From Phytophthora colocasiae (Eukaryota > Oomycota > Peronosporomycetes > Peronosporales > Peronosporaceae), in the NCBI GenBank assembly GCA_018806915.1, contig JAGKQI010000091.1, positions 3,038,001 through 3,102,000 on the forward strand: DNA of 64,000 nt, read 5' to 3'. Shown one piece after another: positions 1 to 64,000 of the stretch (positions are counted from its first letter, which is position 1; each line of letters starts with the position of its first letter). Both the position numbers and the translations under genes were made by a program. Below the pieces are notes generated by a model. That model ran no database searches, was not told where the DNA came from, and saw nothing but the letters and a program-made list of their open reading frames with translations.

Positions 1-1191
1 CCAGCGTGCTGCACTCTCCATTAGCTTATTACCCAGTATGAAGTACAACGAGCGATCAGACCATTCGCCACGTCCTGATTCCCGGGCTCCTTTCAAGGCT
101 AAATCAATACGATCCACCCACGTAGACACAGAAGCTCTCGGTGTCGGTGTAAAACTCGGCAACTCCAAATCTTTGATATTTCGCGCCCGTTGTTTGCGTC
201 GGTGGCCTCGTTCTTCCGATCGTCTATATGCCCGTCGCTCATTCCGGCCGCGACGTTCTTGTCGGTCACGTCGTTCTCTCGCTCTGGCTCGTTCTTGATG
301 TTCATGCCGACGTCTCCTTTGTCGTGGTCTCTGGTGTCGCCGGTGATGGTCCTCAGAATAGTTGCTGGATTCACTGCTTTCGTCGTGGCTAGATTCTTCG
401 CCGGAGCTTTCGTCCGAACCGTCCCTGTCATTGTCGTACGGTCGTCCACGATCACTATCACTGTCGCTATTATCAGAGCTATCACCGTCATCTGGTGATG
501 AGTCTCCACGTTCTTCTCGTCGGGGTGGTGATCTAGATCGTTGTTGCCGTGGTTCTCTCCTCTCATGCCGGTCAGTTGATCGTCTGCGTCCGTTTCCACG
601 GTCCCGTCGTTGACTTCGCGATCTCCGCTCGTTTTTTCCCCGACTTCGATATTTCTCTCGTGGCGTTCCCCGTTCTCGTGGTCGATGTTGTGCCCGTGGG
701 CCGTCCGTATTTCCTTGATTTTCCATCGATCCCATTGTCTCCGCCTGAGGTCGTTCCTTTAACTCATTGTTCGCGTCAGGGAACCGCTTCGCCACATGCG
801 TCGTCAATCTCTGCAAGCCGACTGCTAGTTCGCGTATTCCTTCCGGTACTGTGTCCCCTTCCACGGCTTCACTCCGGGATACTGCTGTCTCCAATCGTTT
901 GATCATCTTCGTAAAGTCTTCCAGTTCGGCATCGGTTGGACTTCCCTCTGTCTGTTCTGCAAGTGATTCGGTAGCTGCGTCACTGAAGGATTCCATGACC
1001 TTACTTCGCGGCTGATCTGCTGCTTCCCCGGTCGCTTCCAATTCTGCTCCACTGCTCGGTGTCCCCACCGCATCGTCACCTATGTCGTTGTCTTCCGTTT
1101 TCTCTTCAACATCTCGTGACTTTGGCTTCTTTCTGCGCGTGGTTCTCGTTACCTTCGTGGATGCTGCCACTGTCGCCGTTCGTGTACTCAT
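1..1191 (-). CDS. Gag-like protein of LTR element E, 5' part, runs off left edge
   Basis: An uninterrupted minus-strand frame opens at an ATG at 1191 and is still open at base 1, giving 397 codons. The start (MSTRTATVAAST) is followed by an acidic region, then by a long stretch rich in Arg, Asp, Ser and Glu (roughly residues 140-340). A folded-looking segment follows, with LPSFTPTPRASVSTWVDR and then a Gly/Arg-rich and aromatic part; this resembles the capsid region of retrotransposon Gag proteins. It lies 90 bp downstream of a probable 5' LTR and primer-binding site on the same strand, the expected place for gag. The low-complexity part makes other frames look open too, but those ORFs show no recognisable pattern. 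Protease and pol would lie beyond the window. Confidence 0.7.
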   Translation of the reverse strand, partial: MSTRTATVAASTKVTRTTRRKKPKSRDVEEKTEDNDIGDDAVGTPSSGAELEATGEAADQPRSKVMESFSDAATESLAEQTEGSPTDAELEDFTKMIKRLETAVSRSEAVEGDTVPEGIRELAVGLQRLTTHVAKRFPDANNELKERPQAETMGSMENQGNTDGPRAQHRPRERGTPREKYRSRGKNERRSRSQRRDRGNGRRRSTDRHERREPRQQRSRSPPRREERGDSSPDDGDSSDNSDSDSDRGRPYDNDRDGSDESSGEESSHDESSESSNYSEDHHRRHQRPRQRRRRHEHQERARARERRDRQERRGRNERRAYRRSEERGHRRKQRARNIKDLELPSFTPTPRASVSTWVDRIDLALKGARESGRGEWSDRSLYFILGNKLMESAARW

Positions 1192-1280
1192 GGAACTCGT
1201 TTCTTTCCTTCGTTCTCGTAACTCACGATGTTTCGGTAATTGTTGTAGCTGAAGATGCAAAGGCCCCTGTATGACCACCA

Positions 1281-2036
1281 TGTGACGTTTAACCTCCTCT
1301 TCTGCTCAATCTGCTTACGTCTTTACAGGTTGAGTGGCGTACAGTACTGCGCTGTGTGGTCTCGCCGGGTTTTTCGTCTAGCCCGCACAACTTCAACGTC
1401 AACAACACTCGTCAGGCCCAGCTCACCTGCGCCGGAACGTCTCCGCTCCTATTTGTATTCACTCTCAACCAATGCACTCTAAAGAACGCAACTCGTTCTC
1501 TATCCTGCGTCTCAACTCGTTTCCGATCAACTACTTGTCGGGACTAACAACTGCCCTTGGATCCCGTCTCAAGCGTCGAGGGTACTGGCTAATGACCCGT
1601 TCCCGGTGGCCCGTCGTCAGTCACTCTCCGCCTAACACCGCCCAAAGCTTCAGTCGCCGTCTCTTCAAGCACTCGTTCGCACAACCAATCTCTCGGTCTC
1701 ACTTGGCAAGTCTTCCACTCGCTGACTCTTCCTCCGCTCTTCGTGGTCAATTCGATACAGCAGTCTCCGTCCCTCGTGGTGAATTCTGCACTGACAGTCT
1801 CCTTCCGTCGTGCAGTCGTCCGTTTCGTTCTCTCACTACCGCTTCTCGCATTCAGCACCTCCATGGGCCAACTGCCCGCTGAATTACGGTTGTTACACGA
1901 TCGTTTCACTCACTTCACCGTCGGTCTCCTGACGATCTTCCTCCTTAAACTGTTGCTTCGCACGTCCAGCATCCGCATCCCGCCGCACGCCATTAACGGT
2001 CATCGACTCGTCCATCAATAGGCTTGTCCTATTACA
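1281..2036 (-). repeat. 5' LTR of element E (putative)
   Basis: Read on the minus strand this 756 bp block starts TGTAATAGGACAAGCCTATT at 2036 and ends GTCACA at 1281, the usual TG...CA form. Immediately downstream on the minus strand is TGGTGGTCAT (1280-1271), which starts with the TGG of a primer-binding site, and gag follows at 1191. The partner LTR is outside the window, so the ends rest on motif form and spacing only. Confidence 0.5.
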
Positions 2037-2283
2037 CCACCAGGCGAGTCTCGGGGATTTACTGCAATAAATTATCTATCAAATACTTTTGATCAATACC
2101 GGTATTACGGAAATAACCGCGTGTGTCGGTATGGACTGCCACGTGGGGAGCTCAAATTCCGATACAGTAAGCTGCCGTCTTGTCGCGCGAAAAGTGACAG
2201 CAAGGCTCAAGACACCAGCAGATCCGCGCCGCGGAAGCCTCGTCCCCCTTCCGTCACCCCACAACTAGCACACACTATCCACC

Positions 2284-4888
2284 ATGGACAAAGCACTGCT
2301 GACTCGCGCCACCAGCAAAGATGATACCCCCACGCCCGGTTACCTCTATGGAGAGATTGCGCGCATGACGCAGCACAGTTACGACACGTGCTCGAAAGTG
2401 CAGGACTTCCTTATCTCGCGCGTTAAGAACAAGCACCACACCATCAAGTACAAGGCGCTGCAGGTTATCAAGCACGTGTGTCGTGAAGGCCGCGTGGATT
2501 TCAAGCGGGAGATGCAGAAGCATATCCCGGTTATCAAGGAACAGCTCCGTACGTGTTTCTTTCTCCCCCCTTGTTTTTTTGTCTATTATTTATGATTTAT
2601 GTTGCTATTGTAGAGTTCCGTGGTGTGCCGGACCCGCTTAAGGGCGATGAGTACTACCGTCGTGTCCGGGAAGCGGCGAAGGAGGTGCTGGACGCCATTT
2701 ATGACACGGACAACAACCCTGGACTGAGTGGAATGGGCATGTCCGCTCGTATTCAAGGTGTGGGTGCTACCCCCAATGACAATGGAGGTGGTGGCTCTGG
2801 ATGGAGCTCAAAGATCTGGGGAGGCAAGAACTCAAACGATGGATCACTGCCTCCTCCGCCGATGGCTGGCCCGCCCATGGGTGGATACAATGGACAAGCA
2901 CCGCCCGGAGCCCCCTACGGCTACCCGACGGACCCTAATCAGGGAAGCTATGGCGGACCGCAACCTTACGGAGGCCCGCAGCCGTACGGCCAACAGCAAC
3001 CTGACTACTCTCAGCAGCAGGGATCGTATGGAGGTCCGGGTGGTGCAAACCCGCCGTATGGAGGTGCTCCACCTCCGAATCAGTACGGTGGCGCACCGCC
3101 CAACCCGTTCAATGAGCAGAAGTTCTCTGGTATTGGCAACCCAATGTACCAGGACCCACGTGCAGATGAGAAGGGATTCTTCAAGGGACTGAAGGAAAAG
3201 GTGGCATCGAAATACAACAAGTCAGACAAACCCACGTTTGGTGGAGGCCCACCAGGATCTGCTAACCCACCTGAGGGATGGAGCTTTGCTACCAACCGTG
3301 GACCTACTAGCGGCAATTACGGACCGTCACCTGCACCATACAACCCCGAAGAGCCTTATCGCCCGACGGGATACTCTGGAGGAGGCTACCGTCCTGGATC
3401 CTACGGACAGGACCCTCGTGAATCTGCAAGCTCGCAACTCCGTGAGAAGTCCTATGGTGCGTTAGATATGGCTGCATTGTTACGTGAACTACAAACTTAC
3501 CTCCTCTTGTTCGCATTTTTGTAGATGGAGACCGTAAGAAGGGTCGTGTTGGTGGCGCATGGAGCGATGCTGACGTGCCGTCGAATCTCAGTGGCTCTAC
3601 TGGCATGAATCCAAACCAGAGCAATGGACCAGAGGGTCGGACCCAGAGTTTCAGTGGCAGCACACGGGATGCCCGCTCATACTCGCGCAACTCCGACTAC
3701 GAATACGATGACAACAAGCGTCGCGAACCCTCACAAGGAGCGAGACCTTTCCCACAGCCCCCAGTTCTCACAGGTCAGACTTCTGGGGCACAATCCGATG
3801 GTTCGTACGAGCGCAACCTAGTCACGGCTTTGTGTGCCCCCGGCGGCATGCGCGCTATCCCTCCTAAGGATAAGATGGATGCGTTTTTGAAAAGCGCGAT
3901 TACTCTGGACGCTGAAATTGTTGGACCGATTCTAGAGGACTGTCTGTCTGATGATCAGTGGACGGTTGTGTCCAAGGCGCTGGCGACGATTGATGCTCTG
4001 TTGAAAACGGACGGATGCGAGGAATTTGAAGAGTACTTCTCTGAAAACTCGAGCGAAATCGAGGAGTGCGTGAAGTCCGAGAAGGCTGCCGTGCGTGACC
4101 GCGCCGTCAAGGTTTTGAACCACCTTGGCATTTCTGCAGGCTTGGGGGAATCTGCATCCAGCCACAGCTCGTCCAAGCCAAAGAGCAAAGCATCTAGTCA
4201 CAGGAAGCAGCCGGCCGCCGCAGAGGCTGATCTTCTGGGAGGATTCGATGATTCACCTGACCCAGGTGACAACGGCTCCCTGTTCTCTGGACTGCAGACT
4301 AGTGCTCCCCCTCAACAGTCAGCACCAGAGGTTTCTCAGCCTGCTCCTTTAGCAAACGACGTGACGGACATGTTCGGTGGACTGCAGCTTCAGAGTAGTA
4401 CAGCTAGCACCGGATCTGCACCAGAACCTGCTCAACCGGCTGCTCCTGTCCCCGCCCCTGCCGCTCCTGCAGCCCCAGCCCCGTCAGCGAACCAGACAAT
4501 GGTGCTGGATCCTCTTCTTGAGCCCGTGCCAGCAGCGCCTGCGATGAACCAGGGATTCGGCGGTCCAATGAACATGAACATGAACATGAACATGATGAAC
4601 TTCAACACGCCCCAGCAAATGGCACAGATGCAGCAGATGCAACAAATGCAGTACATGCAACAGATGCAACAGATGCAGTACATGCAGCAAATGCAGATGC
4701 AGCAGATGCAAGGCATGGGAGGTAATCCGGGCTCCCAAGTGATCGGAGCTGCTATGACTCCGACTGGTTACATTGCCAAGACGATCCAGGAGCCGAGTGA
4801 CGGTCTTGCTTCTGATTCAGGATTCGGCTTTATGAAGAAGAAAGACGACTCGTTCAACTTCGTCAAGGACGCCATGAAGAACAGTTAA
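2284..4888 (+). CDS. Tepsin-like ENTH/VHS adaptor protein
   Basis: Three exons, 2284-2548, 2614-3456 and 3525-4888, give an 823-residue protein. The introns (65 and 68 bp) have GT and AG ends, and the joins restore QLQFRGVPD and SYDGDRKKG. The ATG has a good context (CCACCATGG). Residues about 5-135 form an ENTH domain. A Gly/Pro/Tyr/Gln-rich linker follows. Residues about 467-572 form a helical VHS/ENTH-like repeat. The combination of ENTH, VHS-like domain and short hydrophobic motifs is that of tepsin, the accessory protein of the AP-4 adaptor in trans-Golgi sorting (plant counterpart MTV1). LFSGLQ near residue 622 and MFGGLQL near 652 resemble the LFxG[ML]x[LV] AP-4-binding motif; SFNFV close to the C terminus resembles the second tepsin motif. 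Met-Asn and Met-Gln repeats occur near residues 700-740. A plain epsin is the alternative, but the second domain argues against it. Confidence 0.85.
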
Positions 4889-5596
4889 ACGGCGACTCGT
4901 GTATAGTATCCTCTGGATCGCTTCAACGGTAGTAGAAGGAGCGTAGAGATCGACATCTCAGGGAGCTGGAAATCAAGACACCAAGTGCAAGCTCTGACGC
5001 TAGAACAAGCGGGCGTGTCAGTGCCGGACCGGACCGTCAACGTAGATTGAATGGAAGCAGATAAGGAAGAAAGAAAATACAGAAGTGTCTGAGCTGTGAA
5101 CTTTGCGTCGAAGAGGAGCTGTGTTGTTTACCTCTCGCTCACTGTGTCTTCTTTACTTCTGTCTGTTGGTCGTCTGGTAATATTTCTTGTTTGTCTTCGC
5201 ACTCTTCATCACTGGCGGAACTGGAAGCAATGCTGCGCTCATAGTAAAAGCACGGGGAAGACCATGAAGACTCGTCACAGACTCGGGAAGTACCACCTCT
5301 CTTCATGAGATACGTGGCCAAGGCGAAGCGCATGACGCAGCTAGTCATCTCCATGTTGTAGAGGTTTGGTGCGGAATCCAAGAATGATGGTCATCACTTC
5401 AACTTCAGAAGAGAGTTTTTGTAACGGAAGAGCCGGAATTGACACGAACGAATGTAGCTTCAATACTGGAACTGCACCGAAGCTTCGGGTGTTTCGCCAC
5501 GGTCAATGGAAAGCACGACCGTCCGTCTAAACATTGACGGCTCTTGGTCATAGCAGTTCCCAACCATCCGTGACAAGAACAAAAGGAGACAACGGT
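4889..5596. other. Intergenic region, no gene recognised
   Basis: This holds the 3' flank of the tepsin-like gene. Only short open frames without recognisable motifs are present, and no repeat shared with the rest of the window was noticed. Confidence 0.5.
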
Positions 5597-5974
5597 ATGC
5601 AAGCTTCTACCCAGCCGAGTTTTATAGTGCAAGATGAAGTGTTCGTTGGGGAACCTGAGAGTGATGAGGAAGTGGAGCTAGGAGTGAATCTAATCGACAC
5701 TTTCACTGAAAACCAATCGAATCTCAAGTACCAAGTCCCTAAGACAACCCCATGGGGTCTTCAATCTGTGTATGAGCTCGACGCCTGTGCCCTTCTTCCA
5801 GCCGAGGCTTGTCGAAATGAAGACATTTACAACTCAGACCTCGATGACGTTGAACAAGAAGTACTGAGTAAAGCTCTTCTAGATGACCAAGACATCTCTA
5901 TGAAGGCTGAGAATAAGACGCTGGTGTTTCTCTACGGTGTATGCTTAAAGTGCGCATCTGAGTCGTGGCTGTAG
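5597..5974 (+). CDS. Hypothetical acidic protein, 125 residues
   Basis: The ORF starts at an ATG at 5597 (MQASTQPSFIVQDEVF) and ends at 5974. It is acidic, with an EPESDEEVE patch near the start and NSDLDDVEQEV in the second half, and its composition looks like coding sequence rather than random translation. I do not recognise a family. A GTATGC sequence near 5938 could be an intron donor, so this may be one exon of a longer or decayed gene. It could also be a remnant of a transposon-encoded protein. Confidence 0.35.
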   Translation: MQASTQPSFIVQDEVFVGEPESDEEVELGVNLIDTFTENQSNLKYQVPKTTPWGLQSVYELDACALLPAEACRNEDIYNSDLDDVEQEVLSKALLDDQDISMKAENKTLVFLYGVCLKCASESWL

Positions 5975-7262
5975 AAAAGAAAGTCTATAATCAACAGTTT
6001 AACACTACCGGTACTTATACGATGTGTACGGCTTGACTCGTAGCAGCGGACGCCGTAGTAGATTGCTGTGCTTTTGGTACATGAAGCACGTCGGTTGGAC
6101 ACTCACGGTGACGCAGAGCCAGACCGCTAATCTCGAACTGGTCAAACAGTTCGGAGCTGTTCAGGTATTTGTTACCAACGTTCAGTAGGTCGCACTTGAG
6201 CAGTCTGTGAGAGAACGCTTCGTCGTCCAAGAGTACTCGGGCCAAGTGATGTGGCTTGAAATATCTCTCAACGTCAGCTTCACAGCGTTTACCTCCAAAA
6301 AAGACCAATACAGCCCATCGCACAGCCTATCAGCATGAGCATAGCCGATAACTGAGGCACCGACAACGTTACATCACGTACTTGACACAGTAAATACCAC
6401 ATTCCCCAATACCACCAACGCAAAGCGCGACCATCGAGAACTCGTTTCATCCATTCTCATAAAGGCGAGTAGGACCGACCATATCAAAAGTTTCACCAAT
6501 ATCGACATCACCAGTCCAACGTAGAAATTGTACGTATCAATATCGTCCCAAAGCCTGATTTCATATAAGTTAGTATTTCAAGGCACCTCGCAAGCTACAC
6601 CTGCTGTTACCGGTATGGCTTGTTCTTCTCTAAAGAGTGGCTACTTGATTGCTTGTTGAAAACGGTACCAATAATGCAGCGTTTGCTATGAGCACTGAAT
6701 CTGTCGTTGCTCTACAACGTGGAATCGTTTTTCGGCCCTCGATTAATTTCCCGTCTGTGTTGGCAATGTTGAGGAAAATGGATCCACTGCGTCCGTAAAA
6801 GAAGCGGCCACACTTTTGGCTTGTGACGGCGATGGTGTAGTCCGTTGACAACTGTCAATGACAAGTGATCGGAAATCACCACTACATGTATTACCTGCTG
6901 CCACTACAGCCAGCTCTGGGTTTAAATAAAAGCGTTCAAATCCCTGGCTTGTGAGCTTTAGACAGATCCAGGCGTAACCACGAGAAGAAAAAATTTCAGC
7001 TCCAGTGTTTCAAGCAGGTCAATGGCATCTGCAGAAGTGGTTGACGGTACAACACAAGAGTCCCTTGAACAAATCCTCTTGTGTCCCAACCATGAATGCA
7101 ATCCGTGAGATCGGTTTACCAATCGAATCTCGATCGCACGCGCAGCAGTTCCAAAAAAAAACGAGCACCAGAGCCGAAACAGATTACACGCATGGCTCAC
7201 GGTGGTTTTGACAGCCAAAACGTAAAATCTTGTACTTAGGAAAGCATCATAGTTGTCATTTA
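5975..7262. other. Gene-poor stretch with unassigned ORF fragments
   Basis: Several short minus-strand frames occur (6015-6323, 6630-6851, 6958-7218). The first has plausible protein composition (CEADVERYFKPHHLARVLL) but no ATG start and no family I recognise. The others show no motif. The region may hold decayed transposon sequence, but I cannot name it. Confidence 0.3.
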
Positions 7263-9023
7263 CTATCCATGGATGGTGGCTCGGCTTTCCAACAGCGATT
7301 CGATGTCCTTGAGGAGTGATTTAGCTGTGGGTCTGCTAGGCGGATGTTTCTTCAAACACATTGCTTTTATACTTTCCAGTTCAGGCGGAAGATCTTGAAC
7401 ACGCGATGTCCTCAAAAGGAAGCCCACGCCCCAAATGTCAACCTTGACCGTGTGGGACGAAGATAATATTTCAGGAGCATGCGATTCTGCCTTCAAATGG
7501 GTTACTTTTGCTGCAGGAGATCGTGTTCCCTCGTCAAAGTCAATTAGAAACCACTTGTCTTTATCGGTGTACTTCAACACATTATCCCATCGCAAGTCTC
7601 GATGCATCAGATTGATTGCGTGCAGAGCCACGAGAGCTTGGAGTATATCGCGCAAGGCCACCAGGAGCTGGTGGACATTTGCAGGCGGGGAAAGCCGACC
7701 AATGGGTGTCAGTTCCACGCATTTCTTTTTCAGATTTGGCCTCTTTAGCTTCACAACGTTGGGGACTGAATTCTGCTTCATTTGACGATGCAATTCCTTC
7801 AGATTGCGAATTATGTCGTCGCTTGGCATGCTCGAAGGATACGTCTTCACGACACAATCTTCTGCGAACGTAATCTGCACGCCATTGCTCCTTTCGATAA
7901 TGCCGTACTCTGGTACGTCCAGCGGCTTGATTAGATTCACAACTGGATCGAAAAGAGTCGAAAGGTTGAGCATGGCGAGGAAGAACGACAGTCGGCCACG
8001 GAGAGCACCCAAATCGTACGTCTGGATTTCTTCCACTTTAGTGCGTTTCGTCTTCCCGACTTGCTGGATAGTAACCAAGCAGATTCGCATACCCACCGCA
8101 GCGTAGCCAAAAACGTATGGCGCACCGTCATATCGCCATGTTAGCTTCTCGTGCAATTCAGTCATCGGCACTTGCATGTCGCCGCTCGCTTTTTCCTCAC
8201 CACGAAAAACGCATATATTGCTGTCCTTGTAGTAGAAGCACAAGTCTGGTCGATAGGGGCCAGTAGAAGCGGACGCATTCGTGTTGCGACGAAATCTCCC
8301 GGTTGACACGCGCCTCAACAGTCCGGCGATGAGGGAATCCCACAAGTGAATATACGTGTTTTCAGTAGCGAACTCGGTACCAGATCCGACGGGGTCGATG
8401 ACACTACTCACAATGACCGCAGTAATGTCTGAAATAATGTCACATGATTCAGGCTCAAATACTTTCTCCAAAATGCTGTCTAACAATCTTGTTGTGTTCA
8501 TCGCGGCCACGATCATCAATAATCTGCGATTGATGGGGACCTTAACGTGAAGCGGGCGTTGAAGGTGCTCTTTCAACTCTTCACAAGTTAACGGTAGTGT
8601 TGTAACCTGATCATACTGGAGAGACTTTATCCAACTGTCTGTAGCGATTTCGTCTTCAATTCTTTTCCTCTTCCTATTGTTCTCAGATGGACCAGCATTC
8701 TCCAGAGCCACCACCAACACGTGGACTTGGCCCTCACCTGGGTGAAAATTCGATCCGAAGTAGTCGTCATTCCTGACTTTCAGAGTGGGGTTCATCGGTG
8801 TAAAATGTTGAAGGTCTTCGAAGACCACAGCTGTCGCGCTAGGTCCATCCAGCCATTCTCCTTCCTTGTTTTTCGCCAAGAAGAGCTGCATTTTGCTGTT
8901 AGGGTAGCCGAACTCTGGCTCCACTCTGATTGCCTTCTTCAACGCGGACACCGAAGCATCTTCAGCGATGTCCACCTCGAACGCGCTTTCCGCCTCCCCA
9001 ACGATCGCACAGAAGCACTTCAT
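7263..9023 (-). CDS. Crinkler (CRN) effector with REase-like and kinase-like domains
   Basis: The frame is open from 9131, but the ATG at 9023 begins MKCFCAIVGEAESAFEVDI, the typical start of CRN header domains, giving 586 residues. The header is ubiquitin-like and has QLFLAK at residues 46-51, matching the LFLAK translocation-associated motif; WLDG and a HVLVV segment near residue 105 close the N-terminal module. NRKRKR near residue 115 could be a nuclear localisation signal. Residues about 170-340 resemble a PD-(D/E)xK nuclease fold, with RPD (D260) followed by GEEK (E276, K278). Residues about 370-586 resemble a protein kinase: HRDLRWDN near 474-481, DFD in place of DFG near 495, and APEI. 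CRNs are host-directed cytoplasmic effectors of oomycetes. No stop or frameshift is visible. The 5' end lies only 165 bp from the PiggyBac-like insertion at 9193, which may have separated it from its promoter. Confidence 0.85.
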   Translation of the reverse strand: MKCFCAIVGEAESAFEVDIAEDASVSALKKAIRVEPEFGYPNSKMQLFLAKNKEGEWLDGPSATAVVFEDLQHFTPMNPTLKVRNDDYFGSNFHPGEGQVHVLVVALENAGPSENNRKRKRIEDEIATDSWIKSLQYDQVTTLPLTCEELKEHLQRPLHVKVPINRRLLMIVAAMNTTRLLDSILEKVFEPESCDIISDITAVIVSSVIDPVGSGTEFATENTYIHLWDSLIAGLLRRVSTGRFRRNTNASASTGPYRPDLCFYYKDSNICVFRGEEKASGDMQVPMTELHEKLTWRYDGAPYVFGYAAVGMRICLVTIQQVGKTKRTKVEEIQTYDLGALRGRLSFFLAMLNLSTLFDPVVNLIKPLDVPEYGIIERSNGVQITFAEDCVVKTYPSSMPSDDIIRNLKELHRQMKQNSVPNVVKLKRPNLKKKCVELTPIGRLSPPANVHQLLVALRDILQALVALHAINLMHRDLRWDNVLKYTDKDKWFLIDFDEGTRSPAAKVTHLKAESHAPEILSSSHTVKVDIWGVGFLLRTSRVQDLPPELESIKAMCLKKHPPSRPTAKSLLKDIESLLESRATIHG

Positions 9024-9192
9024 CTTTCCTCGCGGCGGCAGATTCTGGAATGAGGGAGAATTTCTGGGCAGCAACGTCGTTGCCAACGAAGGCGTGTCAC
9101 AGAGATTTCCAACCAATGGGTGTCTTCTCATAAAAATGACCCTTTTATCACAGCTTTTACGGTATAAAACCCCAAAAACCGAAACCTTTTAA

Positions 9193-9296
9193 CCCTTTCG
9201 AGGTCATAGGGTGCATTTTGCCCCCTTGTTACAGTTCAAGAAGCACCCATCAAAACGGTAATGAACTTCATTATGAAGGGGCATTTTGCCCCCGTT
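9193..9296. repeat. Left end and subterminal repeats of the PiggyBac-like element
   Basis: CCCTTTCG follows TTAA at 9193. GGGTGCATTTTGCCCCC lies at about 9210-9225 and GAAGGGGCATTTTGCCCCC at about 9276-9293. The second is a hairpin-forming inverted repeat (GGGGCA/TGCCCC) also found near the right end. Confidence 0.65.
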
Positions 9297-9571
9297 GGCA
9301 GAAGTTCAACTGCACATCTCCTTCTGTAATTACGACCAATCATATCATCCTCTGGAAACTATAATTTACGCGATGTGTCAAACATCATGGAAATTTATGC
9401 ACTTAAGTACGAAAACTATCAAGATTGCGTCAGCAAACACTGCTTTAAGTACGTAATTTTTGTGACACTCACGCACCATTGAGTGGATCTCCTGTCTCTA
9501 AACTCAGCACTCCTACTGATATTTCTTTACTGAAACTAAGTCATTTGCCTACCTGTAGTAGCACAGCAATC

Positions 9572-9686
9572 ATGGCCACATCGTTCACTTTTGAAGATGA
9601 TAAGGAACTTGTGCAGCAGGCGCGCACCTACGTCAATGCAGGTACAAGGATCGCGGGCTAATGTGGCCCATCGTATGCAGCGCACT
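9572..9686 (+). pseudogene. SANT/DOT1-like gene, first part (SANT domain start), split by element A
   Basis: The ATG at 9572 starts MATSFTFEDDKELVQQARTY, the first helix of a SANT/Myb-like domain as seen in oomycete DNA-binding proteins. A one-base deletion near 9654-9658 shifts the frame and creates a stop at 9661. Beyond it, the +1 frame encodes ANVAHRMQRT up to 9686. The next codons are found 46.9 kb away at 56603 (GHCVKSLQERLRTLKKAWG), which completes the SANT domain. The gene was interrupted here by element A, with GCACT duplicated at 9682-9686 and 56598-56602. The frameshift is separate from the insertion. Confidence 0.75.
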
Positions 9687-9790
9687 TGTAATAGGTCTAC
9701 CTAGACCTATTAGGTGGCGTACACGTGCGCTTACGTGTATGAGGAAGCGTGCAATTAGAATAGACTTAATTTAAGTATACTTATTTAAAT
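9687..9790 (-). repeat. 3' LTR of element A, terminal 104-bp fragment
   Basis: The sequence matches the inner end of the LTR at 56138-56240 almost exactly, starting TGTAATAGGTCTACC. It is cut at about 9790, where it runs into the inverted DOT1 copy. The five bases TAAAT (9786-9790) are present in both parent sequences, so the joint used microhomology. Confidence 0.85.
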
Positions 9791-10735
9791 CGCGGCGAAC
9801 TTCAATGCCGATAGCTTTGTTCACGTTAGTGCCTAGGGCAACTTGCGCCACCACATTCCCGACCCCGGCACCGATATCGAGGAAGATACCCGAATTGTCA
9901 AGTTCACCCAGCTCACGGATAAGAGAAGAAATTCCACACGGCATCAACTCGCCGGCATTGCGGTGGGGCTTCTTGTTGGTGCCCTGGATAACCACTTCAC
10001 GAGGAACGTCAGCAAAAATCGTTGCTACAGTTTGCTCACACCTTGACGGTGACATTGGGGGTGATCGTTCTTCTTCTGGGGCCTCCAAAGTGTCTGTCGA
10101 TCCCGTATTGCTGCTGGTGTCGCTTGAGGTTACTGCTGCGCCGTCATCACGAGCGGAGCGTAACGCCAGCGAAGCTCCAGCAACAGCAAATAGTTTGACG
10201 GTGCCTTCAGGTGTTGGCCGAGATTCGTCTGTTACTTCTGGCGAATTTTCACGAGCAACAGTATCTGCTGGGCGTGGCGACGGTGCCGTACTTGTAGGTT
10301 GTAGGTTACTTGATGGAGGCAATGTCGAAGGAGGAACTGGAGCCACTTGTGGTGTTATGGGGGTCTGCCGTGGAGTTTCTGCTCGGAGCTGTGCACGTGG
10401 TGGTCGTGGTGGGATTTTTACAGCAGGATGTCGCGGATATGCTGGAGGAAGATATTGTGATTCACATTCGCCTGAGCTTCGGAGCGGTGCTGGAGGAAGA
10501 TATTGTGATTCACATTCGCCTGAGCTTCGGAGCGGTGCTGGATCTCCTGTGTCTGTACGTTGTCTTTGCGGAATGGTCGCACCAAGCCGCAACTGACGAG
10601 TCACCGCTGGTGGCCGACCACGTGGACGGCGCACTTTTGCGTAGAAGCTTGGAGGGAAACGCCGGATATCATTGCCCCACGCCTTCTTCAACGTTCGCAG
10701 TCGCTCCTGCAATGACTTCACACAGTGACCAGTGC
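9786..10735 (-). pseudogene. Inverted partial copy of the SANT/DOT1-like gene
   Basis: On the minus strand this copy starts right after the GCACT target site (10735) and encodes the second half of the SANT domain (SLQERLRTLKKAWGNDIRR), an RPRGRPP AT-hook, a Pro/Ser-rich linker and the DOT1 start with DIGAGVGNVVAQVAL and GIEVRRDL. It stops at 9786, where it fuses to an LTR fragment, so the rest of the methyltransferase domain is missing. It matches 56598-57546 with only a few differences, for example NPQR against IPQR. The 48-bp tandem repeat (10443-10490 and 10491-10538) is shared with the other copy. It has no ATG of its own and is best seen as a passive passenger of the inverted duplication. 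Confidence 0.85.
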
Positions 10736-11194
10736 TGTAACGGGGTTACACGTACAAGTGGTTGTACCACTTGTAACTCTACCAGTTAGGATAACTGTTA
10801 GAGGTTGGAAATGGGCCTCAGACCTTGGTGTGCTGTACACACCAATGGATACATGGGCGAACCACATTATTGGATGGTTCGTGTGCATTTGTGCATATTA
10901 TTGGTAGAAAGTAACGGATTTCTACCAATCACTGAGCAGAGTTTCTGCCAACACACGTTGGTAGACCCTTTAGAAATAGATAATAAACAGTTTTAGGAGT
11001 TCCATAATTGGCTTATGCCAAATTCAATAACAGTTCTCATTTTTACGGTATTTTGCAGTTTAATTTAGTTATATTTGATTTAATTAAACTTATTTAAATA
11101 AGTATACTTAAATTAAGTCTATCTAATTGCACGCTTCCTCATACACGTAAGCGCACGTGTACGCCACCTAATAGGTCTAGGTAGACCTATTACA
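10736..11194 (+). repeat. 5' LTR of inverted copy A1
   Basis: The block begins TGTAACGGGGTTACACG and ends AGACCTATTACA. It is 459 bp and matches the LTR at 56138-56597 in inverted orientation. AGTGC, the complement of GCACT, precedes it. Two bases after its end TGGTAGCACTTTG may be the primer-binding site. The LTR holds perfect hairpins, for example ACAAGTGG/CCACTTGT near 10756. Confidence 0.85.
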
Positions 11195-11243
11195 CCTGGT
11201 AGCACTTTGTAGTCCGTCCCACGACCGACTGCAGTTCGTTCGT

Positions 11244-12230
11244 ATGGAGTCATACGAACGCGGGGTAGAGAACTCCCCAATGGATGAGGGATCCGCTGGG
11301 ACCCCTCAAATGTCCGTGACGCGCACGGACTGCGCCCACCTGTCTGATCCAGAGTGGGAAGCTCTTCAAAGACTTTCGCAAGTCATTGGAGAGGCGGCGG
11401 TAGCGACGATGCTTCGTACGCTATCGCTGACAGAGCAACACGGTGTTGCTCTGGGGTACATTGTTAAGGAGCAACGAGATGTTGCTGCCTCGGTTGCTTC
11501 CCCTAAGCCACGCGTGGAGTCGTTGAAACTCCACGTGAGTACCTACACGGGGAAGGAGGACGAGACCCTCCTTCGGTGGCTTGTCGAACTCGACACAGCC
11601 GTTGCGGCTCGACGTATCGTCGATCCGATGTCGAAGGTCGCGTTCGCCATGTCATGTCTTGGCGGACGTGCGAGGAGTTGGGCCTATGGGCGCCGACTCT
11701 CGGATCCTACGTGCTTCAGCACGTACGAGGTGTTCAAAGAGGAACTCAAGCTTGCGTTTGAGCCCTCGAAGAACGAGTTCAGATCGAGAGCGGAGTTTCT
11801 CGATCTGCAGCAGGGCAAGGATGATGTTCACACCTTTGCCCAGCGTGCTCGATACTTGGTATCGAACATAGTGGCCAACCCGATCGACGAGGCGACCAAG
11901 GTCGTCACGTTCATGAAGGGACTAAGAGATGGTCCCGTCAAAACATATCTCTTCCGAGAGTATCCGAATACTCTCGAGGAGGCAATCAGCCTTGCAATGC
12001 AAGAGGAGTTTAGCCGGCGTCAAGCTAAACTCCATGCGAACGCGCCGAAGCCGGCGCGTCCTGTTGTGAAGACGGGAGGTCCGGAACCTATGGACCTCTC
12101 GAGTGCTACGACTGCTGGTCAACAGCAGCGTAGGAACAGCAAGGTTCGATGTTACAAGTGTAGTAACATCGGTCACTATGCACGCGAGTGCACAGCGGGC
12201 GGGCGTTCAAAAAACGCCAAGGACCAGTAG
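11244..12230 (+). CDS. Gag of element A, inverted copy A1, intact
   Basis: The 328-residue ORF starts at an ATG lying inside a perfect 10-bp-arm hairpin (11237-11260). Residues about 90-255 are a Retrotrans_gag-like capsid region (WLVELDTAVAARRI, RSRAEFLDLQQGKDDVHTFAQRARYL, FMKGLRDGPVKTYLF). A CCHC zinc knuckle, CYKCSNIGHYAREC, lies near the C terminus. The protein would form the retrotransposon particle and bind RNA. It follows the LTR by 49 bp. The sister copy at 55123-56088 has lost the knuckle through a frameshift, so this copy shows the original form better. The coding sequence is full of short inverted repeats. Confidence 0.85.
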   Translation: MESYERGVENSPMDEGSAGTPQMSVTRTDCAHLSDPEWEALQRLSQVIGEAAVATMLRTLSLTEQHGVALGYIVKEQRDVAASVASPKPRVESLKLHVSTYTGKEDETLLRWLVELDTAVAARRIVDPMSKVAFAMSCLGGRARSWAYGRRLSDPTCFSTYEVFKEELKLAFEPSKNEFRSRAEFLDLQQGKDDVHTFAQRARYLVSNIVANPIDEATKVVTFMKGLRDGPVKTYLFREYPNTLEEAISLAMQEEFSRRQAKLHANAPKPARPVVKTGGPEPMDLSSATTAGQQQRRNSKVRCYKCSNIGHYARECTAGGRSKNAKDQ

Positions 12231-12365
12231 GCGCGGAGCGTCCTACTGGTGATGCAGTCTCGCGTGTCGAGCTTGGACACGCGACGATGAGGACTGCTGC
12301 CCCCCAGCGAGAAGGTTTCTCGCTGTAAGCTGCAAGATGACAAGCCAAACCTTGTCATCCTGAAC

Positions 12366-14426
12366 GTGATGTCGAAGAGAGCGAACTCTCTTCGTGCCCT
12401 AGTGGACTCGGGCGCGTCGAACAACTTTGTTCGACAGGGAAGTCTTCGAAGGCTTGACTTCGAAGAGGCCGACACGCCTCGCGGCGTGTTGGAGGTGCGG
12501 TTGGCAACAGGTGCCACCGTGAGGACTGAGAAGCGCGTAGTCCGTGTGCGCTTTTCTTACAAACGAAGGACGTTTGTAGAAGATCTTATCGTCTTGGATC
12601 TAGACGATAAGTTCGACTTGGTATTAGGCATGGCGTGGCTTGCACGGCATGACCCGGTGATCAACTGGGAGAAGCGTACGCTCGTACGCTTCAACAACAC
12701 ATGCGCGACAGAGAGCGATGGCCCTGTCAGTGCTGCACATGCACCGGCCGTTGCATGTGAATCCCCAGTTGAGGCAGCAGCGGCCGCCGCTGCCTCCGAT
12801 CGCCGCCCGAGAGTCGTTGTGAGAAAATGTGCGTCGACTCAGAAATCTGAGCCGAAGGGTCGCGGTCACATGAGTGATGGTCAGGTGAATGTGAATCACC
12901 TGACGCGTAAACATCTGAATGGTGTTTGTCACATGAGTGATGGTCAGGTGAATGCGATTCACCTGAGAGAAGGTAACATACCGGTATTACCGGTATCCTT
13001 GGAGGTACTTCAAGCCTCCAAGGGTCGCGCCGACGACGTCGCGTCAACTCTGGGAGTTGACGAAATAAATAATATTCGGGGAACCGAAAGGCGTGCGTCA
13101 GCTCTGGGAGCTGACGCCACTGGCGCGTCGCTGCTAGTTCTGGGAACTAGCGATCGTGCATCAGCTCCGGGAGCTGATGATGCGTGTACAGGCGAACGTT
13201 CGCTGCTAGTTCCGGGAACTAGCGATCGTGCGTCAGCTCTGGGAGCTGACGATATGTGTACAAGCGAACACTCGCTAGCGCAGTAAGCTAGCGAGAGCAC
13301 GTCGACTCCGGGAGTCGACGATGCGGTTGCTTCATCCGTAGTAGCGGGTGAAGTTGCTCCATCCGTTGTAGCGGATGGAGGCGCAGCGGTTCAGGGAACC
13401 GACTGCGCGGCAGGAGGTGCTGGCGGTTGCAAACGCCCAGCACCCGAACAACCTGCGTGCTCACGTGCAGCAGCGCTGCACGCGATGAGCGGCACTCAAG
13501 CAGGACTTGATAGTGCGAGTCAGCGGAAGGAATCCGCTGACGATTGCGATAACGTCCCGTCCAAGGTGCGATGCCTTGGACGTGGAGCACCTGGAGCCGG
13601 GCTCCATGGTAGATCTTCGCGGCGCAAGCTCAGGGAGCTGCGCGAGTCTCAGTCCGGGACTGAGACGGTGTATCTGCAGGGCAGACACCGAGTGTCGAGA
13701 CGTTGAACGTCTTGACACGTACTGGTACTGGGTTACAGTACCAGAGGATGCGGTTGGAGAATCCGCCGACGAGTGCGTCGGCGTTGACCGCACTTCCAAC
13801 GATGAGTTGGAAGCGCTTCGCACGAGACTTGTACGATGGACGCATCGAACAAATTTGCATTCTCTCGGATATCGAGAGAGTGGAGCGCGAGGCCGAAGAG
13901 CTGAAGCAGCTCGTCGTCGATGGGATCACTGAGGGTGATGACTCCCTCAGTGCGAAGACTAAGAAGCAGCGCTTCGAAGAGCAGAGTTGGGACTCGTTGA
14001 GGTCGAGTCCCTACTACGAAGTTCAGCGGGAGTACAAGGATGTACTCCCGGACGAGATTCCTTCGGAACTTCCGAAGGATAAGGGCGTACAGCACGAGAT
14101 TGATCTCGTGCCGGGCACGAAGTACTGTGTTACACGGCAGTGGCCACTGCCGCATGAACAAGTGCAAGCGATCGACGACTTCTTTGAAAGTCGTCGTCTT
14201 GCAGGTCAAGTGCGGGAAATCAAAGTCCCTGCACAGTGCTCCAACGTTCTGTGTTAAGAAACCACAGGGCGGCTGGCGCATCGTTCATGCGTATAACAAG
14301 CTGAACGATGCGACGATACCGGCGCAGACGCCGATACCGCGAAAAGATGTTATCATCGATTCGATGGCCTTGAGCACTATCTTCAGTGCTCTAGATCTGC
14401 GTGATGGATTCTATCAGATCCTATAA
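12366..14426 (+). pseudogene. Element A protease and start of reverse transcriptase, copy A1
   Basis: The ATG at 12366 begins MMSKRANSLRALVDSGASNN, a retropepsin active site (D-S-G), followed by VRLATGATVRTEKR and LVLGMAWLARHDPVINW, typical of oomycete Gypsy proteases. A TAA at 13284-13286 ends the frame where the sister copy reads GAA. From about 13703 the same polyprotein continues in other frames with a linker (LYDGRIEQICILSDIERV) and the RT start (HEIDLVPGTKYCVTRQWPLP), then after another frameshift near 14217 with KKPQGGWRIVHAYNKLND and SALDLRDGFYQIL. At 14426 the RT is cut off by a deletion. The site that holds element B in the sister copy is empty here (near 14214). Confidence 0.8.
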
Positions 14427-14487
14427 GTGGGTGCGCAAGTACGTCCGTGCTTGCGAGGTTTGTCAACGCGTGAAGACTGCGCACATG
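14424..14487 (+). pseudogene. Integrase zinc-finger fragment of copy A1 at a deletion joint
   Basis: Straight after the RT motif FYQIL the sequence encodes YKWVRKYVRACEVCQRVK, which in the sister copy lies in the integrase HHCC region near 16700 (minus). About 1.3 kb covering the rest of RT, RNase H and the integrase start is missing. After CTGCGCA at about 14485 the sequence leaves A1 and enters the 3' part of the minus-strand copy, so the two copies meet tail to tail here. Confidence 0.75.
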
Positions 14488-14538
14488 TCGAGGGCGCTCA
14501 CTGCCCCACGCACTGATCCGCCAGTGCGCACACCATGG

Positions 14539-15559
14539 ATGCCTACTGAGGCTGAGATCCATGACTGGTTCGGTGCAAGTTCACCACCGAACCCGATACT
14601 GTTGTACTCATGCAACAGTATCAACGACGACGACGTCGCCGCTAAGGTTGTCTTTGAGTCCGAGACTCAAAGACGCGACTACTATATCGGGCTCTTCCAC
14701 GAGCTCCGATACTATGCAGCGAAGAAGACTTCGCGCAAGAGCAAAGTGCCAGAGTGGCAGGCACTTTGTCAGTCGTGGAATGCCTTTGTTGAATACTTCA
14801 ACAAAGACCCGAAGGCATATCGCGAGCGCGTTGCTACGGCTCGCGATCGCTACTACACTTACACTACGCGTGGTAAGTGTGAACGCCTCCATGATCAGTC
14901 CATGGAAGCGGGGATCCCATGTGCCGTTCCCTTTGGCACACCCTGCCCGTGTTGCCAACCCTTGGCAACACGCCTCTCTGAAAGTGATCTCCTGGGGTAC
15001 ACGGTCGTCCGTGTACCCGATCACATCAAGGAGCTCCGTGGTCGTCTCGAGCCACGCGGAGCTCCGAGTGCTGTGGCTGACCGCAGCACTCCTCGTGCAG
15101 GGCTTACCCCTGCAAGTTGTGGTGCCCTCACCATTTCCGGAACGTCCTCCATCAGGACGTTCCGCGGCTCCCTCCAACGAATACGAAAACGAACCCCTTG
15201 AGAGTTCGTTCTCTTATGAGCCACGATCCGCTCCACAATCCAGCGGATCGCTCCACACGCGTCGCGCAACGGCGGCGGAGGGGGTGGGAACACTCCCTCC
15301 GCATGGTCAACGCTATGACCATGACGATTGCGCCCTGCACGATCGAGTTGCTGCGCTGGAGCAGACACAGAGCGCTGAGATAGCTGCTCTGAAGCAGGAG
15401 GTTCGTGTCCTCCGTGCTGAGGTCTGCGAGGCAGCTCAGACTGCCTCGAACCTCTCGTCCGGCCTTGGGACGAGAGTGAACCGGTTGATCGACCGTGTCG
15501 ACGGTCTCGAGAAGGCCTTCCAGGTCTCTCGCACTCCTCAGTCGGACTACCAACCCTAG
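14539..15559 (+). pseudogene. Antisense ORF candidate of element A (unknown protein with coiled coil)
   Basis: Relative to the minus-strand A element this plus-strand frame lies 3' of the integrase, the place where elements B and C carry an antisense ORF. It starts MPTEAEIHDWFGASS and reads LFHELRYYAAKKTSRKSK, then CPFGT-like Cys-rich residues (GTPCPCC). A frameshift around 15150-15180 leads into DRVAALEQTQSAEIAALKQE and VNRLIDRVDGLEKAF, a convincing coiled coil, ending at 15559. Protein composition looks genuine, but part of it overlaps the minus-strand chromodomain (15021-15722), so one of the two readings could be a shadow. I see no clear similarity to the B and C antisense proteins. Confidence 0.4.
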
Positions 15560-18216
15560 GTAGTCCGTGCTGCACGTACGGCTTCAACCGCCCGACGTAG
15601 AAGGTCGGGTGGAGCCTCATGCTGGACGGCCAGCCGGTACGCGTTGCCGTGCCGTTCAAGTACTTTGAACGGCCCAATGAATCTTGGAGCAAGCTTGCTT
15701 GCTCCAAAGTCAGACACTGCATGTCTAGGTAGGTTTTGTGTAGCTAACAAAACTAATGAACCCTTTTCGAATTCATTTGTGTTGCCTCTACCAACAGTAT
15801 CAGCGTTCAGCTTCTTTCGACCGACAGAAGCTGCAATAGCATCCTGGACAAACCGTATGACGGCTTGTCTTCGCTGGACAAAGTCTAGCGCACTCGAGCT
15901 GACTCCTATCAGCTTGTCGCCTTTGTCAGCAGCAGGCCCTGCCTGCTCGCTATCATCTCTCATGTCTGTGCCCGGCACAGACATCGCGCGCTCGTTTCTG
16001 CTCGAACGAGACGTCGCACGCGTCACCACAGCTGATAGTGTGCTGCTATCAGTTGCATTCTGCGGTTGTTCGGACGCAACCGTAGATCCTCTCCCACTTA
16101 AAAAGGAAGCTACTCCGCCGAGCATGCTCGGCAATCGTGGATGCCTCATGGCATTCACGTAGAACGGTGTATGCCCTGTCGAGGCATGCACCGAGTTGTT
16201 GATGGCAAACTCTGCCATCGGCAAGCACTCGCTCCAATGCGGGAACGAGTGAGCGTAGCCCTTCAGCGTGTCACCCAGTACGCGGTTGACACGTTCGGTC
16301 TGTCCGTCCGTCTGCGGATGATCCGCAGTCGACATTGACAATTGTGAACCAAGAAGTGTAAACACTTCTTGCCAGAACCGCCCTGTGAAGCGTGGATCAC
16401 GGTCCGACATAACGTCGAGCGGCATGCCATGGTGTTTGAACATGTCAACAAACAGTCGCGCAGTCTGAGCGGCTGTAACAGTAGCCGGGACGGCAGCAAG
16501 ATGAACCATCTTGCTGAATCTGTCCACAAAGACAACGATGCCCGTCCTCCGCTTGCTGTTAGGCGGAAGACCGAAGCCAAAGTCCATGGACATGGACTGC
16601 CAACACTCCGACGGAGTCGGTAGTGATTGAAGAGAAGCCTGCGAGAACTGCGCAGGCTTCACGCGTTGACAAACCTCGCAAGCACGGACGTACTTGCGCA
16701 CCCACTTGTACTGGTGGTGCCAGTAGAAGTCACGCGTGAGAAGAGTGTATGTCTTCTCACGACCCGGATGCCCTGCCGTGGGGGCATCGTGATACTCGAA
16801 CATGATCCTCAACCGGAGGTCATGATCATTCGGAGCGACAATGCGATCCGCATTGTCGTCTACTGCACTGTACAACAGTAGGCCTTCGTGTACACGATAG
16901 CGGTGTACACGAGCTCGAATATGAGGGGTTAGCTTCCGACGTGCCACGTCGGAAGGTGCTGCGAGGAACTCCAGCAGCCCCTTCGCGTCTGCATCCCTTG
17001 CATACGCGTTCTTCACGTCGTCAATCAACGTTGACGACGGCACACTTGTCCTCACGACGCCAACACAGTTGGCGTCGACCGTCTTTGTACTCCACCCGGA
17101 AGTTGTACTCCGCGAAGAAGGACAACCATCTCGCCATACGTTGCGAGATGTGCGGCGACTTAATCGCCGTACGCAATGATGCGTAGTCTGTATAGACCAC
17201 GAACGGTCTACTCCCAAGTAGATACACTCGGAACTTTGCGAGTGCATACTTCATGACAATGAGCTCCTTGTCATGTACGAGATAGTTACGCTCAGCTGGC
17301 TTCGGTTGACGCGATTGATAGTAGACTACACGATCACGCCCTTCGTGATCGTGTTGCATCACTGCACATCCGATTGCAAAGTCGGATGCATCGCACACTA
17401 CGTGGAATGGACGATCTTGGTCTGCCACGGCCAAGATCGGCGCTTCAGTCAAGCCCTGCTTGACTGCACCGAATGCATCCTTGCACTCGGTCGTCCAAAT
17501 CCACTCAGCTTCTTTCTTAAGAAGCTGTGACAACGGGCGAATCTTGCCCGCATAGTTGTCCGCGTACTTACACAAGTACGTGGCAAGCCCAAGGAACTGC
17601 CTCAGTTCCTTCACATTGGATGGCGTGGGCCATTCATTGATCACTCTGACCTTCTCTGGGTCAGGGCGCTACGCCGTCTTTCCCCACGAGACACCCCAGC
17701 ACGGGTATCTCGCTCGCCCCGAAGATACACTTCTTCAGGTTCGCATAGAGCTTATGCTTCCTCATAAACTCTAGCAGCTTCCGGAGATGCACCTTGTGCA
17801 TCTCAATGTCCGTCTTCCCGTTCACAGCCCGGCTGTGGACGAACACGTCGTCGAAGTAGCTCGGTGCGAAGTCGCGCACCGAGCGTAATAGATGTGTCAC
17901 GCATCTATTGAACGTCGCAGGGGCGTTCTTAAGCCCCTGTGGCATGACGAGCCACTCCCAAACATACCGCTTGGAGTGCTTACCGCAGTGAGAGGGATGT
18001 CCCTCTCACGCATGAGGATCTGATAGAATCCATCACGCAGATCTAAAGCACTGAAGATAGTGCTCAAGGCCATCGAATCGATGATAACATCTTTTCGCGG
18101 TATCGGCGTCTGCGCCGGTATCGTCGCATCGTTCAACTTGTTGTACGCATGAACGATGCGCCAGCCGCCCTGTGGTTTCTTAACACAGAACGTTGGGGCA
18201 CTGTGCGGGGACTTCG
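15021..18216 (-). pseudogene. Element A pol, 3' half: RT, RNase H, integrase, chromodomain
   Basis: On the minus strand, RT continues from element B's insertion site: DVIIDSMALSTIFSALDLRDG (18136-17897 region), then MPQGLKNAPATFNRC and SYFDDVFVHS, the catalytic YxDD box. RNase H follows (17644-17021: FHVVCDASDFAIGCAVMQHD, HDKELIVMKYAL). The integrase (17247-15556) has an HHCC finger (YHDAPTAGH ... CEVCQRVK) and DDE residues in SMDFGFG, SDRDPRF and GQTERVNR. A further frame (15722-15021) gives LHPTFYVGRLKPYV and a shortened chromodomain, IRWIVERIVAHKRT...FRIRWREP, that appears to lack the usual GYPPSxDTWE-type core. At least three frame changes make it non-functional. No second RNase H is present, unlike elements B and C. 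Confidence 0.8.
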
Positions 18217-18220
18217 ATTC

Positions 18221-19907
18221 TGTCGCGAAGTCGGTGAAACTTTGGTCGCGGAGCAGGGGCGTATAGTGAACCCTAGTTATACGACTACTGAAAAGGGGTT
18301 TTCAGAGCCGTACAACGGTAGGTTGGCGTGTGGTACCTTGCGGTATCCTCGTGGGTTCGTTGTCTTCGGAAATATGACCCTCGCCGGAGTCTGAGAATGT
18401 GTTATGAGGAGAAGTTGGTATTCCCTAGGAGTCTGGTGTCGGTATTCAGGAAATCCTTCCAGGAGCGTTCGGGAGTCGGAATCTCTGGGAACCAGAATGG
18501 TTTCCAGGAAGTCGGCAGTCGAAAAGAGGTTAATATACCAGAGAGAAGTCTGAAATCGGTGTCTGAATATCACAAATCCAGAACCGAAATACCTGACTTT
18601 CAGAGATAAACAACCAATATTCAGAGCTCGAAAATATACAAATATATACAGCCGTTCTTATTCTTTCTAGGCCCTTGAACGGTGGGCTAACACTCCAGGT
18701 CAACTAGGGAGACTTGCTACCAGACACCTGGTCTGTCTGGTATCCCTTTACGTTCGCGCACCACCCTCTAGTATAGAGGGAAAATATAAACCAATACAAT
18801 CGGCTATATATAACAGTCTACCTTGCACTCTGAAAACGACTGTCTAGTTTCCAGAGCCTGTCCAAACGAGCAATATGAAATGGGCTACCGCTAGAGACAA
18901 AACAAACGACCCAACTAGGATATGGAATAGGCAGGTCCTTTCAGGTCGCTACGTTACCTGATCTCCGCCTAAGGGGATTGAATAGGCGAGAGATCACACG
19001 GCAGCGATGCTTGGCGTGGCCTTGCAAACAGAAATACAACGACTTCTGGGTTACACGGCAAATTGAACTCTGTTTATCGTTTATCTTCCTCATAACTATC
19101 ATATCTTTCTGGTATTTCTCTTCTTCTTGTCATCTTTTGCGTCCTTTCAGCAGTCAGTCTTCATATGTCAGGTACACTTGGCTCTTGTATATATAAGATG
19201 TCTTGACTTGATCTCAGTATGCAGTCTGTGCAGCCGATCTCGATGGGTTAACAGGTAGAGACGTCATTACGGGGGATGTGCAGGTCAGTAATCACTTGAA
19301 TGCATGACTTGAACTTGGGTTCACTTGGTTTCAGTATGGTCTTGAATCTTCGGTGGTTTCAGAGTCTGGTATCCTGGTTTTCAGAGTCTGATATCACTTG
19401 GTTTTCAGAGTCTTGGTCACTCAGAGTTAGAGATACCAGAGTTTTGAGTAAGAAACCAGAGTACGGAGCACCAATGCTACAACGTACACAAAGATCTTGA
19501 AGGTTGCGCGGGTGCGCGGCGTCCGGCGCGCGATACTTGGTCTCTGCGGGTATATATTGTGAATCCTTGAACCATCCATCGTCGCGCTGGACGGTAACGG
19601 GATGAGGTCTCTCAGAGATACGTTCTTCTGAGAGACTTTCCGCCAGAACTTAGGCACTCATCGTCGGGGAAAGTCCGATGACCAGACAGAGTGTAGTTGA
19701 TCTTCAGAGTTGTGCACACTCTGAAGTACACTTCTGGTCCTTTGGGCCCCTTTACAGTCAGGCGAAGGTTTATCCACAATCTTCCACAGATGTCGCACGG
19801 GTGCGGCTGCGTCCCAAAGTCCCTTTCGCTTATAACCATAGTATAACCAATCACATCGTAACGTAACATCTGCCTGTCGCTCGAAAATCGGAAATAACAT
19901 CATGTCA
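18221..19907 (-). repeat. 3' LTR of element B
   Basis: On the minus strand it starts TGACATGATG at 19907 and ends CTTCGCGACA at 18221. It is repeated at 51303-52990 with few differences. It is rich in TTTCAGAGTCTGG-type words, especially 19330-19450. Confidence 0.9.
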
Positions 19908-19920
19908 ACCGCCCCTCCTG
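19908..19920 (-). other. Polypurine tract of element B
   Basis: The minus strand reads CAGGAGGGGCGGT immediately before the 3' LTR start (TGACATG). Purine-rich tracts at this position prime plus-strand DNA synthesis in LTR retrotransposons. Confidence 0.6.
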
Positions 19921-20068
19921 GTCACGATCCATCAGTGCGGAACTTTCTCCAAGCTGTGTATCATGGCCAGGCCTATCAAACATTCTGATAGACGGTTTTC
20001 AGAGCGTAGTGTAGCTGCAACTCTTTGCCAGTTGCCCGGTTTTCAGAGTCTCTGGTGCCCTGTCGCAC

Positions 20069-20480
20069 TGTAACGGGGTTACACGGCGCTGCGCGCCTTG
20101 GCTACAATAGGTGTGGTATACACCATCCAGGTCACAAGTCACAGATCCGTGTACAACACATAGTGTTTCTCACACGTCACATATGTAGCCAGTTGCTGGC
20201 TGTTAGCTCAGAGCCACACATTACATTTGATTAGGATTTAGTATGTTAGATACTAAATCCGTTACATTCAGGATTAGGGCAATAAAATAAATAAAAATCA
20301 GTTTGCATTTTACATAATTAGTGTTAGTTCCTTTATTATAGGGACACTGATTGTGAGAGTCCCGTATTTAGTGGACTACTTGGTTCTTGTATAGAACCGA
20401 AGGCTAGTGCCTTGCAAGCAGGACTCTACGAGTCAACCCAACTTCCTCTGTGCCGTGCACACCTACGCAGCCCCGCTGCA
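20069..20480 (+). repeat. Solo LTR of family D inside element B
   Basis: The 412-bp block starts TGTAACGGGGTTACACGG and ends CCCCGCTGCA, flanked by perfect 5-bp duplications CGCAC (20064-20068 and 20481-20485). The same block occurs inverted at 39964-40375. Its first 17 bases equal those of the element A LTR, so D and A are related. It holds perfect hairpins such as GGATTTAGTAT/ATACTAAATCC (20234-20260). Confidence 0.9.
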
Positions 20481-20565
20481 CGCACAGTCTGATTCTCTCA
20501 GACTCAGAAACTTTAATTTGACTCGCCCAACGGGCGATCATTTTCCAATCTCCGTCCTTTCGCCC

Positions 20566-23500
20566 ATGACTGAGGAAACCAGCGCTTCTCTGAGCTCAAA
20601 CGCCTCAGCGAGTGGGGTGGCAGGCGACGCCACAGGCACCTGTCCTGCTTCGGCAACTGCCAGTGCGGTGCAGGGTGGAGATGTTGGTTCAGCCACATCG
20701 CCAGGCGGCAGCTCTAGCGCCCCAGCCCGTGCGTTCGAGCCTAAGTATTCACAAGTCGATGATCTGGGTGAGAATCTCCCCGGTGGCACTATTGACTCGG
20801 CTGGCTCCGGTGATCTTTCGCCAACGGCTGTTTCACGTGGGGGTTCCAGTTCTGAATTCTCTAAAGGAACCCCTGGTGTTTTCAGACCGCGAGCTTTCGG
20901 CGCCCCACGGCTTTTGTCCACGGAGGAGATCGATCGGCTGTTTCGCCGGGGTCTGGTGACGTCCACAGGAGACCAAGTCACGGCGTTGGGGGACTCTGAT
21001 GTTCGCCAGAATTATGTCGCTCCCATCGTCAAACCAGAGGGACGTGCCTTTCTGGTGAGTACTCCTGCACGGGCTGAAGATTTCAGGGGAGGGCGTCACA
21101 TAGCGAACGCGTATGGTGGCCCCTGTGTACTCGTGGGTTACGAGGCACTCACCGATGAAGACCTCCTGGAGCTGGAGCGGGTGATCCCAAGCTTCGACCC
21201 TGACGAAGTCGTGTCTCCGTGCGCCCAGACTCCAGACGTGCGCACTCTGGATGCTCTGACGTCGTCTGTGGATGTTCGCCGGGAACTGGGGTCTCTGGTT
21301 TCTCACGTTTCCCCCACTCGGCTTGCCGAGAAGGTTTTTCGGACGGCTGGATGCCTAAAACTTATGACTGCTGCTCACCGCCGCCTTCGGGAACGTGTTG
21401 GTTCCCAGAACGGTGTCGCCTTGATCGATGCTGCAGCAGCGCGTTCTGAATGCGAGGAAATCAAGCGTGAGTGGATACTGCACTGTCAATACTGGAAGCA
21501 CGAGCTTAAGTGTGCCCAGCAAGACGCCGGTGTGGTAGAAGAACGCATGACTTCGGAGATTCAGAATCTCAAAGCTCACTACCAAGACCAAGTGGAAGCT
21601 CTGAAGTCGGACAAGGCCGCTCTGAAATCCCAAGTCGCTGATCTTCAAGCGCAAGTCTCGATTCTGAGATCGCGTCCTGAAGTCAAACCCACAGATCCCT
21701 GGGGATTCTCAGAGTTCTTACAAGAGAAATCTAAAATCTCCGGTAATTGGGATCGGCTTCATGACCTTCTGGTGTCGTTTCAGGAGAATACTATCGTTCC
21801 TGATAACTGGACGACTGTCATCAGTGTGACAGCTCTGGACGCACGGAAAAAGCCTGTTCCTGATTTCAAGAGACGGCTTTCTGAAGAACGAGCTCGTCAG
21901 GCTGCTGAGAAGGCTGCGAAGACCACCAGAGTTCTGGATCTTACTCGTCCAAGTGCTGAAACCTCAGAGTCCAAGAGCGAGAGTCCGCGGTATTTGTCAT
22001 ATCCACCGAAGCCCCAGATTCTGAAATCATCTCCGAAGCGGCCGTTCAAGTGGGACCTCAAGAATTTGCAGCGCCGCCCGTCCGGACACAAGCCCGTTGA
22101 AGACTCGGCGCTTCCGGCGAATGCAGGTTCCAAGGTGGCGAAGTCTGAGGTCCACAAGAGGCTCCCTGGTGACGTGGTCTGGAAAGAAGTTCGACCCGAC
22201 CTTCGCCAAGCCCTGCTGTCTGGGATCAAGTATGATAAAGCCATGGAGTAGTTAGCGTCGGACAAAGAGGCTCACAGTCTCTTTAGCAGTCCGGTTCTCA
22301 TTCAGATGTTGGTGAGTCTGGTATTTTCTCGTCGCCTAAATTCCACTCTCTGGGCCAAGTACGTCCCCGAAGTGTACTACCAGATGGCCGACGAGGTGGT
22401 GGATCGTCACATCTCAGCCGGTACCGAGCCTGCAGCCTGGGGTGATCTGGATGGTCACGTGAATTACCCGGAGAGTGATGTTGAGTCCACTGCCGATGAC
22501 CCCAAGGATGACCCCGATTACAAAGATTCTGGTGCGATCGAGTCGGGAGACGAAGATGACGACGAGAGCTCTGATGACGATGCGTCTGACAACAGCGATT
22601 CCGAGAGCGACAAGTCTGAAGACAAGAAGTCTGAAAACAAGAAGTCCGGGAGCCAGAAGTCTGGAGACAAGAAGTCCGGGAGCAAGAAGTCTAAAGACAA
22701 GAAGTCTGACGACCATCCGCGTCCTGGTTCCAAACGTCCCCGGGACTCTGATGACGACTCGGACTCTGATGATGGACCTAACATCCCCACCAAGAAGTCC
22801 AAGAGAACTATCGCATCCGTAAGGGCCCATACCAGTCCCAAGTCTCGTCCGAAGTCCACCAGTGGAAGTGGATCGAAGCCCAAGAGTTCTTCTGGGAAAG
22901 CGCGTAGTCTGGTGTCCAAGTCCTATAGTTCTCTGACGGTCAAGGAGCTCCAGGTGGTGGAAACACCAGACTGTGAGGCATCCTCCTGGTTGTACTATGG
23001 TATCAGGGTACAACGGGTGAGCTCTACCAAGACCACCACTGGCCAGACATTGGGTTTCCCGGACTACGAGGTGCACAAACACTCATGTGCCATCCTCAAG
23101 AAGCGCTGGGACTCTGAGCGGTACTGTGCAGTCCTCCGCAAGAAGCGCACCCCTTGGAAAGTCATGTTCGACAACCGATTCTCAGAGTTTTACTTCCACA
23201 AGCGGGAGGAACTGGGACCCATGGTGTTGGCTGACGTGGAAGACATCGTGCGCAGCATGAAGAAGCATGCTCAGGCCTTCTGGGAGCGTACTCATTGGGT
23301 GACCATTTACGTTAAAGCTGACGACAAATCCGCGGAGCTTCACAAGTACCGGGCCATGCGTCGTGGTGCCATGATTCGTCAGCACAACACCCTCATCCGA
23401 AAAGTCCTGAAGCACAAGGACTTCCCAGAGTCGATACTCTCAGAGCCCGGCATCTGGGTCGTTCCTGACAAGTCCTGTCCCTAGATCTGGCAAAGATCCC

Positions 23501-23701
23501 AGAGTCGCGGAGCTCGGGGGTCCCAAGTGTCTGAGTCTGGAGACGCAACTGGGTGACTTGGATGCGATTGAGCCTGCTCGGATGCAATGGGCCACGGTGA
23601 ACGTGGACGAAGAGTGGCTCCAGTACGTTCCTGCCGAAGTCAGGAAAGATCACATGACCCCCACAGAGCGTTCCGAGAACCCAATCTCCCTTCGTTATTG
23701 A
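20566..23701 (+). pseudogene. Antisense ORF of element B (unknown coiled-coil protein)
   Basis: It lies between the end of pol and the 3' LTR, opposite to gag-pol. The likely start is the ATG at 20566 (MTEETSASLSSNASASG), after the solo LTR D. An N-terminal Ser/Gly-rich part is followed by a conserved block (GRAFLVSTPA ... YGGPCVLVGYEALT), then a coiled coil (residues about 330-420), a basic segment, an acidic Asp/Ser/Lys repeat region and a C-terminal block (SSWLYYGIRV ... TLGFPD ... AFWERTHWV). A TAG at 22249-22251 replaces the Trp found in element C (ALEW against AME-stop); the same frame then runs on to 23484. A frameshift follows and LDAIEPARMQW extends to 23701. The same blocks occur in element C, so the protein was maintained after the two elements diverged. 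I know of no function. Confidence 0.7.
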
Positions 23702-24087
23702 AACTCAGGTGCCCACCATGGTACCCACGGGAAGGCTGCATTTTGAGAAGCCCAATAGTTGTCTGCATTCGTGACGTAAACCCCCGGCCTCAGTGTAGCT
23801 TCCTAACCCCTTAATCTCTCAATATCACTCCACTTAATCACATTTCTTCTCATCATCTCATTGTTCATGATCTCGTATCCTTCAGTACTTAATTCTTCAC
23901 AAATTCACTTCCACATTCACATTCACACAGTCGTTTTTATATAAGCAGTAACATGATCGATCACATATCCAAACACACGAATTTCAGAAACAAGACTCTG
24001 AAAAACATGCACTCAGATTAGCATTCTCTGAAAGTCAACGTCTGAAATCCTTCAGATATCAGACTTCCGGATGTGTTTTCGGAGTCA
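23702..24087. other. Convergent spacer between antisense ORF and pol of element B
   Basis: No ORF of note is present. It is AT-richer than its surroundings and contains several TCTGAAA words typical of element B (for example near 23997-24060). Confidence 0.5.
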
Positions 24088-26811
24088 TTAGACTCTGGGG
24101 TGATCGTCTCCAGCCTGCATCGCCTGAAAACGGGCTCGTGCTCGTGCACTCTGGTTGAATTCGTGAAGTAATGCTCCACAGTTCAACCTCGATAATGGTA
24201 ACCACTCAGTTTCATCGTAACCTTTCCACTTAACCAGATATTCGCGCAAGCGTTTAGACGTCCTGGTACGCTTGCTCCAGCGGGTATCCAGAATCTTCTC
24301 CACTTCATACTCGTCGTTTTCAGTATCAGGTTCCCAACTATCCTCTGGTAACAAGGCAGCGTCAAAGTCATCATCTTCTGGGATCTGAAGCTCTGCTGTT
24401 GGTCGTCTGGGAAACAGGGCTCTGGGTTTCAGGCGGCTCACATGCACCCAGGGGTTTACACGATAGTTGGTATCTTCAACCTTGAGTCGCACCCTGAAAT
24501 CATCCAGCATCTCCTCGATCCTGAAAGGTCCGTGCCACATGTGTGCCAATTTCCTGCTCAATCCCGTTTGCACCTTAGGGATGTGGAGCCATACGGCGTC
24601 GCCTATAGCAAAGCCTGACTTCAAACGCTCTGATAACTCATTCCACTTTCTGGTTTGCTCTTCAGACCGATCACGTTTTGCTTTCTTCTGGAGATCTTCG
24701 GCACATGCCAGAGCATAGCTATAGTCTCGTTGTACCTTCCTTCTCCATTCGTAAGCAGTCCGCTCCTGAGTCGTCGACGGCTTGGGCCCAAGCATTGCGG
24801 ACACCGTACCGTGAGCATCCCAACCGTGCACCAAATAAAAAGGCGTCTCCAGACGAGTGGCGTCGAATGACGTGTTCAAAGCGAACATCAGTCGCTCAGC
24901 ATGATCATCCCAATCACTCTGATCAGCTTCAGAGATATATGCCTTAATCGCGCGCACCACAGTTTGTACCGATCGCTCCTGCTGGCCATTGGCTTGAGGT
25001 CGATATCCTAGAGTGGCTCGTTGTCTGCTACCCAAAAGCTCTCTGAAACACTTGAACACCTCACTCATGAAGCGAGGATCTTGATCATGACGAATCAGAG
25101 AGCTGGCTCCGAAGTTTCTGAAAACGCGTTCCTCATAGGCCTCTGCTACATCTTGAGCAGTGGTGACACTCATCGGCTTGCACATCACGTATCCTGAAAA
25201 CATATCCTGGAACAGCAAGAGAAATGTGTTTCCACGTGCTGATTTCGGCATGTGAGTTACAAAATCCATAGACACCACTTCAAACGGCCGGCTGGGCTCA
25301 ATATTCCCAGGTGACGGTCCAGGATTTGGGGGTCGCCCCTTGCCACTGGCACAGTCCACACATTCCTTCACGAATCTCTCCACATCAGCATACATACCCA
25401 ACCAGTAAAATTCCGAACTCAGCTTCTCAAAGGTTCTCCTGATTCCTTGATGTCCACCTTGGTAATCTTCGTGAGCATAGTGCAACAAGTCTGGGTACAA
25501 GTCTCTGGGAACCACCAGTCTGAGCTCGTCAACATTGTCCCGGGGCCGCTCTCGAGTGGTGCGACTCAGACGATAAAGTACATCTCTAGAATCTAGAACG
25601 AAGTCCTCAGCAACTCTGGCAAGCTTCCTGACTCGGGGGGTCGTGGTAAATCTCCCACGTCGCCCTTCAAAACCTTCATGAGCTCAACCAAGTACGGGTC
25701 CTGACTCTGATGTGCCTTAATCCGTCGCCAGCATTCTGCCTGGAACTCCAAAGGCCCCAACGGTTCTCGTTCATCATCGTCTTCAGGCAGATTAGCATCA
25801 AGCGGAGCTTGGGCACGAGTTACGGCAACCAATATTCTAACCGACCGAGGCAGGGGTGCGGATTCCGGGCCAGAAACGTCCTCAGGCTCTGGTGACACAT
25901 CGTGATTTTCAGAGTCTGGTATTTTTGACTCTTGAACTTCCATGTTCGGGGTTGAACGAGGCTTCATCAGTTTCTCATGAACTTTGGATACCAGTTGCAG
26001 GTGCATAAGTTCATCCTCGTCTTGTACCTGCCAAGCTTCCCCAAGGGTCAAAGTCTTCGAGGTCAGGTAATCCGCCGCTTGGTTGAACTCGCGCTTCACA
26101 TGCACCAAATTCAGAGTCTGAAACTTGGTTTTCAGAGACTCAAATTCGGCCAACCTCCGTTGCAAGTTAGGCTGATTGCAGTTGATTAGTCCCTGAGCTT
26201 GTTGTATCGCGATGCGCGAATCTCCCACAACCACCAACTCCTGTATTCCGTGGTCGAGTGCTATCTTCAGACCATAATTCAGGCCACAGTATTCTGAGTC
26301 ATTCACCGTGACATCCGTCAGGGGAAACCCTCGGGCTTCCAGAACGCTCCACCCCGGGAGTTTCCAGAGTATACACCCACAGCTTCCCAGACGAGTAGAC
26401 GTCTTTGCGGCACCGTCGAAACTCAGAACATAGCCCTGATAATCTGCTTCCAGCATTTTCACACTGATAGGGACAGGCGGCTTGACTCGCCCCTTGACTG
26501 GGATCAGATTTTCAGAGACTTCGTCCAGATGCTCCCTGGGGGTAATGCCCGCACCGAGTATAGCTGGGAGTCCATCTTCATCACGCTGAATCCTGCGGAT
26601 CTCCAAGTTCCACTGCGACAACTTCAGACCCCACTTGACGTTTCTGCCGTCGGTGGAGCTCGATGTCAGCAACCATTTCAGGACAGAGTATCTGGTATAG
26701 ACCACAATCACCGGACTTGACTCCACCAGAGCTCTGAAGTTTTCCAAAACTCTGAGGATCGCGATCACCTCCTTCTCAGCGATATGATACCTGAGTTCGG
26801 TATCATTCAGG
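24088..26811 (-). pseudogene. Element B pol, 3' half: RNase H end, second RNase H, integrase, chromodomain
   Basis: The frame resumes right at the edge of element C with NDTELRYHIAEKEVIAILRV, the end of the usual RNase H. An archaeal-type RNase H follows: YVLSFDGAAKTS, NDSEYCGL, VVVGDSRIAI, HVKREFNQAADYL (Asp, Glu, Asp, Asp positions present). A frameshift near 25600 separates this from the integrase frame (25515-24088). That frame has an HHCC finger (HYAHEDYQGGHQG ... CVDC), DDE residues in SMDFVTH, RHDQDPRF and NGQQERSV, and a C-terminal chromodomain (EYEVEKILDTRW ... REYLVKWKGYDETEWLP). The integrase part is otherwise intact. Chromodomains direct integration to chromatin in Ty3 elements. 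Dual RNase H is known in plant Tat and oomycete Ty3 lineages. Confidence 0.88.
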
Positions 26812-28415
26812 TGTGACGAGGTGGGTGAACACTTTCCGGACTTTCTGAAAGAAAAACCCGGTCGCCCAGAACATATAGCTGGTGGCCAGTCCGATTCTGG
26901 AAGGAAACTTCCAGATGACACTTGAGAACTGGGGTCAGTCTCTACCTTCCGGGATCCAAATGGGTATCCGGAAGGCGGAGTTGGCGTGTGACCTTGTGGT
27001 TATCCTCCTTGGTGTCGTTTGTCTTCGAGTATCCGAAGGGTATCACCAGGTGAGTTACTTTCAGGTGTGATCAGATCCAAAGATCCAAAGTACCAAAAGT
27101 ACTTCCAAATGCAGTTGGTTTTCTGGAAGGCAAAAGACTATTAGCAGAGTCCTCTTCCAACAGTTAACCAATACAATACAGAGAGTTAATATGCAAAACA
27201 CGCAGCCGCTCTTATTCTTTGTGGCCCTCGAGCGGTGGGCACTCCCAATGCCAGTCGACGGGGTCTACTTCCGGAACACTGACTCAGTTCCGGGACCCTA
27301 ACAAGCGCACCACTTCCGGATAACCACTTGGTTTCCGGAAGACAATATCCAAGATCAGGATATCCAGATGCCTGTATATCCAAATATCCAAAATCCAAAT
27401 GCAATCTAGACTAGGAATCCAGATGCAAACGTCCAATCACACAGTAGTTAATTCAATACAGTTCCAGGGGGCCAACTACTAACAACCTCCCAAAACGCAG
27501 TTATAATATGAAATGTGAATCCGGAATCCGGATTCCAACTGGAATATGAAATAGGAAGATCCCTTCCGGATGCGCCGCCGGATCACTTACCCAACTTGGT
27601 CTCGAACCTTTGGTGGAGAGTCCCGCGGCGATGTACGCAGTCGACGCGGCCGTACGCTGGCTCAGCTAACTCGAAGCCCTCTGACAAGAGGCTGGTCCGC
27701 AGTGCTTTGCAGTATCTTCCAGGAAAACCTTCCAGAAGACCACTTGCGCCCTTGGTGGCAAATTGAACTCTCTGTTATTTATATACAAGTCTTCTGCTAA
27801 AGATTCTGCTAACATCTTGTTTTCACTATAGGAAACGCACACTCATCAGGAGGCGCGTGTCTCTGGCGCGGAACCCCGAAGAATTCCGGCTGGTGCCGAA
27901 CACATCCTGGTCGGTCGTCTTGGTCGGTCGGTCTTGACTTGGCTTGAGTATACTCCGAACCTCAATGTCCATACTGGGTACAAATCAGGCAGGGTCCGGA
28001 CGCCCTTCGTCATCTGGATTCCCGATCCTTGGAATCCGGAAGTCCTCAGTTCAGTACTGCAAGCATGTATCCGGAATACACTTGGTCTGTGTATGGGCGA
28101 CTGGATTCTTGAGCCCTTAGCCCTGACTGGAATGGCATCCAGATTCCTGAAATCTGGATCTGGATTCCGGAAGTACGCACCAGGAACTCACTTGGGCACC
28201 ACATGGTGGACTTGATTCCTGAATAGTGGACTCCGATCATGGTCGGGCATCCGGATTCTGGAAGTCCGGATTCCGGAAGTCCTAAAGCAATAAGGTGAAA
28301 ATGTGTTCCACAGCTCAGTCCCAGGTACTCGATGCCTCAGCCAATCACCTCTCGACATATTGGGTGGCTCTGGGAGGCGGTGTCCAGATAGAAAATTTGA
28401 ATCCACAGCTTCACA
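26812..28415 (-). repeat. 3' LTR of element C
   Basis: On the minus strand it runs from TGTGAAGC at 28415 to CTCGTCACA at 26812. It is repeated at 42385-43988. Words such as ATCCGGATTCCGGAAG are very frequent, for example at 28250-28280. Confidence 0.93.
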
Positions 28416-28428
28416 ACCGTCCCTCTCG
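28416..28428 (-). other. Polypurine tract of element C
   Basis: The minus strand reads GAGAGGGACGGT directly before the 3' LTR. Element B has a similar tract ending in the same CGGT at the same place. Confidence 0.6.
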
Positions 28429-28892
28429 TCAGGAGCTGTCATTGAGGAATTTACCTCCGAGCTTGACAGGTCCTTATGAGACGAAGCGTGGGCAAGTCGT
28501 CCAGATCACCGGATCACCGCAGACATCCAGATCACAATCCCGCAATTCACAACGGCACTTGTCGTCGAGTCGCGTTTCCGGATTCCATACATTCAAATGC
28601 CCATCACGAAAATGTCGAACGGTCCGGTTTCAGGCGTCCCACACTGTATCCAGGTTCTACCCACCCGGGTCTCACGTATCCGGGTTCACCCTATCCGGGT
28701 TCAGGAAGTCCAAATCACTACACTGGGTCACATTCCATCCATCAATTGGCTGACGTGGCTTCTTTTCTGCGTCCGGTCCCAAGCGCCCCGGTCCCATCGC
28801 ACGTCCAAACGGCAAGAATCATTCAGTCGGTCCGCACACATTTCACAATTTCAAGGCTCCAGATCACCCAAGCGTTTCCGCACGATCACATC
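28429..28892. other. Element C leader between 3' LTR and antisense ORF
   Basis: No convincing ORF of its own is present; frames here are continuations upstream of the antisense ORF start. TCCGG words are frequent. It may hold the promoter of the antisense ORF, but no motif could be pinned down. Confidence 0.4.
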
Positions 28893-31740
28893 ATGTCAGC
28901 AGACGCTCCTTCGACGTTCTCGGCGCCTCCACCAGGCAACACCTCGGTTGAGGGCGACACTGGTGACGCTGGCAGCCACCATGGTGACGCTGAGTCGCAC
29001 CAGGGCGACACGGCAGTGACAGAGGGTCCAGATAGCGTTGTTGACGAGGGGAGACATGGTGCTGAGGGCACGGAGACTTGCCCGCCCGCAGGTGGAGGCG
29101 GAGGCGTCCCTGAGGACGATGATGAGCCACTCAATCGCGTCTACCCGAAGTTCGTCACGCACAAGAGTGCGGAGGAGTTCGGGCTGTCCGAGGGCACCGC
29201 ATTCGGAAGTGAATCTTCGCGTCCCATCTACTTCAAGACTCCACCATCCCGCGAGCGCGACGACAACTTGCAAGTGGTCGGTGTTCCAGCTTCAACAGTG
29301 CATCGTGATGGCAACAGTTTTCTTCGGAACGGCTATGGCGGTTTGGAAGTCCTGATGCATTCTGAGAAGCTGTCCACCAGGGAAATGGCAGTGCTACACG
29401 ACTTCTGCGCCGGTCATCTGGACCTTCGGGAATTCATCCTGACACCTCGGCCAGCCTCGCTTCCGGATGACAAGCTTCACTCACTTCTGGATAGCGTCGC
29501 CGTCAAGAGGGAGGTCGCCAGTCTTGTTTCGGAGTACGACCCTGAGAATCTCGCGCAGCGCGTCTTTGGAACCGTCCTCTGCTCTTCGGAAAGTTATCCA
29601 GAAGTGCATCCGGACGCAGTCACTGCTCGAAGATCAGGATCCGGATCTCGTCAATGTCGGCAGGGTTTACGATGAGCTCGCCGAGCTCCGTCGGGACTAC
29701 CAGTTGGTAACAAGTCATCTGGATCTTCGACACGCGGAAGCTGTTTCTGAGAAAGAAGAGGCTCTCCAGAACGCCCGCGACGACATCAAGCACCTGATGG
29801 AGGAGCATGACCGCGACAAGAGGGGTCTCCGGAAGCAGGTCGAAGATCTCGCGAAGCGTTTGGATGATGCCCGGATGCAGAATCGCCTTCTGGAACACTG
29901 CATCCAGAAACTGGCGTTTAATGCTGTCGACGTCATGAACTTCCTTTGCGCCGGCGAAGGACAGTCGACTGTCACTGTGAACTGGCAACGGCTTCTGGAA
30001 CTCCTGAAGCACTTTCAGAACGGCACAACTGTTCCTTCGGAATGGCGTACAGTCATCAGTGTCATCGCCACGGATGACCCAGGACACACCCCGGCCCCTT
30101 TCGTCGAACTGCATCCCTCTCACGGAAGTGATGACGGTGATGCCAAGGAGAGCGATTCGTCGTCGTATCTGGATCTGAGTCGTGGTTCTTCTGGCGCACC
30201 TGCATCCGGAAATCCAAGTTCCAAGTCTTCTTCCAAGCGCAAGCGTTCCAGTTCCGGATTCAAGTCTTCGAAGAAGGTCCCAAGGGCTCCCGACGTGATT
30301 CAGGCTCGTCCTTCTGAGTGGATTAAACATTCGGATGACGACTGTCGGAGTGACAAATATCCTCTAGTCTGGACGGAGAAGCAAGCTCGAGAGTCCTTGA
30401 CGGACTACCCGGTTGTCTGGAGAGACTTGCGTCTGGATCTTCAGAAACTCATGATGTCTGGAGTCAAGTATACCGGGGCTCTGGAATGGATTGGTGAAGA
30501 CCGTGCAGTTCACGTGGCTTTCCAGTTGAAACCTCTCGTGGAGATGCTCACTCGGATGATGTTCTGGAACAAGTTGGATGACATTCCGTGGACCAAGTAC
30601 GTCCCGCGTCGGTACTTCCAGATGGCTGAAGGTGTTCTCGATGGACTTCAGGATGAAGGTATCGAGCCAGAGTACTGGGGACCTCTTGTGGATGGAGAAG
30701 ACGACGTCGAAGATCCGGATCCGGAAGCCTTGGTTACGGAAACGGTGGATGACAAGACAGTGGATGAAGACTTCATTCCAGATGAGACAGAGGTGGTGCA
30801 TCCAGATGATGATCAGGGCCACTCAAGTTCCTCTCGCCGTGATCCTGACGTTCAGTCTCCGAAATCCAAGCGTCGTCGTTCCAACCGCTCTCCCAAGCCA
30901 GCATCCAGGGGCTATCGTGCACATGACCGGTCAACCTCCTATTTGGCCGCTAAAGACTTTGGGAACCTGACAAGACTCGACAAGCAGACCATCGAGAATC
31001 CGACCGAGGGAGTGGCATCTTGGCTCCACTACGGAGTTCGCATGAAGAAGGGAGATCCGACGTCCACAGCGACCACTCAGACTCTCGGGTTTCCGGATTC
31101 CGCTCCCAACAGGTTTGATTTCGACCTTCTGAAAGAGCGCTTCGTGATCCGGGCGTCCGAGCTTCCTCCGCTTCTGGATGAAAGTCCTTGGGAACACGCA
31201 TACAGTTGTCGGCCTCGGGATCTACTCTTCCATAAGCGCAGCGATCTGGATGCGAACGCCTTGGAGGCTCTTGACACCTGGCTTTCTTTCGTGAGCGGTC
31301 ATCTCCAGGCCTTCTGGGAAGAAACTCATTGGCTCACGTTCGACACTTCCGAAGCTGTGCATCCGAAGCTCGTGCGGATCTACTCCGAGCGATCGAAGCG
31401 CCACTCGTCCCTTAGGAAGAAGGCGATCCCGTTGCTCCAGAAGATCTCTTCCAAGCTTCCAAAATCCATCTGGAATGAGACGTGCGTCTGGAAGTACCCT
31501 GCGAAACTCTGTCACTGGATCCTGATGGATCCAGAACACTTCAAGCCTGGGACTTCGGAACCATACTCGCTCAAGGAACAGCTTGGGATTCTGGATGCCA
31601 TGGAGCCTGCACGTGTTCAGTGGAGCTTCTCCACTTCGGATCAGGATCGCATTGCTCATCTTCCACCGGAAGTCCAAAGCACCCTGATTCCTGCGGATCA
31701 GCGCATCCGGATCGATGCCCTTTGGAACTACGGAAACTAG
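28893..31740 (+). pseudogene. Antisense ORF of element C (unknown coiled-coil protein, about 950 residues)
   Basis: The ATG at 28893 starts MSADAPSTFSAPPPGNTSVEG. The first frame includes RNGYGGLEVLMHSEKLSTRE, matching the element B block around YGGPCVLVGYEALT. A frameshift around 29575-29600 moves the reading into a second frame that stays open to 31740. That frame has a coiled coil (DLRHAEAVSEKEEALQNARD ... EHDRDKRGLRKQVEDLAKRL), a Ser/Lys-rich segment, an acidic segment, and a C-terminal block (VASWLHYGVRM ... TTQTLGFPD ... LLFHKRSDL ... QAFWEETHWLTF). These blocks line up with those of element B in the same order. The ORF lies antisense to and downstream of pol. No catalytic motif or known domain was recognised. 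Antisense ORFs at this place are known in some plant Tat elements; similarity to those was not tested. Confidence 0.72.
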
Positions 31741-32003
31741 GAGGTGTAGTTCAGATCGAGTGAGTCTTCCAATTCTCCATGTTTTCCATACGTAATTCGT
31801 CACTAATCACTCGTAATACACCTCACTTCTCCGAAAGTCAGCTTTTGTTCATCTCCTTCATATCCATCCTTCTGAAACCCAGGATTCCAAAGTTCCATCA
31901 TAATCCGAAATCAGTTTCCAATCGTAATCAAATCAAAGTTCAATCGGTAGTCACAGTTCAGGAATCCCTTCTCAAAACTTCTCGGATGATAGCATCCGGA
32001 AGT
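31741..32003. other. Convergent spacer between antisense ORF and pol of element C
   Basis: This short AT-rich spacer has no ORF. Stop codons of the antisense ORF (31740) and pol (32004) face each other. Confidence 0.5.
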
Positions 32004-35000
32004 CTAGACTTGGGGATGGTCGTCCCCGGCTTGCATAGCCTGGAACCTCGCTCGCGCCCTTGCCCCTTGATTAAATTCGTAAAGAAGGGCACCGCAGCTT
32101 AACTGTGACACTGGAAGCCATTCCGGATCCGGATAGCCTTTCCATTTGACCAGGTATTCCCGATTCCTTTTCGACGTCCGAGTACGTTTAGACCATCGAA
32201 GATCCAAAATCTTTTCGACTTCGTACTCGTTCTCTTCGGCATCCGGATTCCAACTGTCTTCCGGAAGCAGGGCAGCGTCAAAGTCATCGTCCTCGTCCAC
32301 TTGGATCTCCATGGTAGGACGTTTCGGGAAGAGTGCTCGGGGTTTCAAACGGCTGATATGCACCCAAGGGTTGACACGATATCCCGTGCCCTCGACCTTG
32401 AGTTTCACCCGGAAGTCCTGATACACTTCAGCAATCCGGAATGGTCCATGCCACATGTGGGCCAGTTTCCTACTTAGCCCAGTCTGGACTTTCGGAATAT
32501 ATAACCACACGGAATCGCCTTCCGAAAATCCGGATTTCAGCCTTTCCGAAAGCTCTTTCCACTTTTGCGTTTGGATTTCGGAACGGTGACGCTTGGCTTT
32601 CTTCTGAAGTCCTTCTGCAAAAGCCACAGCGTAGCTGTAGTCCCTCTGCATTTTTCGTCTCCATTCGTACGCTGACCTTTCAGGAATACTATGTGGCTTT
32701 GGACCCAGCATTGCTGAAATTGTACTCTGGGCGTCCCAACCATGAATTAGATAGAAGGGGGTTTCCAGGCGCGTTGCATCGAAAGAGGTATTTAGAGCGA
32801 ACATCAGCCTTTCCACATGGTCATCCCAATCACTTTGATCCGCTTCCATAATATACGCCCGGATGCTTCGAACTACCGTCTGAACGGAACGTTCCTGCTG
32901 GCCATTTGCCTGCGGACGGTATCCCAATGTTGCCCTTTGGAGACTCCCAAGTAGATTCCGGAAGCACTCGAAGACGGCACTCATGAATCGGGGATCCTGA
33001 TCGTGTCGGATCAGGGAACTTGATCCAAACTTCTGGAATACCACTTGTTCATACACTTCTGCAACATCTTGGGCAGTCGTCGAAGACATGGGCTTGCACA
33101 TCACGTATCCGGAAAACATATCCTGAAACAGGAGTAGGAAAGTGTTTCCGCGTGCGGATTTTGGAAGGTGCATCACGAAATCCATCGAGACAACTTCGAA
33201 AGGACATGATGGCTCGATGTTTCCAGGTGACGGACCTGGATTCGGAGGCCGTCCCTTTCCGGATGCACAATCCACACACTCCTTCACATGACGTTCCACA
33301 TCTGCATACATCCCAGGCCAATAGTATTCCGAAAGCAATTTCTCATGAGTCCTCCGGATGCCCTGGTGTCCACCTTGGAAATCTTCGTGGGCATAGTGAA
33401 GCATATCAGAACGTAAGGATTCCGGAACCACCAATCGAAGTTCTCCCAGAAAATCTCGAGGTCGCTTCTGGGTGACTGTGGACATCCTGAAGAGAATGTT
33501 TCTGGAATCCAAAGTGAACAAGTCAGCAACCTTTGCAATCTTCCGGAGACGTTTATGCGAAAACCTCTGGAAATCCCCTTTCAGGAACGCCTTCAGCTCA
33601 GACAGGTATTCGTCGGCATCCTGATGGACCTTGATCCGTCTCCAACGCTCGGCTTGAAGTTCCAATGGTCCCATCGGAGGGGCATCCGGATCGTTTCCTT
33701 CTGGATCCCCAGCTTCCGCAATGACAGCCATCACTCGCGCAGACTCTGGTAACGGTTCCGAATCTGGTCCGGGAAGGTCGTTGTCATCTGGGATTCCGGA
33801 TTCCCGAATCTGGATATCTGAAGGATGGGCCTCCGACAGTTCTGATTTCACCAACTTCTCTTGGATTTTGGAAACAAGTTCCAAATGTCTCAGGTCACTT
33901 TCGTCGGAAACCTCCCAGGATTCTCCTTGAACCAATGTCTTGGTCGTCAGGTAGTCGGCAGCCTGATTGTACTCTCGTTTGAGATGCACAAATCTGACCT
34001 TCTGAAATCTGGATTTCAGAACTTCCGCTTCCGCGAGGTGTTTCTGAAGATGTGGTTGGTTACAGTTGATCAGTCCTTGTACTTGCTGAATCACAATTCT
34101 GGAATCTCCCACAACCACCAAATCCTGAATGCCTCTTCCAGATGCCATATTCATGCCCTTCAGAAGTCCATGGTACTCAGCGTCATTCACGGTGACGTCA
34201 TCCAGAATGAAACCTCATGCTTCCAGAACCTTCCATCCAGGTAGCTTCCAGAGAACACACCCGCAACTTCCTTTCCGGGTGGAAGTCTTGGCAGCACCAT
34301 CGAAACTCAGGATAACACCTTCGTAGTTCGCTTCCAACATCTCGATGCTCACTACTGGCGGCTTCCGGATGCGTCCTTTCGAAGGGATCAGGGATTCCGA
34401 AATCTTATCCAGATGCTCTCGCGGGGTTATCCCAGCACCCATTATCGCAGCCAATCCGTCTTCGTCCCTTTGAACCTTCCGGATATCCAGATTCCAATGT
34501 GAAAGTGCAAGTCCCCAAGGAACACACCTACCATCAGCAGACTTCGAGGTGATGACCCACTTCAGGACGGAGTATCGGGTGTACACAATCAGTTCGGACT
34601 GCTCAATCAGCGTCCGGAAGACCTGAAGTACTCTCAGGATCGCAATGACTTCCTTTTCCGCAATATGATAACGGATTTTGGAATCATTCAGGACGCGGCC
34701 AGTATACCGGACAGGGTGGATCACACCGTTGTATTCCTGACCGAGGACAGCACATGCAGCCCATGCATTGGCATGCGGAATGATCACGAATGGTCGATTT
34801 CTATCAGGATGCCGAAGCAATGGGGTCGAGACGATCTTGTGCTTCAGGATTCCAAATGCCTCCTTCGCCTGATCCAAATTCCTTCCCGCCCTGATCTGCT
34901 CACCCGAAAGTTCATAGAGAACAGCGGCAATAACCGGAAAGTCTTCAATGAATTTGTGATAGTAGTGCAGGCTTCCGAGGAACGACTGCACCCCTTTCAG

Positions 35001-37691
35001 GGTTTCCGGAAACGGAAGATCCAAAACACCTTTTGCAATCTTCAGGGTAGCTCGGATTCCTTCAGCACTGATTTCGTGGGACAGGTACGGGATGGCTACC
35101 TTTCCAAATTCACTCTTCGGGAGGCTCACCGAGATGTTCCAATAACGCAGCCTGAATAGTAGTGCATCCAGATCTTCACATAACTGATCCCAAGTCGGCG
35201 CGCCGTGAGCGATATCATCGATATACGAACTGCGTCCCAGTACCGGGTTCATCTGTGAAGGAGCTGGGATATTCCTCTGGAACACAGTCATTGTATCTGA
35301 GAGAATTGGCACTTGGATTCCTGAAGGGGAACTTCCGGAATCCAAACTTCCAGAATCCAGATTTCCAGATGGAGTCAACTTCAGAAAATCCAAGACTTCC
35401 TGATCCACTTCTGCTTCCTCTTCCGGGGATAGGCGCACAAACCCCCACAAGCAGTTATTGATTACTGCCTGATATACCAAAGGGGCGTTCTTCAAACCGA
35501 ATGGCATCCGGATCCACTGAAAGTGTCCAAAGGGGCACACGAAAGCGGAAATCAGCTTGGCACGTTCAGACATCCTGATAGCCCAGAATCCACTGGCCAT
35601 ATCCAAACTCATGAACCACATTGCGCTTTCGAAACCAATCAGGAGATCGTCAATCAGGGGAAGCGGATAGTTGGATAACACAATAAATCCGTTTACCACT
35701 CGATAGTCAATACACATCCGGATGTCAACACCGTTCTTCTTCAGGACAATAACAATCGGGGATGCCCATGGAGATTCCGAGTGCTCGATCAATCCAGTTT
35801 CCAAAAGCTTCTTCAGAAGTTCGTACACTTTGACCGCTAAGTGAGGAGCGATAGAACGTGGGCGTTGCGCGACAGGTTTAGCCGTTCCAACATCCAGATC
35901 GCAAATCACACCTCTGGCGGGGGCTGGAGCTGCATTTCCGTCGCCCAGAAAGATACTGCGATGTCGTTTCAGGATTCCTCGAAGCTTTCGCTCTTCTTCT
36001 GGAGTAGTCTTTCCGGATTCTCCCACATCTGCCTTCTCGATATCACACTTCGGACTTAGCTCGTGTACTTCCGGAAGCATGACGAGTTGATCCTTCAAGT
36101 GTGACAACATATCACTCCCTTCATGCACATACACAGCTGGTTCTAAGGCGAGCTCTTCCGCATTCAGATGCAGACACCTGACAAACTTCGTTTCCAACTT
36201 CAGGATGGCCTTCTTCACAACTTCCAGATTAAATTGTCTTCCTGATGGATCCGTTCCAGAATCCTCTTCTGCGTCAAGTAAACCGTCTGGAATCTCGTCC
36301 CTTGGCACATTCTCATCCATGGAGATCGCATCAAACCACTCGTCACCGTCGGAATCCAGAAAACCATCGCCTTCTGGAACCTGTTGTCTTCCTGAAGTCT
36401 CATTCGAAATTCCCTCCCGATGTTCATTTACAGTCAATATGCTATCAGGATTCTGGAATTCCGAAACGACGGCATCTGGAAGTGGCCTTTCACCTTTCTG
36501 AATATCCTTCGGGGGATCTTGTAGTCGAACCATGCGGACTTCAGAACCACCCCTGGGAGGTCTCATCAAAAGTTTCTTGGGCCAGGGATATTCCGGCTTC
36601 TGGACACTTGGGGGTTGGGAAGCTTGGATCGCCTGAAGGTATCTCCGTTGACGTAATACTTCCTGATGAGAATTGGTGTTCTCGTAGATCAGGACTTCCC
36701 ATTCACGATACCTCCGGAGTCCAGGTCTGACGAACCTTCCAAATGGATAGCATCCGTATTCCACAATCTGGGCGACCGGGGTGTTTGTGTCGATCCAAAC
36801 ATCCTTATCCGAAATATTTACCACCTTCACAGCGACCGCCCAGGACTTCGCCCCATATATCAGCTGCGTCACCCAGCGATCACCTCTGCCAGCCCAGACC
36901 ACTTCACGTTGCGGATTGCTCTGCCCGTAATTAATCCGGACGACAGCTTGTTCACCTGGTTCAAGTATCAGGGTTTCCGGACTCCGGACTTCCAAACGTA
37001 ATCCCTTCTTCTGCTGGTCGAAAGTTCTTCCGGAAAGCATAACGTTTTCTTCATCAGGAAGTTGGACCAGTCCTTCACGAATGCACAACCGCACTCCTGC
37101 AGAATACATAAAATCCATTCCAAGCAACACGTCAACACCTTCACCAATATTCGCCACCCAAAGTTCCAGAATGTAAACCACATTCAAACCCAGGGTAAGT
37201 TTCACTTCGGTTCGGGCAGTGATGATCGTCGGGACGCCTCCCAATCCGGATACCCGAAGCTGTTTTCCAAAATCCAGCTTGAGTTTGAGCCTACGCGCAA
37301 GATCCAAACTCAGCATGCTCACGGAAGCTCCGGAATCCAGAAGGATGTCTGTCCTGACATTGCTCACTGCACCATGCACCATCGCAACTCTCTTCGACGT
37401 CTCCGAACGGTGTTCTTCCCACCATCCGTAACTTTCACCAGGCTTCAATCTGAATTCCATTGGAGTGTCATCCAGATTGTCAGGATTCCAATCATCCGAC
37501 CTTCCGAAATCATTGTCATCCGGAAGTTTAGAATCTGGAAGGAGAAAGTCGACATCTTGAGTCACAGTCATACATTGATGGTTAGCTTGTCGTTTCAACT
37601 CTGGACCAACGTACGCTAAGACACACAATTCTGGGGGTTTCTTGAGCCCGGCGCGTTCTGGATCCCCATCTAGCGGGCTTCCTAGTTTAAC
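32004..37691 (-). pseudogene. Element C pol: protease, RT, RNase H, second RNase H, integrase, chromodomain
   Basis: One frame runs from the gag end to 32004 and is broken only by a TGA at 34215-34217 (an Arg codon in element B: LEARGF). Protease has ILLDSGASVSML and VDVLLGMDFM. RT has KNGVDIRMCIDYRVVNGF, MPFGLKNAPLVYQ and SSYIDDIAHG (catalytic YIDD). RNase H is around LNDSKIRYHIAEKEVIAILR. The archaeal-type RNase H begins VILSFDGAAKTSTRKG and continues after the stop with NDAEYHGL, VVVGDSRIVI and HLKREYNQAADYL. Integrase has LHYAHEDFQGGHQG ... CVDC and DDE residues in SMDFVMH, RHDQDPRF and NGQQERSV. The chromodomain is YEVEKILDLRW ... REYLVKWKGYPDPEWLP. Pol is in the -1 frame relative to gag, with GTTAAAC at the junction. 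Confidence 0.9.
37685..37691 (-). promoter_or_regulatory. Candidate -1 frameshift site GTTAAAC at the element C gag end
   Basis: The minus strand reads CCG TTA AAC TAG in the gag frame. Slipping back one base on G-TTA-AAC gives GTT AAA CTA GGA, and the pol frame then continues without a stop (VKLGSPLDGDPERAG). The same heptamer sits before the gag stop of element B at 46973-46979. Confidence 0.5.
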
Positions 37692-39963
37692 GGTTGTTCC
37701 CCAGAATCTGCATCTCCATCCAGAAGTTTCTTCCGGATAGCAGTCGGTATATCCAAAGCTCCTTGTTGAACGAGACTCTTGAGATCCCGAAGGGCCTCCA
37801 GCTCTTCACAATGTCCATCGTGATACTTGTTGCAGAAATCACACTGACGCATCCGACAGAATCGCACAGGATGGCCCTTCCGATGACAGCGTTCACACTC
37901 GATATCTGCCCAACAATCCTCCTTGACATGTCCGAAATTGCGGCAGTTCTCACAGTACCTTGCACTGTAATTCGGATTCCGGAAACCTTGGCGTCTGGAG
38001 TCTTGATGCTCCAAAGATTGTTGGTCACCTTGGCGTCCTGAAGGGGATCGGGGCTTCCAGCCTCCCTCTTGAAGAATCTTGAAGACGGTATCTGAGAGAT
38101 CATCCATGGTCGGGAATCCAGAATCTGGATCGCCAGACTTCGTAGACGCAGATGCTTTCGAGGCTTCCAGAGTCATCTTGCCTTCCTCATCCTGAAAACG
38201 GACGTGTCGGTCAGGATCTTCAGAGTCAGCGTCACTCTGAGCAGTGTATGCTCTTCCGGATCCGGAACGCTTTGGGCGAAACTTCTCACGAGGTACGTTA
38301 TCCGCCCGGAAATCCCGCTTCGGAGGTGGAGTGTCGTAGTCGTCTTCTAAATTCAGTTCTTCATGTTGCTTCAGGACGTATTCGACATCTTCCAAACTCC
38401 GAAGGCGTTGACCTTGGAGGGTAGTCCGGAGTCTGGAATCCAGAAGCTTCTTGGTGAAGGCTTTCAGATGCTGCTCACGGAGCTTGGTCGATCCGTCGAT
38501 CCGGATACCGGCTCTATCAGCCACCTTGTTCAGGCGGTAATAGAAATCCAAAGGCGTCTCATGCTTCTTCTGAACCATCGTATAGTACCTTTCCGCATCC
38601 GAAGTCCTCGCCTTACAGTAGCGCTCCTTGAAAGCCTTCAGGAATCTTTTCCAGTTGCGACGGACCTTCGGATCCAGATTCGCTCTCCAGTTCCGGACGG
38701 CCGGAGACAACTTGAGCTTCATCTCGTAGATTTTCACGTTATCGGCCCAGCCACCCTGAAGGGACATACTCTGGAAGCGTTCCAGCCAGCGCATCCGAGT
38801 GGCCAGCGCCGCCTTCTCATCGAAGTCTTCCAAAGTGCTTGCATTCACGAATGGCTTGAACATGTATGTCATCGTCCCTCCGGACTTGGTCGTCGTCACC
38901 GCAGGGGTCTTGTCTTCGAACGAACTGCTATCCGAACTTCCGGAATCCGAAGAACTACTCGATTCAGAACTTGGATCCGAAGAACTTGGATATCCTGAAG
39001 GGGATTTCCTTCTGGAAGTTCCACCCTTCTCACGCTTGGACGTTGAACCCCGCTTCGACGATCCAGACTCCTTGGACGAACGCTTCTTCGAGCCATCCTC
39101 ACCTGAACGCTTCCGGATACCCCGGCTCTCGCTTCCAGACGTCTCTCTCCTTCTGGAGGTCGTTTCCTTCTTCACCACGAGCGCCTGGGGTGTCGAGGAC
39201 TTGGCCACTTGAGCCCTAGGGGTCTTGGATTCACGAGTGACCAGTTGGAGAGCTGCCTCAAGCTGTGCGGCAAAGGCTTCATCTGGATTCCCAACATCTG
39301 TTTTTCGAGAACTCAGATGGGATGCACCTCGGGATGCGTTACTGGATACAGGGTACAGAGTCGGATGATGGGACGCACCTGATGCTTCTCCTTCCTTCTT
39401 CCGCGCAGACTCCGAGGCTTCGAGTTCTTGCTAAAGCTCCTTCACCTTCGCGCTCTTGGAGGAGCTCGACTTGGCGGCGGAACCTCGAACTGCTTCCGGG
39501 TGCCGCTTGTGAGATTGGTGTCCGGATGACCGATTCTTGACTGTCAAGTGTGAATCCTCGTCAGAGACCATATCTGGGATCGCTTCCTTCTTCTGGAAGA
39601 GTCTTTGAAACTTGGAATCCAGAAGGCGTTCAAGCTTCGCATCCAGATCGTCTGACATCCTCTCCAGCGCAGACCCTTGCTGATCTTCCATCCTGGCCAT
39701 GACCTTCTGAAGTTGGAACATGGTGTTCAGGGCAACTTGCGTGGATCCAGAACTGGCGGACTTCGAAGAGCGCTCAGACCTTGCTGAAGTTTCTGGAACT
39801 TCACGATCCCAACTCCCAGACTTCTGAATGCCTCGTGATCGAGATGCTTCTGCAGCCTGGGATTCCTGAAGCATTTCTCGCCTCCTTGAAGATGACTTTG
39901 TACGCTTCTTCCTGGGCTTCTCGCGATTCAAGTCTGATCCCTGCGGGACGTCTTGATCTTCGG

Positions 39964-40375
39964 TGCAGCGGGGCTGCGTAGGTGTGCACGGCACAGAGGA
40001 AGTTGGGTTGACTCGTAGAGTCCTGCTTGCAAGGCACTAGCCTTCGGTTCTATACAAGAACCAAGTAGTCCACTAAATACGGGACTCTCACAATCAGTGT
40101 CCCTATAATAAAGGAACTAACACTAATTATGTAAAATGCAAACTGATTTTTATTTATTTTATTGCCCTAATCCTGAATGTAACGGATTTAGTATCTAACA
40201 TACTAAATCCTAATCAAATGTAATGTGTGGCTCTGAGCTAACAGCCAGCAACTGGCTACATGTGTGACGTGTGAGAAACACTATGTGTTGTACACGGATC
40301 TGTGACTTGTGACCTGGATGGTGTATACCACACCTATTGTAGCCAAGGCGCGCAGCGCCGTGTAACCCCGTTACA
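39964..40375 (-). repeat. Solo LTR of family D inside element C gag
   Basis: The 412-bp block is the inverse of 20069-20480 and is flanked by TTCGG on both sides (39959-39963 and 40376-40380). No internal D sequence is present, so it is a solo LTR left by recombination. Confidence 0.92.
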
Positions 40376-42364
40376 TTCGGCATCCGGGTTCCTGAGGGAA
40401 ATCTGGAAAGCGATTCCAGAATCCATCGGCGCAGCACTTCCAGATCCCCGTGCGGTCATCGCCATCGGCCTGAAGGCGGAGAATGGCATATGCGTTCCTG
40501 CACTTCTGCTCATCCCGAATCCAGAAGAATCCGAGGTGTTCTCTCTGGAAGTCCGAGTTCCGGAAGTCGCACTCGCCATTGACTCACTTGATCCTCCGGA
40601 AGTCTCGAACATACTGGAGGTACGTGCCAAATTCGTCCTATCAGAAAGACTATGGTACGAAGACATGTGACTTCCGGATTCCAGATCCGCTTCCAGATTC
40701 CGGACTAGCGAAGATGGCACAGACTGCAGGGATGAGGGCGACGGTGACGGGATTGACGACGGCGGTGGCCGAGGCATCACACGTTGCACTCGCTTCGGCC
40801 GGATTTCCTGATAGGTGGGTCCGCGAGGACTCCGAACCTTCCGGAATCCAGATGCCTTCAGTTGTCTAGTGAAGTCTCGTCCCAGCAGAGATACCTCGTA
40901 ATCCGGCATGAATACACCTTCACCCTGAAATTGGGCTTCCGGATGTACTTGACAAAGTCGTTCCCTTCCAGTTGTCATCAGGATCTGGGCGTACTCCTGA
41001 GCTCGCGTCACTAGTTGTCTCCATTCGATTATCTCCACGACCAATAGCTGCAACATTTCCCCAACAACTTGCCGAACCAGATCCGGATGCACTTTGAAAA
41101 CTCGCGTCCGGAACCATCCAGGCACCAAATTCACAAATCCAAATCCCGCTTTGAAAAGCATTGTCTGCAGGACTGCGATGCATTCACGAGGCGAAAACTC
41201 CTTCGGCGGGATCATGGCACCCTGAAGATCTTGTGCCCTTCCAAATGACCGACGTTGAATCTGGAGTTCTGAAATCCAGGCGTCCGTCTGAGACGGCATC
41301 AACAGGTGTTCCGAACTCATCAAGGCAGCCTGAATGAAACCTTCAGGATTCAGGTATAGTGGCGGCCAATCATATCCGACATCAGGTGCAAAGCTCCTTT
41401 CGGAGTTGTCACGTTCCCAACGCCTCACTTGTTCAGCCACATATGCCTTCATCTGGATTCCGCTCATCTGGACTTCCGGCGTCCCCGGCGGTGCTTCCGG
41501 AGATTCTTCCATTCTGGAATCCGGAATACCGAACCTGGTAGCTTCTTGACGAGGCGCTTCTGGGGGCGCCGAGAACGGCGGCTCATCAGGATACAATGTT
41601 GGCACCCGGATTTCCGGAATCACTGGCGAAGACATGTTGGTATCCTCAAGCACAATTTCTTCCTGAACCGGCGACAACGGGCGAGCTTCCTGCTTGACTC
41701 GTGGCGACTCTTCTCGAACATCAGGTTCGGCATCTGGATTCGCACCTTCCGGAGGAGAGTCCTGAACTCCATCCTCCGTAGGGTCTACGATCTCGACAGC
41801 ATCATCTCCCGACGCTTCTCTTCCAGAATCTTCAGCATCACTTCCGACGACCTCAGACTCCTCACCAGCCGTGAACTCCTCCAGACCGGACTCGTTCTCG
41901 GCTTCCACATCCGGATCACCTTCCGATCCGGACTCTTCTGCATCCGAATCCGACATGGATCCAGGTTCCTCCTGCTCAGGGTCGTCGTCTCCTTCCGAAA
42001 TCTCTTCCGAATCACTTCCATCCAGACTTGCGTGGTGCGCTTCCTGAACGGAGGATTCAGATTCTTCTTCCAGATGATCCGACGACTCCTTCGCCTCTTG
42101 GGCAGCCTTTCGCTTCGCAGCGTTGGCCTGACGAGCTTTCTTCATGATAGTATCCAAATCCTCATGCTCTTCAGGCTGCTGCCCCTTCAACCGACGCGAC
42201 GATCTGGATGCCATTCCGCTTCCAGAATCCGCGTCTCCTCCTCTGCGTGCGCTTTCACTTCCAACCATCACAACTACGATCAGAAAGTTAGTTAACACTC
42301 AGAACCCCTGAAACTAATCAAAATATATATATAAAATAACTCGGTAACACCCTTTCGGTATCGA

Positions 42365-42382
42365 ATCCGGGCACGCGCACCA
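42365..42382 (-). other. Primer-binding site of element C
   Basis: Two bases after the 5' LTR end the minus strand reads TGGTGCGCGTGCCCGGAT. The plus strand reads ATCCGGGCACGCGCACCA preceded by TCGA, which looks like the T-arm and CCA end of a tRNA. The same 18 bases serve element B. Confidence 0.75.
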
Positions 42383-42384
42383 GC

Positions 42385-43988
42385 TGTGACGAGGTGGGTG
42401 AACACTTTCCGGACTTTCTGAATGAAAAACCCGGTCGCCCAGAACATATAGCTGGTGGCCAGTCCGATTCTGGAAGGAAACTTCCAGATGACACTTGAGA
42501 ACTGGGGTCAGTCTCTACCTTCCGGGATCCAAATGGGTATCCGGAAGGCGGAGTTGGCGTGTGACCTTGTGGTTATCCTCCTTGGTGTCGTTTGTCTTCG
42601 AGTATCCGAAGGGTATCACCAGGTGAGTTACTTTCAGGTGTGATCAGATCCAAAGATCCAAAGTACCAAAAGTACTTCCAAATGCAGTTGGTTTTCTGGA
42701 AGGCAAAAGACTATTAGCAGAGTCCTCTTCCAACAGTTAACCAATACAATACAGAGAGTTAATATGCAAAACACGCAGCCGCTCTTATTCTTTGTGGCCC
42801 TCGAGCGGTGGGCACTCCCAATGCCAGTCGACGGGGTCTACTTCCGGAACACTGACTCAGTTCCGGGACCCTAACAAGCGCACCACTTCCGGATAACCAC
42901 TTGGTTTCCGGAAGACAATATCCAAGATCAGGATATCCAGATGCCTGTATATCCAAATATCCAAAATACAAATGCAATCTAGACTAGGAATCCAGATGCA
43001 AACGTCCAATCACACAGTAGTTAATTCAATACAGTTCCAGGGGGCCAACTACTAACAACCTCCCAAAACGCAGTTATAATATGAAATGTGAATCCGGAAT
43101 CCGGATTCCAACTGGAATATGAAATAGGAAGATCCCTTCCGGATGCGCCGCCGGATCACTTACCCAACTTGGTCTCGAACCTTTGGTGGAGAGTCCCGCG
43201 GCGATGTACGCAGTCGACGCGGCCGTACGCTGGCTCAGCTAACTCGAAGCCCTCTGACAAGAGGCTGGTCCGCAGTGCTTTGCAGTATCTTCCAGGAAAA
43301 CCTTCCAGAAGACCACTTGCGCCCTTGGTGGCAAATTGAACTCTCTGTTATTTATATACAAGTCTTCTGCTAAAGATTCTGCTAACATTTTGTTTTCACT
43401 ATAGGAAGCGCACACTCATCAGGAGGCGCGTGTCTCTGGCGCGGAACCCCGAAGAATTCCGGCTGGTGCCGAACACATCCTGGTCGGTCGTCTTGGTCGG
43501 TCGGTCTTGACTTGGCTTGAGTATACTCCGAACCTCAATGTCCATACTGGGTACAAATCAGGCAGGGTCCGGACGCCCTTGGTCATCTGGATTCCCGATC
43601 CTTGGAATCCGGAAGTCCTCAGTTCAGTACTGCAAGCATGTATCCGGAATACACTTGGTCTGTGTATGGGCGACTGGATTCTTGAGCCCTTAGCCCTGAC
43701 TGGAATGGCATCCAGATTCCTGAAATCTGGATCTGGATTCCGGAAGTACGCACCAGGAACTCACTTGGGCACCACATGGTGGACTTGATTCCTGAATAGT
43801 GGACTCCGATCATGGTCGGGCATCCGGATTCTGGAAGTCCGGATTCCGGAAGTCCTAAAGCAATAAGGTGAAAATGTGTTCCACAGCTCAGTCCCAGGTA
43901 CTCGATGCCTCAGCCAATCACCTCTCGACATATTGGGTGGCTCTGGGAGGCGGTGTCCAGATAGAAAATTTGAATCCACAGCTTCACA
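42385..43988 (-). repeat. 5' LTR of element C
   Basis: It is 1604 bp, the partner of 26812-28415, with about five differences (for example 42426, 42967, 43388). CAGG flanks its outer end (43989-43992). Confidence 0.93.
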
Positions 43989-46969
43989 CAGGACACGACC
44001 TGTGAATCGGACCGGGTGAATTATTCCTTTATATTCTTGCCCCAAAACTGCCGAAGCAGCCCAAGGGATTGCGTGTGGAATGACAACAAACGATCTGGTT
44101 CGGTCTGGGTGTCTGAGTAGTGGAGTAGAGACTATCTTGCGTTTCAGAATCTCGAATGCCTCTTTCGCACGAGTCAGGTCTCGTCCAGCGCGAATCTGCT
44201 CGTCTGTCAGCTCATAGAGAGTAGCAGCGATCACCGGTAAATCCTCAATAAACTTGTTATAATAATTGAGGCTTCCCATGAAACTCTGAACTCCCTTCAA
44301 CGTAGACGGAAACGGCAGTGCTTCAACTCCTTTGACGATCTTGGGTGTTGCCCTCAGACCTTCGGCACTGATTTCGTGGGATAGGTACGGTATTGACAGC
44401 TTCCCGAACTCGCTCTTGGGCAAACTCACAGAAATGTTCCAATAACGAAGCCTGAAAAGCAGGGCGTTCAAGTCGTCACATAATTGGTCCCAGGTTGGTG
44501 CTCCATGTGCGATGTCGTCGATATACGAACTCCTCCCCAGGACTGGGCCCATGCATATGGGGACAGGAATATTCCTCTGAAAGACGGTCATCTGACTTGT
44601 GAGTGCTGGCATCTCTGAAATCGGAGTATGGTTCTCAGAGTCTGAAACTTGTTTTTCAGAGTTCTGAGGCTGGAGTTGCAGAAATTCCAGAACCTCCGCA
44701 TCAACCTCAGCTTCTTCTTCTGGTGACAGTCTCACAAATCCCCACAGGCAATTATCCAACATAGCCTGATACACAAGAGGGGCGTTCTTCAAACCAAACG
44801 GCATCCTAACCCACTGAAAGTGCCCAAACGGGCAAATGAAAGCTGATATCAGTCGTGCACGCTCCGTCATCCTGATCGCCCAGAAACCGCTAGCCATATC
44901 CAGGCTCATGAACCACATAGCAGCCTCAAAACCGATTAGGAGGTCGTCAATAAGAGGCAGAGGGTAGCGCGACAATTGAATAAATCCATTCACAATGCGA
45001 TAGTCGATGCACATTCGTATGTCAACACCATTCTTCTTGAGAACGATCACGATAGGAGATGCCCACGGGGAGTTGGAGTACTCGATCAAACCAGTTTCCA
45101 GAAGTTTCTTGAGGAGCTCGTACACCTTCAGCATGAGATGAGGAGCGACGGACCTCGGACGCTACCGGCTTGGCATCTCCCACATCCAGATCACAGACCA
45201 CGCCCCTTGCCGGTGCAGGCGCCGCATTACCGTCTCCCAGGAATATTTTCCTGTGGTGCCTTAGAATATCACGCAGTTTCTTCTCCATTTCTGGGGTCGT
45301 CTTTCCTGGTTCTCCAACATCAGCTCTATCGATATCACACTCTGGTGTCAACTCTTCCAGCTCTGGTAGCATGACCAATTGGTCGCGCAATTGAGCGAGG
45401 AGTTCCGTACCTTCTCGCATATACACACCTGGCTCCAGGCCTAATTCTTCACTCGAAACGTTCATACATCGCTCGTATTCCACTCGTAACTTTTCCACAG
45501 GCGTTCCAGGCATCCCGTAAATGGGAATATCCCAAGACTCGTCCATTAAGTCCAAACCGTCTGCAGGCAATTCTGAGGTCTGAAGATTGTCTTGGAGACA
45601 CTCATTTTTCGAGCTTAAGACGTCATCGTCGATAGCAGCGGACGTGTCACCAGGGTCTGTATGTGTAGTACTTTCAGAGAACGTCTCCAAATCTCTGGTA
45701 TTTGTACTGATGTCCGAACTTCCCGTTGATTCACCATGGCAACCATCTTCCGTCTGTGTGAATGCATCCAAGGCGAAGCGTACTCGTTTCACAGTCGGTG
45801 GTGACTCTGGTTTCACGAACTGTACTCGAGCGTTATCGAACCTTGGACGCTGCAATATTTCAGTCGGCCATGGGTAGTCTGGGCGGTCTACACACGGGGG
45901 TTGCGGCATCAGGGCCTCCAACTCCGCCTCTCTCTTCATACGTTTCTTAGTCTCTGGTGACGGGGTGCTTTCCAGAATCAGAACTTCCCAATCACGATAA
46001 GCAGCGGAACCTGGACGCACGAAACGTCCATGCCTTGGGAAGAAACCATACTCCACGATCCTCGCGACATCAGAGAGTTCATTGACCCACGTGTTCTTAT
46101 CAGAAATATTTACCACGCGAACGGCTACAGGCCAAGATCGAGCCGCATAGATCAGCTGGGTAACCCAGCGATCACCGCGTCCGGCCCACACGACTTCCCT
46201 TTGGGGGTTCGTTGGTCCATAGTCAATTCGGACAATGAACTCTTCACCCGGACTCAGAAGGATAGCCTCGCTCGGCCTAACCGACCTGTTACGACCAATG
46301 TGATCACCGGGTTCCCAATTACACATCATCACCACTACCTCGTCTGGTAACGACACCAGACCTTCACGAGCGCTAATTCTCACTCCAGCAGCAAGCATAA
46401 AACCCATTCCCAGAAGCACGTCAATTTCCTTCACCGATATTCGCGACCCAAACATCCGCAATGTATACCACTCTTGGCCCAAGTGTCAACTTGATCTCAG
46501 CGCTGGCACCGATATATGTTGGAACACCACCCATCCCCGACACCTTGGTCTGCTTGTGCGACTTGAGTCTGAGTCCGAGCTTACGCGCAAAGTCGTAACT
46601 CAGAATATTTATGGTCGCACCAGTGTCCAAGAGAATCTTGGTTCGATGGTCATTCACAGCACCATACACCATCACCACATCCCTCTTTGAACGGTCAGGA
46701 TAGTTGTCTTCCCACCAGCCATAACACTCACCATCCTTCAATCTGAACGACACGGAGTCATCTGGTGTCTGGTCAGTGTTTTCGGCGATCTCAGGTAACT
46801 CGTTCCCTGAGTTTCCAGAAGGTATGGTCGATTCTTGGGCAAAAGTAGTCATGCATTGTTGAATGTTATCTTGAGTCTTTCTCAGCTCTGGTCCTACACA
46901 CACTAGAACACACAACTCTGGGGTAACGCCATGCCCGGAGCGTTTCGGATCCCCCATCCGACGGGCATA
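43989..46969 (-). pseudogene. Element B protease, RT and RNase H start
   Basis: On the minus strand the protease (46957-46421) has ILLDTGATINIL and VSGMGGVPTYIG. A one-base change near 46430 moves the reading to the next frame (KEIDVLLGMGF). A second shift near 45165 precedes the RT proper (45134 onward): VYELLKKLLETGLIEYSNSP, GVDIRMCIDYRIVNGF, MPFGLKNAPLVYQ and the catalytic SSYIDDIAHG. RNase H follows (AKEAFEILKRKIVSTPLLRH) and reads RFTGRVL up to the element C insertion at 43988. It matches element C closely in protein sequence. The variable segment after LEFLQL is built from TTTCAGAGTCTG-type words here and from TTCCGGAATCC-type words in C. Confidence 0.87.
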
Positions 46970-49900
46970 TTAGTTTAACGGCTTCCCAGAGCCCGCCTCC
47001 TCACCCAGGAGTTTCTCCCGTAGGTGGTTCGGCATGTCCTTGAGTGCGCCTTGTCGAGCGAGTTGCTTAAGTGCTTCCAGAGTTTTCAGATCTTCACAGG
47101 GTTTTCCAGGGTGCACTCTTCCACATACCTCACAGGGTGGCATTCGACACATTCGACTCGGGTGTCCCTTTTCCTGACATCGGTCACACGTGACATCTCT
47201 CCAGCAATCTTCCTCTGAGTGTCCTGAGCGTTGACATTTTTCACAGAACTTATTCCAGTAGCCACTATTCTCATGACGCCTCTGGTGGAATCCTTGACCC
47301 GACGATCCAGACGGGGACTGGGGCGACGGACGCCATCCCAAGTTATTCATCACTCGATATACCTCATTCGTCAGAGTCTGCGTCCAATCTGCACTTGGTG
47401 GAGCCTTTGAATTGCTCGAAGATGCCTGCGCAGTACTTTCATCACGGGCAGATTCTGAAGTCGCACCCGGAGTTCTGGAATCACCCGTCTGATCTCTGGT
47501 ATCCTGATTGGATTTCAGAGATTCCTTATGATTTTCCGAGTTTTCAAGTCATAGTCTTCAGAATCCATATCCCTTGCGACGTAAGTCCGATGCACACGCT
47601 TGGGCTTGAACTGTCCTCGTGGAATATTATCAGCCCGGAAATCTCGAGATTTGGCAGGAGTCATTTCTTGGTCACCAGTTCGCCACACGTCTTCATCTTG
47701 TTGCAACGCATACTCCAAGTCTGAAATCCGTCTAAATCTCTGGCCTTGCAGCGAAGTTTTCAGACGTGCATCCTTAAGCTTCGTGATGAATCGCAATACA
47801 TTCTTCTCGAGACGCTTGGACGACTTTCGGAAATCGATGTCAGCTTTCCCAGCGGCAGAATTAAGTCGGTAGAAAAATTCAAGCGGAGTCTCAGAGTCTT
47901 TCATAGCCAGTACCTCTCGGAATACGATGACCGAGCTTTGCAATAACGTTTCTTGAACTCTGAGGACAGCTCTCTCCAGTCACGGGACATACTATTGGGA
48001 AGCTGGTTAAACCAGTCTCGCGCAGACACGGGGAGCTTCAACTTGAGTTCCTGGATGCGCGTCTTGGTCGACCATCCTCCTTGAGAAGCCATATTTGTAA
48101 ACCGCTCCCACCAGTGGACACACTCCCTGAGTGTAGCTCTGGGGTCGAATTCTCCAAGGTTGTTGGAGTTCATGAACGGCCTTAGTGTCAGAAGTGTGGT
48201 TCCGGCCTGTGCTTGAGCTGCTGCCGTCAGATTCACCACTTCGCCTGGCTCCGAGTTCTCTGATGACGAGCTCGCAGAGTCTGAACTCGAGTCATCAGAG
48301 TCTCCACCAGAGTCTGGTGCTCTATCATGACGTTTTTCTCTGCGAGACGCTCTTCGATCTCCATTAGGCCGTCTAGCTTCTGTTTTCTGCGGCGGATCTC
48401 GTCTCGGAGTAGGCGCACGTCTAGTATCACCCTTGGTCTCTGTCACCGAAGCCGCTTGAGTCACCTGGGTGGCCGTAGCAGTAGTAGCGCCGCCATTCCT
48501 CTCGGCCTTCACTCGCTTCGTTCCCGTGCTTCGTGCAAGGGTGCCCTGCTGGAAGGTCGCAACCTCTTGAGGTTCCGTCTTGAGAGCCGGTGAATGGGAC
48601 ATGGGTTCAACCCCAACCCTACTTGCGTCACTTCTGATTTCCGACCCTGATACTGGATACATAGTTGCAACTTCAGGGTTGCCGGTATGTAACACTTGGT
48701 TTGAAGTTGCTAAATCAGGTTGACCGACCCTTCGCGCCTCTTGAACTTGGGATAATGTCGCTCGAAGGTTTCTCAATTGACCGGCTTGGAACCGCTGCAT
48801 GTTCTGAGAACTTTCTTTCTCCCTGTCGCGCTCGGCTTCCATGACTTTCATTCGCTGCTGTAAGGCATTCATTTGAGAAATCCAGTCTCGTTTCATCTCG
48901 TCAGTCGCACGCGCACGTTCGGCCTCAGTCTCAGCCTCTCTTTGTCGCCAGCGTTCGGCAAACTCTGATTCCAGACGTTGGTTTTCAGAGTTCCGAAGCT
49001 CCGATTTCAGAGTTTCCAACTCCGCCACGCTATGATTCCTGAGTTTACTCCCGGATACCAGACTTCTGCGTTCTTCAGCGTCGTCGGCACGCCTCTCAGC
49101 TTCCAGCCTCGCGTTTTCTGACTTCAGCAAGCGCTCAGTGAGCGTCTGAATCTCGCGTCTTGCTTCCAAGTCACGTTGTTCCCGACGACGATCGCGTTCC
49201 ATAGACTCCAAGCGCTCTCGGGCCAAGAACTCCATCTGTGCTTGCTCCATCCGGCTTTGCCACTCTTGCTGCTGCCTCATGACGTTCAACTCGATCTGGG
49301 CAGGTCCTGACTTCTGATAACTTCGAGCTTCAGACTTCGTACGACTCGACGCGATGGAACTCAAGCGTCGGGACGGTGACTTTGAAATGTCTTCATTCTT
49401 CACACTTTGGCGGTGGCTTTGGTGACTTTCGCTTGGAGTGGAGACAGATACAGGTGGAAACTCCGGAGTTAATTGTCTGAAATCCCGTGAAGAACTTCCG
49501 ACAGACACCTGGTTTACAGACTTCGCGTCCGGCACCTCTGGTTTCTCTTCCGGCATGTCGACATCTTCGAGCTCTGGTTTCACTGGTAACCGCGTTCGCG
49601 TCACTTGGATCCCCATGCCTTCAGAGACTGCTCCTCCCACATCAGCGCCTTGAGCAATTAGCACCAGACTTCTTGTGGACAGCAACATATGTGATGCCGC
49701 CCCTCGACTCATGGACATCAAGGATGAGTCCGTAGAGCTTCCGCGTGAAGTCTGGAACCCCGATGACTGGTCATCCGAGGTCCCAATGACACTGGGAATT
49801 GGCGCATCCGACATCCGAGTCTGGGAAGTGCTGTGATCTTCAGACATTAGAGTTCCAGATTCCTGTCGCGTGTTATCAGAGCGACTCTCATACTGCGGCA

Positions 49901-51209
49901 GTAAAGACAGCGACGGCGTTGATAAAGCTGACAGTGTTGACGGGACTTGTGGGCGCGGTGGTCTCTGCTGCAAGCGCTTGGACCGCGGTGGCTCGTCACT
50001 GCTGGAACCATCGGAACTGTGCGTCACTCGGAGTCCGGTCACCCGAAGTCGCATGATCAATCGTTGTCCTTGTAGGTCGGCGTCCTTGTCAGGTAATATA
50101 TGGTCTGCTTCATCTTGGCTCGCTGTGGCTTCTCGTTTCATGTCTTCCGGGAGTCGGTTCACTTGTAACCTAGCGGTCACGGTGGCCCACTCCACCAATT
50201 CTACAGCGAGTCGACTCTGAAGTTCGGTCGCCACACTGCGTACTTGAGACTCGAAGACAGCTGACGCCTGCGTCTGAGACCAGATTGGGAGGAGGTTCTG
50301 AAATTCGAAACCTGCCTCGTACAGCATTGTCTGAAGGATTGCCACACACTCTGGTGCTGTCAATGTGTTCATCGGAATCTCGACATAGGAAAGATCTTGG
50401 ATTCTACCAAAACTGTGACGCCTCACGTGAAACTCTGAGATCCACATATCCTCAGGGAAGACGGAAGAACATCGCCACTTGATGTAATCGCCGGTCGCTG
50501 CAGCAGCTTTCTGGAAAGCATCAGCACTAGGCTTCGTCGTCGGCCACGTATACTCGATGCTTGGCGGGACGAACTTGCCTGTGTCCATATCTCTCCAACG
50601 GCGGAACTCACGACGCACATACCTCAGGGCTCGTTCCCCGTCAAGCGAATCGGCCCTCCCAGACTCATCCGACGGTGTCTTCAGAGACTCTTCGGACTTG
50701 ATTGCCATGTCATCAGACATTGGAGTGTCTTCGGACTTTGGGGACTGCGGAGCTTGGTTTTCAGAGAGTCCAGTTTCTGGTTTCACTTCATCCACGGATT
50801 GTCCGGAAGTCGCCGAATCTGAACACAGATCGATCACTCCTGGGGACTCAACCATATCGGCGCCTCCCTCAGACGCCTCATCATCACCCTCGCGGGTGAT
50901 GGTCACTTCATCACCAGAAGCTTCGACCTCTGACAGGCCTTCAGGACCTTGTTCACCAGAGACAACAGGTGTCTCCTGAGCTTCTGGTTCTTCAGCAGGC
51001 TGGTCTTCGACCGCCGGTTCTGGGATGCTCACACTCTCAGCTGCCTTCTTCTCTCGCGCAGCTTTCCTCTTCTCGCGGGCCGCCTTCTGGATAGCATCCA
51101 AGTCTGGTTGCTCCTCAGGCGACAGACCTTGTAGACGCTTGGATTGACGTGTCGGAGTACTCCGACCACGACCACGGCGTCCTCCTCTCGTAGATCCTGG
51201 CGTAGCCAT
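46970..51209 (-). pseudogene. Gag of element B
   Basis: The ATG at 51209 starts MATPGSTRGGRRGRGRSTP, followed by SKRLQGLSPEEQPDLDAI. A long acidic part, a folded region shared with element C, Ser/Thr-rich segments and a coiled-coil stretch rich in Arg and Glu (REQRDLEARREIQTLTERLL) follow. The capsid core (ATLRECVHWWERFTNMASQG, WRELSSEFKKRYCKARSS) is interrupted by a frameshift near 47915, then continues with LEFFYRLNSAAGKADI. A second shift near 47530 precedes the zinc-knuckle part (47353-46970): CEKCQRSGHSEEDC, CDRCQEKGHPSRMC and CEVCGRVHPGKPC. Gag ends GKPLN, with GTTAAAC just before the TAA (46970-46972). It is homologous to element C Gag throughout. Confidence 0.83.
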
Positions 51210-51282
51210 CTTGAATATAGACGCTTGACAGGAAACTTTCTCTTCTTGTACTCTCAAATCCGGTGATATCACGACTCCAAAG

Positions 51283-51300
51283 ATCCGGGCACGCGCACCA
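51283..51300 (-). other. Primer-binding site of element B
   Basis: The minus strand reads TGGTGCGCGTGCCCGGAT two bases after the 5' LTR end, identical to the 18 bases used by element C. Its complement ends in CCA like a tRNA 3' end. Confidence 0.75.
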
Positions 51301-51302
51301 GT

Positions 51303-52990
51303 TGTCGCGAAGTCGGCGAAACTTTGGTCGCGGAGCAGGGGCGTATAGTGAACCCTAGTTATACGACTACTGAAAAGGGGTTTTCAGAGCCGTACAACGA
51401 TAGGTTGGCGTGTGGTACCTTGCGGTATCCTCGTGGGTTCGTTGTCTTCGGAAATATGACCCTCGCCGGAGTCTGAGAATGTGTTGTGAAGAGAAGTAGG
51501 GGTTCCCTTGGAGTCTGGTGTCGGTATTCAGGAAATCCTTCCAGGAGCGTTCGGGAGTCGGAATCTCTGGGAACCAGAATGGTTTCCAGGAAGTCGGCAG
51601 TCGAAAAGAGGTTAATATACCAGAGAGAAGTCTGAAATCGGTGTCTGAATATCACAAATCCAGAACCGAAATACCTGACTTTCAGAGATAAACAACCAAT
51701 ATTCAGAGCTCGAAAATATACAAATATATACAGCCGTTCTTATTCTTTCTAGGCCCTTGAACGGTGGGCTAACACTCCAGGTCAACTAGGGAGACTTGCT
51801 ACCAGACACCTGGTCTGTCTGGTATCCCTTTACGTTCGCGCACCACCCTCTAGTATAGAGGGAAAATATAAACCAATACAATCGGCTATATATAACAGTC
51901 TACCTTGCACTCTGAAAACGACTGTCTAGTTTCCAGAGCCTGTCCAAACGAGCAATATGAAATGGGCTACCGCTAGAGACAAAACAAACGACCCAACTAG
52001 GATATGGAATAGGCAGGTCCTTTCAGGTCGCTACGTTATCTGATCTCCGCCTAAGGGGATTGAATAGGCGAGAGATCACACGGCAGCGATGCTTGGCGTG
52101 GCCTTGCAAACAGAAATACAACGACTTCTGGGTTACACGGCAAATTGAACTCTGTTTATCGTTTATCTTCCTCATAACTATCATATCTTTCTGGTATTTC
52201 TCTTCTTCTTGTCATCTTTTGCGTCCTTTCAGCAGTCAGTCTTCATATGTCAGGTACACTTGGCTCTTGTATATATAAGATGTCTTGACTTGATCTCAGT
52301 ATGCAGTCTGTGCAGCCGATCTCGATGGGTTAACAGGTAGAGACGTCATTACGGGGGATGTGCAGGTCAGTAATCACTTGAATGCATGACTTGAACTTGG
52401 GTTCACTTGGTTTCAGTATGGTCTTGAATCTTCGGTGGTTTCAGAGTCTGGTATCCTGGTTTTCAGAGTCTGATATCACTTGGTTTTCAGAGTCTTGGTC
52501 ACTCAGAGTTAGAGATACCAGAGTTTTGAGTAAGAAACCAGAGTACGGAGCACCAATGCTACAACGTACACAAAGATCTTGAAGGTTGCGCGGGTGCGCG
52601 GCGTCTGGCGCGCGATACTTGGTCTCTGCGGGTATATATTGTGAATCGTTGAACCATCCATCGTCGCGCTGGACGGTAACGGGATAAGGTCTCTCAGAGA
52701 TACGTTCTACTGAGAGACTTTCCGCCAGAACTTAGGCACTCATCGTCGGGGAAAGTCCGGTGACCAGACAGAGTGTAGTTGATCTTCAGAGTTGTGCACA
52801 CTCTGAAGTACACTTCTGGTCCTTTGGGCCCCTTTACAGTCAGGCGAAGGTTTATCCACAATCTTCCACAGATGTCGCACGGGTGCGGCTGCGTCCCAAA
52901 GTCCCTTTCGCTTATAACCCATAGTATAACCAATCACATCGTAACGTAACATCTGCCTGTCGCTCGAAAATCGGAAATAACATCATGTCA
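51303..52990 (-). repeat. 5' LTR of element B
   Basis: It is 1688 bp, the partner of 18221-19907, flanked on the outside by ATTC (52991-52994). A few substitutions and one-base indels separate the two LTRs. Confidence 0.9.
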
Positions 52991-52994
52991 ATTC

Positions 52995-54987
52995 CCGCAC
53001 TTGACCTGCAAGACGACGACTTTCAAAGAAGTCGTCGATCGCTTGAACTTGTTCACGCGGCAGTGGCCACTGCCGTGTAACACAGTACTTCGTGCCCGGC
53101 ACGAGATCAATCTCGTGCTGTACGCCCTTGTCCTTCGGAAGCTCCGAAGGAATCTCGTCCGGGAGTACATCCTTGTACTCCCGCAGAATCTCGTAATAGG
53201 GACTCGACTTCAACGAGTCCCAACTCCGCTCCTCGAAGAGTTGCTTCTTGGTCTTCGCACTGAGGGGGCCATCGCCCTCAGTGATGCCATCGACGACGAG
53301 CTGCTTCAGCTCCTCGGCTTCGCGATCCACTCTCTCGATATCCGAGAGAATGCAAATTTGTTCGATGCGTCCATCGTACAAGTCCCGCGCGAAGCGCTTC
53401 CAACTCATCGCGGTCAACGCCGACGCGCACGTCGGCGGATTCTCCAACCGCATCCTCTGGTACTGTAACCCGGTACCAGTACGTGTCAAGACGTTCAACG
53501 TCTCGACACTCGGTGTCTGCCCTGCAGATACACCCTCCTCAGTCACGGACTGAGACTCACACAGCTCACTGAGCTGGTGCCGCGCGCTCTGATACTGTAC
53601 CGCAGTATCAGTTCGTGTCAAGACGTTCAACGCCTTGACACTCGGTGTCTGCACTGCAGACACACCCTCCACAGTCACGGACTGAAACTCGCATAGCTCC
53701 CTGAGCTTGCACCGCGAAGGTCTGCCATGGAGCTCAGCTCCAGGCGCTCCACGTCCAAGGCATCCCACCTTGGACGGGACTTTATCGCCATCATCAGCGG
53801 ATTCCTTCCGCTGACTCGCACATTCAAGCACTGCTTGTGTGCCGCTTATCGCGTGCAGCACCGCTGCACGTGAGCACGCAGGTTTTTTCTGGTGCTGGAC
53901 GTTTGCAACCGCCAGCACCTCCTGCCGCGCAGTCGGTTCCCTGAACCGCTGCGCCTCCATCCGCTCCTACGGATGGAGCAACTTCACCCGCTACTACGGA
54001 TGAAGCAACCGCATCGTCGACTCCCGGAGTCGACGTGCTCTCGCTAGCTTCCTGCGCTAGCGAGTGTTCGCTTATACATATATCGTCAGCTCCCAGATCT
54101 GACGCACGATCGCTAGTTCCCGGAACTAGCAGCGAACGTTCGCCTGTACACGCATCATCAGCTCTCGGAGCTGATGCACGATCGCTAGTTCCCAGAACTA
54201 GCAGCGACGCGCCAGTGGCGTCAGCTCCCAGAGCTGACGCACGCCTTTCGGTTCCCCGAATATTATTTATTTCGTCAACTCCCAGAGTTGACGCGACGTC
54301 GTCGGCGCGACCCTTGGAGGCTTGAAGTACCTCCAAGGATACCGGTAATACCGGTATGTTACCTTCTCTCAGGTGAATCGCATTCACCTGACCATCACTC
54401 ATGTGACAAACACCATTCAGATGTTTACGCGTCAGGTGATTCACATTCACCTGACCATCACTCATGTGACCGCGACCCTTCGGCTCAGATTTCTGAGTCG
54501 ACACACATTTTCTCACAACGACTCCCGGAGTCGTTGATGGTCGCCGGCAGCGATCGGAGGCAGCGGCGGCCGCTGCTGCCTCAACTGGGGATTCACATGC
54601 ACCGGCCGGTGCATGTGCAGCATTGACAGGGCCATCGCTCTCTGTCGCGCATGTGTTGTTGAAGCGTACGAGCGTACGCTTCTCCCAGTTGATCACCGGG
54701 TCATGCCGTGCAAGCCACGGCATGCCTAATACCAAGTCGAACTTATCGTCTAGATCCAAGACGATAAGATCTTCTACAAACGTCCTTCGTTTGTAAGAAA
54801 ATCGCACACGGACTACGCGCTTCTCAGTCCTCACGGTGGCACCTGTTGCCAACCGCACCTCCAACACGCCGCGAGGCGTGTCGGCCTCTTCGAAGTCAAG
54901 CCTTCGAAGACTTCCCTGTCGAACAAAGTTGTTCGACGCGCCCGAGTCCACTAGGGCACGAAGAGAGTTCGCTCTCTTCGACATCAC
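52995..54987 (-). pseudogene. Element A protease and reverse transcriptase start, main copy
   Basis: On the minus strand from 54987 the protease begins with the same retropepsin site as in the inverted copy (LVDSGASNN) and stays open to 53824, past the position where copy A1 has a stop. From 53960 an overlapping frame gives a linker and the RT start (QHEIDLVPGTKYCVTRQWPL) up to the element B insertion at 52994. A block ending LNVLTRTxTxxQYQ is present twice in tandem here and once in A1. The domain continues at 18216 on the far side of B. Confidence 0.82.
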
Positions 54988-55122
54988 GTTCAGGATGACA
55001 AGGTTTGGCTTGTCATCTTGCAGCTTACAGCGAGAAACCTTCTCGCTGGGGGGCAGCAGTCCTCATCGTCGCGTGTCCAAGCTCGACACGCGAGACTGCA
55101 TCACCAGTAGGACGCTCCGCGC

Positions 55123-56088
55123 CTACTGGTCCTTGGCGTTTTTTGAACGCCCGCCCGCTGTGCACCCGCGTGCATAGTCTACACTTGTAACATCGAACCT
55201 TGCTGTTCCTACGCTGCTGTTGACCAGCAGTCGTAGCACTCGAGGTTCCGGACCTCCCGTCTTCACAACAGGACGCGCCGGCTTCGGCGCGTTCGCATGG
55301 AGTTTAGCTTGACGCCGGCTAAACTCCTCTTGCATTGCAAGGCTGATCGCCTCCTCGAGAGTATTCGGATACTCTCGGAAGAGATATGTTTTGACGGGAC
55401 CATCTCTTAGTCCCTTCATGAACGTGACGACCTTGGTCGCCTCGTCGATCGGGTTGGCCACTATGTTCGATACCAAGTATCGAGCACGCTGGGCAAAGGT
55501 GTGAACATCATCCTTGCCCTGCTGCAGATCGAGAAACTCCGCTCTCGATCTGAACTCGTTCTTCGGGGGCTCAAACGCAAGCTTGAGTTCCTCTTTGAAC
55601 ACCTCGTACGTGCTGAAGCACGTAGGATCCGAGAGTCGGCGCCCATAGGCCCAACTCCTCGCACGTCCGCCAAGACATGACATGGCGAACGCGACCTTCG
55701 ACATCGGATCGACGATACGTCGAGCCGCAACGGCTGTGTCGAGTTCGACAAGCCACCGAAGGAGGGTCTCGTCCTCCTTCCCCGTGTAGGTACTCACGTG
55801 GAGTTTCAACGACTCCACGCGTGGCTTAGGGGAAGCCACCGAGGCAGCAACATCTCGTTGCTCCTTAACAATGTACCCCAGAGCAACACCGTGTTGCTCT
55901 GTCAGCGATAGCGTACGAAGCATCGTCGCTACCGCCGCCTCTCCAATGACTTGCGAAAGTCTTTGGAGAGCTTCCCACTCTGGGTCCGACAGGTGAGCAC
56001 AGTCCGTGCGCGTCACGGACATTTGAGTGGTCCCAGCGGATCCCTCATCCATTGGGGAGTTCTCTACCCCGCGTTCGTATGACTCCAT
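55123..56088 (-). pseudogene. Gag of element A, main copy, zinc knuckle lost
   Basis: It is the inverted counterpart of 11244-12230 and nearly identical over the capsid region (321 codons). After KTGGPEP the frame shifts for about 30 residues (RVLRLLVNSSVGTARFDV) where copy A1 encodes the CCHC knuckle; the frame is regained at CTAGGRSKNAKDQ. The shift and its compensation leave the ORF open but remove the nucleic-acid-binding motif. Confidence 0.85.
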
Positions 56089-56137
56089 ACGAACGAACTG
56101 CAGTCGGTCGTGGGACGGACTACAAAGTGCTACCAGG

Positions 56138-56597
56138 TGTAATAGGTCTACCTAGACCTATTAGGTGGCGTACACGTGTGCTTACGTGTATGAGGAAGCG
56201 TGCAATTAGAATAGACTTAATTTAAGTATACTTATTTAAATAAGTTTAATTAAATCAAATATAACTAAATTAAACTGCAAAATACCGTAAAAATGAGAAC
56301 TGTTATTGAATTTGGCATAAGCCAATTATGGAACTCCTAAAACTGTTTATAATCTATTTCTAAAGGGTCTACCAACGTGTGTTGGCAGAAACTCTGCTCA
56401 GTGATTGGTAGAAATCCGTTACTTTCTACCAATAATATGCACAAATGCACACGAACCATCCAATAATGTGGTTCGCCCATGTATCCATTGGTGTGTACAG
56501 CACACCAAGGTCTGAGGCCCATTTCCAACCTCTAACAGTTATCCTAACTGTTAGAGTTACAAGTGGTACAACCACTTGTACGTGTAACCCCGTTACA
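56138..56597 (-). repeat. 5' LTR of element A, main copy
   Basis: It is 460 bp, the inverted partner of 10736-11194. GCACT (56598-56602) follows on the outside. It contains a perfect hairpin with 12-bp arms, CTCTAACAGTTA/TAACTGTTAGAG (56530-56556). Confidence 0.9.
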
Positions 56598-56602
56598 GCA
56601 CT

Positions 56603-57910
56603 GGTCACTGTGTGAAGTCATTGCAGGAGCGACTGCGAACGTTGAAGAAGGCGTGGGGCAATGATATCCGGCGTTTCCCTCCAAGCTTCTACGCAAAAGT
56701 GCGCCGTCCACGTGGTCGGCCACCAGCGGTGACTCGTCAGTTGCGGCTTGGTGCGACCAATCCGCAAAGACAACGTACAGACACAGGAGATCCAGCACCG
56801 CTCCGAAGCTCAGGCGAATGTGAATCACAATATCTTCCTCCAGCACCGCTCCGAAGCTCAGGCGAATGTGAATCACAATATCTTCCTCCAGCATATCCGC
56901 GACATCCTGCTGTAAAAATCCCACCACGACCACCACGTGCACAGCTCCGAGCAGAAACTCCACGGCAGACCCCCACAACACCACAAGTGGCTCCAGTTCA
57001 TCCTCCGACATTGCCTCCATCAAGTAACCTACAACCTACAAGTACGGCACCGTCGCCACGCCCAGCAGATACTGTTGCTCGTGAAAATTCGCCAGAAGTA
57101 ACAGACGAATCTCGGCCAACACCTGAAGGCACCGTCAAACTATTTGCTGTTGCTGGAGCTTCGCTGGCGTTACGCTCCGCTCGTGATGACGGCGCAGCAG
57201 TAATCTCAAGCGACACCAGCAGCAATACGGGATCGACAGACACTTTGGAGGCCCCAGAAGAAGAACGATCACCCCCAATGTCACCGTCAAGGTGTGAGCA
57301 AACTGTAGCAACGATTTTTGCTGACGTTCCTCGTGAAGTGGTTATCCAGGGCACCAACAAGAAGCCCCACCGCAATGCCGGCGAGTTGATGCCGTGTAGA
57401 ATTTCTTCTCTTATCCGTGAGCTGGGTGAACTTGACAATTCGGGTATCTTCCTCGATATCGGTGCCGGGGTCGGGAATGTGGTGGCGCAAGTTGCCCTAG
57501 GCACTAACGTGAACAAAGCTATCGGCATTGAAGTTCGCCGCGATTTATACGAGCTTGGAGTCGCGATGATGTCAAATTTTATGAGCTCAAGGCGGTTATA
57601 CGAGAGAGCCCAGCTAGTTTGCAAGGACGCCGTCGACCTGCGCATTGCATCTACGCCACCATACGCTGACGCATCAGTTGTATACTGGAACAATTTCCTC
57701 TTCGAACCACAAGCTATCGAACATTTGAAAGATGAGCTTGTTGGTATGTTCCTCTTGAGAAAGCTGGTCAGCTCTCTAAATTTCTGCCCGAGACACCGCA
57801 ACGGTTGTCAAAACCCGTTCTGTCAAGCATTCAAGCTGGTGAAAGTGTTAGATCTTCCTTGCAGCTGGAAGGCTGATTTCCAACATATATTTTTGTACGA
57901 GTCGGACTGA
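56603..57910 (+). pseudogene. SANT/DOT1-like histone methyltransferase gene, main part
   Basis: The frame is open from GHCVKSLQERLRTLKKAWG (second half of the SANT domain) to a stop at 57910. An AT-hook-like RPRGRPP and a Pro/Ser/Thr-rich linker with a 48-bp tandem duplication (56795-56842, 56843-56890) follow. The C-terminal third is DOT1-like: SSLIRELGELDNSGIFLDIG, the SAM-binding DIGAGVGNVV, GIEVRRDLYELG, VVYWNNFLFEP and LRKLVSSLNFCP. DOT1 enzymes methylate lysine 79 of histone H3. No ATG belongs to this part, because the start lies at 9572, beyond element A. Except for the split and a one-base deletion near 9655, the gene looks complete. It is carried inside a PiggyBac-like element together with a transposase. 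Confidence 0.85.
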
Positions 57911-57984
57911 GTTGACGTTCATAAGGAAACAGAACAATATATATTCACAATGTTTACTTTACTCAAGTGACTTGCCATTTAGCT

Positions 57985-59182
57985 GCCTCAAGAAGAGCGA
58001 GTGTCCAGCTACTTTAGCAGCCAAGGACCTCTTCCTTGGGGTGAAGGTGCTGATCTACGGTTGTCACTTCGAGCTGCAGGACTATCTGGACCCGTACATG
58101 ACTGGGAAATTGGGACAAGAGCAACAGAAATCCGTTCTGAAGATCTAAGCTCGCATGATAGATCATGTCGGCGCAGTACTAAACTTCCTCTTGCACCAGA
58201 CGTTCGCATTCTCGGCTGTGAAGATGATGCAGGTGGGCGAACCACTTGCGGCGAAACTGTACAAGCTGCAACGAGATACTGAGGATTTAGAGGTGCGGGT
58301 TAACCAGTTGACTAGTTCTATGGAACTCGTTCAGGAAAACTGTCTTGAGAAACTCAAGCAGGTTGTGACGAGTTTGAGCGCACGCTTCAATGCTCAACCT
58401 GGGAATTCGAGAGCGCTTCGTCGGTCCTGGAAGCACAACATCTACCCAGCCTTTACTTTGAGACTCTTCACTCTCCGACGACAGCGTTTGAGAATTGTAC
58501 GTGCTGTGTGGTGCTTTCTCGTGTGGTCAAGGAAGGCTTAGCTGGAGAGGTGGTATCCGATATCCAGGACGACGGTGGAGTACTATGGAGCTGTTCATCC
58601 TTGATCGCACCACTGCCCCTGGAAGTCTACGAAGGCGTCGTACCGCACTTCAACGAACCTGTCATTCATCACTGGCCCATGTCTTGCCATGGAGCTGGTG
58701 GGCAACATTCACAAGACGTTGTCACCCAGTTCCGTGCTAGTGCCGGTCCTTGGGACGTCGAAATGGCTAAAGAGCTGAAACCGCAGACCATCCGCGCCAA
58801 ATTCGGTCATGATAGTGAACGTAGCGCCGTCCATTGCGCTGATCTCGTTGAGGATGGCGTCCTAATTCTTCGACACCCAGTCAAATGCAGCCTACAAGCT
58901 ATCGCGTGCTCTGCGGTTGAAGTAAAGACCAAGATGTTGAAGAAAATGGACGAGCAGAAGCCGCACTTCGCTGATTTCCTCCAGCATTGCGAATGGAACT
59001 GGACGACTTCTTCTTGTGAGTTTAAGCGGGTCATCTCGTTCGTTTGCAGTCCTCGTGGCCTTCTGGAGCCTTCAGTGTCAATATCTAGAGGCTCAGCACT
59101 CTCTTTCGCTGGAGATGGCAATGAAAAAGACGTTGGAGAGAAAGTAGGAGCGTTGGATCATACACGCGCCCAGAACGTCTAG
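57985..59182 (+). pseudogene. Unidentified plus-strand gene pieces downstream of DOT1
   Basis: Three frames with protein-like composition follow one another: LAAKDLFLGVKVLIYGCHFE (to about 58148), a coiled-coil piece with LQRDTEDLEVRVNQLTSSME (58155 to about 58370), and a 58375-59182 frame reading EVVSDIQDDGGVLWSCSS and KPQTIRAKFGHDSERSAVHC. Frame changes near 58150 and 58370 could be frameshifts or unseen introns. I do not recognise the family. The piece occupies the place where the C-terminal part of the PiggyBac transposase would be expected on the other strand. Confidence 0.4.
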
Positions 59183-59207
59183 CAGGCTTTGAACTTGTGC
59201 TACCAGT

Positions 59208-60829
59208 TCAGTGATTGATGCGTTTTGTTCGGTGCGACAGACTGAATCGCGATCTTCGACACCAACTATGTATACTGCAAACCTTCCGCAGGATTTTGAA
59301 CCGACGCAGTGGCATCACGTCGTCGAGCCCAACCGATGATCCACCCAAGATCGAGTTCTCTAGTTGTGTACCCCAGTAGTTAGCGTATTCGCCTTTGTCA
59401 ATAAGAGCCATGTAGAGTAGGATCCCCAAAAATGTCATGACTTCATCTAGGGTAAACGGTGTCCCGACTGCGATGCTGTTTTGACGAGCATAGGCATTCG
59501 TCTCTCCAACAACCTGCTGCCAGAACGAAACCGGAACGTACGCTCTTGTGTACCCCAGTAGTTAGCGTATTCGCCTTTGTCAAAAAGAGCCATGTAGAGT
59601 AGGATCCCCAAAAATGTCATGACTTCATCTAGGGTAAACGGTGTCCCGACTGCGATGCTGTTTTGACGAGCATAGGCATTCGTCTCTCCAACAACCTGCT
59701 GCCAGAACGAAACCGGAACGTACGCGAAAAAACTTGACGATGCGGAGTGCTGAAAGATATGTTTGAATTCTGGTCGCAACCGTGTCTTCGTAGATCCGTC
59801 AGCATGTTGATACAGATCTGAGGGAGCGTCACACTTTGCTTCAGGCTCAAATCGGATGCTTTTGATAGCCTCTACCTCTGCTAGTGAGATTGGAAGTTCA
59901 ACCGGTGGCTCGTAGGACTCCATGTACTCCTCCATGAGGTCGGTGTCGTCATCAACATGGACATCCTCGCCATCACCAACAGCGCACAAGCGGCCCCATC
60001 CAACACCAGTAGAGCGCCCGTGTAAAGCACGATAGTTTGTGTTGCCTCGCTGCACGGCGCTAAGAGTCAGGGTTTCCACGTGGTTTTGGAACTGCGAATC
60101 CAACCAGTTTATCTGGAACAACGACTGCTTCAATACTCGGCAAACTCTTCCATCCAGGTACGCACTCCCGACGCCAACGTATTTCTTCTTCTGCGCAATA
60201 AATCCCTCCTTCGAAGGAGAACATGCAATGAGTGTGTCTACATACGTAGTCAACACTGACGGTAACGATTTTTTCTGGGTAGCAGAGCCTTTGGTTGTCG
60301 GTGCATTACATGTTGCGACTGCAGGGCGTGGCGTAGCTGGTGATGCCTCACCAGGCGCTACCGTTGAATCGATTGCCAGTGCGACAGCGGCTGGAATTGA
60401 TGGCGGTCTCGTAGTGGCAACAGGCCCGCGTTCTTCAACACCTGCTAATGGGATCGTTGGTGAGGCTTCATCAAAAGTGGCTTCTTCAACCAAGACTTTA
60501 ACAATACTTCTTCTGGAGGGGGCCTTGCGTTTGGAAGTTACGGAGACTGGTTCTGGTTGGCGGCTTCGTTTGACGCCTGGTTGTGGAGGCTTTGGCTTGT
60601 TCTTTGAGACTTTTGGGCGGCCTCGATTCCGCTTAGCAGGCCCACCGGTATTTTCTTCTTCGTTGTTCGTCTCTAGCCTGGCTGTGCTGGCTGGGTTTTG
60701 CTCTTGTGCCGTCTGCATGCTGGTCATATCTTCGCCTGCCGTTGGTGCTTTAGAGTGTGTATCGGTGAGGACAATGACAGCGTTCTCTGCATCGCGACTT
60801 GCCTCGGATCCTTGCCGACACGTTTCCAT
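59208..60829 (-). pseudogene. PiggyBac-like transposase, truncated
   Basis: The frame is open upstream to about 60874 and beyond without an ATG; the first in-frame ATG is near 60829 (METCRQGSEASRD). An AT-hook-like basic segment (AKRNRGRPKVSKNKPKPP) is followed by the start of a DDE_Tnp_1_7 domain: FWQQVVGETNAYARQNSIAV, FTLDEVMTFLGILLYMALFD, GEYANYWGTQ. A tandem duplication of 182 bp (59364-59543 and 59546-59725) repeats this segment and breaks the frame. The frame resumes as LGGSSVGLDDVMPLRRFKIL and ends at 59208. The catalytic Asp residues of PiggyBac transposases lie beyond this point and are absent, so it cannot be active. Confidence 0.75.
59364..59725. repeat. Tandem duplication, 182-bp period
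   Basis: TTGTGTACCCCAGTAGTTAG to CGGAACGTACGC occurs twice (59364-59543 and 59546-59725) with one notable substitution (CAATAAG against CAAAAAG). 182 is not a multiple of three, so it disrupts the transposase. Confidence 0.9.
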
Positions 60830-60939
60830 CTCAAATGGCGCCAAACGCTTTCTTGCGGGATTGAATTGTGTCAAAAAGGGAAACGCATTGCGTCCGTCGA
60901 CTTTCTATAAACTTGTACAAGATCAGATTCGATAGAATA

Positions 60940-61577
60940 GCACAGTAAAGTATCATTTTATATCATTTTAAAAGGAAGGTGATAGAATTTCAATATTCCA
61001 TACTGAAACCAAGTCATTTACCACATTCATGACTAAAACGTACTCAAGTGCAAAACTGGCTTCCACGTCCAAACACAGGCCTATTGTTGATACATCTACG
61101 CCGTAAATATAATGCTCCTAGCTAGTAGCTAAGCTACACCGTACATTATCTAAGACGAGGAAGTGCACTGGCAGCGTACACGGTGTCCGAGGTCCAGCTC
61201 AAGCGGTGCCGTAAGGAATAGAGCGGGACTCGTAATTATCTTGTATCCACCTCTGTCTGTCTCTGGTTTTTGTGCATTGCGTAAACAAGCTGATTCACAG
61301 CTTGACCAATGAAAAAACTCGCCGTCAACTTTGCTCATCAATTCAAAAATATCAGCCAATGAAAAAAATGCTAAAAAAATACTGAAGAGCGTACCGTGGC
61401 TTATGAAGGGGGGCAAAATGCCCCACTTCATCTTCCAATCAACAGCTTTGCAGAAAGACTCTGATCAGGCAAGTACCGTGCTTTATGAAGGGGGGCAAAA
61501 TGCCCCACTTGATTTATTAACATGCTAACTTTGTATACCATAGTAGCCAAAGAGAATAGACTGTGTTCGCGAAAGGG
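60940..61577. other. Right-end non-coding part of the PiggyBac-like element
   Basis: No gene is seen. It carries subterminal repeats (see next entry) and the terminal CCCTTTCG in inverted orientation before TTAA at 61578-61581. Confidence 0.6.
61391..61510. repeat. Right subterminal repeats of the PiggyBac-like element
   Basis: Two direct copies of about 37 bp, GTACCGTGGCTTATGAAGGG... (61391-61427) and GTACCGTGCTTTATGAAGGG... (61474-61510), each contain GGGGGGCAAAATGCCCC. Their core is the inverse of GGGGCATTTTGCCCCC at the left end. Confidence 0.8.
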
Positions 61578-61581
61578 TTAA

Positions 61582-62165
61582 TCTGATCGGCGTTAATTGC
61601 CCTGGGATTAAAATTAATGATCAATGTTAGCGTCACCGAGCAGCTCGTACTTAAGTGAGAGTTAGGAGACCTGTACCTTCAGTACATAGAAGCCTGGAGG
61701 AACCATCGCGTCACTCACAAAGGTGCCCTAGGCACACGGCACATAAATGAGGGGTAATTTAAAGAGGCCCGCAAGAATTGATTTCATAAATTTCAGTGTT
61801 TGTAGAGATTTATAGGGCGGGGAAATGACTGGCTCCTGTTCACTCTTGAGTAAGGTCGTGCGAAGGTGACTTAATATCGGTGTCACTTGAATGTATATTG
61901 GGCGTGTTTCTCGAATGTTCAAAACACTTTGTGCTCATAGCTACGCTGCCTATGGACAATATGGCCAACAGGGCAACTACACTGTCTACAGTAATTAGTC
62001 TGTGTGCGAAAATAGTCTAAGTTCGAAATTAGTCTTAGTCAGACTATATCTGTGTTTTTTAAAGTTAGGAAATAGTCTGACCGAGCCAACTTCAAAAATA
62101 GTCTGAGTGGTTCATGGTGCAGATCGCTAATCCAACTGGCCGGTTTCGAGTCACCCTTTTGCTTC
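61582..62165. other. Flank right of the PiggyBac-like element, no gene recognised
   Basis: Only short frames are present. Between 62006 and 62110 the motif AATAGTCT (or ATTAGTCT) recurs four times, the last two followed by GA. Confidence 0.4.
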
Positions 62166-63801
62166 CTAAACATTGGTTTTGAAATAAGAGGAGACAAAGT
62201 ACAGATGGCTATAAAGGCCGCAACCGTGCTTCCTTTCCCCATTAAACTGTTTTCTTCGCAGCAAATGTTTGAAGTTTTTCCGGCAACTGGCTGCAGAAGC
62301 TATCAGGGCTGTCAACCACCAAACAGACCGAAATGGTATGCCATACGCAAGGAAGGCGATGATACGGTGTGGCTTATCCCTCGGGCTTGATGGGACGTGG
62401 TCAATCAAGCACTTTGTCCTGACATCATCCTCGACTTGAACCTTGTCGAAGCTCGATTGGCCACCGTATTCGCTCTTTGCCATCTCTGTTCGGATATATT
62501 TCTTGAGGTGAAAATGACAAAGTATCACTTTGACGTCACCAAACTCCTTCTCCAGAATACTGAGTTCGCCCATATCTTTGTCAATCACGATCACTCGAAC
62601 ATCTTGCCACGACGGGTTGTTAGACTTGAACGCCTGAATAGCATCAGTGAGGCACTCTTCGCTTTCAGTTTCCATCAGACTGTGATGAACGTACTGACCC
62701 TAAAGAGAATAATCAATACAAGAATCAGTTTTTTGTACATTCCTGTACCTCCAGCGCCACGTTTGTAGCTAGAGGCACAATCCGAGTACGATAGTACATG
62801 ATGTGTAACTAGAGTATTCAAAATGTAACATTAGGTACTTGAACGTACATGACCGTAAACATCGTTCACCATGAATGAGAAGAGCTTGTTCCGGGATTCA
62901 TTCGTGTTGTGAGTGGTGTCGATGAGAAGAACTTCGGGAAAGGCCTTGAACCAACGACACATTTGTCGCGTCTGCAGCGTAATAGTCTGCGCTGAAGTGG
63001 CATCGTCGATGAAAACAGCAGTGCGATTGCCACGCGTCTTGCAAAAGTTCCGCATCACTGTGTCGAGACGCTTCTCCACACTAATGCCTCCGCGTCGGCG
63101 CACACGCATCCTAGCCACCATATTGTGCACGTCACGAAGAACAATCTTCTTACCTAAGCATTTCCAAGGCAGAATGTTAGTTAATACGCTAAAATAACGA
63201 TAAATACAAGCACTGCACCGGTCTGTTTTCGTAGGTATTGCATGATAAGCTTCGGTTTAGACCCTACAGCCTGAAGCTCGTCAACAAATGCGAGAACCGA
63301 CGGATCGTCGACGCGACGGTTGGAAGCATGGTTGTCAAACCTTGCCTTTGAGACTTGGTGATTGTGTGTAACGCAAGAGTTTGTTACACGCACCATGAAC
63401 TTCTTCTCTGCATCATTCCAGGAGACACCAGCCTTAATATTTGCTTTACAGCCCGTATCGTGGTCAAAAAAAGACTTTCGTATCTCCTTGCTGCGGCTTT
63501 TGCGGGACCACCCGTGTGTACACACCAACCTGATCCAAAAGTTAACGAAATGTTCGGGAACCAGCTGCTCGGCTTGTGCCTCATCACTGTTCGCCACTAA
63601 ACGCGCTGCACGGGCCGTGATCTCACGGTTACGCTTGGCAACCGACGTTGAAGTCCGTTGCCGGAAAATCTGGTGGGTTCGCTTGTAATACTCCTCCATG
63701 TGCGCAGAAAACGCCTCCCAGCTTTCATGCCATTCGATATCGACTGGTAAAGACTCCCAGTCCCGTTCAGGTACCTGGCTTTCTGGCTCGCTGCCGCTCA
63801 T
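62166..63801 (-). pseudogene. FAR1/MULE-type transposase gene, 3' end damaged
   Basis: Minus-strand exons 63801-63219, 63153-62849 and 62699-62166 are joined by two GT-AG introns of 65 and 149 bp; the joins restore RKQTGKKIVLRDVHNMVARM and NDVYGHGQYVHHSLMETESEE. The start is ATG at 63801 (MSGSEPESQVPERDWE), with an in-frame alternative upstream at 63843. The first exon has a FAR1-like zinc-binding region (LVCTHGWSRKSRS, GCKANIKAGVSWN, VTHNHQVSK). The MULE catalytic domain follows: PEVLLIDTTHNTNESR (first Asp), VRVIVIDKDMGELSILEKEF (second Asp) and VKVILCHFHLKKYIR. After about 62420 the sequence stops resembling the family, and the third catalytic residue and SWIM finger were not found. It may be a domesticated-looking gene or a degraded element. 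Confidence 0.7.
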
Positions 63802-63843
63802 ACGGATTTGGCTCTGGCTCGCGGAAATCGACTTGAGCTGCAC

Positions 63844-64000
63844 TGTGGGAAATTTTCAAATGAGCGGCTCTGAGGCTCTTCGGGACGGGCGAAAGGGGGG
63901 AGAGGGGGTGTCAGATTTCCAAAATCTTAAGTTTCTAAAATTCGAGCTGATGGTATTTTATCGACGTAATTTAGCTAAAGCGTACTGTACAAGCTCGTTT
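63844..64000. other. Right edge upstream of the MULE gene
   Basis: No gene is seen. If the MULE is an intact element its left terminal repeat could lie here or beyond the edge. Confidence 0.3.

Follow-up and report, generated by a model that had tools for sequence, protein, structure and literature searches.

Element A, a Ty3/Gypsy LTR retrotransposon of Phytophthora colocasiae, is saturated with short perfect hairpins far past chance, and at some hairpins part of the copies carry the exact reverse complement of the loop. It is our reading, at a probability of about 0.5, that recurrent local template switching, probably via reverse transcription, made the whole element a series of short perfect palindromes. 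The window referred to below is the whole 64-kb stretch of DNA that was analysed.

Organization of element A

The element has the order gag-PR-RT-RNaseH-IN, with a capsid and a zinc knuckle in gag (PF03732, PF19259, PF00098). The first-pass annotation had treated 10736-18216 as a single element. It was found instead that two half copies are joined at this place (10733-18219), a 5' half on the + strand abutting an inverted 3' half on the - strand (Table 1). What had been called an antisense ORF (15556-17247) is really the integrase part of pol in the inverted half copy, where the RNase H ORF is followed by the H2C2-rve ORF. An antisense gene within element A was rejected, because the 5' half runs directly into RT-RNaseH in other copies. 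PR, RT and RNaseH follow one another along pol in the copy L010, and RT and IN matches lie within a single open frame elsewhere in the same genome. The LTRs are direct, the segment 10733-11195 being matched at 95–97% by the downstream ends of L032, L033, L037, L040 and L044, with the ends read on separate copies.

Table 1. Features of element A in the window
Feature	Position	Strand	Remarks
5' LTR, copy 1	10733..11195 (~463 bp)	+	Matched by 3' LTRs of five other copies; 5 perfect hairpins (10753, 10825, 10900, 11088, 11169)
gag (Retrotrans_gag, Ty3_capsid, zf-CCHC)	11244..12230	+	9 hairpins inside ORF
pol 5' part: protease domain (RVP_2) and start of PR-RT spacer	12366..13286	+	19 hairpins in 918 nt
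Hairpin, 3-nt loop GCG to CGC	12944..12966	+	Inverted in 15 of 38 rows (13 distinct copies); 5 parsimony steps
Hairpin array, core CTCYGGGAG in most	13042..13320	+	Arms change in concert; 77-bp duplication inside
Terminus of + strand half copy	14218..14422	+	97% same as 18219-18015, inverted orientation
Inverted 3' half of a copy: RT-RNaseH-IN and downstream	14425..18219	-	42 hairpins in 14423-18219
Integrase part of pol, ORF (Integrase_H2C2, rve)	15556..17247	-	
pol RNase H domain ORF	17021..17644	-	
Hairpin CGACGCCAAC-N3-GTTGGCGTCG	17055..17077	-	Loop GCT to AGC in L019, L020, L051, L042
Hairpin GAGATGCAC-AAG-GTGCATCTC	17784..17804	-	Loop to CTT in L030, L039
Second copy, 5' half: LTR (~56138-56600), gag, PR, RT start	52992..56600	-	LTR limits by projection from first copy's LTR
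12-bp perfect hairpin, LTR of second copy	56530..56556	-	

The copy picked as divergent (L061) was 95% identical to L010. For two own-genome queries, P0016 (89 matches) and P0084 (116), the places compared belonged to family A, and no other family was recognised there. Relatives were found in Phytophthora, Peronospora and Globisporangium; scanning of viral contigs gave none, and a tRNA scan of 9–20 kb of the window was negative.

Hairpin saturation

A hairpin was defined as a perfect inverted repeat with arms of at least 8 and a loop of at most 10. The whole window contained 172 such hairpins, distributed as 12–38 per 2 kb at 10–18 kb, 7–34 at 52–58 kb (the second copy) and 0–3 in the rest; the homologous block 52992-57547, flank included, held 55. 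The density in element A was 11–12 per kb, or one hairpin per 70–90 bases in genes and ends alike, and that of the LTR (5 in 463 nt) was close to that of the genes. As the first-pass annotation had stated, hairpins were counted in gag, protease, integrase and the LTR. Six of its eight examples were recovered within one base by the scan (11237-11260, 11431-11453, 14948-14972, 14995-15018, 15684-15707 and 56530-56556). The other two did not hold: around 13012-13038 the true hairpins are 12997-13023 and 13042-13062, and 16032-16052 falls below the threshold.

The saturation was confirmed against codon-preserving shuffles (60 each), over which the genes of element A showed a 20- to 45-fold excess: gag had 9 hairpins vs a mean of 0.20, PR 19 vs 0.67, IN 17 vs 0.72 and RNase H 8 vs 0.37. 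Each of eleven window ORFs used as controls, chromodomain Gypsy and CRN ORFs among them, contained 0–2 hairpins (shuffle means 0.13–0.63). With dinucleotide shuffles (30 each), the two halves of 10733-18219 had 56 and 42 hairpins vs 0.60 and 0.50, so that the density was clearly greater than in shuffled sequence. Control stretches gave 0 vs 1.20 (1-9600), 3 vs 0.30 (18221-19908) and 12 vs 5.63 (20500-51000). The last two values were thus not exactly at chance; for 20500-51000 the maximum of 30 shuffles was 10, and 6 of the 12 hairpins are three that each occur in both members of the repeat 26808-28415 = 42381-43988. The shuffles refuted chance, base composition and codon usage as causes of the saturation.

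Many hairpins were present in all 61 loci read from this genome, and at 59 of 98 hairpin places the hairpin was perfect in at least ~90% of the copies, which lie at different loci. No common motif was seen among the hairpins outside the one array at 13042..13320. Loops of 0–2 nt were common. Arm length peaked at 9 and ended near 12, a limit which is not demanded by template switching alone. Sixteen distant Gypsy-bearing contigs from prokaryote assemblies served as density controls only; 14 of them had 0–5 hairpins, L074 had 8 and L065 had 15, with one overlapping cluster at 115-140 accounting for 7 of the 12 hairpins listed for L065. Unlike element A, these contigs and the window's chromodomain Gypsy ORFs, as other Ty3/Gypsy sequences, were not saturated.

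Codon register and strand neutrality

The 3:3 codon register was found in 19 of 59 pol hairpins, and synonymous choice attains 3:3 in 5.8%. The first-pass annotation was right that the hairpins are not expected from coding constraints: their registers differ from those open to synonymous choice. Because the hairpins ignore the registers reachable by synonymous changes, selection would need to have overridden the amino-acid constraint in pol.

Sense-RNA selection was assessed by four tests, of which three were neutral and one was weakly in favour. Among one-mismatch stems, G-U (9) and A-C (12) were equally rare, and stem variants among copies comprised 120 G-U vs 107 A-C. The outer flanking pairs were G-U in 21 of 123 cases, which is the chance rate. 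The sense RNA was predicted to fold very stably, with energies per 200 nt of -84 to -85 kcal/mol against -51 to -62 for four further stretches of the window, and the mean predicted folding energies of the 5' half were almost the same for sense (-85.4) and antisense (-85.2). The arms are therefore Watson-Crick paired without wobble preference, with a weak contrary tilt in relatives, where in one comparison the ratio of G-U to A-C was slightly higher than in controls (65:79 vs 262:473, p 0.04). A sense strand that folds better than the antisense and tolerates G-U was not seen in the stems and predicted energies of element A. Selection for RNA structure in its usual sense-strand form, one of the causes proposed earlier, was accordingly unsupported.

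Loop inversion at the hairpins

The 5' alignment comprised 40 rows from 41 loci (L007, which is rearranged, was left out), representing 38 distinct copies since those in L011 and L015 had each been cut a second time, as L052 and L053. Among the 20 three-prime rows, L045, L034 and L031 come from copies that the 5' set samples elsewhere along their length (as L013, L023 and L001).

Replacement of the loop by its exact reverse complement was observed in 9 cases among 259 hairpin opportunities vs 7 among 199,901 elsewhere, and inversions with at least 3 changed bases numbered 6 at hairpins vs 0 elsewhere. The arms were unchanged at the inverted loops. The 9 cases correspond to 7 distinct hairpins, two of which were affected in both of the overlapping alignments, in different copies. 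Some inversions recurred on the copy tree, and in a second hairpin inverted forms exist for both loop alleles. G↔C changes accounted for 35 of 324 differences in loops and for 52 of 2316 outside them; 20 of the 35 fell at the GCG/CGC place, and with that place excluded the loop value was 15 of 273. Loop inversion is a mark of hairpin-mediated template switching, and it requires hairpins without being proof that they arose through it. Chromosomal replication could be the source of private inversions, and the parsimony step counts could be raised by recombination among copies.

Variation of the stems

Differing cells among copies amounted to 1.6% in stems, 4.6% in loops and 3.0% in the surroundings. 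When distinct events per site were counted, the gap was nearly gone (0.162 in stems vs 0.173 outside), but at third codon positions it remained (0.161 vs 0.246). Fewer differences in stems among copies would also be given by selection. A search for compensatory changes among family copies, suggested in the first-pass annotation, revealed no excess: compensated double changes were found in 6 of 34,112 stem cells vs 13 of 135,485 slid-control cells (p 0.25), and these changes are not counted here in favour of switching. One shared hairpin carried two compensated pairs. No one-step birth of a hairpin was caught.

In relatives, stems were still pairable after one change in 221 of 507 cases vs 589 of 2006 matched controls, and after two changes in 92 of 140 vs 191 of 368. 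This covariation was examined in 16 of 120 proteins, and a further comparison used 30 of the 120, both sets being picked by identity and species; one comparison covered those proteins that aligned over at least 300 residues. The protein evidence suggests that Phytophthora relatives retain hairpins in the same positions.

Proposed mechanism and alternatives

On reaching a weak inverted repeat during copying, the growing strand would fold back or move over to the complementary strand, copy ~8–11 bases and then return. A perfect hairpin would thereby be created or repaired, or, if the arms match already, the loop would be flipped. The copying step would most likely be that of the element's own reverse transcriptase, which might be the reason why neighbours are little affected. 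Since perfect hairpins would invite more switches, the pattern would be self-maintaining, and the switching may have reshaped the protein of element A. Repeated template switching, the other cause proposed at first pass, is supported by the concentration of loop inversions at hairpins and their recurrence on the copy tree. We infer the remaining parts of that proposal, namely that the same switching built the arms instead of acting on existing hairpins, and that it takes place in reverse transcription.

Selection might instead have favoured tight local folding of sense and antisense RNA alike, or of the two cDNA strands, e.g. as a means of keeping out small RNAs or polymerases. Because G-U on one strand is A-C on the other, Watson-Crick pairs alone would satisfy both strands. 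The near-equal predicted energies of the two strands, the lower variation of stems (by cells, and by events at third codon positions) and the stem covariation in relatives would fit, and small RNAs have been mapped to Phytophthora LTR elements (PMC3804510). We nevertheless regard two-strand selection as unlikely, since it leaves the loop inversions unexplained, the reachable synonymous registers were not preferred and the other ORFs of the window lack saturation. The classical reading, a genome-scale ordered RNA structure in which the sense genomic RNA is selected for packaging, stability or silencing evasion, is disfavoured and very improbable: the stability of the sense RNA, the low cell-wise variation of stems and the single G-U tilt in relatives are opposed by G-U counts without a strand signature in stems and among copies, flanks at the chance rate, an antisense of nearly equal stability and many loops of 0–2 nt.

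Template switching could also have acted in chromosomal replication or repair of silent copies, outside reverse transcription, and both hairpins and loop inversions made by template switch are documented for DNA replication (PMC8794818). It is improbable here, because hairpins are few in the window's other ORFs, one inversion is common to copies at many loci, and the perfection of most hairpin places across loci indicates that the hairpins are older than insertion. As to a by-product of composition, tandem repeats or sequence artefact, the 77-bp duplication accounts for part of the density in the PR-RT spacer, but both kinds of shuffles fell far below the observed counts and the same hairpins recur in dozens of copies, which leaves this explanation next to no probability.

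Template switching by the element may extend beyond this genome. We tentatively propose a Phytophthora Gypsy lineage with habitual template switching at hairpins in reverse transcription, whose genomes would be continually palindromised; much of Pol would then be set by hairpin symmetry, with protein function only a filter, and the hairpins would keep their places across species via covarying change. Long perfect stems with compensatory change are usually taken as proof of selected RNA structure. Element A is a large, multi-copy natural system of perfect stems without an RNA-strand signature and with loops that flip, and with its many copies per genome one can examine whether hairpins may be built and kept up by mutation alone, and whether mutation may even rewrite proteins. 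If two-strand selection were true, the adaptation would be an unusual one, directed perhaps against silencing. Both outcomes, mutation or selection, are testable on existing genomes.

Comparison with known systems

Small hairpin-associated inversions are known from chloroplast genomes, where loops between inverted repeats flip orientation at isolated, mostly noncoding sites. They share the flipping loops with element A, which has a hairpin every 70–90 bases. RNA viruses and RNA phages with genome-scale ordered RNA structure carry pervasive local hairpins along the coding genome, but the G-U/strand signature of such structure is absent in element A. No description of a hairpin-saturated retrotransposon was found in the literature searched, mostly at the level of listings. 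Monttinen and Löytynoja (2022; PMC8794818) described template-switch mutations by which hairpins in RNA genes are created and maintained, ascribed these mutations to DNA replication, and counted loop inversion with intact arms as support for the mechanism; neither 'retrotranspos' nor 'reverse transcript' occurs in the main text of that paper. Their hairpins, as described there, resemble those of element A in the perfect stems, the pairing retained through change and the inverted loops between intact arms. However, they are events in RNA genes, whereas in element A an entire protein-coding retroelement is saturated. In Sirevirus maize Copia elements, a palindrome-rich region was reported in the LTR (PMC5311732); that stretch lies in the LTR, whereas the hairpins of element A extend across LTR, gag and pol.

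Hairpin density in element A

A scan for perfect inverted repeats (arm ≥8, loop ≤10) found 172 in the window, with 7-38 per 2 kb at 10-18 kb and 52-58 kb and 0-3 per 2 kb in the rest. The three stretches of element A, a retrotransposon family, contained 11.1-12.1 hairpins per kb (see table), while the mean in thirty dinucleotide shuffles was 0.5-0.7 per stretch. In sixty codon-preserving shuffles, the means were 0.20 for gag, 0.67 for PR, 0.72 for IN and 0.37 for RNase H, compared with 9, 19, 17 and 8 hairpins observed, respectively. The saturation with short hairpins proposed in the first-pass annotation was thus borne out.

Eleven control ORFs in the window, including a CRN-like gene and the chromodomain Gypsy pol ORFs, had 0-2 hairpins, and none was found at 1-9600 in the same scan. 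Two control stretches exceeded their shuffles: 18221-19908 (3 hairpins vs 0.30) and 20500-51000 (12 vs 5.63, shuffle maximum 10), six of the latter 12 being three hairpins counted twice within a repeated stretch. Sixteen contigs with distantly related Gypsy elements had 0-15 hairpins, 14 of them 0-5; at the one with 15 (L065), 7 of the 12 listed form one overlapping cluster. These contigs (L062-L077) carry eukaryote-type Gypsy pol genes, were deposited as bacterial or archaeal assemblies, and are probably contaminants.

Hairpins among copies of element A

In searches of the same genome, the 5' query gave at least 52 matches, with 40 of 435 candidates scored. The 3' query gave at least 80, with 40 of 770 scored and a 59-bp stretch accounting for about half, and the RT query at least 111 at 84-100% identity, with 111 of 4281 scored. 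Each of 61 element A loci contained 25-76 hairpins, and in the first 30 loci the 500-base bins without hairpins fell outside the stretch homologous to reference locus L010. Across 30 five-prime loci, 98 hairpin places were compared, and at 59 of them prevalence rounded to 0.9 or 1.0. Among the 123 hairpins of loci L010 and L037, arm length peaked at 9 (54 vs 0.6 in shuffles, loops to 20), with 2 and 1 hairpins at arm lengths 12 and 13; loop length ranged from 0 to ~10 without a single preferred value.

Loop inversion

Among copies, some hairpin loops were inverted, with the exact reverse complement standing between unaltered arms: AAG to CTT, GCT to AGC, CACAC to GTGTG, GCG to CGC, and three others with two changed bases. 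When every 2-30 nt segment with changed ends was counted, and hairpin places were defined by flanking arms ≥6, there were 9 inversions at 259 hairpin places vs 7 at 199,901 others, all 7 with two changed bases; for at least 3 changed bases the counts were 6 vs 0. Because two alignments overlap, the 9 cases represent 7 hairpins; two hairpins were inverted in both alignments, with different copies hit in each. The GCG/CGC loop needed 5 changes on the tree of copies (28 rows), and at another hairpin both loop alleles had inverted partners, GCT/AGC (AGC in 3 rows) and GCA/TGC (TGC in 1 row). G↔C changes were 35/324 in loops vs 52/2316 outside, and 20 of the 35 loop cells came from the GCG/CGC place.

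Strand neutrality and origin of the hairpins

Under selection on RNA, G-U pairs in the sense strand are expected to be tolerated and A-C pairs are not. Stems with one non-Watson-Crick pair had G-U in 9 cases, A-C in 12 and another pair in 13. Stem variants among copies were 120 G-U vs 107 A-C, or 39 vs 28 for those common to at least two rows (p 0.22), and G-U among outer flanking pairs (21/123) was at chance. One comparison of relatives showed a weak G-U tilt (G-U:A-C 65:79 vs 262:473 in controls, p 0.04). Predicted folding energies per 200 nt were -85.4 (sense) and -85.2 (antisense) for the 5' half, and -83.6 and -81.9 for the 3' half; four other stretches of the window gave -49.9 to -61.8. 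One of these four, the chromodomain Gypsy pol, differed from element A: its sense strand had -59.1 kcal/mol per 200 nt against -49.9 for the antisense strand, and was the lower of the two in 15 of 17 windows. From the G-U/A-C parity and the near-equal energies, the structure of element A is therefore predicted to be very strong but nearly strand-indifferent.

Recurrent template switching during element A copying fits the pattern best, because the hairpins are perfect, strand-neutral, coding-blind and dense in one retroelement family, and their loops flip. The switching would probably occur in reverse transcription, the step peculiar to the element. Selection for folding on both strands is a serious rival. 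Counting against template switching, no excess of compensated pairs was found among copies, no one-step hairpin birth was caught, and differing cells amounted to 1.6% in stems, 3.0% outside and 4.6% in loops. As distinct events per site, the stem-outside gap was slight (0.162 and 0.173; loops 0.272); at third codon positions the values were 0.161, 0.246 and 0.389 for stems, outside and loops. Loop inversion is the expected product of a strand switch across a hairpin, and a published report (PMC8794818) takes it as support for template switching.

Arrangement of element A in the window

Element A is a Ty3/Gypsy element with gag (Retrotrans_gag and zinc knuckle), PR, RT, RNase H and H2C2-rve integrase. 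Its LTR was recognised because five further copies end downstream in a sequence that matches it at 95-97%. At L010, pol starts at 1389 and overlaps the end of gag (445-1431) by ~43 nt in the -1 frame; the overlap (1389-1431) suggests programmed frameshifting. The closest protein match was from P. citrophthora (94% over 46% of the query), by which the host is Phytophthora-like.

The first-pass annotation had taken 10736-18216 as a single element with an antisense ORF, and this had to be revised to two half copies, a 5' half on the + strand and a 3' half on the - strand. Because the two halves run unbroken in other copies and the 3' half lies here on the - strand, the 'antisense ORF' is the pol of the inverted 3' half. 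The near-identity of the two 5' halves extends to the 0.9-kb upstream flank; therefore the blocks are an inverted segmental duplication, not two independent insertions. The 1.69-kb repeats fit the LTRs of a different element that inserted into A and itself contains further nested elements. The 1.6-kb repeats may be the LTRs flanking the chromodomain Gypsy element, which had 0-2 hairpins per ORF.

Features of the window and hairpin counts
Position	Strand	Feature	Hairpins (per kb)
7263-9131	-	One ORF, Crinkler N-terminal domain and protein kinase domain	0
9687-14422	+	5' half copy of element A with flank	56 (11.8)
9687-9790		Inverted 104-bp copy of LTR end (11092-11194), upstream of LTR	
10440-10542		Exact 55-bp repeat in flank upstream of LTR, present in both inverted blocks	
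~10733-11195		Element A LTR	
18219-14425	-	3' half of an element A copy	42 (11.1), over 14423-18219
57547-52992		Second 5' half, 97% match to first (9786-13746), 93% beyond, flank included	55 (12.1)
9786-14422 / 57547-52992		Inverted blocks, 93-97%, including 0.9 kb flank upstream of LTR	
18221-19908 / 51303-52991		Direct 1.69-kb repeats, 99%, meeting element A pol at an identical position in each half	
26808-28415 / 42381-43988		Direct 1.6-kb repeats, 99.6%	
34218-37628	-	Chromodomain Gypsy pol	
59364-59725		Tandem duplication, 180 bp, 99%
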